In this document: positions 1-64,000 of the stretch, one piece after another | Position numbering within the stretch: the stretch's first letter is position 1 | How the letters are laid out: every line of letters starts with the position of its first letter | Origin: Geitlerinema sp. PCC 7407 | GTDB taxonomy: Bacteria; Cyanobacteriota; Cyanobacteriia; PCC-7407 | Reading direction: 5' to 3' | Assembly: GCF_000317045.1 (NCBI RefSeq) | Contig: NC_019703.1 | Span: 2,964,501-3,028,500 of the forward strand | Length of the DNA stretch: 64,000 bases | Program-made: the position numbers and the translations under genes | Notes under the pieces: model-generated | Told to the model about the DNA's origin: nothing | Databases searched by the model: none | What the model saw: only the letters and a program-made list of their open reading frames with translations

Positions 1-126
1 TCGCTAAAGCTCCGGAACCCGGGTCGGCGATCGCCTTTTTGGTTTTTGGTGGATTGACTGGAGTTTCAGCTCTTCAAAAAGCATCAAAAAAACGCCAAAA
101 TTTCAACTAATTTCGAGATTGCAAAT

Positions 127-158
127 AAAAAGCTCAGGCATTAAATCCTGAGCTTTTT
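127..158. terminator. Bidirectional intrinsic terminator
   Basis: A perfect 12-bp stem (AAAAAGCTCAGG / CCTGAGCTTTTT) with an 8-nt loop, A-rich on the left arm and T-rich on the right, so it can stop transcription from either side. It probably ends a gene lying left of the window. Confidence 0.75.
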
Positions 159-491
159 ATTCTTTATAAATTCATTTGCATTCTAGATTTAATAACTTTT
201 TTGCCAATTCAGTCAATCAAAAATAGAATTTTTCTAAGAGAAATTATTGATTTTTATGGATTAACGAAGTTCGATATTTTCATTTATTCAAGAAAGCATT
301 ATTGAAACTCTCTAAGTTAAATTTGCAACCAAAGAAGCACAAAATCACTAAGCTATCTTTCATTTTTGGCAAAGAACAAAATTAATTAAAATTTGATATC
401 AAAAAACTGCCATTTTGGCCCACAAGCTTTTTAGCGAGTTTCTATAGTATCCCTAGCATGAACTCATTTTTTAAGCTAGGAGTTGTTCATC
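159..491. other. A/T-rich upstream region of the first RTX gene
   Basis: No gene is visible here. The stretch is strongly A/T-rich compared with the coding DNA. It holds a TATAGT-like -10 candidate near 443-448 and ends in the AGGAG ribosome binding site (478-482) of the RTX gene. No clear -35 box at standard spacing was found. Confidence 0.5.
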
Positions 492-1583
492 ATGGCTTTA
501 GTCAGAGGTACTTTTAGCGCAGACTTAATCTCTTTAACCAGTGCATTGGCTTCCACAATAGATGCCGATATTATCTACGCAGGGGAAGGCAATGATACGG
601 TTTTTGGTGCTGGCGGCGACGACTTTATTAAAGGCGACAGCGGTAACGATGAGCTGCGCGGAGAAGAAGGCAATGACCAGATCTTTGGCGATCGCGGCCT
701 AGACACGATCTTTGGCGGGAACGGCGACGACCTCGTCGACGGCGGCAGCGATGCGGACTTGCTTTTCGGGGACGCTGGTCTTGACACACTCCTAGGCGGT
801 TCTGGCAATGACACGCTTCTGGGCGGCTCCGGCAATGATCAACTCCTCGGCAGCATCGGCAACGATGTCTCTGTCGGCGAAACTGGGGATGATGAGCTGA
901 TCGACACCAGCGGCAACAACACCCTTGACGGCGGCCTAGGAAATGACAGCTTGACCGCAGGCGGCGGCATCGACGTCCTTGTCGGCGACGGCGTCTACAT
1001 CCCCGGCACCACATTGTTTCAGGGTGGTAACGACAGTCTTTTTGGCGGCAATGGCAACGACAGCCTATACGGCGGCTATGTTGTCATTAACGCCACGACT
1101 GGCTTGCCTCAGAGCTTTTTGGCAGCGAGCGGTAACGACACCCTTGATGGCAGCGGCGGCAACGATCTGGTGGACGGCCAAGACGGCACCGACGTTTTGA
1201 TCGGCGGCAGCGGCAATGACACAGTTGTGGGGGGACGAGGAGCCGATACTGTCCAAGGAGCCGGGGCTACAGGGGACTTTGAAATTGATCTTCTCTACGG
1301 GGATGTGCCGGGTTCGACCACTGGAGCGGGTGCTGATGTCTTCGTGCTGGGCAACAGCACGACGGTTTTCTACGATGCAGCCGGAACCGGGGATTTTGCG
1401 CTGATTGTGGATTTTCAGGCTGGAAGCGACAAGATTCAGCTCAACGGCAGCAATATGATGGCCTACGGGTTTGGCATCAGCGGCACAGAAACACAAATCT
1501 TCTACAACGGCGATTTGATTGGTCGCGTTTTGAACATCACGCCCACTAATCTACTGAATTCTGGATCTATCGTGTTTGCTTAG
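492..1583 (+). CDS. RTX-type calcium-binding repeat protein
   Basis: This is a 363-residue acidic protein made largely of glycine/aspartate-rich nonapeptide repeats (GGxGxDxxx, for example GGSGNDTLL and GGNGDDLVDG) between about residues 25 and 250. It ends in the hydrophobic C-terminal segment common to secreted RTX proteins. Such repeats bind calcium and fold outside the cell after type I secretion without an N-terminal signal peptide, and none is seen here. The ATG at 492 is chosen because AGGAG at 478-482 lies nine bases upstream; a TTG at 483 would abut that site. An intrinsic terminator follows. The HlyD and ABC exporter genes at 16.6-21.3 kb are likely partners. There is no catalytic domain, so its activity is unknown. 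Confidence 0.85.
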   Translation: MALVRGTFSADLISLTSALASTIDADIIYAGEGNDTVFGAGGDDFIKGDSGNDELRGEEGNDQIFGDRGLDTIFGGNGDDLVDGGSDADLLFGDAGLDTLLGGSGNDTLLGGSGNDQLLGSIGNDVSVGETGDDELIDTSGNNTLDGGLGNDSLTAGGGIDVLVGDGVYIPGTTLFQGGNDSLFGGNGNDSLYGGYVVINATTGLPQSFLAASGNDTLDGSGGNDLVDGQDGTDVLIGGSGNDTVVGGRGADTVQGAGATGDFEIDLLYGDVPGSTTGAGADVFVLGNSTTVFYDAAGTGDFALIVDFQAGSDKIQLNGSNMMAYGFGISGTETQIFYNGDLIGRVLNITPTNLLNSGSIVFA

Positions 1584-1613
1584 GTGGATTGGAGCCGGGT
1601 TTCTACAGCCATG

Positions 1614-1640
1614 ATTCCGGTGTAATGCCGGAATTTTTTA
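1614..1640 (+). terminator. Intrinsic terminator after RTX gene
   Basis: A 7-bp stem (ATTCCGG / CCGGAAT) with a 7-nt loop runs straight into a run of T. It lies 30 bases after the RTX stop codon. Confidence 0.75.
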
Positions 1641-1967
1641 TGTTTACCGAAATGCCAGAGTGGCAACATGGTGCGAGAAATTCTTTTTAAGATTTGCTTA
1701 CGCGTTCAGGGCTGATTGAGAAGCGATCGTCTTTTTCAGGATCTCCCAAAAAACTTCTATTTTTAGAACTTTTGAGGGACTTTAAAGGCGATCGCCCTTT
1801 TTTTTCGCAGTTTTTTAGGATTATCTAACCCGCTTGCCAATCTGTTTTTAGATCCCGGTCAGGTAATCCTTAGTCGTTCTGTGACATTCCCTGAGCCGCC
1901 GAGCGAGTTTTTGCCCCCTGCCGTATCACGTTCACTCATCTGAAATATCCGCGAGGAGTTCACTGTG
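1641..1967 (+). other. Spacer upstream of the double-glycine precursor
   Basis: Noncoding, with HIP1 sites. It holds the AGGAG ribosome binding site at 1954-1958 for the precursor. Its length leaves room for a separate promoter, which fits the terminator just upstream, but I could not pick out convincing -35/-10 boxes. Confidence 0.4.
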
Positions 1968-2288
1968 ATGCACCCTTTTGAATTATTTCCTCAGCAGGCT
2001 TGCCCCGAAGAACTCGACTTTTCTGAAGCCATTTCTGAGGCCGAAGCCGCTCAAGTTGGCGGCGGATTAACCTATTACACGACCCTGGCTTTGGGCGAAG
2101 AGGGGGGCAGTTGCTTCCCAGATCCCATCGACTGGGAACCGCCGAAGCCCACACCTATTTGCCCTGGGCCCGTGAAACCACCGGCCTATCATCCGATCAA
2201 GCCGCCCATTGTGATAGACCCGCCGGAGATGACGACTCTGGCACTGGGCGAGGAAGGCGGCTGCTGGCCCGGTTATGAGCTAGCCTAA
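1968..2288 (+). CDS. Graspetide-like precursor with double-glycine leader
   Basis: A 106-residue small protein. Its first 30 or so residues are acidic and end in QVGGG (residues 29-33), the pattern of a double-glycine leader cut by C39 peptidases. The rest carries two identical TTLALGEEGG blocks (residues 38-47 and 89-98), each followed closely by cysteine, separated by a proline-rich linker. Paired hydroxyl residues (TT) near paired acids (EE) are what ATP-grasp ligases use to form omega-ester rings in microviridin-type peptides, and an ATP-grasp gene lies 85 bases downstream on the other strand. ATG 1968 (AGGAG nine bases upstream) is preferred over GTG 1965. Cross-linking is inferred from motif and context. 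The product could instead be an unmodified bacteriocin-like peptide. Confidence 0.7.
   Translation: MHPFELFPQQACPEELDFSEAISEAEAAQVGGGLTYYTTLALGEEGGSCFPDPIDWEPPKPTPICPGPVKPPAYHPIKPPIVIDPPEMTTLALGEEGGCWPGYELA
2079..2108 (+). repeat. Core-motif repeat 1 (TTLALGEEGG)
   Basis: First coding copy of the ten-residue TTLALGEEGG block in the precursor. It lies just after the double-glycine leader and is preceded by LTYY. The two copies match fully at the protein level but use different synonymous codons, which points to selection on the peptide. Confidence 0.8.
2232..2261 (+). repeat. Core-motif repeat 2 (TTLALGEEGG)
   Basis: Second coding copy of the same ten-residue block, near the C-terminus, followed by CWPG. 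Its codons differ from copy 1 at several third positions. Confidence 0.8.
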
Positions 2289-2323
2289 CGTCCCTTGTTG
2301 AGTCAGCTTTTAAGTCCCGCCTG

Positions 2324-2352
2324 CGGCTTCTCGGTCATCGAGAAGCCGTTTT
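2324..2352 (+). terminator. Intrinsic terminator after precursor gene
   Basis: Perfect 10-bp stem (CGGCTTCTCG / CGAGAAGCCG), 5-nt loop, then TTTTC. It lies between the convergent precursor and ATP-grasp genes, and the T run serves the plus strand. Confidence 0.8.
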
Positions 2353-2373
2353 CTTGGCGGGGGCGGCAGAAAT

Positions 2374-3276
2374 CTAGCGGGTGAGGGTCTCGACGAGGGC
2401 CTGGGTAATGGGGTAGCCGGTCCGCTGCTCAAAAAACAGAAACATGGGGCTGGGATTGGCTTCTAGGAAGACCCAGTCACCGTCGGGGGGCTGGCGCCAG
2501 TCGATGGCGGTCCAGGTGAGGCCGAGGGCGCGGGCGATCGCAACGCACTGGCGCTGAGCCGCCTCGGGCAGGGCAACGGGAATGAGCTCGGCCTGGGCAT
2601 CTTCGCGAAAGTCGAGGGCAGCAGAGCGAATTTCGGCGGCGTATACCGCATCCTCCACGACGTAGGTCCGGAGGTTGGTGCCGGGGATGTAGGTCTGGAG
2701 GGTGACCGGCGCTAGGCCCAGCACGTGCCGCAGTCGCGCCGCGTCGAGGTGCTCAGGGGTCAACTGGCGAGTGTGGGCACCACCGTAGACCGGCTTGAAA
2801 ATCAGGCGATCGCGCCTTTGGGCGAAGGCCAGGACTTCCTGGGGGTCATTGGTGACGAGGGTCTCGGGAATGGGAATGCCCAGGGCGTGGACCCGCTGGA
2901 GTTGGCGGGGTTTCTCTTTGTGGAAGTCGTAGGCCCGCCAGGAGTTGACCCAGCGAGCGGGACAGGCTCTGATCAGCGATCGCAGCAAGCTGGCGGCGTC
3001 CTGTCTCGCCACAGGCTGGAGGGCTGGGTCTAGCGGCGCAATGGCCGGTTCTCCCAAGCTGCGCCAAAAAACGCTGTGAATGTCTCGCAGAGAAAGGCGA
3101 TCGCCCGACTCAAAGCAAAGGGTGCCCTCAGCCGTCTGAGGACACCAAGACAAGCGCAGCCGCGCGGGAAACTGGGTTGTATCGAGATAGTTGACCGATG
3201 CTCCCGCAGCCCGCAGCGCCTGGCCCATGTGGCGGGCGTGGGCTTCTTCCGGGCATCCCAACACCAAAATTTTCAT
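2374..3276 (-). CDS. ATP-grasp ligase, graspetide-maturase type
   Basis: A 300-residue ATP-grasp protein. The N-terminal third (MKILVLGCPEEAHA onward) looks like a pre-ATP-grasp fold. The central part has the lysine strand RLIFKPVYGG, and the end has the Mg-binding motif LEANPSP (E272, N274) followed by FEQRTGYPI. Length and the EANPSP-FEQRTG ending match the MvdC/MvdD-like and related peptide ligases that make omega-ester or amide cross-links in ribosomal peptides. The start (ATG 3276) lies 33 bases after the PpiC-type gene, so the two are probably co-transcribed. The likely substrate is the TTLALGEEGG precursor that converges on it. Substrate and bond type are inferred; RimK-like and other small-molecule ligases are the main alternative. 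Confidence 0.75.
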   Translation of the reverse strand: MKILVLGCPEEAHARHMGQALRAAGASVNYLDTTQFPARLRLSWCPQTAEGTLCFESGDRLSLRDIHSVFWRSLGEPAIAPLDPALQPVARQDAASLLRSLIRACPARWVNSWRAYDFHKEKPRQLQRVHALGIPIPETLVTNDPQEVLAFAQRRDRLIFKPVYGGAHTRQLTPEHLDAARLRHVLGLAPVTLQTYIPGTNLRTYVVEDAVYAAEIRSAALDFREDAQAELIPVALPEAAQRQCVAIARALGLTWTAIDWRQPPDGDWVFLEANPSPMFLFFEQRTGYPITQALVETLTR

Positions 3277-3309
3277 GTTTTACGTTCGAAAAGGGAGTCA
3301 GCGGCGGGC

Positions 3310-4083
3310 TCAGCTTTCGAGGGCGACACCGCTGGCCTCGGGGCGGGGGGTGTGGTGCAGCAGGTAGTTGAGTTCGCCCTTGAGCCATTCCCCAAAGAGG
3401 CGATCGACGATTTCCTTGCGCACCTCGGGCGTGAGCTCTGGCACGATTAGCTCTTCGACCCGCAGCAGATGAAACCCCTGATCAGTTTGGACCGGCCCCG
3501 CAATCTCACCCACGCTCACGCCAAAAATCGCGGCTGCAATATCCGGCTTCAGGCTCCAGCGGTAAATTTTGCCTTCGTAGCCGCACCGGCACCGCCGCGC
3601 CTCATCAATGTCGTAGAGGTGAGCCGCCTCATAAAAACTGATTTCTTCTTCTTCGATTTGATAGAAGATTTCGCGGGCTAGCTCAGCGTAGGGAACGATG
3701 ATCTGATAGAGCATGATGCGCTCGTAGTCGAGGCGATTTTGGGCAAAGTAGGCCTCAGCTTCCGTGTCGTAGAGCGTCTCGGCGAGTTTGCGGGTCAAGA
3801 GGCGATCGCTGATACCAATCTCCCACTCTTCCGGCGTGATCATTTGCTCCGCCAGCCAAGCCAGAGTATCGGCCGCCTTCTCTAGGCGTAGCTCTCGGCG
3901 CAGTCGGTCTGCTTCCTGCTGCACGTCCGTCGGCGAAACAGCCACTCCGCGCTCTTGGGCCGTTTGCAACACTATCTGACGGCAGAGCACCTTCTGATAT
4001 ATCTCCTTGAAACGCATCTCAGTTTTGAGATACTGCAGGATTTCCTCAGCCTCGAGGGAAACGCCCGTCATCATGCCCATCAT
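3310..4083 (-). CDS. PpiC-type peptidyl-prolyl isomerase
   Basis: A 257-residue soluble protein. The N-terminal half is helical and SurA-like. A parvulin-like domain covers roughly residues 120-220, with FYEAAHLYDIDEARR, a GEIAGPVQT loop and the typical DQGFHLLRVEEL end. The ATG at 4083 is chosen because GAGAGGA lies about six bases upstream. That ribosome binding site overlaps the TGA of the upstream RTX gene, which suggests translational coupling. A second, diverged homologue (21301-22053) sits in front of an ABC exporter, so both probably help fold or present secretion substrates. No signal peptide is seen, so action on the cytoplasmic side is likely. The exact client is unknown. Confidence 0.75.
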   Translation of the reverse strand: MMGMMTGVSLEAEEILQYLKTEMRFKEIYQKVLCRQIVLQTAQERGVAVSPTDVQQEADRLRRELRLEKAADTLAWLAEQMITPEEWEIGISDRLLTRKLAETLYDTEAEAYFAQNRLDYERIMLYQIIVPYAELAREIFYQIEEEEISFYEAAHLYDIDEARRCRCGYEGKIYRWSLKPDIAAAIFGVSVGEIAGPVQTDQGFHLLRVEELIVPELTPEVRKEIVDRLFGEWLKGELNYLLHHTPRPEASGVALES

Positions 4084-4093
4084 CTTTTTCCTC

Positions 4094-4954
4094 TCAGACG
4101 CTTGCGATCGCTCCAAAATCAGCCGGCAAACTAACAAAACTGCTCGCGGTCAGCGTGGAAGCACCCGCTGCATCCACGGTTCCAGAGACCACACCCAGAG
4201 CAGCAGACAGACCATCGACAGCCCCAACCGCGACTCGGGTCGCGTCCGCTAGGCCATCTTGATTGGTGTCGAGCACTTCTAGGGACAGCTCCTCAAAGGT
4301 CAACCCCACCAGACCAATGCGATCGCCCTGAGCCGCATCAAAATCTACAATCACATCTCCTGATTCAGCCAGCGCCAAGTCCGATCGCTGCCAGACAAAG
4401 AGATCGGCCCCTGGACCACCCGTGAGCTGATCCTCTCCTAGGCCGCCCACCAGCAGATCAGAACCTTCGCCACCGATCAGCCGATCGGCTCCCGGACCGC
4501 CGCGCAGATCATCGCCCTCAGCCGTTCCCTCCAAGACTTGATCTCCCTCACCTGCTGAGATCGTCAGGCCAGCCTTAGCCGAGTCCAGGGCAAGGTGGAG
4601 CAGCGTCGGCAGCGTTGGCGAGACCGTCGGAGAGGTTTCGGGAGCAGGGGGCTCAGCCGCAGGCAAATCGTCCGGAGGATCGGCAGGGGCCTTCACCTGG
4701 ACCGTGGCGATCGGCAGCTGCGTCGTCGAGGCGATCGCCGTCCCCGAAGCGCTACTAGAAGTTGCCCCAGGCTTAAAAATTTCATCAAATCGGACAACCG
4801 TTCCCAGAGGAGACGAAGCCGTCGATCGGCTCTGGCCCCCTGCTCCTTGGCTATTGACGTAGGCAGTGGAACTGCTCGAAGCGCGCGTCCCACCCGCTTG
4901 AAAAGCATTTGCACTCATTTGCATGGGGAAATCAGAAAGCTTGAAAATCACCAT
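4094..4954 (-). CDS. Short RTX protein with low-complexity N-terminus
   Basis: A 286-residue protein. Residues 1-130 are Ser/Ala/Pro-rich and low in complexity. About residues 145-185 hold four RTX nonapeptides (GGPGADRLI, GGEGSDLLV, GGLGEDQLT, GGPGADLFV), followed by DVIVDFDAAQGDRIGL, the typical post-repeat segment of secreted RTX proteins. It is probably a type I secretion substrate and the first gene of an operon with the PpiC-type and ATP-grasp genes. AGAAGAG lies about nine bases before the ATG at 4954; a GTG at 4957 is the alternative. The N-terminal part contains QAGG and GAGG sites, but nothing proves leader cleavage. Confidence 0.75.
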   Translation of the reverse strand: MVIFKLSDFPMQMSANAFQAGGTRASSSSTAYVNSQGAGGQSRSTASSPLGTVVRFDEIFKPGATSSSASGTAIASTTQLPIATVQVKAPADPPDDLPAAEPPAPETSPTVSPTLPTLLHLALDSAKAGLTISAGEGDQVLEGTAEGDDLRGGPGADRLIGGEGSDLLVGGLGEDQLTGGPGADLFVWQRSDLALAESGDVIVDFDAAQGDRIGLVGLTFEELSLEVLDTNQDGLADATRVAVGAVDGLSAALGVVSGTVDAAGASTLTASSFVSLPADFGAIASV

Positions 4955-5102
4955 CACACATCACTCTTCTAAACAAAGGTTTTCTCAAAGACCATGGCAA
5001 TTAATCTCTCAAAATACACCCGACAAAAAAGCCAATTCAGGCAAAAAAGAAACAAAAAATGCTTTTTAATACACCCTAGTCAATTTAAAAACGCCACAAA
5101 TG

Positions 5103-5152
5103 AATCAATGGAAGTGCCTTGACGTGCCCAATCGCCGCAACTTCCATTGATT
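5103..5152. repeat. Inverted repeat / possible terminator of peptide genes
   Basis: Perfect 13-bp arms (AATCAATGGAAGT / ACTTCCATTGATT) around a 24-nt loop, between the two minus-strand transcription units. It is the best candidate for ending the tandem peptide transcripts, although the longest T run lies on the plus-strand side. Confidence 0.5.
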
Positions 5153-5209
5153 TCATTTTTTTGGTTTAGCCAGTCTCGTGATTCTCTTCAGATCACAGAG
5201 CAGTTTCTA

Positions 5210-5518
5210 TCAGCCGGTCAGGGAGATAGACTGAGCAGAAGAGGTCGCAAAACCAGGCTTGGTGTAGGTGAAGGTCAGCGACTCAGCGTGAGCATCATTG
5301 CCATAGGCGAGAGCTTCTGCTTCTGCAAAGGCGCTGATGCCATCCACATAAGACTCTACACAAAAGTCTTTGTAGACTTCCACATTTTCGTAGACTTCAA
5401 TATCAACTTCCTTGTCAATATTAACGTTGATATTGCTGCCGCCACCACCCCAGTAGGTGCCACCAACGACTTTGATATCCGACACAGCTTCCAAATGGCT
5501 CAGATCAGAAATAAGCAT
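5210..5518 (-). CDS. Double-glycine secreted peptide, copy A
   Basis: A 102-residue precursor. The leader MLISDLSHLEAV...KVVGG (residues 1-20) ends in a double glycine, the cut site of C39 peptidase transporters. The predicted mature part (82 residues) starts TYWGGGG, is acidic and beta-prone (NINVNIDKEVDIEV), has one cysteine in KDFCVES and ends ATSSAQSISLTG. The start ATG 5518 has AGAGGA seven bases upstream; the frame stays open further upstream but that part lacks a site. It is a close paralogue of the gene just upstream. The C39 transporter at 11694-14819 is the likely exporter. No characterised function is recognised; bacteriocin-like or cell-surface roles are both possible. Confidence 0.8.
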   Translation of the reverse strand: MLISDLSHLEAVSDIKVVGGTYWGGGGSNINVNIDKEVDIEVYENVEVYKDFCVESYVDGISAFAEAEALAYGNDAHAESLTFTYTKPGFATSSAQSISLTG

Positions 5519-5605
5519 CGATTTTTCCTCTTCTCTTTTTGACGGTTTAGCTTGAGGTTTCACAAAGCAGAAACCCCGTTCAGTAGTCAAGACAGCAATC
5601 TAAAA

Positions 5606-5914
5606 TCAGCCGGTCAGCGAGATAGATTGGGCCGAAGAAGTTGCAAAGTCGTCTTTGGTGTAGGTGAAGGTCAGTGACTCTGCATGGGCGTCATAGCCGT
5701 AGGCGAGAGCTTCTGCTTCTGCGAAGGCGCTGATGCCATCCACATGAGAATCTACGCAGAAGTCTTTGTAAACATTGACATACTCGTCAACATGGATATC
5801 GACTTCCTTGTCAATGTTAACGTCGATATTGCTGCCGCCACCGCTCCAGTAGGTGCCGCCAACAACTTTGACATCCGACAAAGCTTCCAAGTGATTCAGA
5901 TCAGAAATATTCAT
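5606..5914 (-). CDS. Double-glycine secreted peptide, copy B
   Basis: A 102-residue paralogue of the gene at 5210-5518, of identical length. The leader MNISDLNHLEAL...KVVGG precedes TYWSGGGSNIDVN. The single Cys (KDFCVDS), the DGISAFAEAEALAYG block and the C-terminal ATSSAQSISLTG are all kept. Most differences are conservative and concentrated in the acidic middle (DIHVDEYVNVYK against DIEVYENVEVYK). The start has GAGAGAAG upstream. The two genes are 87 bases apart on the same strand and probably arose by tandem duplication. Confidence 0.8.
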   Translation of the reverse strand: MNISDLNHLEALSDVKVVGGTYWSGGGSNIDVNIDKEVDIHVDEYVNVYKDFCVDSHVDGISAFAEAEALAYGYDAHAESLTFTYTKDDFATSSAQSISLTG

Positions 5915-6077
5915 TGGACTTCTCTCTTCAACGGTTTAGGTTGTGCAACAGCCTTGTTTTAGCTGTTGAATTAAGAATAGAAATAAACCCGTTATTCGTG
6001 TTGCCATTCTGGCACTTTCGACTCTTTTTCAATAACGAAATTTTCAAGATAAAAAGTTCGCCTAGAAAAAGTCCTAA

Positions 6078-6113
6078 AAACAAATGGTTGGGCGATCGCC
6101 CAACCATTTGTTT
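6078..6113 (-). terminator. HIP1-centred palindromic terminator
   Basis: A 36-nt perfect palindrome with GGGCGATCGCCC at its centre. Read on the minus strand it ends in TTTGTTTTTAGG, a good intrinsic terminator for the Tyr-rich precursor gene that stops at 6170. A HIP1 site has been recruited into the hairpin. Confidence 0.7.
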
Positions 6114-6169
6114 CACAGCTTTATTTCAAAACGTGATGCCAAAATGGCGTACTCTCACGACTTTTTTCC

Positions 6170-6523
6170 TCAGGAATAGCGATAATTGTTCGTCGAGTAG
6201 GACAAATTCACAGATGACCTTCGAGAGCTAAAAGTCCCTGTACTTGTATAGAGCGATGTACTCGTCGATGTCCCCGAGGAAGTGCCCATAGGACTGCGAG
6301 CGTAGGCCGTTGCGTCTGCCGTCGCAGTATTGACTGAGTAGCTACCCGTTTTTGTCGCGTTGGTGTAGGTGCTGGTATCCGCAGTCCCGACATAGCCAAG
6401 GCTATAGGCATCAGCCGTTGCATAGCTATAGTTTGCTCCTGCATCGGTATAAGCATAGGTATAGGAGTAGGCACCACCAGAAACCTTACAGTTTCTGCCC
6501 AGCGCTTCAAGATGAAGTGACAT
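6170..6523 (-). pseudogene. Tyr/Ser/Thr-rich double-glycine precursor, 3' part
   Basis: The open frame encodes a leader remnant SLHLEALGRNCKVSGG followed by a mature region rich in Tyr, Ser, Thr and Ala (AYSYTYAYTD, GSYSVNTATADATAYA). The remnant lines up with the leaders of the two nearby paralogues (ISDL-x-HLEAL...KVVGG) but lacks their first half. An IS605-type element begins a few bases upstream. The missing ISDL piece lies on the same strand at the far end of the element (8325-8384). I therefore read this as a precursor gene split by insertion. The local ATG at 6523 has AGGAG only one base away, so residual translation with a shortened leader is possible but probably poor. Confidence 0.65.
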
Positions 6524-6527
6524 ACTC

Positions 6528-7760
6528 CTACACCGATACTGACGTATACGGTGCAGGCTTCTCAGTGACCCCTGGTAACCCATCGGGCGTTTCCTGAGCT
6601 TTATTGACGGAATGCCCTACCGCCAAAGACTTGATATTGATCGCTGCATTGTGGTCACGGTCCAGCGTCAGTCCACACTCAAGACAGGCGTGAATCCTGT
6701 CCTGAAGTGTTTTAGGTACCTTGACTCCGCAGCCAGAGCAGTTCTGAGACGTACCTCTAGGATTCACTGCAACCGTAAGCAATCCAGCTCTTTCAGCCTT
6801 GACTGCCAAGATTTGCAGGAACTGGCCCCAGCCAGCATCATGAGTTGACTTCGCCAGCTTGCTTCTGGCAATGCCTCGAACATTCAGCTTTTCATGAGCA
6901 ACATGCTTTCCCTGGGATAAAAGCTTGCTTGCGACCTTGTGGTGAAAGTCCTTGCGCTGATTCGAGACTTTCAGGTGTGCCTTAGAAACTCGTTTAATCG
7001 CCTTCTTTCGGCGATTAGACCCCTTCTTCTTTCGAGATAAACTCCGCTGCAACCGCTTCAGACGCTTCTCTGCTTTGCGGTAGTGCTGGGGGATGGGTTC
7101 TTCTTGCCCTGCGTCGTCCACCAAAAACGACTTCAAGCCCAGATCAATTCCAGTCGTGTTCTCAGTATTGGGGATGTCGGGAGTAAGGACGGGAACTGAT
7201 GCATCTTCCAAGCTCAGAGTCACATACCAGCCATCGACTTTGTAGCTGACGGTGGCAGTCTTGACCTTGAACCCTTCTGGTAAGGGTCGATGCTGGATCA
7301 GTTTCACCCAACCAATCTTGGGGAGATTGATCTGTTTGCCCCGAATGCAGTCTTGCTTTGCTTGCGGGAAGGTGAAGGAGCGATATCGACCTACTCCCTT
7401 AAACCGAGGTCTACCGCTTCGACTGCCGTTGCAGTCTCCCTTGAGCCAGCGGTCAAAGGTCTTCTTGACCCGGCCAATGCAATCTTGCAGCACTTGAGAA
7501 TAAATCTGCTGGTACTCCGGAAACAGAGCTTTGGAGTTCACCAGGTCTCGTTTCTGGGAGTAGAAGTCGGGATTCTCTCGCAGTTCTGGCAGGTGACAGA
7601 TTAGCGGGCAAGCGTTGATGTCACAGCGGTTTTGCTCGTACCAAGAGAACCGCTCACCGAGACGGTAGTTGTACTGTCTGCGCAAGAGTTCCAGCCATTC
7701 GCTTATCACGGCGACTTGACTGGAGGTTGGACGCAGTCGGTACTGGTAAGCGGTTCTCAC
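6528..7760 (-). CDS. tnpB: TnpB RNA-guided nuclease of IS605
   Basis: A 410-residue TnpB with an N-terminal helix-turn-helix (MRTAYQYRLRPTSSQ), the RuvC-I aspartate in TTGIDLGLKSF, the RuvC-II glutamate in VAHEKLNVRG, a CxxC...CxxC zinc ribbon (CSGCG and CLECG) and the RuvC-III aspartate in LDRDHNAAINI. All three catalytic positions are kept. In characterised relatives the 3' end of tnpB plus the element's right end form an omega-RNA whose guide is the flanking DNA. Here that flank is the split peptide gene. It starts at GTG 7760 and diverges from tnpA across about 50 A/T-rich bases. Confidence 0.9.
   Translation of the reverse strand: MRTAYQYRLRPTSSQVAVISEWLELLRRQYNYRLGERFSWYEQNRCDINACPLICHLPELRENPDFYSQKRDLVNSKALFPEYQQIYSQVLQDCIGRVKKTFDRWLKGDCNGSRSGRPRFKGVGRYRSFTFPQAKQDCIRGKQINLPKIGWVKLIQHRPLPEGFKVKTATVSYKVDGWYVTLSLEDASVPVLTPDIPNTENTTGIDLGLKSFLVDDAGQEEPIPQHYRKAEKRLKRLQRSLSRKKKGSNRRKKAIKRVSKAHLKVSNQRKDFHHKVASKLLSQGKHVAHEKLNVRGIARSKLAKSTHDAGWGQFLQILAVKAERAGLLTVAVNPRGTSQNCSGCGVKVPKTLQDRIHACLECGLTLDRDHNAAINIKSLAVGHSVNKAQETPDGLPGVTEKPAPYTSVSV
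6531..6553. repeat. IS right-end hairpin
   Basis: CACCGATAC / GTATACGGTG arms around TGAC with one bulged base. This is the imperfect hairpin expected just inside an IS200/IS605 end, and it overlaps the last codons of tnpB. Confidence 0.6.
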
Positions 7761-7811
7761 TTGAATGCTTTAATTAGTGATACTTTTTAATTGTACACCA
7801 ATTAAAGGGTC

Positions 7812-8231
7812 ATGGCCTGGATGAAAAATGATTTCTTCTCTAGAGGTCGCTCTGTATCGGACTTAAAGGCTCACTTGATTCTGACAACCAAGTATCGAAA
7901 AAAGCTGTTCACCAAGGAGATGTTGGAGCGACTGCATGAGATCTTCGAGGATCTTCTAGGGCGCTGGGACTGTCGAGTGATTGAGTTTAATGGGGAAGAA
8001 AATCACGTTCATTTGCTGTTTCAGTACCATCCCAGCTTGGAGCTGAGTAAGTTGGTGAACAACCTGAAAACGGTGACGAGTCGGAGGTTGCGCTCTGAGT
8101 TTGAGGAGCGGGTTTCTGAGTTTTATACCAAAGATGCGTTGTGGAATGGCTCCTATTTCATTGCATCCTGTGGGGGCGTTACGGTCTCGACTCTCAAGCG
8201 ATACATTGAGGAGCAAGACTCTCCGGACTGA
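7812..8231 (+). CDS. tnpA: IS200/IS605 TnpA, Y1 transposase
   Basis: A 139-residue HUH-type transposase. The HUH metal motif is in NHVHLLFQY. The catalytic tyrosine is in the C-terminal helix TLKRYIEEQ, and the domain begins with the usual DLKAHLILTTKYRKK strand. The length is normal for the family. It starts at ATG 7812 with AAAGGG upstream and diverges from tnpB. It excises and inserts the element as single-stranded DNA. Confidence 0.92.
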   Translation: MAWMKNDFFSRGRSVSDLKAHLILTTKYRKKLFTKEMLERLHEIFEDLLGRWDCRVIEFNGEENHVHLLFQYHPSLELSKLVNNLKTVTSRRLRSEFEERVSEFYTKDALWNGSYFIASCGGVTVSTLKRYIEEQDSPD

Positions 8232-8244
8232 AGCGAAGGAGATG

Positions 8245-8307
8245 GTTTATGGCGGTGCTGGTCGCCTCTCGCGTCAAACATGGTTCACCGACCGCTCCGC
8301 CATAAAC
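8245..8307. repeat. IS left-end hairpin
   Basis: Perfect 11-bp arms GTTTATGGCGG / CCGCCATAAAC separated by about 40 bases that can themselves fold, 13-14 bases after the tnpA stop. It fits the subterminal hairpin recognised by TnpA. Confidence 0.6.
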
Positions 8308-8324
8308 GCGCCTTCATCTCACGC

Positions 8325-8384
8325 CAAATCAGAGATTATGGACGTGAGGCTTCTGGCTGAACTAGCTAAATCTTGGATCAACAT
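8325..8384 (-). pseudogene. Leader 5' fragment of the split precursor
   Basis: Twenty sense codons on the minus strand, starting with ATG at 8384 (MLIQDLASS...) and ending ...IISDL at the presumed IS border. After about one more codon the paralogous leaders continue HLEAL, which is exactly what is found at the other border (6514 downward). Joining the two borders gives ISDL-L-HLEALGRN...KVSGG. The N-terminus before ISDL is longer than in the paralogues, and the ribosome binding site is weak (AAAGAG about 13 bases upstream), so the true start is uncertain. Confidence 0.5.
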
Positions 8385-8738
8385 GGGGTTTGATTGCTCT
8401 TTGAGGTTGGTAATGCAGCTTCCAAAGCAGCGCCCAGACGCTGAATTTTAGAGACATACAGCCACCTGCAAAGCGAATCTAGGCTAAAAGGTGCAGATGG
8501 CCCTGGGAAGGTGGGGAATGAGAAGGCAAGAGGGACTAATTTTGGCGAAATCCATTGAGAACTACAATGGATAAAGTCATGTCGATTCGACAAAAAAATC
8601 CTATGGAATCCTGTTATCGTTCGTCTGCCATGTTGGCAGTTTTAAACCCATTTTTATATAGAAATAGATTTAATGAAGTTTCAGCTAGCAATCAGAGAAA
8701 CATATTGAATATTTTTAGATGTTTTAGATCTCATAATT
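8385..8738. other. A/T-rich spacer between split precursor and HetP terminator
   Basis: No convincing gene. On the minus strand this is the presumed promoter region of the precursor gene before it was split. I did not find clear promoter boxes. Confidence 0.4.
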
Positions 8739-8772
8739 AAAACCCCTCTTTTGACTTTAAAGAGGGGTTTTA
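8739..8772. terminator. Intrinsic terminator downstream of HetP-like gene
   Basis: Near-perfect 13-bp arms (AAAACCCCTCTTT / AAAGAGGGGTTTT) with A and T tracts on both sides, so it works in either direction. It lies about 95 bases past the HetP-like stop on the minus strand. Confidence 0.75.
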
Positions 8773-8868
8773 AAGGCTTTGTGGCTTAATGGTTATTTTG
8801 CTGGGCGATCGCCCGCTCAAGGGACTCAGCTGCCCGACAGGAAAGATCGCCCAACCAGGGCGGCTGTC

Positions 8869-9261
8869 TCACCCCCAGGGGGTTCGAAACTGATTGCTGC
8901 CGCTGCCCCGCACCGGCAGGCTTTCTCCTTTGACGGAGTCAAGGTAGGCAAGGTCGGAAATCGTGCTTGCTTTGCGAGGCTGGGCGTCGCTATTTCTGGG
9001 GTCTCTGGAGCGATCGCCCGCAGATGGAGGCGTGTTGGGGCGATGGGCATGGGGCCGGTTTTCTTTCATGAGCCGGTTGTAGGTCCGGTAGGGGATGTAG
9101 TGCAGCGGGTTATAGCCTGCGAAGCGCAAGATTAGGACGCAAGCCCAAGAATATTTGCCGGACAAAATCGCCTCAACCACTTGATTGAATTGCTCGGGTG
9201 TCATAACCTTTTGTCTTTTTGAATTCAGGCTGGAATTTGCAGCAGAAAACGGCTGATGCAT
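8869..9261 (-). CDS. HetP-family protein with leader-like C-terminus
   Basis: A 130-residue protein. Residues about 20-68 carry the HetP-family core: [19 protein letters not shown], then [20 protein letters not shown]. In heterocyst-forming species HetP and its paralogues set the timing of commitment to differentiation; relatives also occur in species without heterocysts. A basic, polar linker follows, then [13 protein letters not shown]...VRGSG, which resembles the ISDLxxLxxV...GG leaders of the peptides 3 kb away. Start ATG 9261 has GGAGAG eight bases upstream; an internal ATG at 9204 just before the core (AAAGG upstream) is an alternative. It lies directly upstream of the presumed bacteriocin-like genes on the same strand. 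Confidence 0.85.
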
Positions 9262-9286
9262 TTCAAACTCTCTCCAAAGAAGGCGG

Positions 9287-11236
9287 TTATCGGGATAGGG
9301 TGTCGCGCTGGAGCTGACGAATCGGATCCAGCAGGATATCGAGAATGCGCCGACGACGAATCACGATGTCAGCCTGGGCCGTTTGGCCCGGCTTAAAGGT
9401 GATGGATCGGCCGCCTTCGATGACGTGGTTGCGATCGAGGGCGACTTTGACTTCGTAAACAGGCCCCATCTGTTCGTCCTGTTTGGTGTCAGGGGACAGG
9501 GCAACCACGTGTCCTGGTACAACGCCGTAGTCTTGGAAGGGGTAGGCGTCAATTTTGACTTTGACGGGCATGCCGATTTTGACGAAGCCCGCTTCTGGGT
9601 TTGGGAGAGCCGCTTGGAGCACCAGGGGAGCGTCACTGGGGGCGATCGCGGCGATCGTCTGTCCCGGTTGCAGCACTTCTCCCGCATGGTCGACGTTGAG
9701 GGACAGCACGACTCCGTCGATCGGAGCGTACACAAAGCGCTGCTTGAGCTTGGTTTGAGCACTGGTGATGAGTCCCTGAGTTTCGGTCATCTTGGCTTTG
9801 ATTTGGGTCAGCTCCACTTGCAGGCTTTCGATGCGCTGTTGGGCCTCGGCCTGGACTGCCTGAGCTTCGGCCTGTTTTTGGCGCAGCAGGGCCTCTAGGC
9901 GCTCGGCCTCCGAAAGCGATCGCGCCAAGTCTCCCTGACTCTGAGTAATGCTGCGGCGGCGATCGCGCAGGGACTGCTCTAGATCAAAGAGGTGCTCTCG
10001 ACTGATGGCCCCGTCATCCGCGAGGGGCTGTAAGCGCTCAAGGCGATCGCCCTGGGCGGCCGCATCACCCTTGAGCTGTTCGAGCAGCCGACGAAATGTC
10101 TCTGCGCTGTTTCGGGCCTCTAGCAGCGACGTTTCCTGAGCCTGCAAGTCCGCCGCCGACATTTGAGCTCGGCTTTGGGCCTCGGACTCCATTTGTTCGC
10201 GCAGCCCTTGCTTTTGCAGTAGCTCCGTTTGGTAGGCCATCAGCGTCTGCTGGAGCCGCGCCAGGTCTTGCTGAGCGAGCTCTGTATCGAGCTCGACGAT
10301 GATTTCGCCTTTTTTGACGCTCTGGCCTTCTTGAACGGCAAGCCGCGCGATGCGTCCCATTTCGATGGCGTGGAGCTTGTAGGCTTCGCCCTCTGGAATC
10401 AGGCGCCCCCGGCCTTTCCCCGACTCTTCGATGTGGCCAAACCAGGCCCACGTGCCAAAGACCACAAAAAACATCACGCCACCCAGCATCATGCGACTGG
10501 GAAGGGAGGCGGGGGGCTGGTTCAGAACATTTTGCAGCGCTCCTGACCAGTGCTCCTCTGGCGGGGCAGGAGGGGCGGGCCGCTCAGGCGGTGGGGCGAT
10601 CGCGGGCGGGCGGACGACGGGGCGACTGGGTGCACTGGGTATCGCCACCCCACCGACGATGGCCGCAGCCGAAACGGGGGTGATTTCCAGGGGCAAATCG
10701 AGAGGAACCGCAGGAGAGGGCGTCAGGGGCGATCGCCCCAAGTCTCCCTCAGCCGGTCGGGAGACCAGCGGCCCGAGCCAGCGCCGACGCCAGCGCTGGC
10801 CCAGATACGCAAGTCCCAGCAGCGACAGCAGCGACCCGCCCCCGATCCAAAGATCCGGGCGATCCGTCAGCGCAGAGGCCACCGTGGCGCCCAGCTGAGC
10901 CACGATCGCAGGAGCCGCGGCGCGCTCTGGGACCGCCGCCTTTGGCGACTCGGGCGCACACTCTGCCGGCACCGGCAGCTGAATGGTCTGATCGATTTGC
11001 AGCGATTCTGGGTCCAGGCCGGGGTTGGCCGCCAGGACTGCTGCTACGGGTAGGGCGCGATCGCGGGCGATCGCATCAAAGGTGTCCCCTGGCTGAACCT
11101 GGTAAGTCAGCTGCTCACAGCCAGAGGCTGCGGTTTGGCCGGGGCGCGGGGTTTCAGCAAGGGCTGGCCCCGCCCCCAAAAGCAGCAAAAGTACAGAACA
11201 GGACACCGATCGGTTCTGAATTAACAAAAAACCCAT
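9287..11236 (-). CDS. LysM-HlyD fusion, type I secretion adaptor
   Basis: A 649-residue protein with an unusual order. A signal peptide or anchor (residues 1-27, ending ALA) comes first. A LysM domain (about 44-88, [16 protein letters not shown]...QTIQLP) follows, then a hydrophobic segment (about 131-147), a Pro-rich linker and a second membrane segment (about 249-266). The HlyD/periplasmic adaptor part comes last: a biotinyl-lipoyl half-motif ([24 protein letters not shown]), a long coiled coil (about 315-500) and a beta-barrel end ([13 protein letters not shown]...). HlyD adaptors bridge an ABC exporter and an outer-membrane channel; LysM binds peptidoglycan. The C39 transporter gene lies upstream on the same strand, 457 bases away. 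The LysM part may anchor the adaptor to the thick cyanobacterial wall. Confidence 0.85.
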
Positions 11237-11693
11237 GACCTAATTTCGTCCCTCAAAGACTGGATCACGACCGTTGCCGGGTGTGGAACACACGTCCGAG
11301 CGCTCAACCCTGAATCCCAATCTCCACCCGCCCAGAATGCCTCGTCTCAGCTGAGCGATCTTGAAATCTTGTTGGGGCCTGGGGCTCGGGGAAACAACTC
11401 ATCCAGGGAACTTGCATCGTGTCAACAGCAGGAGTCATCCCAAAAAGCATCATCTTTACGCGTTTTTACTGAGCCATCTCAGGAGTCTTTGCAAAAAACC
11501 GTAAATACACGCAAGACAGGCCACTTCGATGCTAGCGGCCTTGGGCTAGCCGCACTGCCAAACTGGCAAATTTATTCTCTAAATTTCGTGAAGAAGGTAG
11601 AATTTTGCGCATTTTGGCGGGCGATCGCGATTTTTGATTGGCTAGCGAAACCATGCATCATGCCAAAGCCAGCAGTTGGCCTTCGAGATAGGG
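11237..11693. other. Spacer between exporter and LysM-HlyD genes
   Basis: No supportable gene. It could hold a promoter for the LysM-HlyD gene, so the two export genes may not share one transcript. No strong hairpin with a T run was seen. Confidence 0.4.
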
Positions 11694-14600
11694 CTAGAGG
11701 TTGAGCTGCTGCTGGGCCAGGTGGTAGTAGAGACCGCGAGCCTCCATCAGGGTTTCGTGGGTGCCCTGCTCTACCAGAACCCCGCGATCGAGCACCAGGA
11801 TCAGGTCCGCGTTGCGGACCGTCGAGAGGCGGTGGGCAATGATAAACGCCGTGCGATCGCGGCTGATCTGGGCCAAGTTTTGCTGGAAGCGGCGCTCTGA
11901 CTCCGTGTCCAGCGAGCTCGTCGCCTCATCCAAAATCAAAATGCGCGGATTGCCTAGAAGGGCGCGGGCGATCGCAACGCGCTGGCGCTGGCCCCCCGAG
12001 AGGGTCGAGCCTCGCTCACCCACCTTGGTGTTGTAGCCCATGGGCAGCGCCTGAATGAAGCTGTGGGCCTCCGCCAGCTTCGCCACTTCGATGGCCTCCT
12101 CCAGATGGAAGTCTGGCCGGTGCAGAGTAATGTTTTCCAAGATCGTGCCCGAAAACAGGAAGCACTCCTGGGGCACCACCCCCATCTGCGATCGCAGAGA
12201 CTGGGGCGACACGTGGCGAATGTCGTGACCATCAATCCAGATGCGGCCACTGGTCGGCGCATACAGGCTCTGGAGCAGCTTCACCAGGGTGCTTTTGCCC
12301 GAGCCGCTGCGACCGACGATCGCCACGGTTTGGCCCGCCGCCACCTCCAGCGACAGATTTTGCAGCGTGTTTTGCTCCTCTTCCTCGGAGTAGCGGAAGG
12401 TCACATTTTCCAAAGTGACGGCCCCCCGGATCGGCGGCATGACCAGCATGGGCCGCTGGGGGTGCTCCTCCGGCTCCGTCTCGAAAATGTCGTCGAGACG
12501 CTCCACCGAAATCAGCACCTCTTGCAGCTCGTCCCACAGCTGAGCCAGGGCCAAAATCGGCCGAATCACGTAGCCAATCATCATGTTGAAAGCCACAAAC
12601 TGACCAATGGACAGCTGATCTTGGATCACCAGCGTCGCCCCGTACCACAGCAGCGCCGTGCCCCCAAGGCTGTTGATCAAGCCACTCACCAGCTGGAGCC
12701 CAATGGCCAGATTTTGCGCCTTGAAGCGGACATTGATTTGGTTCGTTAGGGTGTCTTCCCAGCGCCAGCGCAGCTCTCGCTCCACCGACGCTCCTTTGAT
12801 CGTCGAGACCCCCGTGATCAGCTCCACCAGAGAAGAGTTCTGCTCTGCTGAGGCATTAAACACCTCCCGCGACATCTGGCGCAGAAAGGGCGTCGACCCC
12901 AAGGTGATCAGCACGATGGGCGGAATCAGACACAAAGCCAGCAGGGTCAGCTGCCAGTTGTAATAGAACATCAACCCCAGATAGACAAAGCCCGTCAGGA
13001 AGTCGAGCCACGCCAGCACCACTTGCCCGATCAAGAAGCGCTGGATTTTTTGGTTCTCCTGCACCCGGGTCAGAATGTCGCCCACCCGCCGCGACTCAAA
13101 AAACTTGAGAGGCAGCAGGAGCGTATGGCTGATAAAGCCGCTGATCAAGGTGAGGTCGAGGCGATTGGAAAAGTAGCTCAGCAGGTACTGGCGCACCGCC
13201 GAAAGCATCATGCTCCAGATGCCAAAGATAAACAGGCCAATCACAAAGACCTGGAGGGTGACCTGACTTTTTTGGACGACGACTTGGTCGAGAATGATCT
13301 GGGTAAACAGGGGGGAGATGATGCCAAAAATCTGGATCAGCAGGGACACTGCGAGAATCTGGGCGGCTAGTCCCCGATAGGGCCACAGGGCGTGGAGGTA
13401 TCGCCACAGGGAGGGCTGCGCCACCTCGACCTCTCGGAAGCGATCGCCCGGCGCCAAGAGCAGCGCGTAGCCGGTCCAGTTTTCTAGAAAGGCTTGGCGG
13501 GAGAGGGTTTGGCGTCCCAGGGCTGGGTCGGCGATCACGACGCGATCGCGCCGCACCTGATACACCACCACATAGTGAATGCCCTGCCAGTGAGCGATCC
13601 AGGGGTTGGCCTGCTCTGCGAGTTTGCTGAGGCTGGCGCGCACCGGCTGCGCCTGAAATCCCAGACTTTCGGCGGCCTTGGCCAGAGCGCTGAGGGAGGC
13701 CCCCGCCGTGCCGACATTGGCGCGATCGCGCAGGATGTGGATCGGCACCCGCTTGCCCCAGTAGCGACTGATCATCGCCAGGCAAGTGACGCCGCAGTCG
13801 GAGGAACTCTGCTGCTGGATAAAGGGATAGCGCTCCAGCCAGTCCAGCAGGTAGCGGCGCAGCGGCTTGGGAAAGAGGACCGGGGAAGCCGATGGGGCCG
13901 GCTCGGGCGTCGCGGGGGCGCTAGCGGACGCTGCCTCTCGGGTCGGGCGATCGCTCACTGGGGCCAGGCGGGGCGCTTTGCGGTGACCGTTGGTCGTGTG
14001 GCCGTTGTGATTGGCGGCGTCCCCGTGGGGATGCACCATGGCCTGGTAGGTGCTCCAGTGCTCGATCGCTAAGTACTCAATCTGTAGCTCTGTTTGGGCT
14101 GTCCAGGCCGCCGGGACCGCATCCGGATAGCCCCAGGTGCTACCCGGGCTGGGCGGCAAGCTTTCGGGGTCGTGGCTCTGGACCTGGCCCTGGCGCAGCC
14201 AGCAGCGCCCCAGGTCGGTCGGCGTCTCCTGGGCGATCGTGGCTCCGGCGGGCACCGTTTTCTGGATCATCAGCGAAGCCAGAGCGTCTAGGCGGTGGCT
14301 CGGCAGCGATCGCAGCTCTGTCATGGTCTTGAAGAAGATCAGGCGCTGATGGTGCAGCAGGCGATCGCTCACCGCGCTGCCCAGGGCAGGGAGGCGAGCC
14401 GACCACGCTTGCAGCGCGGCTTGGGGCAGGCGAGCCACCAGTCCATTGCTCGCGGCGATCGCCTGACACCGGCCCGCCTCTGGCGCCAACGCTCCCGCCC
14501 CAAACACCTCCCCCGGCTCCAGGGTCAGCACCGAAACCCAGCGCTCCCCCGAGGCCGGGGCCAAGAGCCTCACCCGCCCCCGGCACACTATATACAGACC

Positions 14601-14819
14601 GGCCCAGTCTCCCGCCGCCTCAGAACCCGACGGCTCCGAGGCGGCCACGACCTCCCCCAGAGAAACGCTCGTGTAGCTCACGCTCTCTGCCAGCGATCGC
14701 AGAATCTCTGGCGCTTCAGCGGTCACATTTAGGCCCTGAAAAACCAGATCTTCATCACTTTTAGAGACCTCAATTGGATCTGTAGAAGATTGGCTTAAAA
14801 GTCTGGATGAAGCATTCAT
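11694..14819 (-). CDS. C39-peptidase ABC exporter with cNMP-type domains
   Basis: A 1041-residue peptidase-containing ABC transporter. The first ~270 residues hold one or two cyclic-nucleotide-binding-like modules (LEPGEVFGAGALAPE). The C39 domain (about 335-460) has its catalytic triad intact: C342 in SSSDCGVTCLAM, H415 in GIHYVVVY and D431 in ADPALG. Then come the six-helix transmembrane domain (about 480-760) and the ATPase with Walker A GRSGSGKSTL, signature LSGGQRQRVAIARA, Walker B ILILDEATSSLD and IAHRLST. This family removes double-glycine leaders while exporting the peptide. The three ISDL-type precursors and perhaps the TTLALGEEGG precursor are the obvious substrates. The next gene downstream is the LysM-HlyD adaptor. 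Confidence 0.93.
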   Translation of the reverse strand: MNASSRLLSQSSTDPIEVSKSDEDLVFQGLNVTAEAPEILRSLAESVSYTSVSLGEVVAASEPSGSEAAGDWAGLYIVCRGRVRLLAPASGERWVSVLTLEPGEVFGAGALAPEAGRCQAIAASNGLVARLPQAALQAWSARLPALGSAVSDRLLHHQRLIFFKTMTELRSLPSHRLDALASLMIQKTVPAGATIAQETPTDLGRCWLRQGQVQSHDPESLPPSPGSTWGYPDAVPAAWTAQTELQIEYLAIEHWSTYQAMVHPHGDAANHNGHTTNGHRKAPRLAPVSDRPTREAASASAPATPEPAPSASPVLFPKPLRRYLLDWLERYPFIQQQSSSDCGVTCLAMISRYWGKRVPIHILRDRANVGTAGASLSALAKAAESLGFQAQPVRASLSKLAEQANPWIAHWQGIHYVVVYQVRRDRVVIADPALGRQTLSRQAFLENWTGYALLLAPGDRFREVEVAQPSLWRYLHALWPYRGLAAQILAVSLLIQIFGIISPLFTQIILDQVVVQKSQVTLQVFVIGLFIFGIWSMMLSAVRQYLLSYFSNRLDLTLISGFISHTLLLPLKFFESRRVGDILTRVQENQKIQRFLIGQVVLAWLDFLTGFVYLGLMFYYNWQLTLLALCLIPPIVLITLGSTPFLRQMSREVFNASAEQNSSLVELITGVSTIKGASVERELRWRWEDTLTNQINVRFKAQNLAIGLQLVSGLINSLGGTALLWYGATLVIQDQLSIGQFVAFNMMIGYVIRPILALAQLWDELQEVLISVERLDDIFETEPEEHPQRPMLVMPPIRGAVTLENVTFRYSEEEEQNTLQNLSLEVAAGQTVAIVGRSGSGKSTLVKLLQSLYAPTSGRIWIDGHDIRHVSPQSLRSQMGVVPQECFLFSGTILENITLHRPDFHLEEAIEVAKLAEAHSFIQALPMGYNTKVGERGSTLSGGQRQRVAIARALLGNPRILILDEATSSLDTESERRFQQNLAQISRDRTAFIIAHRLSTVRNADLILVLDRGVLVEQGTHETLMEARGLYYHLAQQQLNL

Positions 14820-15867
14820 TCCCCAGACCTCGGTCGCTGTCGGAAAATTGCGTTCATGGCAGTGTCATCCACCGAAAAGACTGCAAAGACGTCCTTTCTG
14901 CCTAAATTAAGCAAGGTGACTCTATCCCTCTACACGTCTAAGGCAGAGGGACTTGCTGAAGGCTATTCAGCTTTCAAAAATCTAGAGTTCACACAGCGAT
15001 CTGGCCTACCAGGGCAATGACTGCCCCAGACAAACAGCGATCTCTGAGCGACAAGATCAGAAGCTGAAAGAAATATCAGGAAGTACTTTTAGCAATGGCT
15101 TACTCGAAAACCAAGCACGGAAAATGCTGTTTCCTTAAGCAGAATTTATGATCAGCTTTTTTTTCGATCTGAATCGCACTACCCCAGTGCCAAGACGAAT
15201 TCAGATCCAGAAGACATTAGTCAAATATCAAATCGGACTCAAAATCTGGACTTTTGTCGATTTATCCTTATGGCTTAGGATTTCGACTTAAGTTAATCAA
15301 TTTCAGCGATCCTGACTCTATTAACCAATACTTTTACGCGATTGAAATCTTTAATGTCAATACCTCCAGAAAATATTTTAGAGGCCATAAACGAGTATTA
15401 TTTCAAACATTCTTCAAGGTACAGACTGATTATTATCAGGATTTAGCGATCAAGTTTTCAGCAAGCTCAATAAAGCCTTTAGCTTGCTACTATCGAGGAT
15501 TTTCGCGAGTTGTATGTCTTTTGAAGGCAATACCCGTGATTATACAGATGCTTTCGCGTAAGGCTTTATTAATTTTTTATGCAAACAAGATGAGTTTTTG
15601 AACCTCTTGCGACCTAAAAGCTTTCCAGGCAAGGGATACAGCGATCGCGCTCTCGAAATTTCAAAAGATTTTGTAGATTCTTTTTTAAAGAAAGTGTGAA
15701 GCTGGCCTCCATGATTCTGCTGAATACGGGTGTCCTGCGCTATACAGAAAAGCAAGCTTTTACGGTCAAAATTCGCAATTTGGCACTGTGCCACTAATCT
15801 GAAACTTCCAAATTGCGTCAATGGCTTAAGTCAGTTTTTGTCTGATTTATTCATTCAAGTTTTTCCC
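14820..15867. other. Long A/T-rich region without a supported gene
   Basis: About 1 kb between divergent genes, richer in A/T than its flanks and nearly free of HIP1 sites. Short open frames on both strands lack ribosome binding sites and family resemblance. It must hold the promoters of the C39 exporter (leftward) and the PEP-CTERM protein (rightward). A decayed gene is possible but not shown. Confidence 0.45.
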
Positions 15868-16482
15868 ATGAATCTACGAATCTTTTGGCTTTTAAGCATT
15901 TTGAATTCGTGCTTATTAGGAGCAGTTTTGGCTCCCGCAGCGATCGCTGCTCCTCTACGTTTTGACGTGACTGGCACCTTTGCTCCTGACAATCTTTTTA
16001 ATTTAGAGAGCTTCAGCGGTTTTTACGTTTATGACCCAGATGAGCGGCAGCCCAGTTCCCTCGGCGGAGAAGCGATCGCCCTGACGGACTATCGCTTTAC
16101 CCTGGTTGGTGGCCAGCAAAATATCAATCTGGCCATAGATGACCCCATTGAGCTGCCCCCGTCGTTCGTGCGCTTTCAGCAGGTCGATCGCGGCACCACG
16201 CTCTACTGGCTAGACATTGCGCGCCCCAATGCGGCGTTTAATCTACAATTTTTTGCAGCTAATGCCCTGCCAACTGTGCCGTCTGGGCCAGACTATGGCG
16301 CACCGCCCACTCGGTTCTTGCAGGGAAGCTTTGCGGCGGCGCTGGTACCGGGCAACGCCACGGTCACCAGCGCCCGAGTCACGGCAGCCCAGAGCGTTCC
16401 CGAGCCGACCGGCTCCCTGGGCTGGCTGGCCCTAGGTGGCTTGGTGCTGGGGTGGCCCCTAGCTCTGCGGCCGCAGAGCTAG
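15868..16482 (+). CDS. Secreted PEP-CTERM-like protein
   Basis: A 204-residue exported protein. A signal peptide (MNLRIFWLLSILNSCLLGAVLAPAAIAA, shown here in part: residues 1-28) precedes a beta-rich middle that begins LRFDVTGTFAPDNLF, as in the many cyanobacterial PEP-CTERM proteins of unknown role. It ends with a VPEP motif, a hydrophobic helix (GWLALGGLVLGWPLAL) and RPQS, the layout of a PEP-CTERM sorting signal, though the basic tail is short. The ATG at 15868 is chosen because it starts the signal peptide; the upstream frame is low in complexity. The stop codon lies inside a 40-bp palindrome. Function unknown. Confidence 0.75.
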   Translation: MNLRIFWLLSILNSCLLGAVLAPAAIAAPLRFDVTGTFAPDNLFNLESFSGFYVYDPDERQPSSLGGEAIALTDYRFTLVGGQQNINLAIDDPIELPPSFVRFQQVDRGTTLYWLDIARPNAAFNLQFFAANALPTVPSGPDYGAPPTRFLQGSFAAALVPGNATVTSARVTAAQSVPEPTGSLGWLALGGLVLGWPLALRPQS

Positions 16483-16490
16483 GGGCCACC
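16451..16490. repeat. 40-bp perfect palindrome over a stop codon
   Basis: The sequence GGTGGCCCCTAGCTCTGCGG is followed directly by its exact reverse complement. It covers the last ten codons and the TAG of the PEP-CTERM gene. As RNA it would be a very stable stem with almost no loop. There is no T run, so it may protect or attenuate the mRNA 3' end; a plain terminator is the alternative. Confidence 0.8.
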
Positions 16491-16523
16491 GGCTCGCCCT
16501 TCCTGTGCCCCTTTCCATCGCCC

Positions 16524-16568
16524 ATAAAAATCGCGGGCAGTGCCTGGGCACGACCCGCGATCGCCTTT
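16524..16568. terminator. Bidirectional terminator between convergent genes
   Basis: Hairpin TCGCGGG-CA-GTGCC / GGCAC-GA-CCCGCGA (16531-16560) with TTTTTATGG on the minus-strand side and TCGCCTTTT on the plus-strand side. It separates the PEP-CTERM gene and the HlyD gene. Confidence 0.75.
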
Positions 16569-16583
16569 TAGAATTTTTCGACC

Positions 16584-18167
16584 CTAGCGCACCGTGGTGA
16601 TGCTATCGGTTTTCTTCTGGAAGAGCTCGGTGAAGATGCTCAGCACCGTCCGCTTGCGGACTTTGATGTTGGCGCTGATGGACATACCGGACTGGAGAGG
16701 CACTTCTTTACCTTTGATCTTGAGAGACTGCTGCTCCAGGCGAATCTTGGCCGGGAAGGTGTAGAAGGGCTTGATGTCGGTGGGCGGCAGGGCGTCCGAG
16801 CCAATTTCGACCAGAGTGCCTTTGACATCCCCAAACTCGCTGTAGGGGAAGGAGTCAATGCGCACATCCACTTTCATCTCCGGCTCAACAAAGCCGATGT
16901 CCTGATTGGTGATGTCGACTTTGGCAATCAGGCTGTCTTCGGGCACCAGCTTCAGGATCGGCTCGCTGGTGTTGGCCACAAAGCCCGGTCCGCCCGCCTG
17001 GAGGTCGAAGATCACGCCGTCTACGGGCGCTTTGATCTCCTGGTAGCGCAGGGTGAGGGCTGCCTGCTCGAGCTGGCCGTCGATCTCGGCGATGCGCTTT
17101 TCATTGTCAACGACGGCGCGGCTGATCTGGCTGTCGATCTCGGCAATGCGCTTTTCGTTGTCGGCGAGCTGGGTGAAGAGGTCTTTGCCCGCGAAGGCAA
17201 CGGTGTTTTGCAGGCGCTCTTGGGCCTGGGCGATCGCCAGCTTCAGGCGCTGCTGGGATTCGGTGAGGCGCTGCACCTCGGACTGGCCCGTGCGCACCTC
17301 GAGCTGCTGCTGAAGCACTTGCAGGCGAGCAATTCCGCCGTCCTCCAGCAGCGGCTCGACGTTCCCCAAAATTTCTTGGTTCACCGCCAGCGAGTCTTTG
17401 GCGCTCGCGAGCTGAACGTCGTTTTCTCGCAGCTGGCGCTCCAGCTGACCCACCTCTAGCTCGGCGGCCGCTACCCGCGATCGCAGCTCTGACTGGCTAT
17501 TTTGCAGGCGGGCGACCTGCTCCGCGCTCAGGCTGGCCGCTCCGCTGGTATCCCCCAGCTGCAAGCGATAGAGGCGATTTTCAGAGACGAGGGTCGCGCG
17601 GCTCTTGGTAAGAGAGGCCATGGCGGGGGAGATATTTAGCCGGGCAATCTGGGCTTCGATCTCCACTGGCGTCAGAGTCTGGCTGGTCTGGGTGCGATAG
17701 AACTGGTTTTCCTGAACCAGCTTGGCGCGAATGCTTTGCAGGGACTCTAGCTGAGCCTTGGAGGCAGTCGGGTCAAAGCTAATCAGCAGATCGCCCGCCT
17801 TGACGCGATCGCCGTCTTTGACGTGGACCGTTTTTACCACGCCGCCCACGGGAGCCTGGACCTCTTTCACCGCGCCGGTAGGCTCCAGCTTGCCCCGCGC
17901 CGGAATCGCCTGCTCCACCTCCGCAAAGGCCGCCCACACCAGCAGCGAGCTGGTCACTCCCACGATCGTCCAGACGATCGCTCGGGACCACAGCGGAGAC
18001 TGTTGCAGCACCACCGGCTTGTCAAAGCTGGCTGGCCGCATCTCCTCTTCGATGCTGATGATGCTCGGGCCTGGCTGGGCTGGGGTGACGGCGATGGGGG
18101 CAGCGTGGCGGCTGCCGTTGGTGCCATTGGCGGTGTGGGTGCCGTTTTTGCCGTTACTCTGAGTCAT
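16584..18167 (-). CDS. HlyD-type membrane fusion protein
   Basis: A 527-residue type I secretion adaptor. A low-complexity Asn/Gly/Thr-rich cytoplasmic start (about 1-35) precedes one membrane helix (62-82). The lipoyl half-motif follows (GGVVKTVHVKDGDRVKAGDLLISFD), then a long alpha-helical hairpin with repeated NEKRIAEID heptads, and the closing motif EIKAPVDGVIFDLQ with the beta-barrel part. ATG 18167 is preferred over a TTG at 18206. It lies 74 bases after the ABC exporter gene on the same strand, completing the order isomerase, exporter, adaptor. Its ABC partner lacks the peptidase cysteine, so RTX proteins are the likelier cargo. Confidence 0.9.
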   Translation of the reverse strand: MTQSNGKNGTHTANGTNGSRHAAPIAVTPAQPGPSIISIEEEMRPASFDKPVVLQQSPLWSRAIVWTIVGVTSSLLVWAAFAEVEQAIPARGKLEPTGAVKEVQAPVGGVVKTVHVKDGDRVKAGDLLISFDPTASKAQLESLQSIRAKLVQENQFYRTQTSQTLTPVEIEAQIARLNISPAMASLTKSRATLVSENRLYRLQLGDTSGAASLSAEQVARLQNSQSELRSRVAAAELEVGQLERQLRENDVQLASAKDSLAVNQEILGNVEPLLEDGGIARLQVLQQQLEVRTGQSEVQRLTESQQRLKLAIAQAQERLQNTVAFAGKDLFTQLADNEKRIAEIDSQISRAVVDNEKRIAEIDGQLEQAALTLRYQEIKAPVDGVIFDLQAGGPGFVANTSEPILKLVPEDSLIAKVDITNQDIGFVEPEMKVDVRIDSFPYSEFGDVKGTLVEIGSDALPPTDIKPFYTFPAKIRLEQQSLKIKGKEVPLQSGMSISANIKVRKRTVLSIFTELFQKKTDSITTVR

Positions 18168-18241
18168 AGCTTCAAAACCTGCTGATTTAAGGACGTAGGC
18201 GGGCAAGCGATCGGCGGTAGATTCTTGAACCCTGGGCCTTA

Positions 18242-21200
18242 TTAGAGCTGGGCTTCCTGCTGCTGGTAGAGACAGAAGTAGCGTCCCCGCAGCTCCATCA
18301 ATTCTTCATGGGTTCCCTGCTCCACCACGGACCCCTGGTCCATCATCAAGATCAGATCCGCGTTGCGAATGGTGCTGAGGCGGTGGGTGATGAAGAAAAC
18401 CGTTCGGCCCCGGAAGGCTTCGGCAAGGTTGAGGCACACCTGGCGCTCGGTGTTGTAGTCGAGGGCGCTGGTGGCTTCGTCCATGATCAGCAACCGGGGA
18501 TTTTGGAGGATGGTACGGGCGATCGCCAGACGCTGCCGCTGACCCCCGGACAAAGAAGAACCCCGCTCCCCAACCCGGGTGTTGTAGCCATTGGGCAGGC
18601 CCATCACAAACTCGTGGGCCACGGCGATCTTGGCGGCTTCGATGATCTCCTCAGAGGTCGCCTCCGGGTTGGTCAGAGCAATGTTTTCCTGCACTGACGC
18701 ATCAAACAGCAGCGTGTCCTGGGGCACGATACCGATCTGGCGGCGCAGAGAGTACAGCTCCACTTTGCTGATGTCATAGCCATCAATCATAATGCGGCCA
18801 TTATTGGGCGCATACAGACGCGGCAAAAGCTTCATCAAAGTACTCTTACCAGAGCCGCTCTGGCCCACAATCCCCACAAACTTCCCAGATGGGAAGTCGA
18901 GGGTAATGTTATTGAGCTGGGACGGCCCAGTCTTGCCAAAGCGGAAGGAAACATTGTCGTAGGACACCGCGCCCTTGATGTAGGGCATGGGGATGTTGGT
19001 GCGATCGGTCTCGTCGGCCTCTTGGGGCGTGTCGAGAATGTCGCTCAGGCGCTCGATGGACAGCGCCAGCTCCTGGAAGTTTTGCCAGAGCTGGGCGAGG
19101 CGCAGCAGGGGCGTGGTCACGTAGCCCGCGATGATCCGGAAAGCGATCAGCTGACCCAGGGTAAGCTCCCCCTTGAGCACCAGGTAGGCCCCCACCCACA
19201 GCACCAGCAACCCCGAGATTTGGTTGAGGAAGTGGGTCAGGGAGTTGGCGGTGGTCGAGGTCAAAACGGTCTTGAAGCCGGCGCTGACGTAGCGAGCGTA
19301 GCGGTCTTGCCACTGCCAGCGCGATCGCAGCTCAATGTTTTGGGCCTTGACGGTCTGGATACCGCCCACCACCTCCACTAGGTAGGACTGGGTTTCGGCG
19401 TTGCGCTCGGCCCGCTCCCGCAGCTGCCGCCGGATGATCGGCGAGGCGATCACCGCCAGCCCCACAAACAGCGGAATCGTCGACAGAGCCACCGCCGTCA
19501 GCAGGGGGCTGTAGATCAGCATCACGAGGATGTAGATCACCGAGAAGATGGAGTCAAGGACCACCGTCAGGGCGGTCCCCGTCAGGAACTGGCGAATTCG
19601 CTCCAGCTCGCCCACCCGGGTAGACAGTTCACCCACGGGCCGCTGCTCGAAGTACTTCAGGGGCAGGCGCAGCAGGTGATCGATGATCTCGGTGCCCAGG
19701 GACAGGTCGATGCGGTTCGTGGTGTCGACGAAAAGGTACGTTCGCAAACTCGACAGCAGCGCCTCAAAGATCGCAATGATCACCAGGAAAATGCCCAGAA
19801 TTTGCAGCGTGTCGATGCTGTTCTGGATGATCACCTTGTCGATGATCACCTGGATCATCAGGGGATTGGCCAGGGCAAACAGCTGGACAAAGAAGGAGGC
19901 AATGAAGACCTCGATCAGGACGCGGCGATAGCGGTTGACCGAGGGCAAGAACCAGCCCAAGCCGAATTTCCTTTGGGGCGTTTGGCGGGTGGAGCTGAGG
20001 AGCAAGACCGGCCCTTCTTTGCCCCACGAGCGCAAAAAGTCGCTGAGGCGGCGGCGGCGCACCCCTTCCTCGGGAATGCCCAGAATGACTTCTCGGCTGG
20101 TGGCGCCATAGAGAATGGCGACGCTGCCCTGCCACAGGATCAGGGCGGGGGTGGGCAGGCGGCCAAAGGAGCCTGCGGGCACGCTGACCAAGTTGGCGCT
20201 CAGACCCATCATTTCGGCGATCGCCCCATAGAGCTGGAGCGATACGGCCTGATCGAGATTGGGCTCTTTGCCGTAGCGCTCGACCTGGCTCTTGAGCACG
20301 CGCTCGATCAGGTCTCGCCGGAAGGGCATCCCCAAATGCTTGGCCAGCATCTGGAAGCAGGCCAGGGGCGCATACACCGCCCCCCGCCCGCGCACGTAGG
20401 GGTATTTTTTGGCCCGGCCCACCGGCGCGTCGATCACGTAGGGCAGATTTTCGGCCTCAGGCGGGCGATCGGGGGCGTAGGGAATGCCGTTGTCGGTCGG
20501 GGACTCCAGGCTGGTTTCCCCTTCCATGGCCGCGACGGCGCTCACCGGCGCATCGGCCACCGCCAGATCCTCAGCCGCCCCGATGGGCAGCGTTCCGGGG
20601 GGCGGCACCGAGGCAAAGTCGGGCATCTCCAGGATGCGGGCGGGCAGGGTGCCGGTGACCTGCAGGGTGTCCTGAAGCCCGGGCTCGAGGCGAGAGCCTG
20701 CGGGGCGATCGGCGATCGCCCCGCCCCCGCTCACCAGCCACAGCCGCTCAGGGTTGAGGTCGGCCAGGGTGCGAGGACCAGCGGGCCAGTGGTGCACCAC
20801 CGTCTGGGTCTGCAACGCCTGGGTGAGATCTTTGAGGTTGGCCGCGCCGTCGGCTCGGCGCATCAGCTCCGCCCCCAGCAGATCAAAGATCTCGATCAGG
20901 GAGGCGCGATCGTGAAAGGCCTGGGACAGCAGCGGATGCTGATCGAGCAGCGTCCAAAAATCCTGCACCGAAAACGTCAGGCAAATGGTCTCGCGGGAGG
21001 CGATCGCCGTCTCGCAGGGCACCCCCCGCACCAGGCTCGCATCCCCCAGCACCGCTCCCTTGTCTAGGAGCCGCAGCGTCACCGGCAGCTGGGTCCGGGG
21101 ATCATAGCCCAGCATCCGCGCCTGCCCCTCAAACAAAATCGAAATCTGGGCGGGCATCTTGTCGCGAATCACGATCGCCTGACCCATGCGATAGCGCAGC

Positions 21201-21304
21201 AGCTGCCCTTGGCGGGACAGCTGCTCCAGGGCTGCCGGCGGTAGCAAATTGAAGGGTTCAACGCTGGCGAGAAACGATTGAACCGAAGTTGTGGTGTAGA
21301 TCAT
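18242..21304 (-). CDS. HlyB-type ABC exporter with degenerate C39-like domain
   Basis: A 1020-residue exporter. The N-terminus has a cyclic-nucleotide-binding-like domain (about 15-150, ending near DKGAVLGDASLVRG). About residues 300-430 form a C39-like domain (YAPLACFQMLAKHLGMPF) that lacks the D-C-G catalytic motif, as in HlyB, where the domain only docks substrates. Six transmembrane helices (about 455-730) and an ATPase follow: Walker A GQSGSGKSTL, signature LSGGQRQRLAIART, Walker B LLIMDEATSALD, ITHRLST. Its ATG overlaps the TGA of the upstream PpiC-type gene (ATGA), so the two are translationally coupled. It probably exports the RTX proteins encoded at 0.5-5 kb, unprocessed. Confidence 0.92.
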   Translation of the reverse strand: MIYTTTSVQSFLASVEPFNLLPPAALEQLSRQGQLLRYRMGQAIVIRDKMPAQISILFEGQARMLGYDPRTQLPVTLRLLDKGAVLGDASLVRGVPCETAIASRETICLTFSVQDFWTLLDQHPLLSQAFHDRASLIEIFDLLGAELMRRADGAANLKDLTQALQTQTVVHHWPAGPRTLADLNPERLWLVSGGGAIADRPAGSRLEPGLQDTLQVTGTLPARILEMPDFASVPPPGTLPIGAAEDLAVADAPVSAVAAMEGETSLESPTDNGIPYAPDRPPEAENLPYVIDAPVGRAKKYPYVRGRGAVYAPLACFQMLAKHLGMPFRRDLIERVLKSQVERYGKEPNLDQAVSLQLYGAIAEMMGLSANLVSVPAGSFGRLPTPALILWQGSVAILYGATSREVILGIPEEGVRRRRLSDFLRSWGKEGPVLLLSSTRQTPQRKFGLGWFLPSVNRYRRVLIEVFIASFFVQLFALANPLMIQVIIDKVIIQNSIDTLQILGIFLVIIAIFEALLSSLRTYLFVDTTNRIDLSLGTEIIDHLLRLPLKYFEQRPVGELSTRVGELERIRQFLTGTALTVVLDSIFSVIYILVMLIYSPLLTAVALSTIPLFVGLAVIASPIIRRQLRERAERNAETQSYLVEVVGGIQTVKAQNIELRSRWQWQDRYARYVSAGFKTVLTSTTANSLTHFLNQISGLLVLWVGAYLVLKGELTLGQLIAFRIIAGYVTTPLLRLAQLWQNFQELALSIERLSDILDTPQEADETDRTNIPMPYIKGAVSYDNVSFRFGKTGPSQLNNITLDFPSGKFVGIVGQSGSGKSTLMKLLPRLYAPNNGRIMIDGYDISKVELYSLRRQIGIVPQDTLLFDASVQENIALTNPEATSEEIIEAAKIAVAHEFVMGLPNGYNTRVGERGSSLSGGQRQRLAIARTILQNPRLLIMDEATSALDYNTERQVCLNLAEAFRGRTVFFITHRLSTIRNADLILMMDQGSVVEQGTHEELMELRGRYFCLYQQQEAQL

Positions 21305-22053
21305 TGCGAAGCCGTGGGAGTGGAGTCGGGGGAATCAGGGGCACCGAGCTGCGCCAGCTGCTCCTGCAACCAGCCATTGAACAATTCATTGAGCAGGCGC
21401 TGACGAACGCCATCGTCGAGCTGCACCGGCAAAAACTTTTCGAGACGCACAATCACAAACCATTCCCCCAAACGCGTTGGGGGCCAGAGCTGTCCCGGTT
21501 TGCTCACCGACAGCATCCGGGCCAGCGGAGGAGCGGGCACCGTCAGCTCCACCGGACCAATCAAGCCCCCAGTTTGGGCCTCCGGCCCCTGGGAGTACTC
21601 TGCCGCCAGCTCTGCTAGGGATTGTTCCCCTTCTTGAATCCGAAAATACAGCTCCTGCGCAATTCCCGGATCCTGGGTCCGAATCAGGGAGTAGATCACC
21701 CGGTCGAGCTGGCCCTTGCGCGTCAGGAAATAGGACTCTAGCTTCGGTCCCCAGGTGGTTTGCTTAAACTTTTCCAGCTTGAAGCTGCGCAGAGTGTTGG
21801 CCCGAAACAGCTCTAGGGTCTGGCCTTGACTCTTGAGCCAGTTTTGGCGCGCCTCCGGCAGCTCTAGCTGGTGGCGCAAAAAGATTTGCTCACAGGCCGC
21901 ATCCAGTTCTTCGGGGGAGCACTCGACTGACGCGATCGCCTCATCCACCAGCAGCTCTCGCACAAGCTGCGGCAAAAGCTGGTAGCGCGCCAGGAGCGGA
22001 ATAATTTCCTCAGCGGTAATCGTTCGCTGGCCGACTTTGAGAACTGCGGTCAT
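21301..22053 (-). CDS. PpiC-type isomerase coupled to ABC exporter
   Basis: A 250-residue protein built like the one at 3310-4083: a helical SurA-like N-terminus (ITAEEIIPLLARYQLLPQLV), then a parvulin-like domain (about 130-225) with SLAELAAEYSQGPEAQTGGLIGPVEL and the C-terminal GEWFVIVRLEKFLP strand, and a short helical tail. The two share a QLN/ELF-W-EL pattern at their ends but are clearly diverged. ATG 22053 is chosen; a TTG at 22086 is weaker, and no good ribosome binding site is seen for either. It is the first gene of the isomerase-exporter-adaptor operon and may hold the secretion substrate unfolded. Confidence 0.8.
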   Translation of the reverse strand: MTAVLKVGQRTITAEEIIPLLARYQLLPQLVRELLVDEAIASVECSPEELDAACEQIFLRHQLELPEARQNWLKSQGQTLELFRANTLRSFKLEKFKQTTWGPKLESYFLTRKGQLDRVIYSLIRTQDPGIAQELYFRIQEGEQSLAELAAEYSQGPEAQTGGLIGPVELTVPAPPLARMLSVSKPGQLWPPTRLGEWFVIVRLEKFLPVQLDDGVRQRLLNELFNGWLQEQLAQLGAPDSPDSTPTASQ

Positions 22054-23272
22054 AAGTGGATGGCGATTATCATCTAGGCCCCACAACGCGGGGAAACGGG
22101 TTTATTAAATCAGGCTTTTCGGGCTCTGGTGTCTGAGATCAGCAACCAGTCGCCATAGCGTACCCCAAAATCTGCGATCGCCTCTGTGTTGCAAGGTTTT
22201 TAGCGTTTTTGGGGAAGCGGCAACCCAAGCAGGCTTGAGCCTTGCGCTGCGGCGATGCGCCAATTGTCAGGAAACCTACCACACTTCCCGGCGCGGGCAC
22301 ACTTCCCGGGACGGGTGCACCGCCGCTGCCTTGGACAATGTCGCAAACTCTGCCCTCGGGTCATGCCCCCTAAGCTCTCACCCTGATAAACAACATATTG
22401 TGCAGGCAGGCTCAAGCAATCAAGACTTTTGGCAAAATCGGGCTCCTTTAGGTTTCCCCAGCGGGCTGACCTGGGGGCGCTTTACGGTGTCTGGGGCGAT
22501 CGCCGCCCAAACTTTACATTTTCTTAAGCTACATTTCGATTGATTTAGGCCAATGTAAAAGACCGGTCACAAACGATGATTTCACACTCTAAAGATGCCC
22601 TCTCCAAGGGGCGATCGCCAAGACTTTATGGTCGCCGCAACAAAACTCATTACTTTTCTTTTTTCCTTTTGATTCGCTTTCTAGAAATTCTCATCGCCTC
22701 CCAAAGCAGCTCGCATTATTGCTAGATCTCTCTCAACATCTATCTAAAGATTTATTTAACATTTCATTCTCAAAAAACTCTCTCCAGCCGGAAAGTCCAT
22801 CGCTTTTCAGCAAAAAAAGCCGTTCTCACCAATCACCTTCAAGAACACCAAATCTCTTGTCGATTTATTCATCAACCAAGAGGGGTTCTTTATTAAATCC
22901 TTATTTTCATTTGGTAGGAAGCAGGGCGGGGATCACGCTAAAACAAAGCGATCCCCATCCGAAGTTACATTGACAACTCTGATAGCACTCAACATAATGT
23001 CTAATAGAAGCAATGAATTCCCACTCACCTTTTTGTAACCAAATCGAATCATTCAAAAACTTGCATTGAGTAAGATTGAGTTTCGTGAATTTTCTGGGAA
23101 TTTTTAGCGCTTCTGTAAAGTTTTTGAGCAGGCTCTAGGCGTTAGAAACTCGATGTTTAGGCAGCTATCGCCTGACCTAGAGCCCGGGCAAAGCTTTTTG
23201 GAAACGCCGTTGCCCCCATTTCCAGCCTTTTCGTCCAGCCGCCCGACTACACAAAACGAGGAAGTCCGAAAA
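22054..23272. other. Long noncoding region left of the zinc-ribbon gene
   Basis: About 1.2 kb with no supportable gene. The first half is GC-rich with HIP1 sites and short direct repeats (CACACTTCCCGG and variants near 22276-22310); the second half is A/T-rich. It separates divergent genes and marks the right border of the secretion locus. Confidence 0.45.
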
Positions 23273-23455
23273 ATGCAGCAAATTGTTCAGAAGGTTCATT
23301 GCCCCAACTGCGGTAGTTCGGCTGAGCGCCATCACATTCTGAGCAGCCGACTGATTCGTACTCAGTGCCACCGCTGTGATTACCTGATGATCACCTGCTC
23401 TGAGACGGGCCGCGTTATCGAAGCCTACGCCCCCGGCATCGCATCTCGACGATAG
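23273..23455 (+). CDS. Small zinc-ribbon protein
   Basis: A 60-residue protein with two CxxC knuckles (CPNCGSS near the start and CHRCDYL in the middle) and a conserved end RVIEAYAPGIASRR. It looks like a single zinc ribbon. Similar short cyanobacterial proteins have at times been named after PriA because of the knuckles, but there is no helicase domain here, so that name is not used. ATG 23273 has AGGA about 11 bases upstream. Binding of zinc and nucleic acid is likely from the fold; the role is unknown. Confidence 0.75.
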   Translation: MQQIVQKVHCPNCGSSAERHHILSSRLIRTQCHRCDYLMITCSETGRVIEAYAPGIASRR

Positions 23456-23516
23456 GGTAGCGGCAGGCGGCTCGACAGTGTCTACCTTTGATCGAAAAAA
23501 TCGATTTTTGAGCCTA

Positions 23517-23546
23517 GCGAGCCTCGTTTTTAGAGGCTCGCTTTTA
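23517..23546 (+). terminator. Intrinsic terminator overlapping rlmN 3' end
   Basis: Perfect 9-bp stem GCGAGCCTC / GAGGCTCGC with a 7-nt loop and TTTTAG after it. It ends the zinc-ribbon transcript, and its right arm encodes the last codons of the convergent rlmN gene. Confidence 0.8.
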
Positions 23547-24594
23547 GTTTGGAGGCGCGGAGCTGTCCGCAGGCCGCATCTGCCTCCAGGCCTCGAGAAT
23601 AGCGGACGCTGGCAGCAATGCGGTGGCGCTTGAGGGCGTCTAGGAAGGCCTGAACCCGCTGGGGGCTGGGCCGCTGGTAATCCACCTCGGAGATGGGGTT
23701 GTAGGGGATGAGGTTGACGTGGCTCTGGAAGCCCCGCAGAGAGTGGGCCAGCTCGGCGGCGTGCTCCGGCAGATCGTTAAAGTCCGCTAGCAGGATGTAC
23801 TCGAAGGTGACTCGCCGACCGGTGAGCTGGACGTAGGTGCGGCACTCCTCCAAGAGATCGGCCAGGGGATAGGGCTTGGCGCTGGGAATCAGGCGCTCCC
23901 GCAGGGGCTGGTTGGAGGCGTGCAGGCTGACCGCCAGGGTGATCTGGAGCTGCTGATCGGCGAGGCGGCGAATGTGGCCCGGAATGCCGACGGTGGAAAC
24001 GGTGATGTGGCGCGCGCCGATGCCGACGTCTTCGTTGAGGCAGCGGATGGCGGCCAGGACATTGTCGGTGTTGAGCAGCGGTTCGCCCATGCCCATGAAA
24101 ACGATGTTGCTGACGCGCTGCTGAAAGTCTTCTTGAACGGTCAGTACCTGATCTACGATTTCGTGGCGCTCTAGGTTGCGCTGGAAGCCGCCTTTGCCGG
24201 TGGCGCAGAAGTCGCAGGCCATGGGACAGCCGACTTGGGAGGAGACGCAGACGGTGAGGCGGCGATCGCTGGGAATGCCGACGGTTTCAATAATCTGGCC
24301 ATCGGCGAGCTTGAGCAGATACTTGACGGTCTCGTCGGGCGCTACGGCGCGGTGGTGAATCTGCGATCGCCCGATGGGAAAGTCGGCCAGCTGCGATCGC
24401 CACTGCTTGGGAAACACCGAGATTTCTTCTAGAGAGCGCGCCCCCCGCTCGTAGAGCCACTGATACAGCTGCTTGCCGCGATAGCCCGGTTGTCCTTGCT
24501 GCTGGACCCACTCCGTCAGCTCTGCCTGGGAGGCTCCCAGCAGGGGGCGGCGCGATTCGGCAGGAGCGATCGGGGTCAAGGTCAGATCTGACAT
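23530..24594 (-). CDS. rlmN: Dual-specificity RNA methyltransferase RlmN
   Basis: A 354-residue radical-SAM enzyme that methylates C2 of A2503 in 23S rRNA and A37 in some tRNAs. The CxxxCxxC cluster is C123, C127 and C130 ([16 protein letters not shown]). SAM-binding GMGEPLLN and the C-terminal cysteine in EADAACGQL (needed for the methyl-transfer intermediate) are present. The N-terminal helical domain ([15 protein letters not shown]) is typical, and the length is normal. Confidence 0.95.
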
Positions 24595-24794
24595 GGCAAG
24601 CAGGGCTCTCAGAAAAAGCGATCAGTGCAAGGGAAGCGGCGAAGCTCAGGTCCTGGTGGGCGATCGCCCACCGTGGCTCACAGATGTTCCATCCTAGCCC
24701 AGGAGCTAGGAGGCTGTCTGTGAATCTTTTGGGTAGCGCCCAGCCCAGGAACAGCAAAGGGCGATCGCCCCCAGATCAGCGAACTTTAGGCTCT

Positions 24795-26177
24795 TTAGGC
24801 CCGAGCCGCGGGCTCCTCGACCGGCGGCATCTCCAGGCGCTGCCCCCGAATCGAGCAGTCCAGCAGCTCCATGGGATGCATCAGGCGCGTTGAGTGACCC
24901 TGCTGTCGGAGGTGCTTCTGGATTTGCAGCGAGCAGCCCGGATTGGGCGAAGCAATCACCACCGCCCCCGTCGCCACCAGGTTTTGCACCTTTTGCTGGC
25001 CCAGTTCTTCGGCCACTTCAGGCTGCAGCAGGTTATAAACCCCCGCGCTGCCGCAGCACAGACCCGCGTCTAGGGGCTCTCGCAGCACCACCCCCGGAAT
25101 TTGGCGCAGCAGATCTCGGGGCTGGGCGCTGATCTTTTGGCCGTGGAGCAGGTGGCAGGCGTCCTGGTAAACTACCGGCAGCGGCTGCTCAGCCACGGGC
25201 GAGAGCGTCGCGGTCAGTCCCGCTGCCGCCAAGAACTCCTGGACATCGCGCACCTTGGCCGCAAAGGCTTCCGCCTTGGCCCGATAGGCGGGGTCATCCT
25301 GGAGAATGTGGCCGTACTCCTTAAGGGTGTGGCCGCAGCCCGCCGCATTAATAATAATGGCGTCTACCTCCGTCCCCTCAAAGGCGTCAATCATTTGGCG
25401 GGCCAGGGTTTGGGCCTGGGCTTCCTGGCCTTGGTGGGCGGGCAGGGCGGCGCAGCACCCCTGAGCCCGCGGAATCACCACTTCGCAGCCATTGGCCGTC
25501 AGCACCCGCAGGGTGGCCGCATTCACCGGCTCAAAAAATAGCCGCTGCACGCAGCCTAGGATCATGCCGACGCGATAGCGCTTTTCGCCCTGGGCCGGAA
25601 TCACCGTGGCCACGGGCTCCCGAAAGGCCGACAGCGGCACCGTCGGCAAAATCGACTCCATCGCCCCCAAGCGCGGCAGCAGGCGCGGCAACAGTCCGGT
25701 CGATCGCACCAGGGCTTGCAGGCCCAGCTTTTGGTAGAAGAAGAGGGGCAGCAGGAGCAGGCGCAGACGGTTGGGGTAGGGGAAGAGGCCAAAAATGAGC
25801 GATCGCAGCCAGCGATCGGAGAGCGATCGCGTTTGGTTGCGCTCGACCTGGGGCCGGGTAGCGGCAATCAGCTGGTCGTACTGGACCCCTGAGGGGCAGG
25901 TAGACACACAGGCCAGACAGCCCAGACAGGTGTCGAAGTGCTCCGTTACCGCCTCATTCAGGGGAATCTCTCCTTTATTGACCGCATTCATCAGGTAAAT
26001 GCGGCCCCGCGGCGAGTCGGTTTCTTTGCCAATCACGCGGTAGCTCGGACAGGTCGACAGGCAAAAGCCGCAGTGAACGCAGGCGTCGATGAGGTTTTGG
26101 GCGGGGGGGTGCTGGGCGTCGAAGCCGCAGGGCAAGGTCGAGTCAGAAGGTGAGGTCGGCGGGTCGAAGGTCTGCAT
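24795..26177 (-). CDS. glcF: Glycolate dehydrogenase iron-sulfur subunit-like (GlcF)
   Basis: A 460-residue (Fe-S) protein. Two 4Fe-4S motifs lie near the N-terminus (CVHCGFCLSTCP and CLGCLACVSTCP). Two CCG-type domains (GCCAALPAHQG and DAGLCCGSAGVYN) follow. In the glycolate dehydrogenase complex this subunit passes electrons from the FAD subunits to the membrane. Its start lies four bases after the stop of the GlcE-like gene upstream, so the two form one operon. It is part of photorespiratory glycolate oxidation if the assignment holds; related lactate or other hydroxy-acid oxidases are the alternative. Confidence 0.85.
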   Translation of the reverse strand: MQTFDPPTSPSDSTLPCGFDAQHPPAQNLIDACVHCGFCLSTCPSYRVIGKETDSPRGRIYLMNAVNKGEIPLNEAVTEHFDTCLGCLACVSTCPSGVQYDQLIAATRPQVERNQTRSLSDRWLRSLIFGLFPYPNRLRLLLLPLFFYQKLGLQALVRSTGLLPRLLPRLGAMESILPTVPLSAFREPVATVIPAQGEKRYRVGMILGCVQRLFFEPVNAATLRVLTANGCEVVIPRAQGCCAALPAHQGQEAQAQTLARQMIDAFEGTEVDAIIINAAGCGHTLKEYGHILQDDPAYRAKAEAFAAKVRDVQEFLAAAGLTATLSPVAEQPLPVVYQDACHLLHGQKISAQPRDLLRQIPGVVLREPLDAGLCCGSAGVYNLLQPEVAEELGQQKVQNLVATGAVVIASPNPGCSLQIQKHLRQQGHSTRLMHPMELLDCSIRGQRLEMPPVEEPAARA

Positions 26178-26180
26178 GGA

Positions 26181-27503
26181 TCAAATTCCCCCGACAAATC
26201 GCTGGGGGCTCAGCAAAGAATTAGGGTCAAACTGCTGCTTGAGCTGGCGCATGGGGGCGATCGCGCTGCCGCTGTAGCCCCACACATCGAGGGAGCGCTT
26301 GAGGGCTGGGGTGGCCCGCAGCACGCTCAAGAAACCACCGGCTTGCTCACAGCGCGATCGCATGTCGCCAAGCGCTGCGGGGTCCTCGGCCAGCGCGCCG
26401 TCTAGCCGAAGCAGGCCCAAGCCGCTGGCCAGGTGCAGGCGAGCCTGAGCTCCGGGGGCGATCGCCCCGAGCTGCTGCAAAGTCGCGATCGCCTTCGCCG
26501 GCTCTACTCCTATTTTGGCCAGCAAGGTGGATTCTGTCGGGTCTTCGGTCAGAACCGTTGTCAATCGCTGCCATAGAGGACCTTCGACCTCTGGCCCAAA
26601 GGTGTGGTCCCCCAGGCCCAGAGACTGGCCCAGGCTGCGCAGCTTGGCGATCTGCTCCTCGACGCTGGGGGCGACGCTCTGGAAGCGCGCCAGCAGGCCG
26701 AAGCCTTCACCCAGATCGAGGGCCGCCAGCAGGGACGGCGTTAATAAATCGGCGGCCACCGGCGTGAGGGCCGAAGCCAAGAGGGTTTGGGCGGCCCGGG
26801 CGATCGCCTCGCCCTCTCCCCGCAGCAGCACCGTTTGGGAGGTTTCGGACTCGGGGTACAGCCGAAAGGTCACCTGGGTCAGGATGCCCAGGGTGCCATA
26901 GGAGCCCGTCAGCAGCTTCATCAGGTCATAGCCCGCCACATTCTTAACCACGCGGCCTCCGGCCTTGACCCGCTGGCCGTCGTAGCGGACAAACTCCAGG
27001 CCGATCAGCATGTCCCGGACGCCGCCGTAGCGCTGGCGCAGCGCCCCCGTGTCGGCGGTGGCCACGATGCCGCCCAGGGTCGCTCGGTCCGGATAGGCGG
27101 GGTCTAGGGCCAGAAATTGGCGCGAGGCGGCGAGGGTCTGCTGCAGCGCCGCCAGGGTCAGCCCGGCCTCTGCGGTGACCGTCAGATCGCCCACGGCGTG
27201 CTCCACCAGGCGCGTCAGGCGGGCCGTGCTCAGGACCACCTCAGCCCCAGCGCCGAGGCCGCCCCAGTCTAGCTTGCTGCCGCTGCCGCAGGGCAGGACG
27301 CGCCAGCCTTTTTGGTGGGCGATCGCCATTACGGCGGCCAGCTCCTCGGGGGTCGCTGGGGACGCTACCACCGGCGACGCCCCGGGCACCGCCGCCTGGA
27401 GCGTCGCCTGAAACGCCGGAGCCACCTGCTCCCAAGCCTGCACGTTGTCTGGCCCCACGATGGCCGCCAATTCTGGGGCGATCGCCCCCATCGCTTGCGT
27501 CAC
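26181..27503 (-). CDS. glcE: FAD-binding glycolate dehydrogenase subunit-like (GlcE)
   Basis: A 440-residue FAD-linked oxidase of the PCMH/VAO fold. The FAD-binding half includes LPCGSGSKLDWGG, LALDPAYPDRATLGGIVA and GGRVVKNVAGYDLMKLLTGSYGTLGILTQVTF. The C-terminal part is reduced, ending FDPNSLLSPQRFVGGI, as in GlcE rather than the larger GlcD. It is the first gene of the pair with GlcF. A GlcD partner is not in this window. Confidence 0.85.
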   Translation of the reverse strand: MTQAMGAIAPELAAIVGPDNVQAWEQVAPAFQATLQAAVPGASPVVASPATPEELAAVMAIAHQKGWRVLPCGSGSKLDWGGLGAGAEVVLSTARLTRLVEHAVGDLTVTAEAGLTLAALQQTLAASRQFLALDPAYPDRATLGGIVATADTGALRQRYGGVRDMLIGLEFVRYDGQRVKAGGRVVKNVAGYDLMKLLTGSYGTLGILTQVTFRLYPESETSQTVLLRGEGEAIARAAQTLLASALTPVAADLLTPSLLAALDLGEGFGLLARFQSVAPSVEEQIAKLRSLGQSLGLGDHTFGPEVEGPLWQRLTTVLTEDPTESTLLAKIGVEPAKAIATLQQLGAIAPGAQARLHLASGLGLLRLDGALAEDPAALGDMRSRCEQAGGFLSVLRATPALKRSLDVWGYSGSAIAPMRQLKQQFDPNSLLSPQRFVGGI

Positions 27504-27575
27504 TTGCTCTCTATCTCGCCTTTCGCGTGGATTCTTGTGGATTTCTTTAGGGCGATCGCCGCCCTGCTCACCCTA

Positions 27576-28817
27576 TCAGGATACCGGGGCCGGGGGCGCT
27601 GCCGGAACGGGGGTCACCGCCGCAGCGGCCCTGCCAGCGCGCAGCCGAAACAGCAAAAACTGGGTCGGGCGATCGCCAAAGTTATTGTCACTCACCAGGA
27701 TCAAGCTCTGGCTGCCATCCGCCAAGCGCGGCCCCAGGGTCATTCCTTCCAGGTTCTCGAGGCGCAGATCCAGAGTTTTCAGGTCCAGCAGCGCTTGCTT
27801 GCGGATGGGCTCGATGCCTGTGATGTCCCCCTGCAAGCGCTTCACGCCCGAAATATCCGTCGCGCCGCCGGTGGCGATCTGGATCAGCTTCGCCCCAAAG
27901 CCCCCCAGCCCAAAGGCCCGCTCCAGGGCCAAAAAGTGGCCGCCCGCATCCAGGGCCGCCAGCTCCGTCAGGCCGTACACCTGGCCAAAGGGGGCTTCTT
28001 CTAGCTCGTAGAGGTGGCTGGAGAGGGCTAGGGGCGGCCCTTCGCCAAGGTAGTAGTGCAAAAAGCGACTGCGCCGATCGAGGGCTTCTTCATCTTCATC
28101 CTGAGCCAGGGACGCTTCGGTGGCGGCGAACAGGCGCAGCGGCTCGCCCTGGGAGGCCACAGTGCCCGTGGGGTTCAGGGTCAACGCCTCGAAGCCCACA
28201 TTGCCTCGGACGCCCCGGGGCTCGTCGCCCTGGGGGTCGGGCAAGAAGGCGAGCGGCAGGGGCAGGGTGCGGCGGAGCTGGCCCGTCTGCAAGTCGTAGG
28301 CCCCGATCGCGGGCGGAATCGAAGAACCACTCCCTTCGCTAGCGACCCACAGGACGTCTTGGGGCGCGAGGGCCAGGGCTTCGGGGTCTAGCTGCTGGGG
28401 CGCGTAGCGCTGACCGGCCTCATCCAGCAGGAAGGTCACCCCTTCGACGGTTACAGCTTCTAGGCCCGCTGTATCGGTAGGCTCTGGGGCCAAATCTAGC
28501 TTGAGGGTGTAGAAGCGGGGCGGTGCCGTCCGGCTGTCGTCACTGAGGGCGTAGAAGCGATCGCGCTGGCGGTCGTAGGCGATCGCCGACAAACCGGCCA
28601 CCTGAGTCTCTTCAAAGGTGGTGTCGCTCGGCAGGGAATAGGTCCCGATCAGCTCCGCCGACAGTCCCAGAAACAGCCGATCTTCGGCATTTACTCGCGG
28701 GATCGAGCAGGCCGAAAGTCCCAACAGCAGGGCGATCGCCCCCCACAAGGCCCCAAAGCGCCCCCACTCCCGCAGCCTTTGCTGCCCCCATTGCCAGTTC
28801 TGCCAGCGCGTCATCAT
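27576..28817 (-). CDS. Phytase-like esterase lipoprotein
   Basis: A 413-residue exported lipoprotein. The lipobox is LLGLSAC in the signal region (about residues 30-37), then a beta-propeller-like domain of the 'esterase-like activity of phytase' type: GLSAIAYDRQRDRFYALSDD near the start, LDPEALALAPQDVLWVASEG in the middle and NLEGMTLGPRLADGSQSLILVSDNNF near the end. These proteins may act on phosphate esters in the periplasm; the substrate is not known. It ends with a low-complexity Ala/Pro tail. It lies 72 bases upstream of glcE on the same strand, but a functional link is not evident. Confidence 0.8.
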   Translation of the reverse strand: MMTRWQNWQWGQQRLREWGRFGALWGAIALLLGLSACSIPRVNAEDRLFLGLSAELIGTYSLPSDTTFEETQVAGLSAIAYDRQRDRFYALSDDSRTAPPRFYTLKLDLAPEPTDTAGLEAVTVEGVTFLLDEAGQRYAPQQLDPEALALAPQDVLWVASEGSGSSIPPAIGAYDLQTGQLRRTLPLPLAFLPDPQGDEPRGVRGNVGFEALTLNPTGTVASQGEPLRLFAATEASLAQDEDEEALDRRSRFLHYYLGEGPPLALSSHLYELEEAPFGQVYGLTELAALDAGGHFLALERAFGLGGFGAKLIQIATGGATDISGVKRLQGDITGIEPIRKQALLDLKTLDLRLENLEGMTLGPRLADGSQSLILVSDNNFGDRPTQFLLFRLRAGRAAAAVTPVPAAPPAPVS

Positions 28818-29240
28818 CGATCGCCCTACTCCAAGCTTTTCACCTTTCCCATCTTGGCAAAAAATGTCTGAGCGATCGCCACGAGAAGTTCTGGGTGAGC
28901 CGTTTGAAGGGTCCGGGCTCCTGCCTACTTCCGGCAGATTGCCTTTGTATCAGCTTCCGTTAGCCGCCTCAAGCGTTCTAGGCATGATGCCTCGGGGTGC
29001 TCCCTTAGCTCAGGACAAAGGGGATTACAGCAAGTTGTATGAGGGCGGGAATTCTGCGCGTTTTAGCTCAGGTTGTTTATGTATTTTCTTAACAGCCACG
29101 CTTCGCTGCATGGCTAAACTTCATCGCCAGGAAATAGCGGTATGCACTGCGGCTTTGAATTGTGTGCCAAGCGTTGTTTTTGATGGTGCTGGTTGTATCA
29201 AGATAATGCAATAGAAATTAATGCAAAAATAGGCAGCCAG
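28818..29240. other. Spacer without a supported gene
   Basis: Between two minus-strand genes. Open frames here have no ribosome binding site or recognisable product. The promoter of the phytase-like gene should lie at its left end. Confidence 0.4.
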
Positions 29241-29284
29241 AAAAAAACGATCGCCTCTCACTGTAGCGAGAGAAAGGCGATCGC
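29241..29284 (-). terminator. Intrinsic terminator of the YqaE/Pmp3 gene
   Basis: On the minus strand CGATCGCC and TCTC pair with GAGA and GGCGATCG (with a small bulge), followed by TTTTTTTC. Another hairpin built on HIP1 sequence. Confidence 0.7.
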
Positions 29285-29325
29285 CCCTGAGGACTTGAAT
29301 TTGGCTGGGTATCTAACCTGGAGCT

Positions 29326-29517
29326 TTAGTAAACTTCTTCCTGGCGGCTCAGCTTCTCTTCGTGCTTCACGACGGCCCACAGACCGTGGATCGAGCCGGG
29401 GAGCCAGCCCAACAGCGTTAGGCCAATATTGATCAGCAGGGTGGGGCCAAAGCCGTAGGTCATGAAGACACCCACCGGCGGGATTAGGACAGCCAAAAGA
29501 ATTCTTAGTAGCTTCAT
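29326..29517 (-). CDS. YqaE/Pmp3-family small membrane protein
   Basis: A 63-residue protein with two membrane helices: LLRILLAVLIPPVGVFMTYG and LINIGLTLLGWLPGSIHGLW. The PPVGVF and LGWLPGxIHGLW motifs define the Pmp3/YqaE (stress- and salt-linked) family. ATG 29517 follows AGAGAGACG. Upstream in-frame codons lack a site. It is thought to affect membrane potential or lipid packing under stress. Confidence 0.9.
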   Translation of the reverse strand: MKLLRILLAVLIPPVGVFMTYGFGPTLLINIGLTLLGWLPGSIHGLWAVVKHEEKLSRQEEVY

Positions 29518-29808
29518 ATCGTCTCTCTTTTTGCAGCGTTTCATTCTTGTTTCCATTATGGAAAACGCCGCAAATTTTGCCCTCTTACTTCTGGCTTATT
29601 CAGCGAGTATTCAGAAGATATAGCGCTAGCCAAAGACTCATAGTCTCTAGTTTTGTCAGCCTTTCTCAGTACTCAGGCACAGTCGAATCAGAGATTCTTG
29701 GCAAGGGGAATCTATCTGTGTAGAGAGGCCAGGAAAAATGCGATCGCCCACAATGGGTCCTATAAACAGTGCGTTTAATAAATCGATTCCCATTCGAGAG
29801 GATATACG

Positions 29809-30177
29809 ATGCTTGGAACTTTTTTAACGTGGCTAGCAACAGCCCTGAGCTTACTTGTCGTTGATCTGGTGGTGCCGGGCGTGGACCTGGCGACATTTCC
29901 AGCGGCCTTGATCGGCGCAGTCGTGTTGGGCTTGGTCAACTCCACCGTGAGACCGGTGCTGTCCCTGCTCTCCCTGCCTGTCAACCTAGTAACGCTGGGC
30001 CTGTTTTCTCTGGTGGTCAACGGCGTCTGCTTCTGGCTGGCGGCGGCTTTGGTGCCAGGATTCTCGGTCCACGGCATCGTCGGAATTATTTTGGGCCCCG
30101 TGGTCTTGTCGCTCGTGAATACCTTCCTCAGCAAGTACTTTGCTGAGCGTCATCCGGATATGCAAACAGGTGTCTAG
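29809..30177 (+). CDS. Phage-holin-4-2-family membrane protein (YvlD-like)
   Basis: A 122-residue protein with four hydrophobic helices, including LVVDLVVPGVDL, GLVNSTVRPVLSLLSLPVNLVTLGLFSLVVN and the GFSVHGIVGIILG region. The NSTVRPVLxLLxLPxNxxTLGLF motif is the hallmark of PF04020 proteins, which despite the name are mostly chromosomal and not lytic. GAGAGGA lies about seven bases before the ATG. Terminator follows. Confidence 0.88.
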   Translation: MLGTFLTWLATALSLLVVDLVVPGVDLATFPAALIGAVVLGLVNSTVRPVLSLLSLPVNLVTLGLFSLVVNGVCFWLAAALVPGFSVHGIVGIILGPVVLSLVNTFLSKYFAERHPDMQTGV

Positions 30178-30271
30178 AGCGCGCGATCGCGCCCAGCGAA
30201 GGATTCGGTTTCTGGCCGCTGCAATGCCATCGAAACTCGATCCTTCGATCAGTGGTGGATTGAGAGGGAAT

Positions 30272-30306
30272 AAGCCTCGTTAGTGGATTGCTAACGGGGC
30301 TTTTTC
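30272..30306 (+). terminator. Intrinsic terminator after holin-like gene
   Basis: AAGCC-CGTTAG / CTAACG-GGCTT stem with one mismatched pair and a 7-nt loop, then TTTTTC. The A-rich left arm makes weak reverse action possible for the convergent gene. Confidence 0.75.
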
Positions 30307-30331
30307 TTGTGGGCAATTTGGCGGGCAGGGC

Positions 30332-31156
30332 CTAGTACATCGCCAGCATGAGCTGTTTGCGGTAGCTGTTGCTGAGGGGGTGGGACAGGCCCAGCAGCGA
30401 GAAGATCATCAGCATGGCCTTGCGAGCGCCGTCGTCGCGGTACTTGCGGTTGCCCCGAACGATGTCGAGGAGCAGATCCAGAGCCGATTCGTGGTCGCCC
30501 CGCAGCGTGAGCTCGATGGCTTTGAAAAATTCGCGGTCCCACTCTGAGGCGATCGCCGTCTCGCGGCTCAGGCGCACTAGGTCGATCAGCTCCTTCACCG
30601 CCACCGCCTGATCATAAAAGTCGCGATCGCTCGCCTGGATAGCGCCCGCCAGCTTCTCCGCATCCTCCAGGTTGCCGACCCGCAGCAGCAGCTTGGCACC
30701 CTCGATCATCAGCCGCCGCTCCTCCGGATAGCGGTTCGCCAGTCGCTGTAGCTGCTGCAACGCTCCTCGCGGATCGCCTGCGTCCAGGGCAGCGACCATC
30801 CCGGCAATGCCCGCCTCCAGATCTGACTGGAGATTGAGCTGGTTTGCCAAAAGCTCTCGAAGTTGGGCCTCCGTCAGCGCCCCTACAAATCCGGGCTCCA
30901 CTTGGCCCTGGCTGACGATCCGGACATCCGGCACGCCCTCGACGCTGTAGGCGTTGGCCAGGGCCGGACTTTCGTCGATGTCCACCTTGGCCAGCACAAA
31001 GTCATATTCCTGGGCCAGCTTCTCCAACATGGGCTTGAGCATCTGACAAGGCCCACACCACTGGGCAAAGAAGTCAACCAGCACCGGCTTTTCGTAGGAT
31101 TTCTCGATTACCTCAGCCGTGAAATTGTCCTGTCTGACTTCAACTACGGTTCCCAT
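30332..31156 (-). CDS. Thioredoxin-TPR protein (CnoX/YbbN-like)
   Basis: A 274-residue protein. The thioredoxin domain (about 1-105) has an intact WCGPC active site (VDFFAQWCGPCQMLKP) and the cis-proline loop EGVPDVRI. Then come TPR-like helices (GDPRGALQQLQRLANRYPEERRL and onward), the architecture of the chaperedoxin CnoX, which protects proteins from oxidative aggregation. Unlike E. coli CnoX, both active-site cysteines are present, so redox activity is likely. ATG 31156 has AGGAG nine to ten bases upstream; the longer frame is rejected. Confidence 0.88.
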   Translation of the reverse strand: MGTVVEVRQDNFTAEVIEKSYEKPVLVDFFAQWCGPCQMLKPMLEKLAQEYDFVLAKVDIDESPALANAYSVEGVPDVRIVSQGQVEPGFVGALTEAQLRELLANQLNLQSDLEAGIAGMVAALDAGDPRGALQQLQRLANRYPEERRLMIEGAKLLLRVGNLEDAEKLAGAIQASDRDFYDQAVAVKELIDLVRLSRETAIASEWDREFFKAIELTLRGDHESALDLLLDIVRGNRKYRDDGARKAMLMIFSLLGLSHPLSNSYRKQLMLAMY

Positions 31157-31361
31157 GAGTTTTTCTCCTCGCCTGTTTGCTCCTCGCGGCCAAAAAACGC
31201 GAGGGCAACACATCTATCAAAAGTAATTATTACGATTTCCTGGACCAAATCGATGGAATCCTAGCTTAAGCCTGATTATGAGTTCTACGATGTCTGCGAT
31301 CGCCCCTGGTCAGGACGCGGTTGTGGAGCCAGATTTGCGTTGATTGGCTGACACAAACTCT

Positions 31362-32837
31362 ATGACTTCTTCCCCCCATCCTCCCTCCGAGACTCCCGCC
31401 GCTGAGCCCCTCAACTTTCCGACCAAGCTGGCCTACGGCGCAGGCGACCTAGGACCGGCGATCACCGCGAATTTGTTGGCCTTTTTCCTGCTGTACTTCT
31501 TGACCAGCGTGGCGGGCCTCAATGCCGCTCTGGCGGGCAGCGTGCTGATGATCGGCAAGGTCTGGGACGCGATCAATGATCCGCTGGTGGGCGTGCTGAG
31601 CGATCGCACCCAGAGCCGCTGGGGCCGCCGCTATCCGTGGATGGTCCTGGGCGCGATTCCCTTTGGGGTATTTTTCTTTTTGCAGTGGATCGTTCCTAGC
31701 TTCAGCCCTGACCCGGCTGCCAACCAGTGGGGGCTGTTTTGGTATTACGTGATCATCTCCATCTTTTTCAACATGGCCTACACGGCCGTCAACCTGCCCT
31801 ACACGGCCCTCACGCCGGAGATGACCCAGGACTACAACGAGCGCACCAGCCTCAACAGCTTTCGGTTTGCCTTCTCCATTGGCGGCAGCATCTTTTCGCT
31901 GATTCTGGCCCAGGTCATCTTTGGTCTCATCTCCGACGGGCGACAGCAGTATCTGCTGCTGGGGTTGCTGTGCGCGGTGATTTCGGTGCTGCCGATCTAC
32001 TGGTGCGTGTGGGGCACCTACCAGCGCACCATGGGCAACAAAGCAGGGGAGAGCAAAGACTCCGAGGAAGCCAACATTCCCTTCAAAGAGCAGTTGCGCA
32101 TCGTCTTTAGCAATCGCCCCTTTCTCTACGTGATCGGGATCTATCTGTGCTCCTGGCTGGCGGTGCAGATCACAGCCGCCATCATTCCTTACTTTGTGGT
32201 GAACTGGATGGGGCTGCCCAACCAGGCTTTCACCCAGGTTGCCCTCGCGGTCCAGGGCACGGCGCTGGTGACGCTGTTTTTCTGGAGTGCTGTCAGCGAT
32301 CGCGTCGGCAAGCGCATCGTGTATTTCCTGGGCGCAGGCCTGTGGATCTTGGTCCAGGGGGGCCTGTTTTTCTTGCAGCCCGGTCAGGTGGGCCTGATGT
32401 ATGGACTGGCGATCGCGGCGGGATTTGGCGTTTCGACCGCCTACCTGGTGCCCTGGTCCATGGTGCCCGACGTGATCGAGCTCGATGAGCTGCGCACCGG
32501 CCAGCGCCGAGAAGGCATTTTCTACGGCTTCATGGTGCTGCTCCAGAAGCTCGGCCTCGCCCTGGGTCTCTTTTTGGTGGGCAATGCCCTCGATCAGGCG
32601 AGCTTCATCGAAAGCGTGCCCGGCCAACCCACCCCCCTTCAGCCCGAGTCAGCGCTGTTTGCCATCCGAGTGGCCATCGGCCCCATTCCCACCGTGTCGC
32701 TGATTTTGGGCCTGGTGCTGGCCTACTTCTACCCGATCAGCCGAGAAATCCACGCGGCCATTCTGCTGCGCCTGCGGGAGCGCCGCCAAGGCATCACGCC
32801 GCCTGACGACCCCACCGATCCGATCAATACTCTCTAG
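31362..32837 (+). CDS. GPH/MelB-type sugar:cation symporter
   Basis: A 491-residue permease with about twelve membrane helices. It begins with the GPH signature LAYGAGDLGPAITANLLAFFLLYF and has NDPLVGVLSDRTQSRWGRRYPWM between helices 2 and 3, then YTALTPEMTQDYNERTSL. These mark the glycoside-pentoside-hexuronide branch of MFS. It would import a sugar or glycoside with Na+ or H+; the substrate cannot be read. ATG 31362 and an in-frame TTG at 31344 are both possible; neither has a clear ribosome binding site. Divergent from the thioredoxin-TPR gene. Confidence 0.85.
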   Translation: MTSSPHPPSETPAAEPLNFPTKLAYGAGDLGPAITANLLAFFLLYFLTSVAGLNAALAGSVLMIGKVWDAINDPLVGVLSDRTQSRWGRRYPWMVLGAIPFGVFFFLQWIVPSFSPDPAANQWGLFWYYVIISIFFNMAYTAVNLPYTALTPEMTQDYNERTSLNSFRFAFSIGGSIFSLILAQVIFGLISDGRQQYLLLGLLCAVISVLPIYWCVWGTYQRTMGNKAGESKDSEEANIPFKEQLRIVFSNRPFLYVIGIYLCSWLAVQITAAIIPYFVVNWMGLPNQAFTQVALAVQGTALVTLFFWSAVSDRVGKRIVYFLGAGLWILVQGGLFFLQPGQVGLMYGLAIAAGFGVSTAYLVPWSMVPDVIELDELRTGQRREGIFYGFMVLLQKLGLALGLFLVGNALDQASFIESVPGQPTPLQPESALFAIRVAIGPIPTVSLILGLVLAYFYPISREIHAAILLRLRERRQGITPPDDPTDPINTL

Positions 32838-32878
32838 ACTCGCAGATCTGAGAGGATGCTTGAAAAGCTTTGTCTCTA

Positions 32879-33172
32879 TGTAGCAAAGGTGGAGATCCCC
32901 CTCAATCCCCCTTTTTAAGGGGGACTTCTATCCCCTTTGAATCGAGGACTTCTATCCCCTTTGAATCAAGGACTTCTCCCCCCTTTTTAAGGGGGGCAGG
33001 GGGGATGATCCTGTGGAGCATCAGCCACTTTCAGATTCTCTGTAGCAAAGGTGAAGATCCCCCTAAATCCCCCTTTTTAAGGGGGACTTCTATCCCCTTT
33101 GAATCAAGGACTTCTCCCCCCTTTTTAAGGGGGGCAGGGAGGATGATCCCGTGAAGTATCAGCCACTTTCAG
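32879..33172. repeat. Two imperfect direct repeats with internal inverted repeats
   Basis: Unit 1 (32879-33034) and unit 2 (33041-33172) both run TGTAGCAAAGGTG... to ...ATCAGCCACTTTCAG and are nearly identical. Each holds CCCCCTTTTTAAGGGGG inverted repeats. Unit 1 has an extra tandem copy of the 24-bp GACTTCTATCCCCTTTGAAT... block. This is a common type of dispersed cyanobacterial intergenic repeat. An open frame across it encodes only the repeat and is not a gene. Confidence 0.8.
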
Positions 33173-33188
33173 CTTCTGTTAACGGCCT

Positions 33189-34091
33189 CTATGGCGTGCC
33201 GCCAACGGACTCCGTTTGCTCCAGCATTTGCGTGGTCTTGGCGGCCCACTGGGTGTTGCCCTGGGATTCGTAGAGGTCCTGGGCATACTCCAGCACCTGC
33301 CGCGCGTCGGCGGGCATCCCCTGCTTCAGAAAGACGACGCCCGCACCGTAGTAGGCGTTGGCGTAGTTGCTGTTGGCCTCAGCGGAGCGCCGAAAGGCTT
33401 CGAGGGCCGCATCTAGCTTGTTCTCGCTGAGGAAGATAGCGCCGAGGTTGTAGTGGGCTTCGGCGTAGCGGGGGTTGAGGCTGATGGCTTTCTCGAAGGA
33501 GCGCTGAGCCTCTTGGGTTTTGTTTTGAGCGAGCTGTAGCAGACCGAGGTGATAGAGGGGTTCGGGGGCCTTGGGGCTAAACTGAATGGCTTTTTGGAAG
33601 GCGGCGATCGCCTTCTCAGGCTGATTTTGGCGCGACAGAACGAGGCCCAGGTTGTAGTGAGCCAGACCCAAATCGGCGTCTAGCTCGATGGCCCGCCCGA
33701 GATAGTCTTCGGCTTGATCTAGGTTGTTGCCCTCTAGGAGGGCTGCGCCCAGGTTGGCGAAGGCGAGGGAAAACTGGGGGTCGGACTGCGTCGCACGGTA
33801 GAAGGCATCGGCGGCGGGTTGCAGTTCGCCTTTTTGGCGCAGGGCCAGCCCCAGGTTGTAGTGGGCGGGGGCCAGGGCGGGGTTCAGGCGGGCTGCTGTC
33901 TGAAAAGCAGCGATCGCCTCATCGAGTTTGTTTTGCTGAGCGGCCTGGACGCCTCGATTTAGCCAGTCTTCTGCGGTTTCGCCGCTGCTCTGGGCAAGCT
34001 GCACTGGGGCCGCTATCGAGGGGACAGCCCAGCCAGGAGCGCCGACAAAAACACTACTCAGTAGCCCCAGTACAATCCAGCGTGTCTTCAT
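33189..34091 (-). CDS. Exported TPR-repeat protein
   Basis: A 300-residue protein with a signal peptide (about 1-28, ending near PSIAAP), then six to seven tetratricopeptide repeats with the usual AHYNLGLALRQKGELQPAAD and AEAHYNLGAIFLSENKLDAA pattern, and a helical end. TPRs mediate protein contacts, here in the periplasm. ATG 34091 is preferred to the GTG just before it. No partner is evident. Confidence 0.85.
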   Translation of the reverse strand: MKTRWIVLGLLSSVFVGAPGWAVPSIAAPVQLAQSSGETAEDWLNRGVQAAQQNKLDEAIAAFQTAARLNPALAPAHYNLGLALRQKGELQPAADAFYRATQSDPQFSLAFANLGAALLEGNNLDQAEDYLGRAIELDADLGLAHYNLGLVLSRQNQPEKAIAAFQKAIQFSPKAPEPLYHLGLLQLAQNKTQEAQRSFEKAISLNPRYAEAHYNLGAIFLSENKLDAALEAFRRSAEANSNYANAYYGAGVVFLKQGMPADARQVLEYAQDLYESQGNTQWAAKTTQMLEQTESVGGTP

Positions 34092-34377
34092 CACCGAGTG
34101 CCTCGCCTCACAGGAGTTGGGTGCATTGGTTCCCCAATTTACACCATCACCCTAGGAGCGATCGCGATCGCCACCCTTTAATCCCCAAAACTCCAAAGCT
34201 GCTGTCTACGCCCCAGCCGCTCAACCCGGCAATTGAGGCCCAAGCTTTAGCAGACAAACTATCAGGGATAGTACTGAGGGTCACAAAATGCGCGTATTGC
34301 TACCTTGGTAGAAATTTTTAAATTTGCCAGAGCCTGCTTAGCCAGCAAAGCCCTTACCCTCTGCCAGGAAATTCCTC

Positions 34378-35346
34378 ATGATTTTCATTATCCCGATCAT
34401 TCTTGGAGCTGCCGCTCTAGTTACTGCCGGTGTCGGAGCTGCGGCAGGTGTAGATGGTATTTCTAAAATGGACAAAGCCAAGAAGATTGGCAAAAATGCT
34501 CAAAGGATTCATGAGCAACGGCAAAAATCAGTTGAAAATGCTTTGCAAGCGACTAACAGTCTAGCGGAAGAGTATGGTCGGCTTCAGATTGAATGCAAGT
34601 TGCGCACTATTGGACGTTTCGTAGCGTTTATTGCGCAAATTGGTCAACGAGCTTCGCAAAGCGACATGAAGTTTTTGGAGGGGCTAGAAGGGGTTTCACC
34701 TCAGCAAGTTCAGGAGTATAAAGCAACCGCTTTAGAGGCCGTAAGCTTTGCATCAGGAACTCTCAAAGCAGTCGGAACAGGATATGCTGCCAGTCAAGGA
34801 GCCTTGGGTCTTATAGGACTCTTCGGCACAGCTAGTACTGGCACAGCAATCAGTGGACTTGGTGGGGCTGCCGCATGGAATGCAACTCTCGCGTGGCTAG
34901 GCGGAGGATCCTTAGCAGCAGGTGGGGGTGGAATGGCTTTGGGCACCTTGGTTTTGGGCGGCATTGCTGTAGGACCAGCCCTGATGATTGGTGGCTTTGT
35001 TTTGGGAGGGGAAGGAGAAAAAGCATTAACTGAGGCTCGTGAATACGCAGCCAAAGTCATTGTCGAAGTTGAAAAGCTGAATGCTTTTCAAAATTTTCTT
35101 GGTCAGGCAGAACAAAGAATTAGTGAGCTCCAAGATCTCATAAATCGCCTCAATTCCAGAGCATTAGAAGGCTTAGAGGATTTAGAGACAAGACCTTTTG
35201 TGCGCGAACGAGATGCAGAAAAATTTCAACAAGTTGCTCTCTTGATTAAGGCGCTAGCTGAAATCATGAAAACTCCAGTTTTGACCACCGATGGAGCTCT
35301 CAATGATGAAGCCATGAAACTTCAAGTAAAGTATCGGAATCTCTAA
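34378..35346 (+). CDS. Glycine-zipper membrane protein of two-gene cassette
   Basis: A 322-residue protein of unknown function. It has a hydrophobic N-terminal helix (IFIIPIILGAAALVTAG), then a charged helical stretch (KMDKAKKIGKNAQRIHEQ). A long Gly/Ala-rich membrane core (about 138-210: GTASTGTAISGLGGAAAWN, LAWLGGGSLAAGGGGMALG) follows, and a coiled-coil C-terminus (EKLNAFQNFLGQAEQRISELQ). The core resembles glycine-zipper or pore-forming helices. The gene is more A/T-rich than its neighbours and has few HIP1 sites, which hints at transfer. The next gene starts eight bases after its stop, so they form one unit. I do not assign a function; a membrane-acting effector is one possibility. Confidence 0.7.
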   Translation: MIFIIPIILGAAALVTAGVGAAAGVDGISKMDKAKKIGKNAQRIHEQRQKSVENALQATNSLAEEYGRLQIECKLRTIGRFVAFIAQIGQRASQSDMKFLEGLEGVSPQQVQEYKATALEAVSFASGTLKAVGTGYAASQGALGLIGLFGTASTGTAISGLGGAAAWNATLAWLGGGSLAAGGGGMALGTLVLGGIAVGPALMIGGFVLGGEGEKALTEAREYAAKVIVEVEKLNAFQNFLGQAEQRISELQDLINRLNSRALEGLEDLETRPFVRERDAEKFQQVALLIKALAEIMKTPVLTTDGALNDEAMKLQVKYRNL

Positions 35347-35353
35347 GAAAAAC

Positions 35354-35770
35354 ATGACAAGCAAGAAAATCTCTGTCAATCCTGCTCAAAAGGTTAATGC
35401 TTTAGTACTTCCCGCGGAGTGCCTGAGTGAAATTGTTCAAGCATGTAGCGACTACTTGATTATTGCTGAGCAAGAGAAGACCAAACGGCGGGCGATTGAG
35501 GCATGGGAGAAGAAGTCTCTGGCTGAAATCAAGGCAAAGTCTGATCTTTTGATTGGGTATCTTGAGCGTTCGTTTGATGAACGTGCCAAGAACTTTCAGT
35601 CACTTTTCGAAGTGGTTGACCACGCGATCGCCTCTGACAACAATCAGCAGCTCAGTTTGGCGCTAAATGCGATCGTAGATCTAGCAAAGTCTAGCCCCTT
35701 TAAGGATCTGGCAGATTTGTCAACAGTCCAAAAGAACCTAGAGAATCCTGATCACGTATGGGAATTCTAG
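35354..35770 (+). CDS. Small helical partner protein of the cassette
   Basis: A 138-residue, all-helical, soluble, charged protein. It has a coiled-coil part (IAEQEKTKRRAIEAWEKKSL) and a conserved-looking C-terminus (SSPFKDLADL...NPDHVWEF). No catalytic motif is seen. It starts eight bases after the glycine-zipper gene and shares its lower GC content. It is likely co-translated with it and may bind or control it. Function unknown. Confidence 0.7.
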   Translation: MTSKKISVNPAQKVNALVLPAECLSEIVQACSDYLIIAEQEKTKRRAIEAWEKKSLAEIKAKSDLLIGYLERSFDERAKNFQSLFEVVDHAIASDNNQQLSLALNAIVDLAKSSPFKDLADLSTVQKNLENPDHVWEF

Positions 35771-35866
35771 GATTCTTTTAATCCAATAAATATTGGTGAG
35801 CACGGCGGCGAGTTGCGTCGCCTTTTTGATGCAGGGCAAGATCCAAGACTTTGCCCTGCGGACTTC

Positions 35867-36985
35867 TTAGGCAGCCACCGAGCGACGTCTGCGCCAAGTC
35901 AGCCAGCCTCCGAGGGCGATCGCCCCTAGCCAGCCCATCTCCGGTTCCGGCACCGAGACCGAGCCATCATCGTAGGCATCATGGAGAGTTGCCAGAGCAA
36001 ACTCACTGACCACTTGATGCGCCTTGCCGCTGGGGTGAATGCCATCCCAAAACAGATACTGATCCGGGGCATCACAAACCGCTAAGGTGACCTGATTGAG
36101 GCACGAAGTCTGGGTTTCCACAAAGCCGTAGCGTCCCGGATCGGCGATCGCTCTCGCAAGGAGGCCATTGATATCGAGGGAAACCAGCTTGGCCCCCGTG
36201 AGAGACTGCCCCAGCGACGTCAGAGTAGATTGGAGCAAAGCATTGTGACCTTTACTAATATCGGTCAGCAGCCCCGAGACCTGAGGTCCTGCCGCCAGGG
36301 CCAGGGGCGTGAGGCCTAGGTTCGGCGCATTGGGAATCAAGAAGTTTCGCGCTCCCAAGTCAAACAGCGTCGTGATGCTTTGGGTGATGTTTTTCATGAC
36401 AGAGGCGATCGCTTTGTCGGGCTCAGCAAAGGTCGAAGGCTGATAGTCATTTGCCCCAGCAGCCCACACCACATAGAGCGCGTCTTCATCTGCCCGGGCT
36501 CCAGCCGCAAGGTGATCACCGAGAAAGGCATTCGTCTCCCGCAAAATTCCCGGTAAGCGCGGATCAACCGCATTATTCAAGCCCGACTGCGCCCCCCCAA
36601 AAGCAAAGTTCACGCTGCGATCGACCGTCTGTCCTACAAAATTTTCGTTCACGGTCACCGAGCCCGACGGCGTCACCGTAATCGGGGCCGGAAACGCTAG
36701 CGTACTGGACGGCACCAAGTCCACATCAAAGGCATCGGCCAGGTAATCCACCCACAGCGGCCCATTGGAATAGCGCCCCTGGAAGTAAGGCGGAGAGGGC
36801 GGCTGAACGGAGGTAGAGGGATCGAGCGTTTGGACGAAGCGGGTGACATTCGACACGTTGCCGGTATCCGACAAGCTGTCACCAAACACGTACATGCGAT
36901 CGAAGGAAACGGCGATCGCGCTCTCACTCAGAGGCGCTGCCAAAGCAAGCAGGGAGCAGCCAGCGCAGAACAGGACAGATTTCAT
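35867..36985 (-). CDS. GDSL/SGNH hydrolase with PEP-CTERM anchor
   Basis: A 372-residue exported esterase/lipase-like protein. A signal peptide (1-26) precedes the catalytic serine motif FGDSLSDTGN (Ser37). Block III is WAAGANDYQ and block V is DGIHPSGKAHQ (catalytic Asp and His). The C-terminal VPEPEMGWLGAIALGG-WLTWRRRR is a full PEP-CTERM sorting signal with a basic tail. It is thus secreted and probably processed at the envelope. ATG 36985 fits the signal peptide; a TTG at 37000 is the alternative. Substrate unknown. Confidence 0.88.
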   Translation of the reverse strand: MKSVLFCAGCSLLALAAPLSESAIAVSFDRMYVFGDSLSDTGNVSNVTRFVQTLDPSTSVQPPSPPYFQGRYSNGPLWVDYLADAFDVDLVPSSTLAFPAPITVTPSGSVTVNENFVGQTVDRSVNFAFGGAQSGLNNAVDPRLPGILRETNAFLGDHLAAGARADEDALYVVWAAGANDYQPSTFAEPDKAIASVMKNITQSITTLFDLGARNFLIPNAPNLGLTPLALAAGPQVSGLLTDISKGHNALLQSTLTSLGQSLTGAKLVSLDINGLLARAIADPGRYGFVETQTSCLNQVTLAVCDAPDQYLFWDGIHPSGKAHQVVSEFALATLHDAYDDGSVSVPEPEMGWLGAIALGGWLTWRRRRSVAA

Positions 36986-37417
36986 AAAAAGCGTCAGCAA
37001 AAAGGGGGCAATCCTGCTGTTCTAGCACCGAGAGAACGGGTGTATCTGCCAAACTGGCAGCTTTTTCATCAATTGAAATTCACGGCTATTTTCTTATCAG
37101 AAGCTCTTGAATTTTTCATAGATTATTAATCTTTTAATCGCAATTTATTGACTGATTTTTTGTCTAAAATTCGTGCTCATAAAATAAATCAAAAAGCATT
37201 ATTATCTTTGCCACAAATCTTGATATTGAATGCTACTTAGCTAATTTTATTAATTTGAATTCATTTCAAAATTCGTGCGATCGCCCACAAAAACACCTCA
37301 TTCTTGATTGCCAATATCCATTACTTCGTCAATCAATTCTTGTGAGCGGGTCCGGTTTATTTTTGCCCAGCATTGAGCTATCGTAGCGGTCAGTTTCCCT
37401 GGGGAAAATCAATCGCT
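36986..37417. other. A/T-rich divergent promoter region
   Basis: Noncoding, strongly A/T-rich between 37070 and 37260, with one HIP1 site. It must hold the promoters of the GDSL hydrolase and the HD-domain gene. Confidence 0.4.
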
Positions 37418-38026
37418 ATGCTCTCTGAACGCTTTCGGGAAGCGCTGGTTTTTGCGATGGAGCTGCACGCGACGCAGATTCGCAAGGGGTCGGGGGTGCC
37501 CTACGCCGCCCACCTGCTAGGGGTGGCCAGCATCGCCCTAGAGCATGGTGCCAACGAAGACGAGGCGATCGCCGCCTTGCTCCACGACGCCATCGAGGAC
37601 CAAGGGGGAGCCGCCACTCGCGAAGAGATTCGCCGCCGCTTTGGCGAGACCGTGGCGGCGATCGTGGACGGCTGCACCGACGCAGACACCAGTCCCAAGC
37701 CCCCCTGGCGATCGCGCAAAGAGGCCTACGTCGCCAAAATTCCCCACGCCCCCGACTCCGTTCGGCTGGTCTCCATGTCCGACAAGCTGTACAACGCTCG
37801 CTCCATCGTGCAGGACTATCGCCAGCTCGGGGATGAGCTGTGGCAGCGCTTTCAGGGGGGCAAAGACGGCACCCTGTGGTACTACCGCGCTTGCAGCGAT
37901 GCCTTTCGGGCTGCCGGTGCGTCGCCCCTCCAGCAGGAGCTCGAGCGGGTGGTGCAGACCCTCGAAGCTCTAGTCAGCGCAGAAGGCCAAGGCGTTTTGG
38001 GACAAGGTGGGGGACAATTGCCCTAG
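37418..38026 (+). CDS. HD-domain hydrolase (alarmone hydrolase-like)
   Basis: A 202-residue HD protein. The metal site is H32, H56-D57 (LLHDAIED) and a later aspartate in MSDKLYNARS. The order resembles the ppGpp hydrolase domain of RelA/SpoT and the stand-alone small alarmone hydrolases, with HATQIRKGSGVPYAAH and EIRRRFGETVAAIVDGCTD. There is no synthetase domain. ATG 37418 has GGGGA about 12 bases upstream; a TTG at 37373 is less likely. Substrate (ppGpp or another nucleotide) is not proven. Confidence 0.8.
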   Translation: MLSERFREALVFAMELHATQIRKGSGVPYAAHLLGVASIALEHGANEDEAIAALLHDAIEDQGGAATREEIRRRFGETVAAIVDGCTDADTSPKPPWRSRKEAYVAKIPHAPDSVRLVSMSDKLYNARSIVQDYRQLGDELWQRFQGGKDGTLWYYRACSDAFRAAGASPLQQELERVVQTLEALVSAEGQGVLGQGGGQLP

Positions 38027-38048
38027 CAACTGCATTCCAAAAGCACCC

Positions 38049-39158
38049 ATGGCCAGCGTCCGTCTTGAGGGAATTACCCGCCGCTTTAACCGCGTCACCG
38101 CCATTGACGACATTACCTTTACGGTGCCCGATGGCCGTTTTTGGGTCTTGGTGGGGCCATCGGGGTGCGGCAAATCCACCATTTTGCGGACCATTGCGGG
38201 GCTTGAGCAGGCCACCAGTGGGGATCTGTTCATTGGCGATCGCTGTGTGACCGAGGTGCCCGCCCGTCAGCGAGACGTGGCCATGGTCTTTCAGAACTAC
38301 GCCCTCTATCCCCACATGAGCGTGGCCGACAATTTGGCCTTTGGGCTGAAGATGCGGGGCACCGCGCCTGAGGCGATCGCCCCTCGCATCGAGGCCGTAG
38401 CGCGATCGCTGGACATCGCCCACCTGCTCGATCGCAAGCCCAAGCAGCTCTCCGGCGGTCAGCAGCAGCGGGTCGCCCTCGGACGGGCGATCGCCCGCGA
38501 ACCTCAGGTCTTTTTGCTCGATGAGCCCCTCTCGAACCTGGACGCCCAGCTGCGGGACGACACGCGAGCCGAGCTCAAGCAGCTGCACCAGCGCCTCGGT
38601 ATCACCACGATTTATGTCACCCATGACCAGGTCGAGGCCATGACCCTGGCCGACCAGATTGTGGTGCTCAACCAAGGGCAAATTCAGCAGATCGGCAGCC
38701 CCCAGAGCATCTACAACCGGCCCCAAAATCGCATGGTTGCCACCTTTGTGGGCAACCCGCCCATGAATGTTCTGCCGGTGACCTACAACGGCACCGGGTT
38801 TCGGGTGGGGCAGCAGGTGATTCCCTGTCCGCCGCTGCTGCGGGCCAAGTTTTCCCCGAGTCCGGACCAGCGCTTCGATCTGGGGATTCGGCCTGAGCAG
38901 ATCTCCCTTGCTCCCTCGGAGATGGAGGGGCATCTGATGGTGGAGGTGATGGTCGTGGAGCCCCTGGGCCGCGAAACCTTAATTCGGGCCAAGCTCGCGG
39001 GCTCGAACCCGGCGCTGTATCTCACGTGGCAAGCCTCGCCCCTGGTACAGCCCCAACCGGGCGATCGCCTGCTGATCCAGTTCAATTTAGAAGCAATCTT
39101 TTTGTTTGATGAGGCCTCGGGCAAGACTGTGTATCCCTTGCCCGAGGAGGAGTCGTAG
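38049..39158 (+). CDS. MalK/UgpC-type sugar ABC transporter ATPase
   Basis: A 369-residue ATPase: Walker A GPSGCGKST, Q-loop VFQNYALYPHMSVADNLAFG, signature LSGGQQQRVALGRAIA, Walker B VFLLDEPLSNLDAQLR. A C-terminal TOBE/MalK regulatory domain (about 240-369) follows. It would energise a carbohydrate importer. No permease or binding protein gene is near, so it may serve a transporter encoded elsewhere, as is common for these ATPases. ATG 38049 starts 22 bases after the HD gene. Confidence 0.9.
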   Translation: MASVRLEGITRRFNRVTAIDDITFTVPDGRFWVLVGPSGCGKSTILRTIAGLEQATSGDLFIGDRCVTEVPARQRDVAMVFQNYALYPHMSVADNLAFGLKMRGTAPEAIAPRIEAVARSLDIAHLLDRKPKQLSGGQQQRVALGRAIAREPQVFLLDEPLSNLDAQLRDDTRAELKQLHQRLGITTIYVTHDQVEAMTLADQIVVLNQGQIQQIGSPQSIYNRPQNRMVATFVGNPPMNVLPVTYNGTGFRVGQQVIPCPPLLRAKFSPSPDQRFDLGIRPEQISLAPSEMEGHLMVEVMVVEPLGRETLIRAKLAGSNPALYLTWQASPLVQPQPGDRLLIQFNLEAIFLFDEASGKTVYPLPEEES

Positions 39159-39173
39159 CGCTCCGGACAGCGG

Positions 39174-39269
39174 TCAGCCTCCAGCGGCAAAGGTGCCCAA
39201 AACAATTGCTGACAGCAAAATGCCGGGGGTCAGTAGCAAAATCAAAGTGAGCAGTTCGCCAGATTCCAT
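39174..39269 (-). CDS. 31-residue single-helix membrane peptide
   Basis: A short frame (ATG 39269) encoding MESGELLTLILLL, then TPGILLSAIVLGTFAAGG: one hydrophobic helix with a Pro-Gly kink and an acidic start. GAAGGGA lies about six to seven bases upstream, a good ribosome binding site. It looks like the small single-helix subunits of photosynthetic or NDH complexes, but it does not match any I know well enough to name. It sits convergent with the MalK-like gene. Confidence 0.5.
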   Translation of the reverse strand: MESGELLTLILLLTPGILLSAIVLGTFAAGG

Positions 39270-39418
39270 GGTTGTTTCCCTTCTCGGCGGTTTTTCTCCA
39301 TTGTGCCGGGGCGATCGCCAAAGGGAGCTGAGTTTAAGGGAAACTCAAGGCTTGGAGGGCGATCGCGCCAATTTTTCGTCACGCCGTTTTTGCACTTCTA
39401 TTTTTTGCCCAAAAATCT

Positions 39419-39883
39419 ATGAGCATTACCCAACTCTTTGATGGCGCAAACCTGTTTGTGCTGCCCTTCTGGGCCTTGATGATTTTTCTGCCCAACTGGG
39501 GCCTCACCCGCAAGGTGATGGGGTCCTATCTGCCCTTTGTGGCCCTAGCCGCTCTCTATATCTACTTCATCGCGGGCACCCTGAACGAAGAAACGGCCCA
39601 GGCCCTCGCCAATCCCACCCTGGCGGACATTGCCCGCTTCTTTGGCGATGAGCGGGCCGCGGCCACGGGCTGGGTTCACTTTTTGGTGATGGACCTGTTC
39701 GTGGGGCGCTGGGTGTACTGGGAGGGGCAGCGGACCGGCGTCTGGACGATTCATTCCATCGCGCTGTGCCTCTTTGCCGGTCCCCTGGGGCTGCTGTCTC
39801 ACATCGGGACGGCGGCGATCGCCCAGCGCCTCGACAAAGGCGAAGCGGCGTCAGAAACCGCCCCCTCAGAAAGCACGCCCTAG
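39419..39883 (+). CDS. ABA4-like (DUF4281) membrane protein
   Basis: A 154-residue protein with four membrane helices, including LFVLPFWALMIFLPNWGLTRKVM and GWVHFLVMDLFVGRWVYWEGQ. The F/LPFWxLMIxxPxW and WxHFLxxDLFVGRW motifs define the ABA4 family, named for the plant protein needed for neoxanthin synthesis. The role in cyanobacteria is unclear. Its 3' end overlaps that of the convergent phosphatidyltransferase by four bases. Confidence 0.88.
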   Translation: MSITQLFDGANLFVLPFWALMIFLPNWGLTRKVMGSYLPFVALAALYIYFIAGTLNEETAQALANPTLADIARFFGDERAAATGWVHFLVMDLFVGRWVYWEGQRTGVWTIHSIALCLFAGPLGLLSHIGTAAIAQRLDKGEAASETAPSESTP

Positions 39884-40476
39884 GACGCGACGGCTGATTT
39901 TGACCGGTCCTCGGCCCGCAGCCGCAGGGCGTGGCCCAGGGTCAAAACGTCGTGGTGCCACTGGGGCAAAATCAGCGTCATCAGCACTTCTTCGAGGCTG
40001 TTGAGCCAGCAAAGGGCGATCGCCAGCCACAGGGCGGCGCTGTGGCCAAAGCCAAACAGGCTCACCGTCGCCGCGCACAGCCCCAGTCCCCACGCCTTGG
40101 CGATGTAGGTGTGGAAGCTGGGCGCTTGGCCAAACTTGATCAAGCTGGCGGCGTAGACGGCGATCTGGGCCGCGACGCAGACCAGCAGCGGCCCCCGGAA
40201 GGCCAGCAAAACCGCCGGATGCACCCACCAAACGCTGAACGCCACGCTCGAATACAGGCAGACATCGGCCAAGCTGTCGGCCTGACGCAGCCCAACGGTG
40301 CTAACCCCCAGGCGACGGGCAATGATGCCATCGAAAATATCTGACAGGACGGCGGCAACGTAGCCCACCAAAAACCACGGCCCCACGGCGTGATCCGCCG
40401 CGTCGATCAGCAGCAGCAGGGCGATCGCAAACCGAAACGCCACCAAAAAACCAGGAATCTTGTTTAGCCACACCAT
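39880..40476 (-). CDS. CDP-alcohol phosphatidyltransferase family protein
   Basis: A 198-residue membrane enzyme with about six helices. The CDP-alcohol motif DGxxAR(x)8Gxxx D xxxD is present in SDIFDGIIARRLGVSTVGLR and ADSLAD that follows. It transfers a phosphoalcohol group from a CDP-activated lipid or alcohol. The substrate cannot be told; the proteins closest in length are PgsA-like. Starts at ATG 40476. Confidence 0.82.
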   Translation of the reverse strand: MVWLNKIPGFLVAFRFAIALLLLIDAADHAVGPWFLVGYVAAVLSDIFDGIIARRLGVSTVGLRQADSLADVCLYSSVAFSVWWVHPAVLLAFRGPLLVCVAAQIAVYAASLIKFGQAPSFHTYIAKAWGLGLCAATVSLFGFGHSAALWLAIALCWLNSLEEVLMTLILPQWHHDVLTLGHALRLRAEDRSKSAVAS

Positions 40477-40634
40477 CGCGATCGCCTTCTGTGAGAAAAC
40501 TGCCCAGCAGCTACACCGCTCAGGCGCTCCAGTCCGCAGACTTCACGCAGCCTTTGCACACTGGGGACTACCCCCCCGCGCCGCACCCCCAGGAGTCTCG
40601 AACTTTCAGCCTCAAATTTTCTAGGAGCAGCTCC

Positions 40635-41093
40635 ATGACCCAGTCTTGGCGATCGCTCACGGCCATCGTGCAGCCCGGTCACCGCATCGCCTCCGGCCAA
40701 GCCACCGACAGCCCCTACCCCGGCGGCAGCGTCGCGCTCCAGCAGCCCCACTTTGCCGCCCGGGGCCTCGACCTCGCGGGCTGCTTTTGCGGTACCCTCA
40801 ACCTGTCCATCGCGCCCCACCGCTTCGAGATGGTCGCGCCGCGCTACACCTTCCGGTCGGTGGACTGGACGCCCCACCATCCGCCGGAGCACTTCTCCTT
40901 TTCGGCCTGCCAGATCGCGATCGGCGATCGCACCGTCGACGCCTGGGTCTACTACCCCCACCCCGAAACCAAGCGCACCCACTTCCAGGACGCCTCCACG
41001 CTAGAAGTCTTGGCGCCGTGGCTGCCGTCGGTCCAGTACGGCGATCGCCTGACCCTGCACCTCAACCCCGACGAGATCGCCATTCTGGCCTGA
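40635..41093 (+). CDS. RibK-like cradle-loop barrel protein
   Basis: A 152-residue protein. The pattern IASGQATDSPYPGGSV near the start, GCFCGTLNLSIAP in the middle, and DASTLEVLAP-WLPSVQYGDRLTLHL at the end recalls the CTP-dependent riboflavin kinases of archaea (SGxG start, PGTLN motif, EVIAP...L.DGD.V end). Whether the active site is complete cannot be settled by eye. ATG 40635 has AGGAG nine bases upstream; the upstream frame is low in complexity. It is divergent from the phosphatidyltransferase. Function is a hypothesis only. Confidence 0.6.
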   Translation: MTQSWRSLTAIVQPGHRIASGQATDSPYPGGSVALQQPHFAARGLDLAGCFCGTLNLSIAPHRFEMVAPRYTFRSVDWTPHHPPEHFSFSACQIAIGDRTVDAWVYYPHPETKRTHFQDASTLEVLAPWLPSVQYGDRLTLHLNPDEIAILA

Positions 41094-41211
41094 CAGAGCC
41101 CGCGATCGCCCGCTTTCAGGCCACAAAAAAACTGCGCTGCCGCAAAACGAGACAGCGCAGACTATGGGAATTCAAAACACTTCACAAAAGGGCGATCGCC
41201 CCAGAAAAAGC

Positions 41212-41607
41212 TTAGGAAGCCACCTGCTTCAGCTCATTTTCCAAGAGCCGCACCAGCTGCTCGTCGCCTCGCTCGCGCGCCATTTGCAGGCGGCGCTCAG
41301 CGCTCTTGCGAATGTTGTCGAGGTGGGTCTTGGCCACAGCATTGAAGGAGGACACGTCAGACCGGTAAATCAAGGGCACGTTCACCGGCAGCGAGTCCAC
41401 AACAGGCTTGGGCGCAGGCACACGGCCATCAGTCGAGTACTGAGCACCGCGATAGGTCAGCGTGTGGGCCGGCTGGGGCACAGACATATGCCGGGCATAG
41501 TGAAAGATGGTTGGCCGGCCTCGGTACTGGCCCGTCAACTCGCTTTCCACGCTGTCTAGAACGGGGGGATTGTAGTCGTAACTGACTCCGCGATAAGAGA
41601 GCTTCAT
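41212..41607 (-). CDS. DUF4278 protein
   Basis: A 131-residue protein starting MKLSYRGVSYDYNPP, the DUF4278 signature, with a second copy of the motif near residue 50 (LTYRGAQYS) and a basic, helical C-terminus (RKSAERRLQMARERGDEQL). Small DUF4278 proteins are common in cyanobacteria and respond to stress in several species; the molecular role is not known. Confidence 0.85.
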   Translation of the reverse strand: MKLSYRGVSYDYNPPVLDSVESELTGQYRGRPTIFHYARHMSVPQPAHTLTYRGAQYSTDGRVPAPKPVVDSLPVNVPLIYRSDVSSFNAVAKTHLDNIRKSAERRLQMARERGDEQLVRLLENELKQVAS

Positions 41608-42038
41608 GAAATTCGCCTCCGAATCATTTGAAGAAGGTAGATAACGTGAGGCGCGTTCCTTCGGGATTTTTCCCTACTTCCGTCCCCCAAGCGCTGCGAT
41701 CGCCTTGTAAAGATGACCCGAGCCCTTATGGGGATGAACGATTATACGTCTGTATATCATTTTACTGTTTCCATTAAAAAACGGAAGCAGTTTAGCAACT
41801 TCTTACAATAGGCCGCCAAGGCTTATCTCGCATTGCTTTGAAGCCTCTTTGTAGCAAAGCAAACTTTTAAAATCTTGCTTTCGGCAGAGAACGGAAACGC
41901 TGACCCACCGGGCGATCGCCCCTCACACAGCCCGCTTCTATCGTGAGAGAAATTCCTCCGCCGCACTCACGCAAAATTTTGTATTTTACGATACATTTTT
42001 TCCGAAGAATTCTAGCCTTGCTGAGGCAGCTTTGCCCC
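41608..42038. other. Promoter-bearing spacer upstream of the DUF4278 gene
   Basis: Noncoding and partly A/T-rich. It holds a TATAAT hexamer on the minus strand. The rest (41800-42038) lies downstream of the RelE-fusion gene, and no clear terminator was found there. Confidence 0.4.
41741..41746 (-). promoter_or_regulatory. -10 box candidate for the DUF4278 gene
   Basis: Exact TATAAT on the minus strand, about 134 bases before the DUF4278 start. The matching -35 position reads only weakly (AACAGT), so this may be an activator-dependent or alternative-sigma promoter. Confidence 0.35.
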
Positions 42039-43259
42039 CTATCCCAGCATCTGTCGCAGGCGGTTATACACTCGGCCGTCATTGCGTTTATCCACCACCA
42101 GCACCTGCACCTCGCCGAGCTGATGCTCGACCGCCTCATAGATGCTGTAACAAATGCGATACTCCCCCTCATCGATGCTCATCACCGAGCGATAGCCATA
42201 CTTATTGAGGGGGCGGTGGTCCTGGGGACGCGGCGAGATTTGCAAGTCCAAGATCCGTATCATGAGCTGCTTAAACTCTCGGCTGGGCAGCTTCTTGAGA
42301 TCTTTTTCGCAGTCAATGCGCAGCCGATAAAAGTGCTTGCCGTTGGTGCAGCCCTCTTCGAAGGTGAGGGCGTCTTCGGTGGCCTGCTGCTGCTGAAAGC
42401 TCGCTTGGCGCAGCTGGCGCTTGAGGTCCCGCACTGTGCGGGTGAGGTTCTCGAGCTGGGCGCTCTGGAGGGCGGCTTGGTGGCTGAGCTGGCCTTCGAG
42501 GCAGGTGATGCTGCGGCGATGCTCGTCTTCTTGCTGGAGGGCGAGCTCGAGCTGGGCGAGGAGCTGATCAATTTCGCTTTGGTGATCGGCGAGCTGGAGG
42601 CCAAGGGTTTGGCACTGGTCGGTGAGGCGCTGAATGTCGGCTTGCTGATGCAAGACCTTGGCAGTTTCTTCGGTGAGCTGCTGTCGCAGCTGGTGGTTGA
42701 GGCTTTGGGAAGTGTCGAGCTCCTGCCGAAGCTGCGCAACGGCCTGGCTTTGCGGCTCCTGCTGGGTTTCGTGAATCGGGGAGACGCGCTCGAGCTCATA
42801 AATTTGCTGCTTGAGCTGCTGGATCTGAACGTGGGCCGTCTGGAGCTGCTGGGCAGCGGTGGCTGCGTCGGCGCTGAGCTGCTGGACTTGGGCTTGGTGA
42901 GACTCTAGGGCTTGGTGGGCTGCGTTGAGGCGATCGCCCGCTTGGTCAATCTGCGATCGAAAATTGATCTTTTCCAGTTCGCCCAGCGCTCGCTGGCGGC
43001 GCAGCCGCTGGACTCCCCACGCAGCGCCCCCCGCCGCAAAAGTTAGCAGCCCCGACAGATACAGCGATCCCACCGGCCGCTCACCGACAGCACTGCCAGT
43101 CATCTCTCCATAGGTATCCACAAAGCCAGCCGGCCCAGCCTGGGTCAGATGCACCTCCACCACTGGATACTGGTTCGAGGGCATCGCTAGGTGAGCACCA
43201 ACAACAATCAAAACAGCCAGGAGGCTGAGGGGAATCACCCGAAGCAGGAGACTACGCAT
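42039..43259 (-). CDS. Membrane coiled-coil protein with RelE-like domain
   Basis: A 406-residue fusion. Two membrane helices (about 6-22 and 66-84) flank an extracytoplasmic loop of about 40 residues. A long coiled coil (about 95-305) rich in Gln/Leu heptads follows, and then a C-terminal domain (about 311-406) with the RelE/ParE pattern: YRLRIDCEKDLKKLPSREFK, a GYRSVMSIDEGEYRICYSI strand pair and VLVVDKRNDGRVYNRLRQM. Stand-alone RelE toxins are about 90 residues and cut mRNA at the ribosome. Here the domain is tethered to the membrane and no antitoxin gene adjoins. ATG 43259 is preferred to a TTG at 43268. The fold may serve a role other than a toxin. Confidence 0.75.
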   Translation of the reverse strand: MRSLLLRVIPLSLLAVLIVVGAHLAMPSNQYPVVEVHLTQAGPAGFVDTYGEMTGSAVGERPVGSLYLSGLLTFAAGGAAWGVQRLRRQRALGELEKINFRSQIDQAGDRLNAAHQALESHQAQVQQLSADAATAAQQLQTAHVQIQQLKQQIYELERVSPIHETQQEPQSQAVAQLRQELDTSQSLNHQLRQQLTEETAKVLHQQADIQRLTDQCQTLGLQLADHQSEIDQLLAQLELALQQEDEHRRSITCLEGQLSHQAALQSAQLENLTRTVRDLKRQLRQASFQQQQATEDALTFEEGCTNGKHFYRLRIDCEKDLKKLPSREFKQLMIRILDLQISPRPQDHRPLNKYGYRSVMSIDEGEYRICYSIYEAVEHQLGEVQVLVVDKRNDGRVYNRLRQMLG

Positions 43260-43767
43260 GGGCTTCAAGAAGACGACGGTGGCAATAGGCTGGGGCCAAG
43301 GAAGACCAAAGACTTCCCAAAGCTCTTTTGGAAAGGGCTCTCTGGGTCAAGAGCAAAGCGCTCTAGCGCAGCTTGAGGAGGGCGCAGGCGCTAGAGCAGC
43401 GTGGCTAGAAACCAGCCGGGAAATAACTCCCGACCCTTTCTCCTATAAGCACTTCCTATCACTTTAGCAATGAGTGAGAATCTGGCTGTATGGTAGCACG
43501 CGGCTCTGGTCCTCTGGGATTGCCCCTTGCTAAGGGCGATCGCCCCCGATTTTGGACGGCTTGGCGGGTGCTACCACTTTTCGGGATTGAGCAGGCTCGC
43601 TGCCAATGAGTGCAGGCTCTCGGCCCTTCCGGTTTCAGGTCCCAAGGGACCGTGAAATTCTGCGATCGCGCTGATCCCCGGCTCTCCCCAAAGGCCAATC
43701 TCTCTGCTCAATTGGTTTATGCTGGAACTAGTGCCGGTTCACAGAACTTCACAAATATTGCCTGCCC
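43260..43767. other. Divergent spacer with no supported gene
   Basis: About 0.5 kb between divergent genes; no open frame with a ribosome binding site or family resemblance. It should hold the promoters of the RelE-fusion and pterin synthase genes. Confidence 0.4.
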
Positions 43768-44640
43768 ATGAAATGCACCATTAATCGTCGAGCGGAGTTC
43801 TCGGCCAGCCACCGATACTGGTTGCCGGAGCTGACCGACGCCGAAAATGCGCAACGTTTTGGCCTCTGCGCTCGCGCACCGGGCCACGGCCACAACTATG
43901 TGCTGTACGTCTCCATGGCCGGAGATCTAGACGAGTACGGCATGGTGCTCAACCTGTCTGACGTCAAGCACGTCATCAAGCAGGAGGTCACCCAGCAGCT
44001 GAACTTCTCCTTTTTAAATGAAGCGTGGCCAGAGTTTACGCAAACCCTGCCCACCACGGAGAATATCGCGCGGGTGGTCTGGCAGCGTCTCGCCCCGCAT
44101 TTGCCGCTGGTGCGAATTCAGCTTTACGAACATCCTGAACTTTGGGCCGATTACTTGGGGAATGACATGGAAGCGTTTTTGACCATTAGCACTCATTTCA
44201 GCGCCGCCCACCGTCTGGCGCGCCCAGATCTCAGCTACGAAGAGAACTGCGAGATCTACGGCAAGTGTGCACGCCCCAACGGCCATGGGCACAACTACCA
44301 TTTGGAAGTGACCGTGAAGGGCCAGATCGACCCGCGCACGGGCATGATCGCGGACCTGGTGGAGCTGCAAAAGGCCATCGACGAGTTTGTGGTGGAGCCC
44401 TTTGACCACACCTTCTTGAACAAAGACATCGCCTACTTTGAGCAGGTGGTGCCGACGGCGGAAAATATCGCGGTTCACATTCGCGATCTGCTGGTGGAGC
44501 CGATCCGGGCGACGGGCGCTGAGCTGTACAAGGTGAAGCTGGTTGAGAGCCCCAACAACTCCTGCGAGGTGTACACCAACCTGGTGGCGGAGGGCCGCGT
44601 GACGGCCCAGGCAGAAACGCCGGTGCTGGTGCAGGTCTAG
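43768..44640 (+). CDS. Tandem 6-carboxytetrahydropterin synthase (QueD-like)
   Basis: A 290-residue protein made of two PTPS/QueD domains in a row. Domain 1 keeps the zinc histidines H15, H40 and H42 and C34 (SASHRYW; CARAPGHGHNY). Domain 2 keeps H148, H173 and H175 and C167 (SAAHRLAR; CARPNGHGHNY). QueD turns dihydroneopterin triphosphate into carboxytetrahydropterin in queuosine synthesis; relatives act in biopterin synthesis. Single-domain enzymes are about 120-140 residues, so this is a true duplication. Both halves look catalytic. Confidence 0.9.
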   Translation: MKCTINRRAEFSASHRYWLPELTDAENAQRFGLCARAPGHGHNYVLYVSMAGDLDEYGMVLNLSDVKHVIKQEVTQQLNFSFLNEAWPEFTQTLPTTENIARVVWQRLAPHLPLVRIQLYEHPELWADYLGNDMEAFLTISTHFSAAHRLARPDLSYEENCEIYGKCARPNGHGHNYHLEVTVKGQIDPRTGMIADLVELQKAIDEFVVEPFDHTFLNKDIAYFEQVVPTAENIAVHIRDLLVEPIRATGAELYKVKLVESPNNSCEVYTNLVAEGRVTAQAETPVLVQV

Positions 44641-44749
44641 TCGATCGAAGGGCCAGGTTTTCGACGATTCAAAGGCGATCGCGTTTTCCCGATGGCAGGG
44701 GGCGATCGCCTTTGTCGTGGGTGCCTAGCGCAGGATTGCTGAACCAGGC

Positions 44750-45442
44750 CTAGAGCGTGCGCTTACTCAGGATCTGCGCGGCGGGGGTCATTTCATAGAC
44801 GATCGGCACCCCGGTCGCCAGCTCCAGATCGGGCACGGTTTCCGGATCGAGCTGGTCGAGGTGCATGATGATCGATCGCAGCGAGTTGCCGTGGGCCGCC
44901 ACCAAGACCACCTCGTCTTGGGCGATGTGGCTCAAGATCCGGCTCTGGAAGAAAGGCAGGGTGCGGGCTGCCGTGTCGGCGAGGCTTTCGCCGCCGGGGG
45001 GCCGAGTGGCAAAGGAGCGTCGCCAAGTGTGGACGACCTCTGAGCCGTACTTGGCGGCGGTTTGGCTCTTGTTGAGGCCCTGCAGCTCGCCGTAGTAGCG
45101 TTCATCCAGGGCCGCCGAGAGAAAAATCGGTAGTTCTTGGCTTGGGTCGCCTTCGTAGGCGTCCCAGCCGTGCCAGTCGGGATCGTCGGCGTTGTGCTTG
45201 AGCACGGGGCTGCGATCGCCACACACGCCTTCGCACTCAGTGAGGGCGATGATGGCGGTCTCGATGGCGCGAATCAGCAGGCTCGTGTAGCAGACGTCAA
45301 CGCGGTAGTTCGAAATTTGCTGGGCGGCGCGGCGGGCTTCTTCTCGGCCCTGCTTGCTCAGGGGGACATCGACCCAGCCCGTAAAGCGGTTGGCAGCGTT
45401 CCAGGTGCTCTGCCCGTGACGAATCAAAATCAGCGTGGCCAT
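44750..45442 (-). CDS. gpmA: 2,3-bisphosphoglycerate-dependent phosphoglycerate mutase
   Basis: A 230-residue glycolytic mutase. The phosphohistidine is in LILIRHGQSTWN, with FTGWVDVPLSKQG, SLLIRAIETA, ERYYGELQGLNK and AAHGNSLRSI in the standard order. ATG 45442 has AGGAG nine bases upstream; the frame further upstream is rejected. Interconverts 3- and 2-phosphoglycerate. Confidence 0.95.
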   Translation of the reverse strand: MATLILIRHGQSTWNAANRFTGWVDVPLSKQGREEARRAAQQISNYRVDVCYTSLLIRAIETAIIALTECEGVCGDRSPVLKHNADDPDWHGWDAYEGDPSQELPIFLSAALDERYYGELQGLNKSQTAAKYGSEVVHTWRRSFATRPPGGESLADTAARTLPFFQSRILSHIAQDEVVLVAAHGNSLRSIIMHLDQLDPETVPDLELATGVPIVYEMTPAAQILSKRTL

Positions 45443-45579
45443 GATTTCTCCTGGGAGTCTGGCCAAACTTTAGCAGGGGGGCGATCGCCGTTGGCGGGAT
45501 CGGAATCACCTAGGTGGGTCATCCAGGCAGCCGGGGGCGATCGCTAAGCTAGAAGCATGTTTGTGGCGGGAAAATTCCC

Positions 45580-46347
<768 letters not shown>

Positions 46348-46508
46348 AACATGCCTCAAGACTTATTATTGCTCTTCACCCCTTCTGCTCCCCTTCTCCC
46401 AAGTTTGGGAGAAGGGGTTGGGGGATGAGGGTGATTCTTTGACTTCTCAGACATCCTCTAAGGGAAAATAAGGGGTCTTGCTCTTTCACTTGACCGCTGA
46501 ATCTCCGC

Positions 46509-47966
46509 GTGAACCAAGCCGATTTGCCTCTGCTGAACGCCCTCCAGACCCAGGCGTCTCGCCCCTACGCTCCCTTTCATACGCCGGGCCACAAACAAGG
46601 CCGGGGCGCACCGCCGGAGCTTGTGGCGCTCTTGAGCACCCAAGGACTGCGCGCGGACCTGCCAGAGCTGCCGGAGCTGGACAATCTGTTTGCGCCGCAG
46701 GGGCCGATTTTGGCGGCCCAGGAGCTGGCCGCTGAGGCCTTTGGGGCGGACCAGACCTGGTTTTTGGCCAATGGCTCGACGAGCGGCGTGATCGCGGCGA
46801 TCGCGGCGACCTGCGGTCCGGGCGACAGGCTGATTTTGCCTCGCAATGTCCACCAGTCGGCGATCGCGGGCTTGGTGGTGTCGGGGGCAACGCCTGTTTT
46901 CGTAGCGCCGGTGTATGACCCGGCCCAAGGTCTGGCCTATGGCCTGGATCCGGAGGCGATCGCCCAGGCCCTGGTCGACCATCCCCAGACCAAGGCGGTG
47001 CTGATCGTGTCGCCGACCTACGAGGGCGTGTGTGCCGACGTGGCTGCGATCGCGGCGATCGCCCACCGCCACGGCGTGCCCCTGATCGTCGATGAGGCCC
47101 ACGGTCCCCACTTTGCCTTTTACCCCGAGCTTCCCCCCTCGGCCTTGGCGGCGGGGGCGGACCTGGTCATCCAGTCCACCCACAAAATCCTGTCGGCGCT
47201 GACCCAGGCGGCCATGCTCCACCTGCGGGGCGATCGCGTTATGCCCCGCCGGATCAGTCAGGCCCTCCAGCTCGTCCAGTCCACCAGCCCCAACTACTGG
47301 CTGCTGGCCTCCCTAGACGCAGCGCGCCACCAGATGGCCACCGAAGGCCCGGCCCGAATGGCAGCGGCGATCGCCCTCGCCCGCCGCGCCCGGGAGCAGC
47401 TCCAAGCCCTACCGGGCCTCTCGCTCCTGGAGCCGCCCCCCGTGCCCCAGCCCGGCTTTGCAGCGCTGGACCTGACGCGCATCACCGTCGACGTCACCCA
47501 GTGGGGCTTTGATGGCTTTGCCGCCGACCAGCGCCTCCACGAAGCCTTTGGCGTGACCGCCGAGCTGCCGACTCTGCGGCGTCTCACTTTCTTGGTCACC
47601 CTGGGCAACACCGACGCAGATATCGAGGCGCTGGTGCAGGGCTTTCATCGCTTGGCCGCTGAGGCTAGCGCGCCCCTCGTGCCAGCGCCCTGGCAGCCCC
47701 TGGAGGCCGACGGACCGCTGGCGCGATCGCCCCGGGAGGCTTTTTTTGGATCTCAGACGACCGTTCCCCTGGCAGAGGCCGTCGGCACCATCAGCGCCGC
47801 CACCGTTTGTCCCTATCCACCGGGGATTCCGGTGCTGCTGCCGGGAGAGCGCATTACCCCTGCTGCTGTCCGCCTCGTTCAGGAGGTGCTGGCGGCAGGC
47901 GGATTTGTGACGGGGTGCGGCGAGGAGGCAGATCCCCGGGTGAATGTCTTGCAGGAGTCACTGTAA
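46509..47966 (+). CDS. Orn/Lys/Arg decarboxylase-family PLP enzyme
   Basis: A 485-residue fold-type I PLP enzyme. The start PYAPFHTPGHKQGRG is the family signature, LIVDEAHGPHF holds the PLP-pairing aspartate and STHKILSALTQAAMLH the Schiff-base lysine. The C-terminal domain (YPPGIPVLLPGERIT) is typical. It makes a polyamine or its precursor from lysine, ornithine or arginine; the substrate cannot be read. Start is GTG 46509 (NQADLPLL follows). Confidence 0.88.
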   Translation: MNQADLPLLNALQTQASRPYAPFHTPGHKQGRGAPPELVALLSTQGLRADLPELPELDNLFAPQGPILAAQELAAEAFGADQTWFLANGSTSGVIAAIAATCGPGDRLILPRNVHQSAIAGLVVSGATPVFVAPVYDPAQGLAYGLDPEAIAQALVDHPQTKAVLIVSPTYEGVCADVAAIAAIAHRHGVPLIVDEAHGPHFAFYPELPPSALAAGADLVIQSTHKILSALTQAAMLHLRGDRVMPRRISQALQLVQSTSPNYWLLASLDAARHQMATEGPARMAAAIALARRAREQLQALPGLSLLEPPPVPQPGFAALDLTRITVDVTQWGFDGFAADQRLHEAFGVTAELPTLRRLTFLVTLGNTDADIEALVQGFHRLAAEASAPLVPAPWQPLEADGPLARSPREAFFGSQTTVPLAEAVGTISAATVCPYPPGIPVLLPGERITPAAVRLVQEVLAAGGFVTGCGEEADPRVNVLQESL

Positions 47967-48176
47967 CGGTCTCCCGCCGTCAACCAAGTGAGTCCACGGC
48001 AGGGTCGCCCCAGCGGCCACTCCGAGCGATTGTTCCTTAAGATAGGGCGAGGGTTCCCCCAAGCTGGAAGCTGTCCCAGTAGAATCAGCTTCGGAAGCCG
48101 ACGCAGGAGTTTCCCTCCTCTGACCCCACAATCCTGCCTATTCCCCACCGTGCGCCGTCATCCATCTGTTGCCCCT
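47967..48176 (+). other. 210-base leader before cbiT
   Basis: GC-rich spacer without a gene. It contains short self-complementary pieces (GCTTCGGAAGC near 48088-48098; GGAGTTTCCCTCC near 48107-48119) that could fold. A cobalamin riboswitch was considered because of cbiT, but its conserved boxes were not found. Confidence 0.3.
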
Positions 48177-48779
48177 ATGCCCTGTCAACTCTGGCCCTAC
48201 ACCACTCCTGGCATCACTGACGACCTGTTTGAAGGATTGCCCGGCATTCCTATGACCAAGCGGGAAGTGCGCCTGCTGATCTTGTCCCAGCTGCGGCTGA
48301 AAAAAGATGCGGTGTTTTGGGATATCGGCGCTGGCACCGGCACGATTTCGGTGGAGGTGGGGCTGCTGTGTCCCGAGGGGCGCATTGTCGCAGTGGAGCG
48401 AGATGAAGAAGTGGCGGCCTTGATTCGGCGCAACTGCGATCGCTTTGAGGTGGGCAATATTCAGGTGATCGAGGGCAATGCGCCCGAGTGCCTGGAGGCT
48501 CTGGCTGATTCGCCGGACTGCGTTTGCATCGAGGGCGGGCGATCGGTGCGGGAAATCTTGACGGCGGTGTGGCCGAGGCTGCGATCGCCGGGGCGCGTGG
48601 TGGCGATCGCCAGCAACCTCGAGGGCCTCTACGCCATCTCAGAGAGCTTTTCGGCCCTCCAGGCCCGCAACATCGAGGTGGTCCAGTCCGCCGTCAATCG
48701 CCTCGAAAAGCGCGGCATCCACCAAACCTTTGCCGCCGCCGACCCCCTCTTTGTCCTGAGTGCCGAAAAGCTGAGCTAG
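48177..48779 (+). CDS. cbiT: Precorrin-8W/6Y decarboxylase-methyltransferase CbiT
   Basis: A 200-residue SAM-dependent enzyme of the corrin pathway. It starts LWPYTTPGITDDLFE and GIPMTKREVRLL, the usual CbiT entry. Motif I is WDIGAGTGTISVE, and VAVERDEEVAALIRRNC and IQVIEGNAPECL follow. CbiT methylates C15 and removes the acetate side chain at C12. In many bacteria it is fused to CbiE; here it stands alone. ATG 48177 is used; the longer upstream frame is low in complexity. Confidence 0.9.
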   Translation: MPCQLWPYTTPGITDDLFEGLPGIPMTKREVRLLILSQLRLKKDAVFWDIGAGTGTISVEVGLLCPEGRIVAVERDEEVAALIRRNCDRFEVGNIQVIEGNAPECLEALADSPDCVCIEGGRSVREILTAVWPRLRSPGRVVAIASNLEGLYAISESFSALQARNIEVVQSAVNRLEKRGIHQTFAAADPLFVLSAEKLS

Positions 48780-48886
48780 CGAGCAATACCGCTCCGCAGC
48801 CTTACGCTCGGTATAAGCTTAGGTTAACCCTATTGAAGGCCGCGATCGCGCGTTTTCGGGTCATTCACCTCACACTGCCTTGCTCT

Positions 48887-49750
48887 ATGCCTTGGTCTCG
48901 AATTGTCAGCGGAATCGTAGCGATTGTCCTTGCCCTCGGAATGATTTTCCTCGGCGGCTGGTACTTCACGCTGGGATTCGGCATCATCATCTATCTGGGA
49001 CAGCAAGAATACTTCCAGATGGCTCGGGCCAAGGGGATTCTGCCAGCGGCCAAAACAACGTTGGTTGTCAGCCAGCTGCTGCTGATCACCTCGACGCTTT
49101 CTCCTGCCCTTGCGGATGCTGTGATGCCCGTGGCCGGGACGTTCATTTGCTTTTACCTGCTCTTTCAGCCCAAGTTCGCCACCATTGCTGACATTGCCAC
49201 GTCAATTTTGGGCTTGTTTTATGGCGGCTACCTGCCGAGCTACTGGATTCGGCTGCGATCGCTCGGCAGCGCAGCCAGCACCAATCTTCCCCTGGGCGGC
49301 TTCTGGCCAGAGTCCTGGAGCCTGAGCAGTCTCCCCGAAGGCCTGACCTTGACTTTGCTGTCCTTTGGCTGCATCTGGGCCGCCGACATCGGCGCCTACA
49401 CCTTCGGCAAGCTCTTTGGCCGCACCCGCCTCTCGGACATCAGCCCCAAGAAAACGGTGGAGGGCGCAGTGTTTGGCGTAGCTGGCAGCGTGGGCGTAGC
49501 GATCGCCGGTTCCTGGTATCTCGACTGGCCCGCCTGGCCCTACACCGGGGTCGGCCTGGGACTGATCATCGGCATTGCCAGCCTCCTGGGCGACCTCACC
49601 GAGTCCATGATGAAGCGCGATGCGGGCGTCAAGGACTCCGGCCAGCTGATTCCCGGCCACGGCGGCATTCTCGACCGGGCCGACAGCTACGTCTTCACGG
49701 CTCCTCTGGTTTACTACTTCGTCACCCTGCTGCTGCCCCTGCTCTCCTAG
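48887..49750 (+). CDS. cdsA: Phosphatidate cytidylyltransferase
   Basis: A 287-residue membrane enzyme with about eight helices. The CDS signature is complete: MMKRDAGVKDSGQLIPGHGG followed by ILDRADSY. It makes CDP-diacylglycerol, the precursor of phosphatidylglycerol, which is required for photosystem function. ATG 48887 starts the first helix (RIVSGIVAIVLALGMIFLGG); the frame upstream runs inside cbiT. Confidence 0.93.
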   Translation: MPWSRIVSGIVAIVLALGMIFLGGWYFTLGFGIIIYLGQQEYFQMARAKGILPAAKTTLVVSQLLLITSTLSPALADAVMPVAGTFICFYLLFQPKFATIADIATSILGLFYGGYLPSYWIRLRSLGSAASTNLPLGGFWPESWSLSSLPEGLTLTLLSFGCIWAADIGAYTFGKLFGRTRLSDISPKKTVEGAVFGVAGSVGVAIAGSWYLDWPAWPYTGVGLGLIIGIASLLGDLTESMMKRDAGVKDSGQLIPGHGGILDRADSYVFTAPLVYYFVTLLLPLLS

Positions 49751-49879
49751 GGCCACGCTCCGTCGCAGCCTGCGATCGCCGACTTTCAAACCCAAGCCAA
49801 GCGCTTGCCCCACGGTTTCGAGACAGAGTCCGCAGGGCAAGCGCTTTATGGCAGGGCAAAAACTCAGCTGAAACCGAGG

Positions 49880-50686
49880 CTAGCCCGGCAGCACCGTTAA
49901 GTGGCCCTGGCAGTGGAGGCATTCGCTAGACAAGGTCAGGTCTTCGATCACCACGGTTTCGCCGAGGTCGAGGACATAGCCATCGAGCTCCCGCAGGGGA
50001 ATGCCGCGCTGGGCGTTGAGGTGGGGCAGCCAGGAGGGCTTCTCGAAGCGCAGATAGCGTCCCTGGCCCGACAGGCCCGTGCGAATGATCAGAGGCACCG
50101 CTTCGCCGCTGGCTGAGCGGATCTGGCTACTGAGGATCAGGGCGTCGGGGAGCAGCTTGACCTGGAGATTTTGCAGATTGAGGGGGCCTTCGGTGGTGAC
50201 CTCCTCGCCGATGGCGTCGGTGCTGCCCAGCCAATCGGTCAAGAAGTCGATCACAGCGTTGGCAAACAGCGGCGTTTGCAGGGAGGCGTTGAAGTCGGCC
50301 TCTTGGAGCGTGAGTTCGGCGGTAACGGGGATGGGCTCTAGGAGCTGAAGGGGTTTGCCGCGCAGCACCTGGCCCAGGTTGACCCGGATGTTTTCGCCCG
50401 TCATGGCGATCTGGCTCAGATGGATGCCTTGGTAAATGGCTTTGCGGGCGGCGAGGACGATGCGCGGTAGGTAGCCCGACAAAATCTGGCGATCGCCGCT
50501 GGCAATCTCGATCTGGAGATCCTCGATGTGCTCGACCTGCGATCGCAGCCACAGCTTGACCGCCGGCGTCAGCACCCGGCTGATCAGCCGACTGCGGGGC
50601 GCGCGATCGCCCTTGGCCTGCTCAGCCTCTGGGCCTTCAGCTTCCAGCGGATGGGACGAAGAAAAATCTGAACTCTCTGAACTCAT
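49880..50686 (-). CDS. DUF2993 protein
   Basis: A 268-residue protein. A charged, Ser/Glu-rich start (1-30) precedes the DUF2993 domain: ISRVLTPAVKLWLRSQVEHI, GYLPRIVLAARKAIYQGIHL and a series of beta strands ending in ECLHCQGHLTVLPG. Relatives include the mycobacterial lipid-binding LmeA. A tubular lipid-binding fold is likely, function in cyanobacteria unknown. ATG 50686 preferred to a TTG at 50704. Convergent with cdsA. Confidence 0.82.
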   Translation of the reverse strand: MSSESSDFSSSHPLEAEGPEAEQAKGDRAPRSRLISRVLTPAVKLWLRSQVEHIEDLQIEIASGDRQILSGYLPRIVLAARKAIYQGIHLSQIAMTGENIRVNLGQVLRGKPLQLLEPIPVTAELTLQEADFNASLQTPLFANAVIDFLTDWLGSTDAIGEEVTTEGPLNLQNLQVKLLPDALILSSQIRSASGEAVPLIIRTGLSGQGRYLRFEKPSWLPHLNAQRGIPLRELDGYVLDLGETVVIEDLTLSSECLHCQGHLTVLPG

Positions 50687-51298
50687 GAAAAACCACTGTG
50701 ACAAAGAACCGGAGCCAGCGACGCCCTCGGTCCGAGCGGGCTGGGCTGCAGTTTAGGACGCGGCTGCTTTGCAAAAGTTTACCGCACGCCCCAACTCGAA
50801 TCTTGCCTCAAATTTTGTGTCAAGAATCTCTGACAATTGCCCTGATCCCCTCAAGGATAAATGTCAGGAAAATTTGACATAACGATCCCCATTTTTGCCT
50901 AGAATTCGTAGAACCTCGCAAAATCAGCCTTTTAAGGCCTTGATCTCTTTTGATTTTTTTGCGACATATGAAGCAAGCGAGCGATCCCCACTTCACTGCT
51001 TGATCCCAAAAAGATCGCAACGAACGGGGGCAAGGCTCCTAGCTCCAGGGCTTGTTTTGGCTCCGGATGCTGTGAAGGAGGGTCTAGCGCTGCGACCACT
51101 ATTCGGTTCGCGATCGCTTGCCAGTGAGTTCCAGGTCAACCTGGAGACAAAGACTGCAGACTACGTAGACCGACCACTGAATATGCCAGGGAGTCCAACG
51201 CTCTGACTTCTGACCTAGAGCTCTCGCAACGCTCTAGGGCTACAGCCACTGCCAGAAGTCCTGCATTCGATGTCTTTACCCAATCGGAGACCATACCC
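50687..51298. other. Divergent spacer upstream of the DUF4912 gene
   Basis: About 0.6 kb between divergent genes, A/T-rich in the middle (50780-50960). No supported gene; should hold promoters in both directions. Confidence 0.4.
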
Positions 51299-52528
51299 AT
51301 GGCTAAGGAACGCCCACCCCTAGAAGAAATGACTCTGCGGCAGCTGCGCAGGGTAGCCAGTGAGTACGGGATTTCCCGCTATAGCCGCATGCGGAAGTCC
51401 CAGCTTTTGGCATCGATTCAAGAAGTTCAGCGAACCAAGTTTTCCCTCAGTCCATCTCGTACGCTGGAGGCGCAGGAAGAAGTGGAAGCAGCAAAGTTTG
51501 AACTCGGGCAAGAAGACCGTACTGGCGGAGAACTGTCTTCGGTTGATGAAGGATTGGCGGATCTCCCCTCGGGCTACGGCGAAAGCCGCATTGTCCTCCT
51601 ACCTCGGGATCCGCAGTGGGCTTACGCCTACTGGGATGTGCCCAACGAGCACAAGGAAGACGCTCGTCGCCAGGGCGGATTGCAGCTGGCGCTGCGGCTG
51701 TACGACGTGACGGATATCAACCTAGAGCACCAGAGCCCCCACAGCCTGCAAGAGTATCCTTGCGATGAGCTGGCTCGGGAGTGGTACCTGCCGGTTCCGG
51801 TGAGCGATCGCGACTATGCGATCGACATTGGCTATCGCTGCGCAGACGGTCGCTGGCTGGTCTTGGCGCGATCGCTGCCTGTTCACATTCCGCCGGTGTA
51901 CCCCTCCGACTGGATCGAGGACAACTTCATCACCATCAACTGGGACGAAGAGCTGCGCGGCAAGAAATTCTTCGAGCTGGTTCCTCCCAGCAAGAAGCCC
52001 GCACCGGTGGCTGGCGACAGCCCCCTCTACGAAAAGATCTTCGGCATGGCCCAAGGCGCCGAGGCTCAGCGAGTGGCCGGTTCCCTCTTCGGCTCCATGC
52101 AGCACGTGGCGGGCTCGGTGGTCAGCTCCTACGTCTTCCCGTCCGGCGTGGGAATGTGGGCGCTGCCGACGGAGTCTGGCATGGGCCTGACGATGTCCGG
52201 CGCTGGCATGTCCGGCGTTGGCTTCTCGGCCTCGATGCCGCCCATTCGTCCCCGCAAATTCTGGCTGGTGGCCGATGCTGAGCTGATTGTCTACGGCGCG
52301 ACGGAGCCTGACGCGACTGTCACCATTGGCGGTCAGCCGATCAAGCTCAATCCCGACGGGACTTTCCGCTTCCAGATGTCCTTCCAAGACGGCCTGATCG
52401 ACTACCCGATCATGGCGGTGGCGGCCGATGGCGAGCAGACCCGCTCTATCCATATGAAGTTCAACCGCGAGACGCCCTCTCGCAACACGAACACCAAGGC
52501 AGAAGCGGTCGAGGAGTGGCTCGTTTAG
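51299..52528 (+). CDS. DUF4912 protein with Rho-N/SAP-like start
   Basis: A 409-residue protein. Residues 8-40 form a Rho-N/SAP-like helix pair (MTLRQLRRVASEYGISRYSR), a putative nucleic-acid-binding unit. The DUF4912 domain (about 95-215) has ESRIVLLPRDPQWAYAYWDV and SDWIEDNFITINWDEELRGK. A Gly/Met/Ser-rich linker (about 260-315) leads to a small beta-sandwich end (LIVYGATEPDATVTIGGQPI). Conserved in cyanobacteria, function unknown. Terminator follows. Confidence 0.85.
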   Translation: MAKERPPLEEMTLRQLRRVASEYGISRYSRMRKSQLLASIQEVQRTKFSLSPSRTLEAQEEVEAAKFELGQEDRTGGELSSVDEGLADLPSGYGESRIVLLPRDPQWAYAYWDVPNEHKEDARRQGGLQLALRLYDVTDINLEHQSPHSLQEYPCDELAREWYLPVPVSDRDYAIDIGYRCADGRWLVLARSLPVHIPPVYPSDWIEDNFITINWDEELRGKKFFELVPPSKKPAPVAGDSPLYEKIFGMAQGAEAQRVAGSLFGSMQHVAGSVVSSYVFPSGVGMWALPTESGMGLTMSGAGMSGVGFSASMPPIRPRKFWLVADAELIVYGATEPDATVTIGGQPIKLNPDGTFRFQMSFQDGLIDYPIMAVAADGEQTRSIHMKFNRETPSRNTNTKAEAVEEWLV

Positions 52529-52575
52529 GTCTCTCGACGGTCTTGCACATCAGATTGAAGTAGCCATAGCAAACA

Positions 52576-52602
52576 GCCTCCGGTTTTCGCCGGAGGTTTT
52601 TG
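52576..52602 (+). terminator. Intrinsic terminator after the DUF4912 gene
   Basis: CCTCCGG / CCGGAGG stem, 6-nt loop, TTTTTG tail; 48 bases after the stop codon. Confidence 0.85.
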
Positions 52603-52761
52603 TTTAGGGTGATCTGGCGTCTCGGGCAACAAAGGGCGATCGCCCCCAGTCTAAAACCCCAGTGCCTCAGGCCGCGAGGCCCAGAGTTTCGCTTCTGGCG
52701 GATTCCCTTTCGATTCGAAATTTGATTGTATTTAAGAGTGTTAGCAGCGTGGTGCGACCGA

Positions 52762-53907
52762 GTGAATAAAATTCCACCTCTGGATTTAACCCAGCAATAT
52801 CAGCAAATTGAGGCTGACGTTAGCAAGGCCGTGTTGGCAGTCTTGGCCTCGGGACAGTACATCGGCGGTCCCCAGGTTCAGCAGTTTGAGACCCAATTCG
52901 CAGAGTACATCGGCACCCGCCATGCCGTGGTCTGCAACTCCGGCACCGATGCGCTGTATCTGGCGATGCGGGCTCTGGATATTGGTCCGGGAGACGAGGT
53001 GATCACCACGCCCTTTACCTTTGTGGCGACGGCGGAAACCATTAGCGCCGTGGGCGCGACGCCGGTTTTTGTGGACGTTGATCCCCTGACCTTCAACATC
53101 GATGCTGACCAGGTCGCGGCGGCGATCACCGACAAGACTCGGGCGGTGATTCCGGTGCATTTGTTTGGCTATCCGGCGGATATGACGCGGCTGATGGCCG
53201 TGGCCGAAGCCCACGGTTTGACGGTGATCGAGGACTGCGCCCAGGCCACGGGCGCCCAGTGGCAGGGCCAAAAGGTCGGCGCGATCGGCCACGTCGGCTG
53301 TTTTAGCTTCTTCCCCACCAAGAACCTGGGGGCCTGCGGCGATGGCGGGGCAATCACCACCAATGATCCGGAGCTGGTGGGGCGGCTGCGATCGCTGCGG
53401 GAGCACGGCCAGCGCCAGCGCTATCTCCACGACGAGGTGGGGGTCAACAGCCGCCTGGACGCTGTGCAGGCCGTGATTTTGCAGATCAAGCTGCGCCATC
53501 TCGACACCTGGAATCAGCAGCGCCACGCCGTCGCCGAGCGCTATCACCAGCTTTTGGCGCCAGTCCCAGATGTTGTGGTGCCTCAGGTCGCGACCCAGGG
53601 GCGCTGCGTCTGGAACCAGTACACCGTGAGGATTGTGCATCCAGCAGCAGCTGATCTCCAGGCGCGGCGCGATCGCCGCGACGCCGTGCGCCAGTTCTTG
53701 CAGGATCAGGGGGTCAGTTCCATGGTCTACTACCCAATCCCGCTGCACCTGCAGCCGGTGTACCAGTCTCTGGGCTACCGCGAAGGCCAGCTGCCGGTGG
53801 CGGAGCGGCTGGCCTGTGAAGTCCTGTCGCTGCCGATGTTTCCCGAGCTGCCGCCCGAGGCACAGGCCCAGGTCGTCCACGCCCTCAAGGACGCGATCGC
53901 CCTCTAA
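52762..53907 (+). CDS. DegT/DnrJ/EryC1-family aminotransferase
   Basis: A 381-residue PLP enzyme. It begins KIPPLDLTQQYQQIEADV, has NSGTDALYLAMRALDIGPGD, the PLP aspartate in VIEDCAQATGA and the Schiff-base lysine in SFFPTKNLGACGDGGAI, and ends ...LSLPMFPELP. The family aminates keto-sugars for surface polysaccharides or antibiotics. GTG 52762 matches the usual family start; GTG 52738 or TTG 52726 are possible. No sugar-pathway genes are adjacent. Confidence 0.9.
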   Translation: MNKIPPLDLTQQYQQIEADVSKAVLAVLASGQYIGGPQVQQFETQFAEYIGTRHAVVCNSGTDALYLAMRALDIGPGDEVITTPFTFVATAETISAVGATPVFVDVDPLTFNIDADQVAAAITDKTRAVIPVHLFGYPADMTRLMAVAEAHGLTVIEDCAQATGAQWQGQKVGAIGHVGCFSFFPTKNLGACGDGGAITTNDPELVGRLRSLREHGQRQRYLHDEVGVNSRLDAVQAVILQIKLRHLDTWNQQRHAVAERYHQLLAPVPDVVVPQVATQGRCVWNQYTVRIVHPAAADLQARRDRRDAVRQFLQDQGVSSMVYYPIPLHLQPVYQSLGYREGQLPVAERLACEVLSLPMFPELPPEAQAQVVHALKDAIAL

Positions 53908-53938
53908 AGCGTCTCGGTTCGCACCTCCGCTCCTTCTC

Positions 53939-53973
53939 AAAAAGCAGTCTGCAGCTTCTGCGGGCTGCTTTTG
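53939..53973 (+). terminator. Intrinsic terminator after the aminotransferase gene
   Basis: AAAAGCAG / CTGCTTTT outer stem with a CTGCAG / CTGCGG inner stem, ending in a T run. Confidence 0.7.
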
Positions 53974-54534
53974 TTGATCAGGCGCGTCTAAAACGGCACC
54001 AGAAAATAATTTTTGTAAAGCTTTGACGGCGATCGCAGGTCGTAAACCCCAAAAGGATCAAGGCAAACAGCGCTAGAAATGAGCGCTTTCTACAATCTCC
54101 AAAAGAAAAAGCGCCATTCTCGCAATCAAGCGCTTTTTACTTCTCTGGAAACGTCTAAAAGAAGCCGTATTTCTGAAGAAAAAGCACTGCTTTCAAGTAG
54201 CGAAGACCAGCTCCAAACCCAGGGCTTATTTACAAAAAATTAACGATCAGTCGGCCCTTTAGTGAAATATTTTGTATTTTCTTATACTATAGTTAATGAA
54301 AAGATAAAAACCTGTGAATTTAGGCAAACTAATGCCTTGGAAGCATCATAACTCTTTGCTCCTTGGCCCCATCTCAGGTCTTTCTTTTGAATTCTTCAGT
54401 GATCTCAACAGTGATTTCAACTTTTGTGCAGAGGCACCTCTCCCAAGGCCAGTCACTGCTCTCTCGCTCCGGCGGCTTCGAGATCGCTGCGGATCGCCTG
54501 ATTCCGTCGTCAAAACCTCATTACGAAGGCAAGT
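53974..54534. other. A/T-rich region upstream of the ABC1 kinase gene
   Basis: No supported gene. It contains a hairpin at 54106-54139 and, at 54283-54288, a TATACT box in a strongly A/T-rich stretch that could be the -10 of the kinase promoter (about 245 bases before its start). Confidence 0.45.
54106..54139. terminator. Bidirectional hairpin with A/T tails
   Basis: Perfect 9-bp arms AAAAAGCGC / GCGCTTTTT around a 15-nt loop. It acts as a second terminator or ends a short RNA made in this spacer. Confidence 0.6.
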
Positions 54535-56274
54535 GTGAGCGTGATTCGGCAACAAACGGTTTCTTCAGCCCAGACCCTTGACTTCCCTTTGCAGCGCTAC
54601 GATGCTGCTGCGATCGCCCGCTACTATCGCTCCCGCCCCTGGGAAATTATCGGGCGCGCCCTTACGATCATTTTCTCCTTCCTCAACTTTTTAGCGGGGA
54701 TTCAGTGGGACAAATGGCGTCACCAAGAAGAAGCCAACAAGTTCAAACGCGCCTCACAGCTGCGCCAGATTTTGACCCGGCTCGGCCCCACCTTCATCAA
54801 AGTTGGTCAGGCTCTCTCGACGCGGCCAGACCTCATTCGGCCGGATTTTCTCGAAGAGCTGATCAAGCTACAAGACCAGCTGCCTCCCTTCCCCACTGAG
54901 ACCGCCTTTGCAATCATTGAGGCGGAGCTCGGCCAGCCGGTCCACCAGATTTATCGCGATATTTCTCCCGAACCCGTCGCGGCAGCCAGTCTAGGCCAGG
55001 TTTATCACGCCTATCTCGCCACCGGCGAAGAAGTGGCCGTCAAGGTTCAGCGGCCCAATCTGCTGCCGGTCCTGACCCGCGATTTGTTCCTGATGCGCTG
55101 GGCCGCCAGCTGGCTCGCGCCCTGGCTGCCCCTGAATCTCGGCCACGACCTGACCCTGATCGTTGATGAGTTTGGCACCAAGCTGTTTGAGGAGGTCGAC
55201 TACCTCAACGAGGGCCGCAACGCTGAGCGCTTTGCCGAAAACTTCCGCGAAACTGCCTGCGTCAAGGTTCCAGCCATCTATTGGCGCTATGCCAGCCAAC
55301 ACGTCCTGACTCTCGAGTGGATCCACGGCTTCAAGCTCGCGGGAACCGAGTGCCTGAAGCGAGCGGACACCATCGACACCGATGCAGTGATTCGCATCGG
55401 CGTTACCACCGGTTTACAGCAGCTTCTGGAGTTTGGCTTTTTTCACGCAGACCCCCATCCGGGCAACCTGTTCGCCCTCGAAGATGGCCGCATGGCCTAC
55501 ATTGACTTCGGGATGATGGACCAGCTAGACGAAGAAACCAAGGAAGCCTTGGTGGACTCAGTCGTGCACCTGATCAACCGAGACTACGTGGAGCTGGCCA
55601 AGGACTTCGTCAAGCTGGGCTTCCTGACGCCGGACGTTGACATTATGCCTATCGTGCCGGCGCTGGAGTCGGTCCTGGGCGACGTGATGGGCGAGAGCGT
55701 CGGTAATTTTAACTTCAAGACCATTACCGATCGCTTCTCGGACTTGATGTATGAATATCCCTTCCGAGTCCCTGCAAAGTTTGCGCTGATCATTCGGTCT
55801 TTGGTCACGCAGGAGGGTTTGGCCCTTAGCCTCAATCCCGACTTCAAGATTGTCGAGATTGCCTATCCCTACGTGGCCCAGCGGCTGCTGAAGGGAGAAT
55901 CACCGGCTTTGCGGCGTCGCCTAGTGGAGGTGCTGTTCAAGGACGGCCGCTTCTGCTGGGATCGCCTGGAAAACCTGATTGCGATCGCCCAGTCTGACCA
56001 AAGCTTTGATTTGCTGCCCACGGCTCAGCTCGGCTTGCAGTACCTGATGTCCGAGGAAGGCCAGTTTCTCCGCCGTCAGCTTTTGCTGGCGCTCACCGAG
56101 GACGATCGCCTGCACACAGAGCAGGTTCAGCGGCTCTGGCGCCTGGTCAAAGACGATCTCCAGCCCGCTCGCCTCTGGGACGTTGCAGTAGGCGCTCTGA
56201 CGGAGTTTTCCCTCGAAAGTGCGGCTTCGTTGTTTCCGCCCGTGGCTGCGCTGACGACCTCCCCAAGAGACTAA
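54535..56274 (+). CDS. ABC1/UbiB-family atypical kinase
   Basis: A 579-residue protein of the AarF/ABC1K group. The KxGQ motif is in GPTFIKVGQALSTRPDLI, the nucleotide-site lysine in VAVKVQRP, and catalytic-loop and metal residues in FFHADPHPGNLF and YIDFGMMDQLD. These proteins support quinone or tocopherol metabolism in plastids and cyanobacteria. A hydrophobic helix near residue 45 may anchor it. The start is GTG 54535, with GAAGG about seven bases upstream. Paralogue identity not assigned. Confidence 0.92.
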   Translation: MSVIRQQTVSSAQTLDFPLQRYDAAAIARYYRSRPWEIIGRALTIIFSFLNFLAGIQWDKWRHQEEANKFKRASQLRQILTRLGPTFIKVGQALSTRPDLIRPDFLEELIKLQDQLPPFPTETAFAIIEAELGQPVHQIYRDISPEPVAAASLGQVYHAYLATGEEVAVKVQRPNLLPVLTRDLFLMRWAASWLAPWLPLNLGHDLTLIVDEFGTKLFEEVDYLNEGRNAERFAENFRETACVKVPAIYWRYASQHVLTLEWIHGFKLAGTECLKRADTIDTDAVIRIGVTTGLQQLLEFGFFHADPHPGNLFALEDGRMAYIDFGMMDQLDEETKEALVDSVVHLINRDYVELAKDFVKLGFLTPDVDIMPIVPALESVLGDVMGESVGNFNFKTITDRFSDLMYEYPFRVPAKFALIIRSLVTQEGLALSLNPDFKIVEIAYPYVAQRLLKGESPALRRRLVEVLFKDGRFCWDRLENLIAIAQSDQSFDLLPTAQLGLQYLMSEEGQFLRRQLLLALTEDDRLHTEQVQRLWRLVKDDLQPARLWDVAVGALTEFSLESAASLFPPVAALTTSPRD

Positions 56275-56744
56275 GCAGCAAGCCACGCTGAGCAGAAGTA
56301 TTTCGCTGCTTTCACTTTGCGACGGAATTGGGCGCTTACTTCTAGGTCTAGGGCGCTTCGGGGATCTGCAATCAGGCTTTGGTGATGCCGGAAGCGATCG
56401 CGGAGATCCTCCCAAGAGCAGCCTCAAGCAGCAAGAGACAGGCAGAAGCGCGCTACGCAATCTCGGCAAAATCGACATCTTGTAGAATGAGCTTGATGCT
56501 GAAACCAGGATAGGGATTGTCGAATCCTGGCTCCAAAGCTTTCCAAGGCTGTTTGTCTAGATTTTGTTTTGGGCAAACACTCAGCAAGTGGCCTGTCGCG
56601 GCGTTTTGGCCGCAGGTTCGTCCCAGCGTAAAGGGCCTGGACCTGAGATACAGGCAGTCTTTGGAGCGATCCAAACAATCTCCAGCGCGATCGCCCGGTG
56701 CTGAGCTGGAGTGAATATCAACCTCAGGATTCAAGGAGTACCTT
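56275..56744. other. Spacer with no supported gene
   Basis: About 0.47 kb between two plus-strand genes. Open frames on both strands lack credible start sites. No clear terminator or promoter was identified, apart from the AGGAG (56735-56739) of the next gene. Confidence 0.4.
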
Positions 56745-57116
56745 GTGCAATTTTATTTAGAACCGCCTTATTTCTTGCTGGTCGCTGGCCTGTTCATCGG
56801 CGTCACGTCCGGCGTCGCCTTTGAAGCCACGCTCAAGGAGCTGGTGCAGGAGTGGTATCGCCAGCGCTCTAGCCGCACCCTGGCCACGATGCAGGGCTCT
56901 CACTTGCAAGTGCCCTATTTGGGGATTGCGATCGGGATTGCGCTCTTTTTGGGCTCTGGCCTAGAAATTTTCGGGTTTTCCCGCTTTCTGTCCTACGCAG
57001 TGGCGCTGCCGCTGACGGTGCTGACGGCGTGGCTCGTGTGGTCTCAGCTCGGCAAAATTCTTGTTCAGCTGGAGCGGGGCGGCTCTAAGGCGATCGATCT
57101 AGACTCCATCGGGTAA
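56745..57116 (+). CDS. Conserved membrane protein, two helices
   Basis: A 123-residue protein with an N-terminal helix (YFLLVAGLFIGVTSGVAFE), an amphipathic stretch (LKELVQEWYRQRSS), then two helices (LGIAIGIALFLGSGLEIFGF; VALPLTVLTAWLVW). No known domain recognised. GTG 56745 with AGGAG six bases upstream. Function unknown. Confidence 0.75.
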   Translation: MQFYLEPPYFLLVAGLFIGVTSGVAFEATLKELVQEWYRQRSSRTLATMQGSHLQVPYLGIAIGIALFLGSGLEIFGFSRFLSYAVALPLTVLTAWLVWSQLGKILVQLERGGSKAIDLDSIG

Positions 57117-57176
57117 ATCCAGCGCCATCTAGCGATCGCCCTGTTGCCGTTTTATTGTTGCGACAAGCTTGATGGT

Positions 57177-57206
57177 AGCCCGCTGATCGGATCAGCGGGC
57201 TTTTTG
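57177..57206 (+). terminator. Intrinsic terminator after the membrane protein gene
   Basis: Perfect 11-bp stem AGCCCGCTGAT / ATCAGCGGGCT with a 3-nt loop and TTTTTG tail. Confidence 0.85.
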
Positions 57207-57228
57207 CTGGCGATCGCCCCCGCAAAGC

Positions 57229-57266
57229 GCAAAGGCGCACCAATCAAGCTGAAGATTGATACGCCT
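57229..57266 (-). terminator. Possible terminator of secA
   Basis: On the minus strand GGCG-CAATC pairs with GATTG-CGCC (three mismatched bases between), then TTTGCG. Weak T run. Confidence 0.4.
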
Positions 57267-57299
57267 TGAATTTAGAACGCTAGAGGGCGATCGCGAGAC

Positions 57300-60095
57300 C
57301 TAGACCATCTCAGAAGTAGCCTGGGTAGCGGGCTGCACCTGAGGCTGGAACTGGAAGAGCGAGTAGACCACGTCGCGGCGGATATTGGTCATCATGTCCA
57401 AGAAGAGCTCATAGCCCTCACTCTTGTACTCGATGAGCGGATCGCGCTGGCCATAGCCCCGCAGACCCACAGACTCTCGCAGGGCATCCATCTGCTGGAG
57501 GTGCTCACGCCAGAGGGTATCAATGCGCTGGAGGATAAAGAATCGCTCCGCTTGGCGCATCAGACCCGGCTGAATTTGATCGATTTGCGCTTCCTTGAGG
57601 TCGTAGGCAATGCGGACCTGCTCATGGAGGAAGGTCTTGATCTCATTGACCGAGAAGTCCTCAAGCTGGGCGGGCTCGAGATCCGACAGCAGGTAGACAA
57701 ACTCTTTCACCTTGTTTACGAGGTTGGGCAGATCCCACTCGTCCGGCGGCAGTTCTGGGTTGACGTAGGCGTCCACAATGTCGCTCATCGTCTTCTCAGC
57801 GTAGGTAATGACCTGCTCCTTAAGGTCTTGCCCCTCAAGGACGCGTCGCCGCTCGGCATAGATTGCTCGACGCTGGTTGTTCATCACCTCGTCGTACTCA
57901 AAGACCTGCTTTCGAATGTCGTAGTAGTAGGTCTCGACCTTGCGCTGAGCCCCTTCGAGGGAGCGCGTCAGCATGCCCGATTCGATGGGCATGTCTTCTT
58001 CGACGCGGAAGGCATTCATGAAGCCAGCCACGCGATCGCCACCGAAGATGCGCAGCAGGTTATCTTGCAGGCTCAAGAAGAACTTGGTAGAGCCCGGGTC
58101 TCCCTGGCGGCCAGCCCGACCGCGCAGCTGGTTGTCAATGCGGCGCGACTCGTGGCGTTCAGTCCCGATGACGTACAGACCCCCGCGCTGGACAACCGCC
58201 TCATGCTCGGTGCTGGTAAAGCGCTCGTACTCGTGACGAACCGCGTTGTAGGCGTCGCGAATGTGCTGAATGACGGGGTTCTGGGTGGGGGCCTTCTCAG
58301 AAGCGACCGCGATGAGGTCTTCGGCCTCCAGTTCAGGCAGCGATCGCTCCCCGTGCTGCTTCACCGCAAACTCCACCGCATCCTTCAACTGCTGCTCGAT
58401 TTCCTTGGGCAGGTCGTTCGGGAAAATATCCGGCGAGGCTTTCCAGGTTTTCACCTTGGCGGCGGTCCCTGCGAAGCCCTGGCCACCGCTGCGGCCAGCG
58501 CCCGCTCCCGGAACCCGCATCACGCCAAATTCATCCTCGTCTTCGGGCTTCACGATGCGAGGCATCAGGTACTCTCGCACCTTGAGGCGGGCCATGTACT
58601 CGGCGTTACCGCCGAGGATGATGTCGGTACCGCGACCGGCCATGTTGGTGGCGATGGTGACAGCGCCGCCGCGACCCGCCTGGGCCACGATCTCCGATTC
58701 CCGCTCCACGTTCTCAGGCTTGGCGTTGAGGAGGTTGTGAGGGACGTTGCGCTCGCGCAGCAGGGCCGAGAGAACCTCGGATTTCTCGACGCTGGTGGTG
58801 CCCACCAGGACCGGACGGCCTGCTTCGTGCATCTGGGCGCACTCATCGGCGATCGCCCGCCACTTCGCCTCTTCAGTCTTGTAGACCACGTCGGACAAAT
58901 CCTGACGCAGACGAGTCCGGTTGGTCGGAATAATGGTGACTTCGAGGTTGTAGATCTTCTCGAACTCTGCCTCCTCCGTCTTGGCCGTTCCCGTCATGCC
59001 CGCCAGCTTGGGATACAGCAGGAAGAAGTTCTGGTAGGTGATCGTCGCCAAGGTCTGGGTTTCAGGCTGGATCTCGACGCGCTCCTTGGCCTCAATGGCT
59101 TGGTGCAAGCCGTCGCTCCAGCGCCGCCCCGGCATGACGCGTCCTGTGAACTCGTCCACGATCACGACTTCATCGTTCCGGACGATGTAGTTCACGTCCT
59201 TGATAAAAAGTTCTTTTGCTTTAATGGCGTTGAAAACGTAGTGAGCCCAGGGATCTTTGGGGTCAAAGAGATCCTGAACGTTCAGTTCTCGCTCCGCCTT
59301 GATAAAGCCCTCATCCGTCAGCAAGACGTTGCGGGCTTTTTCGTCTACTTCGTAGTCTTCTTCGCTTTGTAGCGCCCGCGCGACCTCTGCCGCCCGCAGG
59401 TACTTCTCGCTGGGGCGCTCTACCTGACCGGAGATGATCAGGGGGGTGCGCGCTTCGTCTACCAGGACGGAGTCCACTTCGTCGATGACGCAGTAGTTGA
59501 AGGGGCGCTGCACCACATCGGCCATGGAGGTGGCCATGTTGTCGCGCAGATAGTCAAAGCCGATTTCGCTGTTGGTGGCGTAGGTGATGTCGCAGTCGTA
59601 GTTGCGCTTGCGCTCGGCGGGGTTCATGCCCTGCTGGATCAGACCCACGCTCAGGCCCAAGAAGCGGTGGACCTGGCCCATCCATTCGGCGTCCCGGCGC
59701 GCCAGGTAGTCGTTGACGGTGACGACGTGGACACCTTTGCCGCTGATGGCGTTGAGGTAGGCCGGCAGGGTTGCCACGAGGGTTTTGCCTTCACCGGTTT
59801 TCATTTCGGCGATCTGGCCATCGTGGAGGACCATGGCACCGATCATCTGCACGTCAAAGTGCCGCATTCCTAGGACTCGCTTGGCCGCTTCGCGCACGAC
59901 GGCGAAGGCTTCGGGCAGGATGTCATCCAGGCTCTCGCCCTTCTCTAGGCGCTGCTTAAATTCTCCAGTTTTGGCCTGTAGCTCTGAGTCCGAGAGTACT
60001 TTGATTTCGTCCTCAAGGAGGTTAATCTCCGTCACAATCGGTTGATATTTTTTGAGCTTGCGTGCGTTGGGGTCACCCAGCAGTCGTTTCAGCAT
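57300..60095 (-). CDS. secA: Preprotein translocase ATPase SecA
   Basis: A 931-residue motor of the Sec pathway. Walker A is [17 protein letters not shown], the DEAD-like box [17 protein letters not shown], with [14 protein letters not shown] and the [16 protein letters not shown] arginine-finger region following. The length fits cyanobacterial and plastid SecA, which include a short insertion in NBD1/NBD2. No C-terminal zinc motif is present, as usual here. ATG 60095 ([13 protein letters not shown]) is chosen over an upstream extension. It exports unfolded proteins across plasma and thylakoid membranes. Confidence 0.97.
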
Positions 60096-60323
60096 GGCAG
60101 GAGCGGAGAAGGTTAGCGTCCGAGAAATGCAACAAGGGGTTCGACAATGAGCGTTAGAGGCGCGGCTTCTCGGGGAAGAGAAAGGCGATCGCATTGACCC
60201 AAACCCACAGTCGAGCCGAAGCCTCAGAAAGCGCTAAAAGCGTTATCGTCTGGACGGCTGACTGTAAGTTCATCCTATCACTTTGCTCCGTGGGCAAAGG
60301 CGGGATTCCCGTATCTCAACCGG

Positions 60324-60893
60324 TTAGGGCTCGGCTTGGGCGTCTGCGAGGCGACGGAAGTTGAAGTCGCTGACGCCTGGATGACAGCTTACGCAGCCCG
60401 TGAGGGTGACGGGGCGGGGCAGATCGACGGTGGGATGGAGGGCTTTGAAGTAGCGCGATCGCTCGAGGCGGTAGGGGACTTCTTCGCCTTCTTTGAGGGG
60501 GCGCGAGAAGATCTGAAGGTAGTTCCAAATCAGCAGCCGGCCCGGATCGACTGGGGGGGTGATTTGCTGGCCGTAGTGCTGGGGATCTTGGAGCAGTCGT
60601 CGCCAGGTTTCTGTGGGCAGGACCGCCGGGGGAATCGCGATGTGACAGCTGCTGCAATTTTCGAGGTAGAGCTGCTGGCCAAGCTGATGGACGGGCGGGA
60701 CGGGGTCGACGGTGCCAATGGCGGCTGGCGCTTCGCTGGGGAGGGTGGGGGTTTGGCTGTAGGCGCTGAGGGATAGAGCCCAGCCAATGCAGGCACTCCA
60801 GAAGGCAAGGAGAACCATGAGAACGACGGGCGATCGCCGTTTTCGCCGCGGTAGGCGGGTCGGGGAGGGGGTGTGCTGGGGTGCCTTATCCAT
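60324..60893 (-). CDS. Dihaem cytochrome c, membrane-anchored
   Basis: A 189-residue protein. A basic start and one hydrophobic helix (about 22-44) act as signal or anchor. Haem sites are CSSCH (80-84) and CVSCH (167-171). It lies on the lumenal or periplasmic side and would pass electrons. The pattern resembles cyanobacterial dihaem cytochromes of unknown partner. Divergent from the GNAT gene. Confidence 0.85.
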   Translation of the reverse strand: MDKAPQHTPSPTRLPRRKRRSPVVLMVLLAFWSACIGWALSLSAYSQTPTLPSEAPAAIGTVDPVPPVHQLGQQLYLENCSSCHIAIPPAVLPTETWRRLLQDPQHYGQQITPPVDPGRLLIWNYLQIFSRPLKEGEEVPYRLERSRYFKALHPTVDLPRPVTLTGCVSCHPGVSDFNFRRLADAQAEP

Positions 60894-61337
60894 GGAGTGC
60901 CGGGTATTTCAAAAGAGCGAGGTGCTAGAGCGCGGAGGGCCGGAGCAACAGAACCAACGTGGTTTTGCTGCCGTTTTCTATGATCTCCGATCGGGCGGCT
61001 CGGCTACAAGGACGGGTGGGGCCAAGGGGAGTTCCGGGAAGGGCGATCGCAGAAACGATCGGGCAGCCGAGAGTTCAGCGCGGTGAATTTCTTCAGCTAT
61101 TTCTCTGGTGGCTTTTAAGGTTTGGAGTTGTTTTTAAAGGGTGACAAAAGTGTGGAAACGCTCTGTCGAAGACTGGGTCTATGCATTACTGTTGAACGAA
61201 AGCCAACTAACTTAACAGTCAGTCACATCCCCCAAATCCCGGGCTCGACGCCCTTGTTCTAGCAGGCCAGCGAGAGCGCTGACTGACTGATCCAGTCCAC
61301 TTTGACGCCAGCGACGATGCTGGAGGAACCGACCAAT
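60894..61337. other. Divergent spacer with no supported gene
   Basis: Between the cytochrome and acetyltransferase genes. It holds short repeats of TGACTGACTG/CAGTCAGTCA around 61218-61292, which could form an inverted pair. No clear promoter boxes. Confidence 0.35.
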
Positions 61338-61796
61338 ATGGATTGCCGCCACATTCAGTTTTGCGATCGCAAGGAGCGAATTGATCTAGAGCAGCTTCGC
61401 TCTTTGTTTGATTTGGCTGCCTTTTGGGCGAAGGGGCGACGACTGGAGGATTTGGCCACGGCGATCGCCTTTAGTGAGCCGGTGATTGGGGTGTGGGATG
61501 GCGATCGCCTGATTGGCTTCGCGCGGGCCACCTCTGACGGGATTTATCGAGCCATGATCTGGGATGTGGTGATTCATCCGGATTATCAGGGCGCGGGCCT
61601 CGGGCGCAAGCTGGTGGAGACGGTGCTGAGCCACCCTCGCCTAAGCCGGGTGGAGCGCGTATACCTCACCACCACCAATCAGCAAGCTTTTTACGAGCGG
61701 ATCGGCTTCCAGCCCAATGGCTCGACCACCATGGTGCTGCACAACCAGCCGATGGATAGCCCTTGCCCAGCCTGGATGGCTGAGATCTCCCAGTAG
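61338..61796 (+). CDS. GNAT-family N-acetyltransferase
   Basis: A 152-residue acetyltransferase. The acetyl-CoA motif is DVVIHPDYQGAGLGRKLVE (about 75-95), then VYLTTTNQQAFYERIGF. The start at ATG 61338 has GGAGG 11 bases upstream; ATG 61317 and TTG 61302 are possible. Substrate unknown. Confidence 0.85.
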   Translation: MDCRHIQFCDRKERIDLEQLRSLFDLAAFWAKGRRLEDLATAIAFSEPVIGVWDGDRLIGFARATSDGIYRAMIWDVVIHPDYQGAGLGRKLVETVLSHPRLSRVERVYLTTTNQQAFYERIGFQPNGSTTMVLHNQPMDSPCPAWMAEISQ

Positions 61797-61861
61797 AAGC
61801 TGTCTAGGTGCAATGCGATCGACCCAGCCCCCGCCAGCAGTTCGCCTGCGGGGGCAGATCC

Positions 61862-62788
61862 CTAGAGGGGGGCACTCGGGGGCTCGCCCATGGGCAGGGT
61901 CAGGCGCGTGCGGGTTTTGGTGGGAGCCTTGGGATCGTCGGTTTCGAGGGGGGCGCTCAGCAAATCGAGGGTGCCGCCCAGGACGCTGGCGATCGCCTGG
62001 GCCATCAGGAAGCGCATTCCCGGCGAGAGCTTGGTCCAGGGAGCGCCTTCGGGAGACACTTGCAGCTGCTCAAGGCGCAGAGGCTCCTGGAGGGCGATCG
62101 CCGGCCGCTCATCTTCGATTTCGAACACCACCCAGTCGCCGCTGACCGTGCTCTTGAGCGTGACATAGCCCTCATTCATCAGAGTGAGGGGAATGTCGAG
62201 CAGATTGAGCAGCACCTGCTGGAGGCAGCGGGCATCCGTCTGGACGTAGAGATGGGCATCAATGGGCTCTAGGGTCAGGCGAATGCCGCGATTGGCGGCT
62301 TGCAGGTGGGTGAGGTGATAAAGCTCATCGAGCAGGCTCGCGACGTAGACGGGCCGGATCTGGGGCGGAAAGGTGCCGTGCTCCAGCTTGGAGACACCAA
62401 TCACTTCGTCGAGCTGCTCGACCATCTTGAGCAGGGTCTCGTGGGCTTGGCCAATGAATTCACGCTCCTCCTCGGGGCTGTCGCACAGGTCGGACTCGAT
62501 GAGCTGTAGCAACCCCAAAACGCTGTTGAGGGGCGATCGCAGTTCGTGGGACGTCCGGGCCAAAAAACCACTCTTGAAGAGAGCATTTTCGCTGGCAGCT
62601 TGGTAGGCCAGCTGAGCTTGGCGGACCTGGCTACGCATGCGATCGATGAGCTGGTCCGCGGCGCTGCCGTCAGCCCCAGTAGACTTGGCGGCGGAACTGC
62701 GGGGCTTGTGGCGCAGCGATCGCGCTTTGAGCAACCATCCCAGCACACTGCCCATTCCGAGTCCAACGATTAGCAACGCCCAGGGCAT
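61862..62788 (-). CDS. Reduced sensor histidine kinase
   Basis: A 308-residue protein: an N-terminal membrane helix (about 3-20), a short linker, a HisKA domain with H81 in TSHELRSPLNSVLGLL, and an ATPase-like domain. The N box is eroded (QQVLLNLLDIPLTLMN), and no clear DxGxG is found (VVFEIEDERPA stands in its place). The G2 region is replaced by LSPGMRFLMAQAIASVLGG. It may dimerise and receive phosphate without efficient autophosphorylation. No response regulator is adjacent. Confidence 0.75.
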   Translation of the reverse strand: MPWALLIVGLGMGSVLGWLLKARSLRHKPRSSAAKSTGADGSAADQLIDRMRSQVRQAQLAYQAASENALFKSGFLARTSHELRSPLNSVLGLLQLIESDLCDSPEEEREFIGQAHETLLKMVEQLDEVIGVSKLEHGTFPPQIRPVYVASLLDELYHLTHLQAANRGIRLTLEPIDAHLYVQTDARCLQQVLLNLLDIPLTLMNEGYVTLKSTVSGDWVVFEIEDERPAIALQEPLRLEQLQVSPEGAPWTKLSPGMRFLMAQAIASVLGGTLDLLSAPLETDDPKAPTKTRTRLTLPMGEPPSAPL

Positions 62789-62968
62789 GGGTCTTGAGCT
62801 CCTTTTGTGAAAGTGATCGGGGCCGTGAAGTCCAACTTGAGGGGCATTTGCTGCCTAGCTGACTAGTTCAGATAACTTTGACCGTTTTTTGAGGGGCGAT
62901 CGCCCCCATCCGATCGCCCCTCATCCTAAGATGAGACGCAAGAACTAGAGGGCTTCCAAGGGCAGATT

Positions 62969-63751
62969 ATGGTTCGATATCTAGCGGTGCTGCGGCTGTT
63001 TTGGAGTACGGCGATCGCTGCCGAAATGGAATATCGCCTTAACTTTGTTTTAGCGGCCCTCAGCAGCCTAGGTGGTTTTCTAGGCAGCCTCTTCGGCCTG
63101 TTTCTCTTTTACCAAACCGGCTATACCTTTTCGGGCTGGAGCTGGAACGAAGCCCTCGTCGTGCTGGGCATCTTCACCCTGCTACAAGGCTTCTCAGCGA
63201 CCTTTCTTGTGCCCAATCTCAGCCGCATCGTTCGCCATGTCCAAGAAGGGACTCTCGATTTTCTGCTGCTCAAACCTCTCAGCAGCCAGTTTTGGCTTTC
63301 GACCCGAATGATCTCTCCCTGGGGATTTCCAGATTTGGCCTTTGGAGTGATTTTGGTGATTTACGCAGGCTGGAAGCTGGGGCTGTCGCCTTGGCGCTAT
63401 GTGGGAGGCATTTTCCCCCTCTTGCTAGCGTTGATGAGCCTGTACAGTCTCTGGTTCATGCTGGGAGCCACAAGCATCTGGTTTGTCAAAATCTACAACA
63501 CCACCGAAGTCCTGCGGGGCCTGATAGAGGCGGGGCGCTATCCCATCGTGGCCTATCCGGCTGCCTATCGCATCTTTTTTACCTTTGTGGTGCCCGTAGC
63601 GTTTCTCACCACCGTACCGGCTGAGGCAATTTTGGGCCGGGGCGACTGGCTGTGGTATCTCGGTTCTGGCAGTCTGGCGATCGCCCTTTTCCTCGGGTCC
63701 ATCGGTCTTTGGCGCTTTGCCCTGCGCTTTTATACCAGTGCCTCTAGCTAG
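62969..63751 (+). CDS. ABC-2 type permease (DUF990-like)
   Basis: A 260-residue protein with six membrane helices. It begins RLFWSTAIAAEMEYRLNFVL and has VRHVQEGTLDFLLLKPLSSQFWLST, the family pattern of the ABC-2 permeases of the DUF990 pair. It would work with an ATPase and often a second permease, which are not in this window. Substrate unknown. Confidence 0.85.
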   Translation: MVRYLAVLRLFWSTAIAAEMEYRLNFVLAALSSLGGFLGSLFGLFLFYQTGYTFSGWSWNEALVVLGIFTLLQGFSATFLVPNLSRIVRHVQEGTLDFLLLKPLSSQFWLSTRMISPWGFPDLAFGVILVIYAGWKLGLSPWRYVGGIFPLLLALMSLYSLWFMLGATSIWFVKIYNTTEVLRGLIEAGRYPIVAYPAAYRIFFTFVVPVAFLTTVPAEAILGRGDWLWYLGSGSLAIALFLGSIGLWRFALRFYTSASS

Positions 63752-63834
63752 GGGCCAGCCAATCGAAAGGGCGATCGCCCAACAAAAAACCCCAAGCCAG
63801 CGGCCCGGGGCGAGGATGCAATTCTAGGGGCAGC

Positions 63835-63856
63835 GCCAGGGGCGATCGCCCCTGGC
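63835..63856. repeat. 22-bp perfect palindrome centred on HIP1
   Basis: GCCAGGGGCGA followed by its exact reverse complement. It lies 12 bases from the ndhH stop codon and may act as its 3' hairpin. Confidence 0.6.
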
Positions 63857-63867
63857 ACCGACAGCTT

Positions 63868-64000
63868 CTAGCGATCGACCGATCCCATGATGATGTCGAT
63901 ACTGCCCAAAATTGCCATAATATCCGCTACCTTCACGCCGCGCAGCAGGTGAGGCAGCACCTGGAGATTGTTGAAATCCGCCGCCCGGATCTTCCAGCGC
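63868..64000 (-). CDS. ndhH: NdhH, C-terminal end (cut by window edge)
   Basis: The last 44 residues of NAD(P)H-quinone oxidoreductase subunit [20 protein letters not shown], then [20 protein letters not shown] and DR. This end is nearly constant in cyanobacterial and plastid NdhH (49-kDa subunit). It is part of the NDH-1 complex for cyclic electron flow and respiration. The 5' part lies beyond the window. Confidence 0.9.

Follow-up and report, generated by a model that had tools for sequence, protein, structure and literature searches.

A probable two-core, plesiocin-like graspetide locus in Geitlerinema sp. PCC 7407

Background

A window of 64,000 nucleotides from Geitlerinema sp. PCC 7407 (assembly GCF_000317045.1, contig NC_019703.1, positions 2,964,501 to 3,028,500) carries a short gene with two TTLALGEEGG blocks next to a gene for an ATP-grasp protein. 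The arrangement raises the question of whether the two genes make a graspetide and, if they do, whether the product is one chain or two peptides. Repeated TTxxxxEE cores are reportedly, after Lee et al. 2020, the motif of the group 2 graspetides (plesiocin).

Results

The gene at 2374..3276 (minus strand) encodes an ATP-grasp protein of 300 residues with an MvdD-type pre-ATP-grasp domain, a DFR motif and a LEAN metal-ligand motif. An ATP-grasp gene with an EANPSP...FEQRTG end had been noticed beside the precursor in a sequence-only reading of the locus, and this end was confirmed here. The Pfam MvdD pre-ATP-grasp domain scored above its cut-off. The best NCBIfam matches were three RiPP-maturase models, whose curated cut-offs were not reached (TIGR04187, 152 against 350 bits; TIGR04184, 104 against 475; TIGR04185, 100 against 425). 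The motifs IFKP (159-162), LDFR (221-224) and LEAN (271-274) are conserved in 33 aligned sequences; DFR, reported to be critical for graspetide synthetase activity (PMC13097080), is invariant among them and present in PsnB too. No second copy of the enzyme was found in the genome, a single contig of 4.68 Mb.

The nearest solved protein by sequence in the PDB was the plesiocin synthetase PsnB (7DRM, E 1.8e-35; PMC10452190). The enzyme is 33% identical to PsnB and 26-27% identical to the Mdn enzymes. A Foldseek search with its AlphaFold model (pLDDT 91.9) placed PsnB at ranks 1-4 (E 1.3e-27), then MdnC, PruB, AMdnB, MdnB and CdnC, and then RimK, and in VIA-align these synthetases again led the list, with Z values of 26.8-29.4 against 23.5 for RimK. 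A profile of the enzyme's relatives gave 156 bits for PsnB, 133 for MdnC, 38 for RimK and 12-14 for GshB. In the enzyme tree RimK and GshB fell on one side of a branch with 100/99 support, and PsnB joined near the root of the synthetases, though it is the nearest solved enzyme by sequence and fold.

These comparisons bear on an alternative in which the repeat protein is unrelated and the ATP-grasp enzyme works on a small molecule or, like RimK, attaches glutamates. Weak matches to RimK and MptN profiles speak for it, but sequence, profile and fold comparisons all favour PsnB and the Mdn enzymes by a wide margin, and precursor and enzyme occur together in dozens of genomes; it was rejected as having hardly any probability. 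A grouping of the ligase with small-molecule ATP-grasp enzymes would, by the terms of the sequence-only reading, have spoken against that reading; neither the tree nor the profile scores nor the fold ranking gave such a grouping, RimK, GshB and Ddl all being separate from the ligase. The enzyme is a graspetide synthetase and not a member of a primary-metabolism ATP-grasp family.

The precursor gene (1965..2288, plus strand) may start at GTG 1965 or at ATG 1968, either being possible from the ORF list and the family alignment, and would encode 107 or 106 residues, respectively. The GTG lies three bases 5' of the ATG and gives MMHPF..., a slightly better fit to the family consensus MxHPF; an M-x-HPF start is found in most cyanobacterial relatives. 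The ORF at 1968-2288 (+) translates as MHPFELFPQQACPEELDFSEAISEAEAAQVGGGLTYYTTLALGEEGGSCFPDPIDWEPPKPTPICPGPVKPPAYHPIKPPIVIDPPEMTTLALGEEGGCWPGYELA. The translation bore out two features claimed earlier, a QVGGG leader end and two identical TTLALGEEGG blocks with different codons.

The invariant precursor features in the family alignment are M-x-HPF, a GG leader end and TTxxxxEEGG. The aligned leader, MHPF...QVGGG (1968..2066, +), ends in the V-x-GG register common to the relatives and would be cut by a C39 peptidase after the third Gly, with Val at -4 as in those relatives. About half of graspetide precursors have a Phhx(1,2)h leader motif (PMC8939145); in the leaders of this family the invariant HPF mostly precedes an acidic residue plus Leu, without two hydrophobic residues after Pro. 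The precursor had no match in Pfam and one chance match in NCBIfam, and phmmer searches of the PDB with the window precursor, a made-up repeat or the family profile gave chance matches only or none. Neither a second copy in the genome nor plasmid-borne relatives were found, a consensus scan detected no sigma-70-type promoter upstream of the gene, and no structured RNA was found in positions 1-12000 of the window.

Core 1 (2079..2108, +) and core 2 (2232..2261, +) both read TTLALGEEGG, with the TT pairs as putative donors and the EE pairs as putative acceptors. The ten residues are identical and their codons differ at six nucleotides, all synonymous. Random placement of six substitutions kept the peptide in 16 of 100,000 trials, and shuffling the residues of the precursor produced an exact 10-mer repeat in none of 20,000. 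The repeat is therefore old and has been kept by selection, and is not the result of recent duplication or chance; the cores are under purifying selection. A codon-repeat artefact was also considered as the source of the repeat and was ruled out, again because all six differences are synonymous.

The blocks are joined by a Cys-containing linker (2109..2231, +) that is Pro-rich, as had been claimed, with 15 prolines among the 43 residues that separate the first EE from the second TT; similar C/P-rich linkers occur in loci L007, L010, L014 and L053. A Cys had been said to follow each block, which holds for this precursor (GGSC after core 1, GGC after core 2) but is not a family trait, a Cys lying three residues or fewer from the core in 14 of 107 family cores.

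The sequence-only reading had left the choice between two ring systems on one chain and two peptides. The second form would have the same chemistry with cleavage within or next to the Pro-rich linker, a reading to which the separate Thr/Glu pairs of each core and the length of the 43-residue spacer lend some weight. However, the EEGG that ends each core would put Glu at -4, which is at odds with a C39 site, and the relatives carry one to six cores, often with short spacers, as in multivalent plesiocin. One two-headed chain is favoured because the only V-x-G-G site is the leader end, and two peptides are quite improbable. The predicted single chain, LTYYTT...YELA, has 73 residues and a linear mass of 7827.83 Da, and a calculated monoisotopic mass of 7755.78 Da after four dehydrations with Cys reduced.

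Eighty related loci were fetched from cyanobacteria, Alteromonadaceae and Oxalobacteraceae. Most of the loci are cyanobacterial, with enzymes about 50-62% identical to that of the window; those of the two other families are 41-44% identical. An ORF with an MxHPF start was present in 57 of the 80 loci, in most cases a precursor next to the enzyme; among the other loci, several are truncated contigs or hold related precursors that lack HPF. The 60 unique precursors each carry one to six TTxxxxEE cores, except for eleven with variant cores, and their spacers are often short. Counting all TT pairs past the leader gave 132 TT-starting cores, of which 120 have EE exactly four residues further on, the plesiocin-type spacing. 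The position next to TT is variable (L, Y, M, Q or K), while Ala, Gly, EE and GG are conserved. The enzymes of the Alteromonadaceae relatives matched at E 1e-84 to 1e-85; two of these loci, L064 and L065, have enzymes 42-43% identical and single TMAIGEEGG cores. The earlier view that the locus likely encodes a graspetide is therefore supported both by the family and fold of the enzyme and by a pairing repeated in dozens of homologous loci.

Several precursors depart from the common pattern. In Rhizonema and Brasilonema (L005, L011, L019, L021) the gap between TT and EE is 11-12 residues instead of four, which suggests that a homologous enzyme may form larger rings. Precursors of the Calothrix/Iningainema type (L029, L032, L036, L060, L063), located upstream of the synthetase, start with M-x-Y-[VI]-HPFQ[ML]ELH and have about six cores and no double-glycine site, implying another protease or no cleavage. 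A CISAPCPGSE-type block lies between cores in L006, L012, L013, L016, L020, L022, L058, L075, L077 and L081, which belong to several cyanobacterial genera, and its two Cys may form a disulfide loop.

In Okeania, and partly in Trichodesmium, several TTxAxGEEGG cores occur in proteins of about 400-490 residues adjoining the synthetase. One of them (L042:5987-7258) has about ten cores, similar proteins are found in L034, L041, L044, L045 and L047, and that of L046 is partial. These proteins have a C-terminal tail like that of secreted RTX proteins, no GG leader end and no Pfam match. Cores within such larger proteins with a secretion-like tail are the most unusual item encountered, and lie outside the window.

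The precursor and synthetase genes of the window are convergent, with a strong intrinsic terminator (2323..2349; 12-pair stem and T run) between them. Among 67 relatives the precursor ORF is upstream of the enzyme and co-directional in 60, downstream and co-directional in five and opposed in two (L007, L014). The convergent order, earlier called unusual, is indeed so, 65 of the 67 being co-directional; it is rare but not unique, as L007 and L014 share it.

A PpiC/SurA-like protein (3310..4083, minus strand) is a possible partner; its gene shares the synthetase's strand and lies immediately upstream, with a gap of 33 nt. An RTX-repeat protein (4094..4930, minus strand) is the first gene of this RTX-PpiC-synthetase run, whose order recurs in L007, L010, L008, L024 and L031. 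In L010 and L031 the RTX, PpiC, precursor and enzyme genes follow one another on a single strand; the window and L007 have the RTX, PpiC and enzyme genes in that order with the precursor flipped behind them.

The PpiC gene allows a reading in which its product is an obligatory partner, as in rosaritide, and the rings have a single-ring or otherwise non-plesiocin connectivity. Rosaritide formation requires the TIGR04500 protein MirC (PMC13097080), the PpiC protein of the window is a TIGR04500 homologue (1e-18), and ten other related loci also keep a PpiC-like gene near the enzyme. On the other hand, most of the 80 loci have none, and the TIGR04500 score is 67.7 bits, below the curated cut-off of 180. 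MirC is reported to lack similarity to the PPIase domain, its C-domain included (PMC13097080), whereas the window protein keeps a Pfam Rotamase domain (41.6 bits; cut-off 21.7). A second PpiC accompanies a second export cassette in the window, so that the PpiC protein beside the synthetase may serve export. An obligatory PpiC partner with such connectivity is thus a doubtful reading.

That second cassette (16584-22086, minus strand) consists of HlyD, an ABC protein that resembles HlyB and carries a degenerate C39-like domain, and the second PpiC; it is probably for RTX proteins.

A candidate leader peptidase and exporter, with cNMP-binding, peptidase C39 and ABC parts, is encoded at 11694..14819 (minus strand), about 8.4 kb beyond the synthetase. 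It matched Pfam Peptidase_C39 at 4e-41, with the domain at about residues 330-460, has the catalytic DCG motif and has close relatives near the synthetase in L008 and L014. An HlyD/LysM membrane-fusion protein (9287..11236, minus strand), with close relatives in L010 and L014, is a candidate subunit. The neighbourhood therefore has both a GG leader end (VGGG) and a C39 exporter; the exporter is a candidate for the precursor by proximity only, because several other GG-leader peptides adjoin it more closely.

Three short proteins of 102-117 residues with leader ends KVVGG and KVSGG are encoded on the minus strand at 5210-5521, 5606-5914 and 6170-6523. The first two are 85% identical and have relatives near the same gene set in L007, L008 and L010. 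None of the three matched Pfam or NCBIfam; the C39 exporter probably carries them as further cargo. An IS200/IS605-like pair (6528-8231; TnpB-like on the minus and TnpA-like on the plus strand) lies between these small peptides and the HlyD/C39 exporter genes and abuts the start of the 6170-6523 gene.

Discussion

Taken as a whole, the locus is very probably explained by a plesiocin-type (group 2) graspetide with two bicyclic heads, C39 export and a role as a serine-protease inhibitor. By analogy with its homologues, the ATP-grasp enzyme would bind the MxHPF leader and use ATP to phosphorylate the side chains of the Glu residues in each TTLALGEE core, which the two Thr hydroxyls would then attack. 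Each core would become a hairpin with two nested Thr-Glu esters, so that the whole chain would gain four esters and lose four waters (-72 Da). The ABC exporter with its C39 peptidase, together with the HlyD protein, would cut after VGGG and export one 73-residue chain, in which two bicyclic heads would stand on the Pro-rich spacer and which, outside the cell, would most likely act as a bivalent serine-protease inhibitor. Several observations stand against this explanation: precursor and enzyme are in separate, convergent transcription units, the enzyme scores below the curated TIGR04184, TIGR04185 and TIGR04187 cut-offs, the C39 exporter has other GG-leader peptides closer by, and a single dehydration is all that was seen for the group 2 product Gra-5.

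The locus offers a precursor of plesiocin-like type that is clean and testable, with two cores and a complete cyanobacterial genome around it, and the analysis shows that many such loci form a large family spread over cyanobacteria and two families of proteobacteria. The effects of multivalency and spacer rigidity on protease inhibition could be learned from it, as could the occurrence of PpiC-type partners outside group 21. A more far-reaching reading is a cyanobacterial plesiocin-like branch that extends beyond small peptides, with two heads locked by esters and held on a rigid Pro/Cys spacer, a PpiC partner and an RTX operon in the window, and in Okeania many-fold cores in secreted, ester cross-linked extracellular proteins; we consider it unlikely at present.

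Among known systems, microviridin (MdnB-MdnC, AMdnC) shares the ATP-grasp fold with the MvdD pre-ATP-grasp domain and the GG leader, and AMdnA has several cores, as does the window precursor. Microviridin differs in its cage-like rings including a lactam, its two ligases and its PFFARFL leader. Rosaritide (MirA/MirB/MirC, group 21; PMC13097080) likewise has a synthetase beside a C39-type exporter and a PpiC protein related to TIGR04500, but its core pattern is another one, with three Ser/Thr-Asp lactones, and its enzyme belongs to TIGR04187. Gra-5 is a group 2 product of Glaciecola sp. KUL10 for which only one dehydration was seen in E. coli (PMC9576775), so that bicyclization of both cores here may be incomplete. 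The Alteromonadaceae relatives of its host, L064 and L065, strengthen the link to group 2, since they have homologous enzymes and TMAIGEEGG cores.

Plesiocin itself (PsnA2/PsnB of Plesiocystis pacifica, group 2) has a single ATP-grasp enzyme with the DFR motif and, as here, several cores of the TTxxxxEE type per chain. It has two esters per repeat, the cross-links being adjacent to each other (PMC12291112), in a hairpin connectivity, and its inhibition of serine proteases rises with the number of cyclized motifs (PMC13097080). Plesiocin has four cores and a short linker (GDPSAG, copied in PMC12291112), whereas the window precursor has two cores and a long Pro-rich, Cys-containing spacer. The window also differs in its MHPF leader, its convergent gene order and the PpiC and RTX proteins in line with the synthetase. 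The flipped precursor, seen in two relatives as well, the PpiC gene in the synthetase operon and the long linker are modest local variations, and the locus very probably adds a member to the known group 2, plesiocin-like class rather than a new kind of system.
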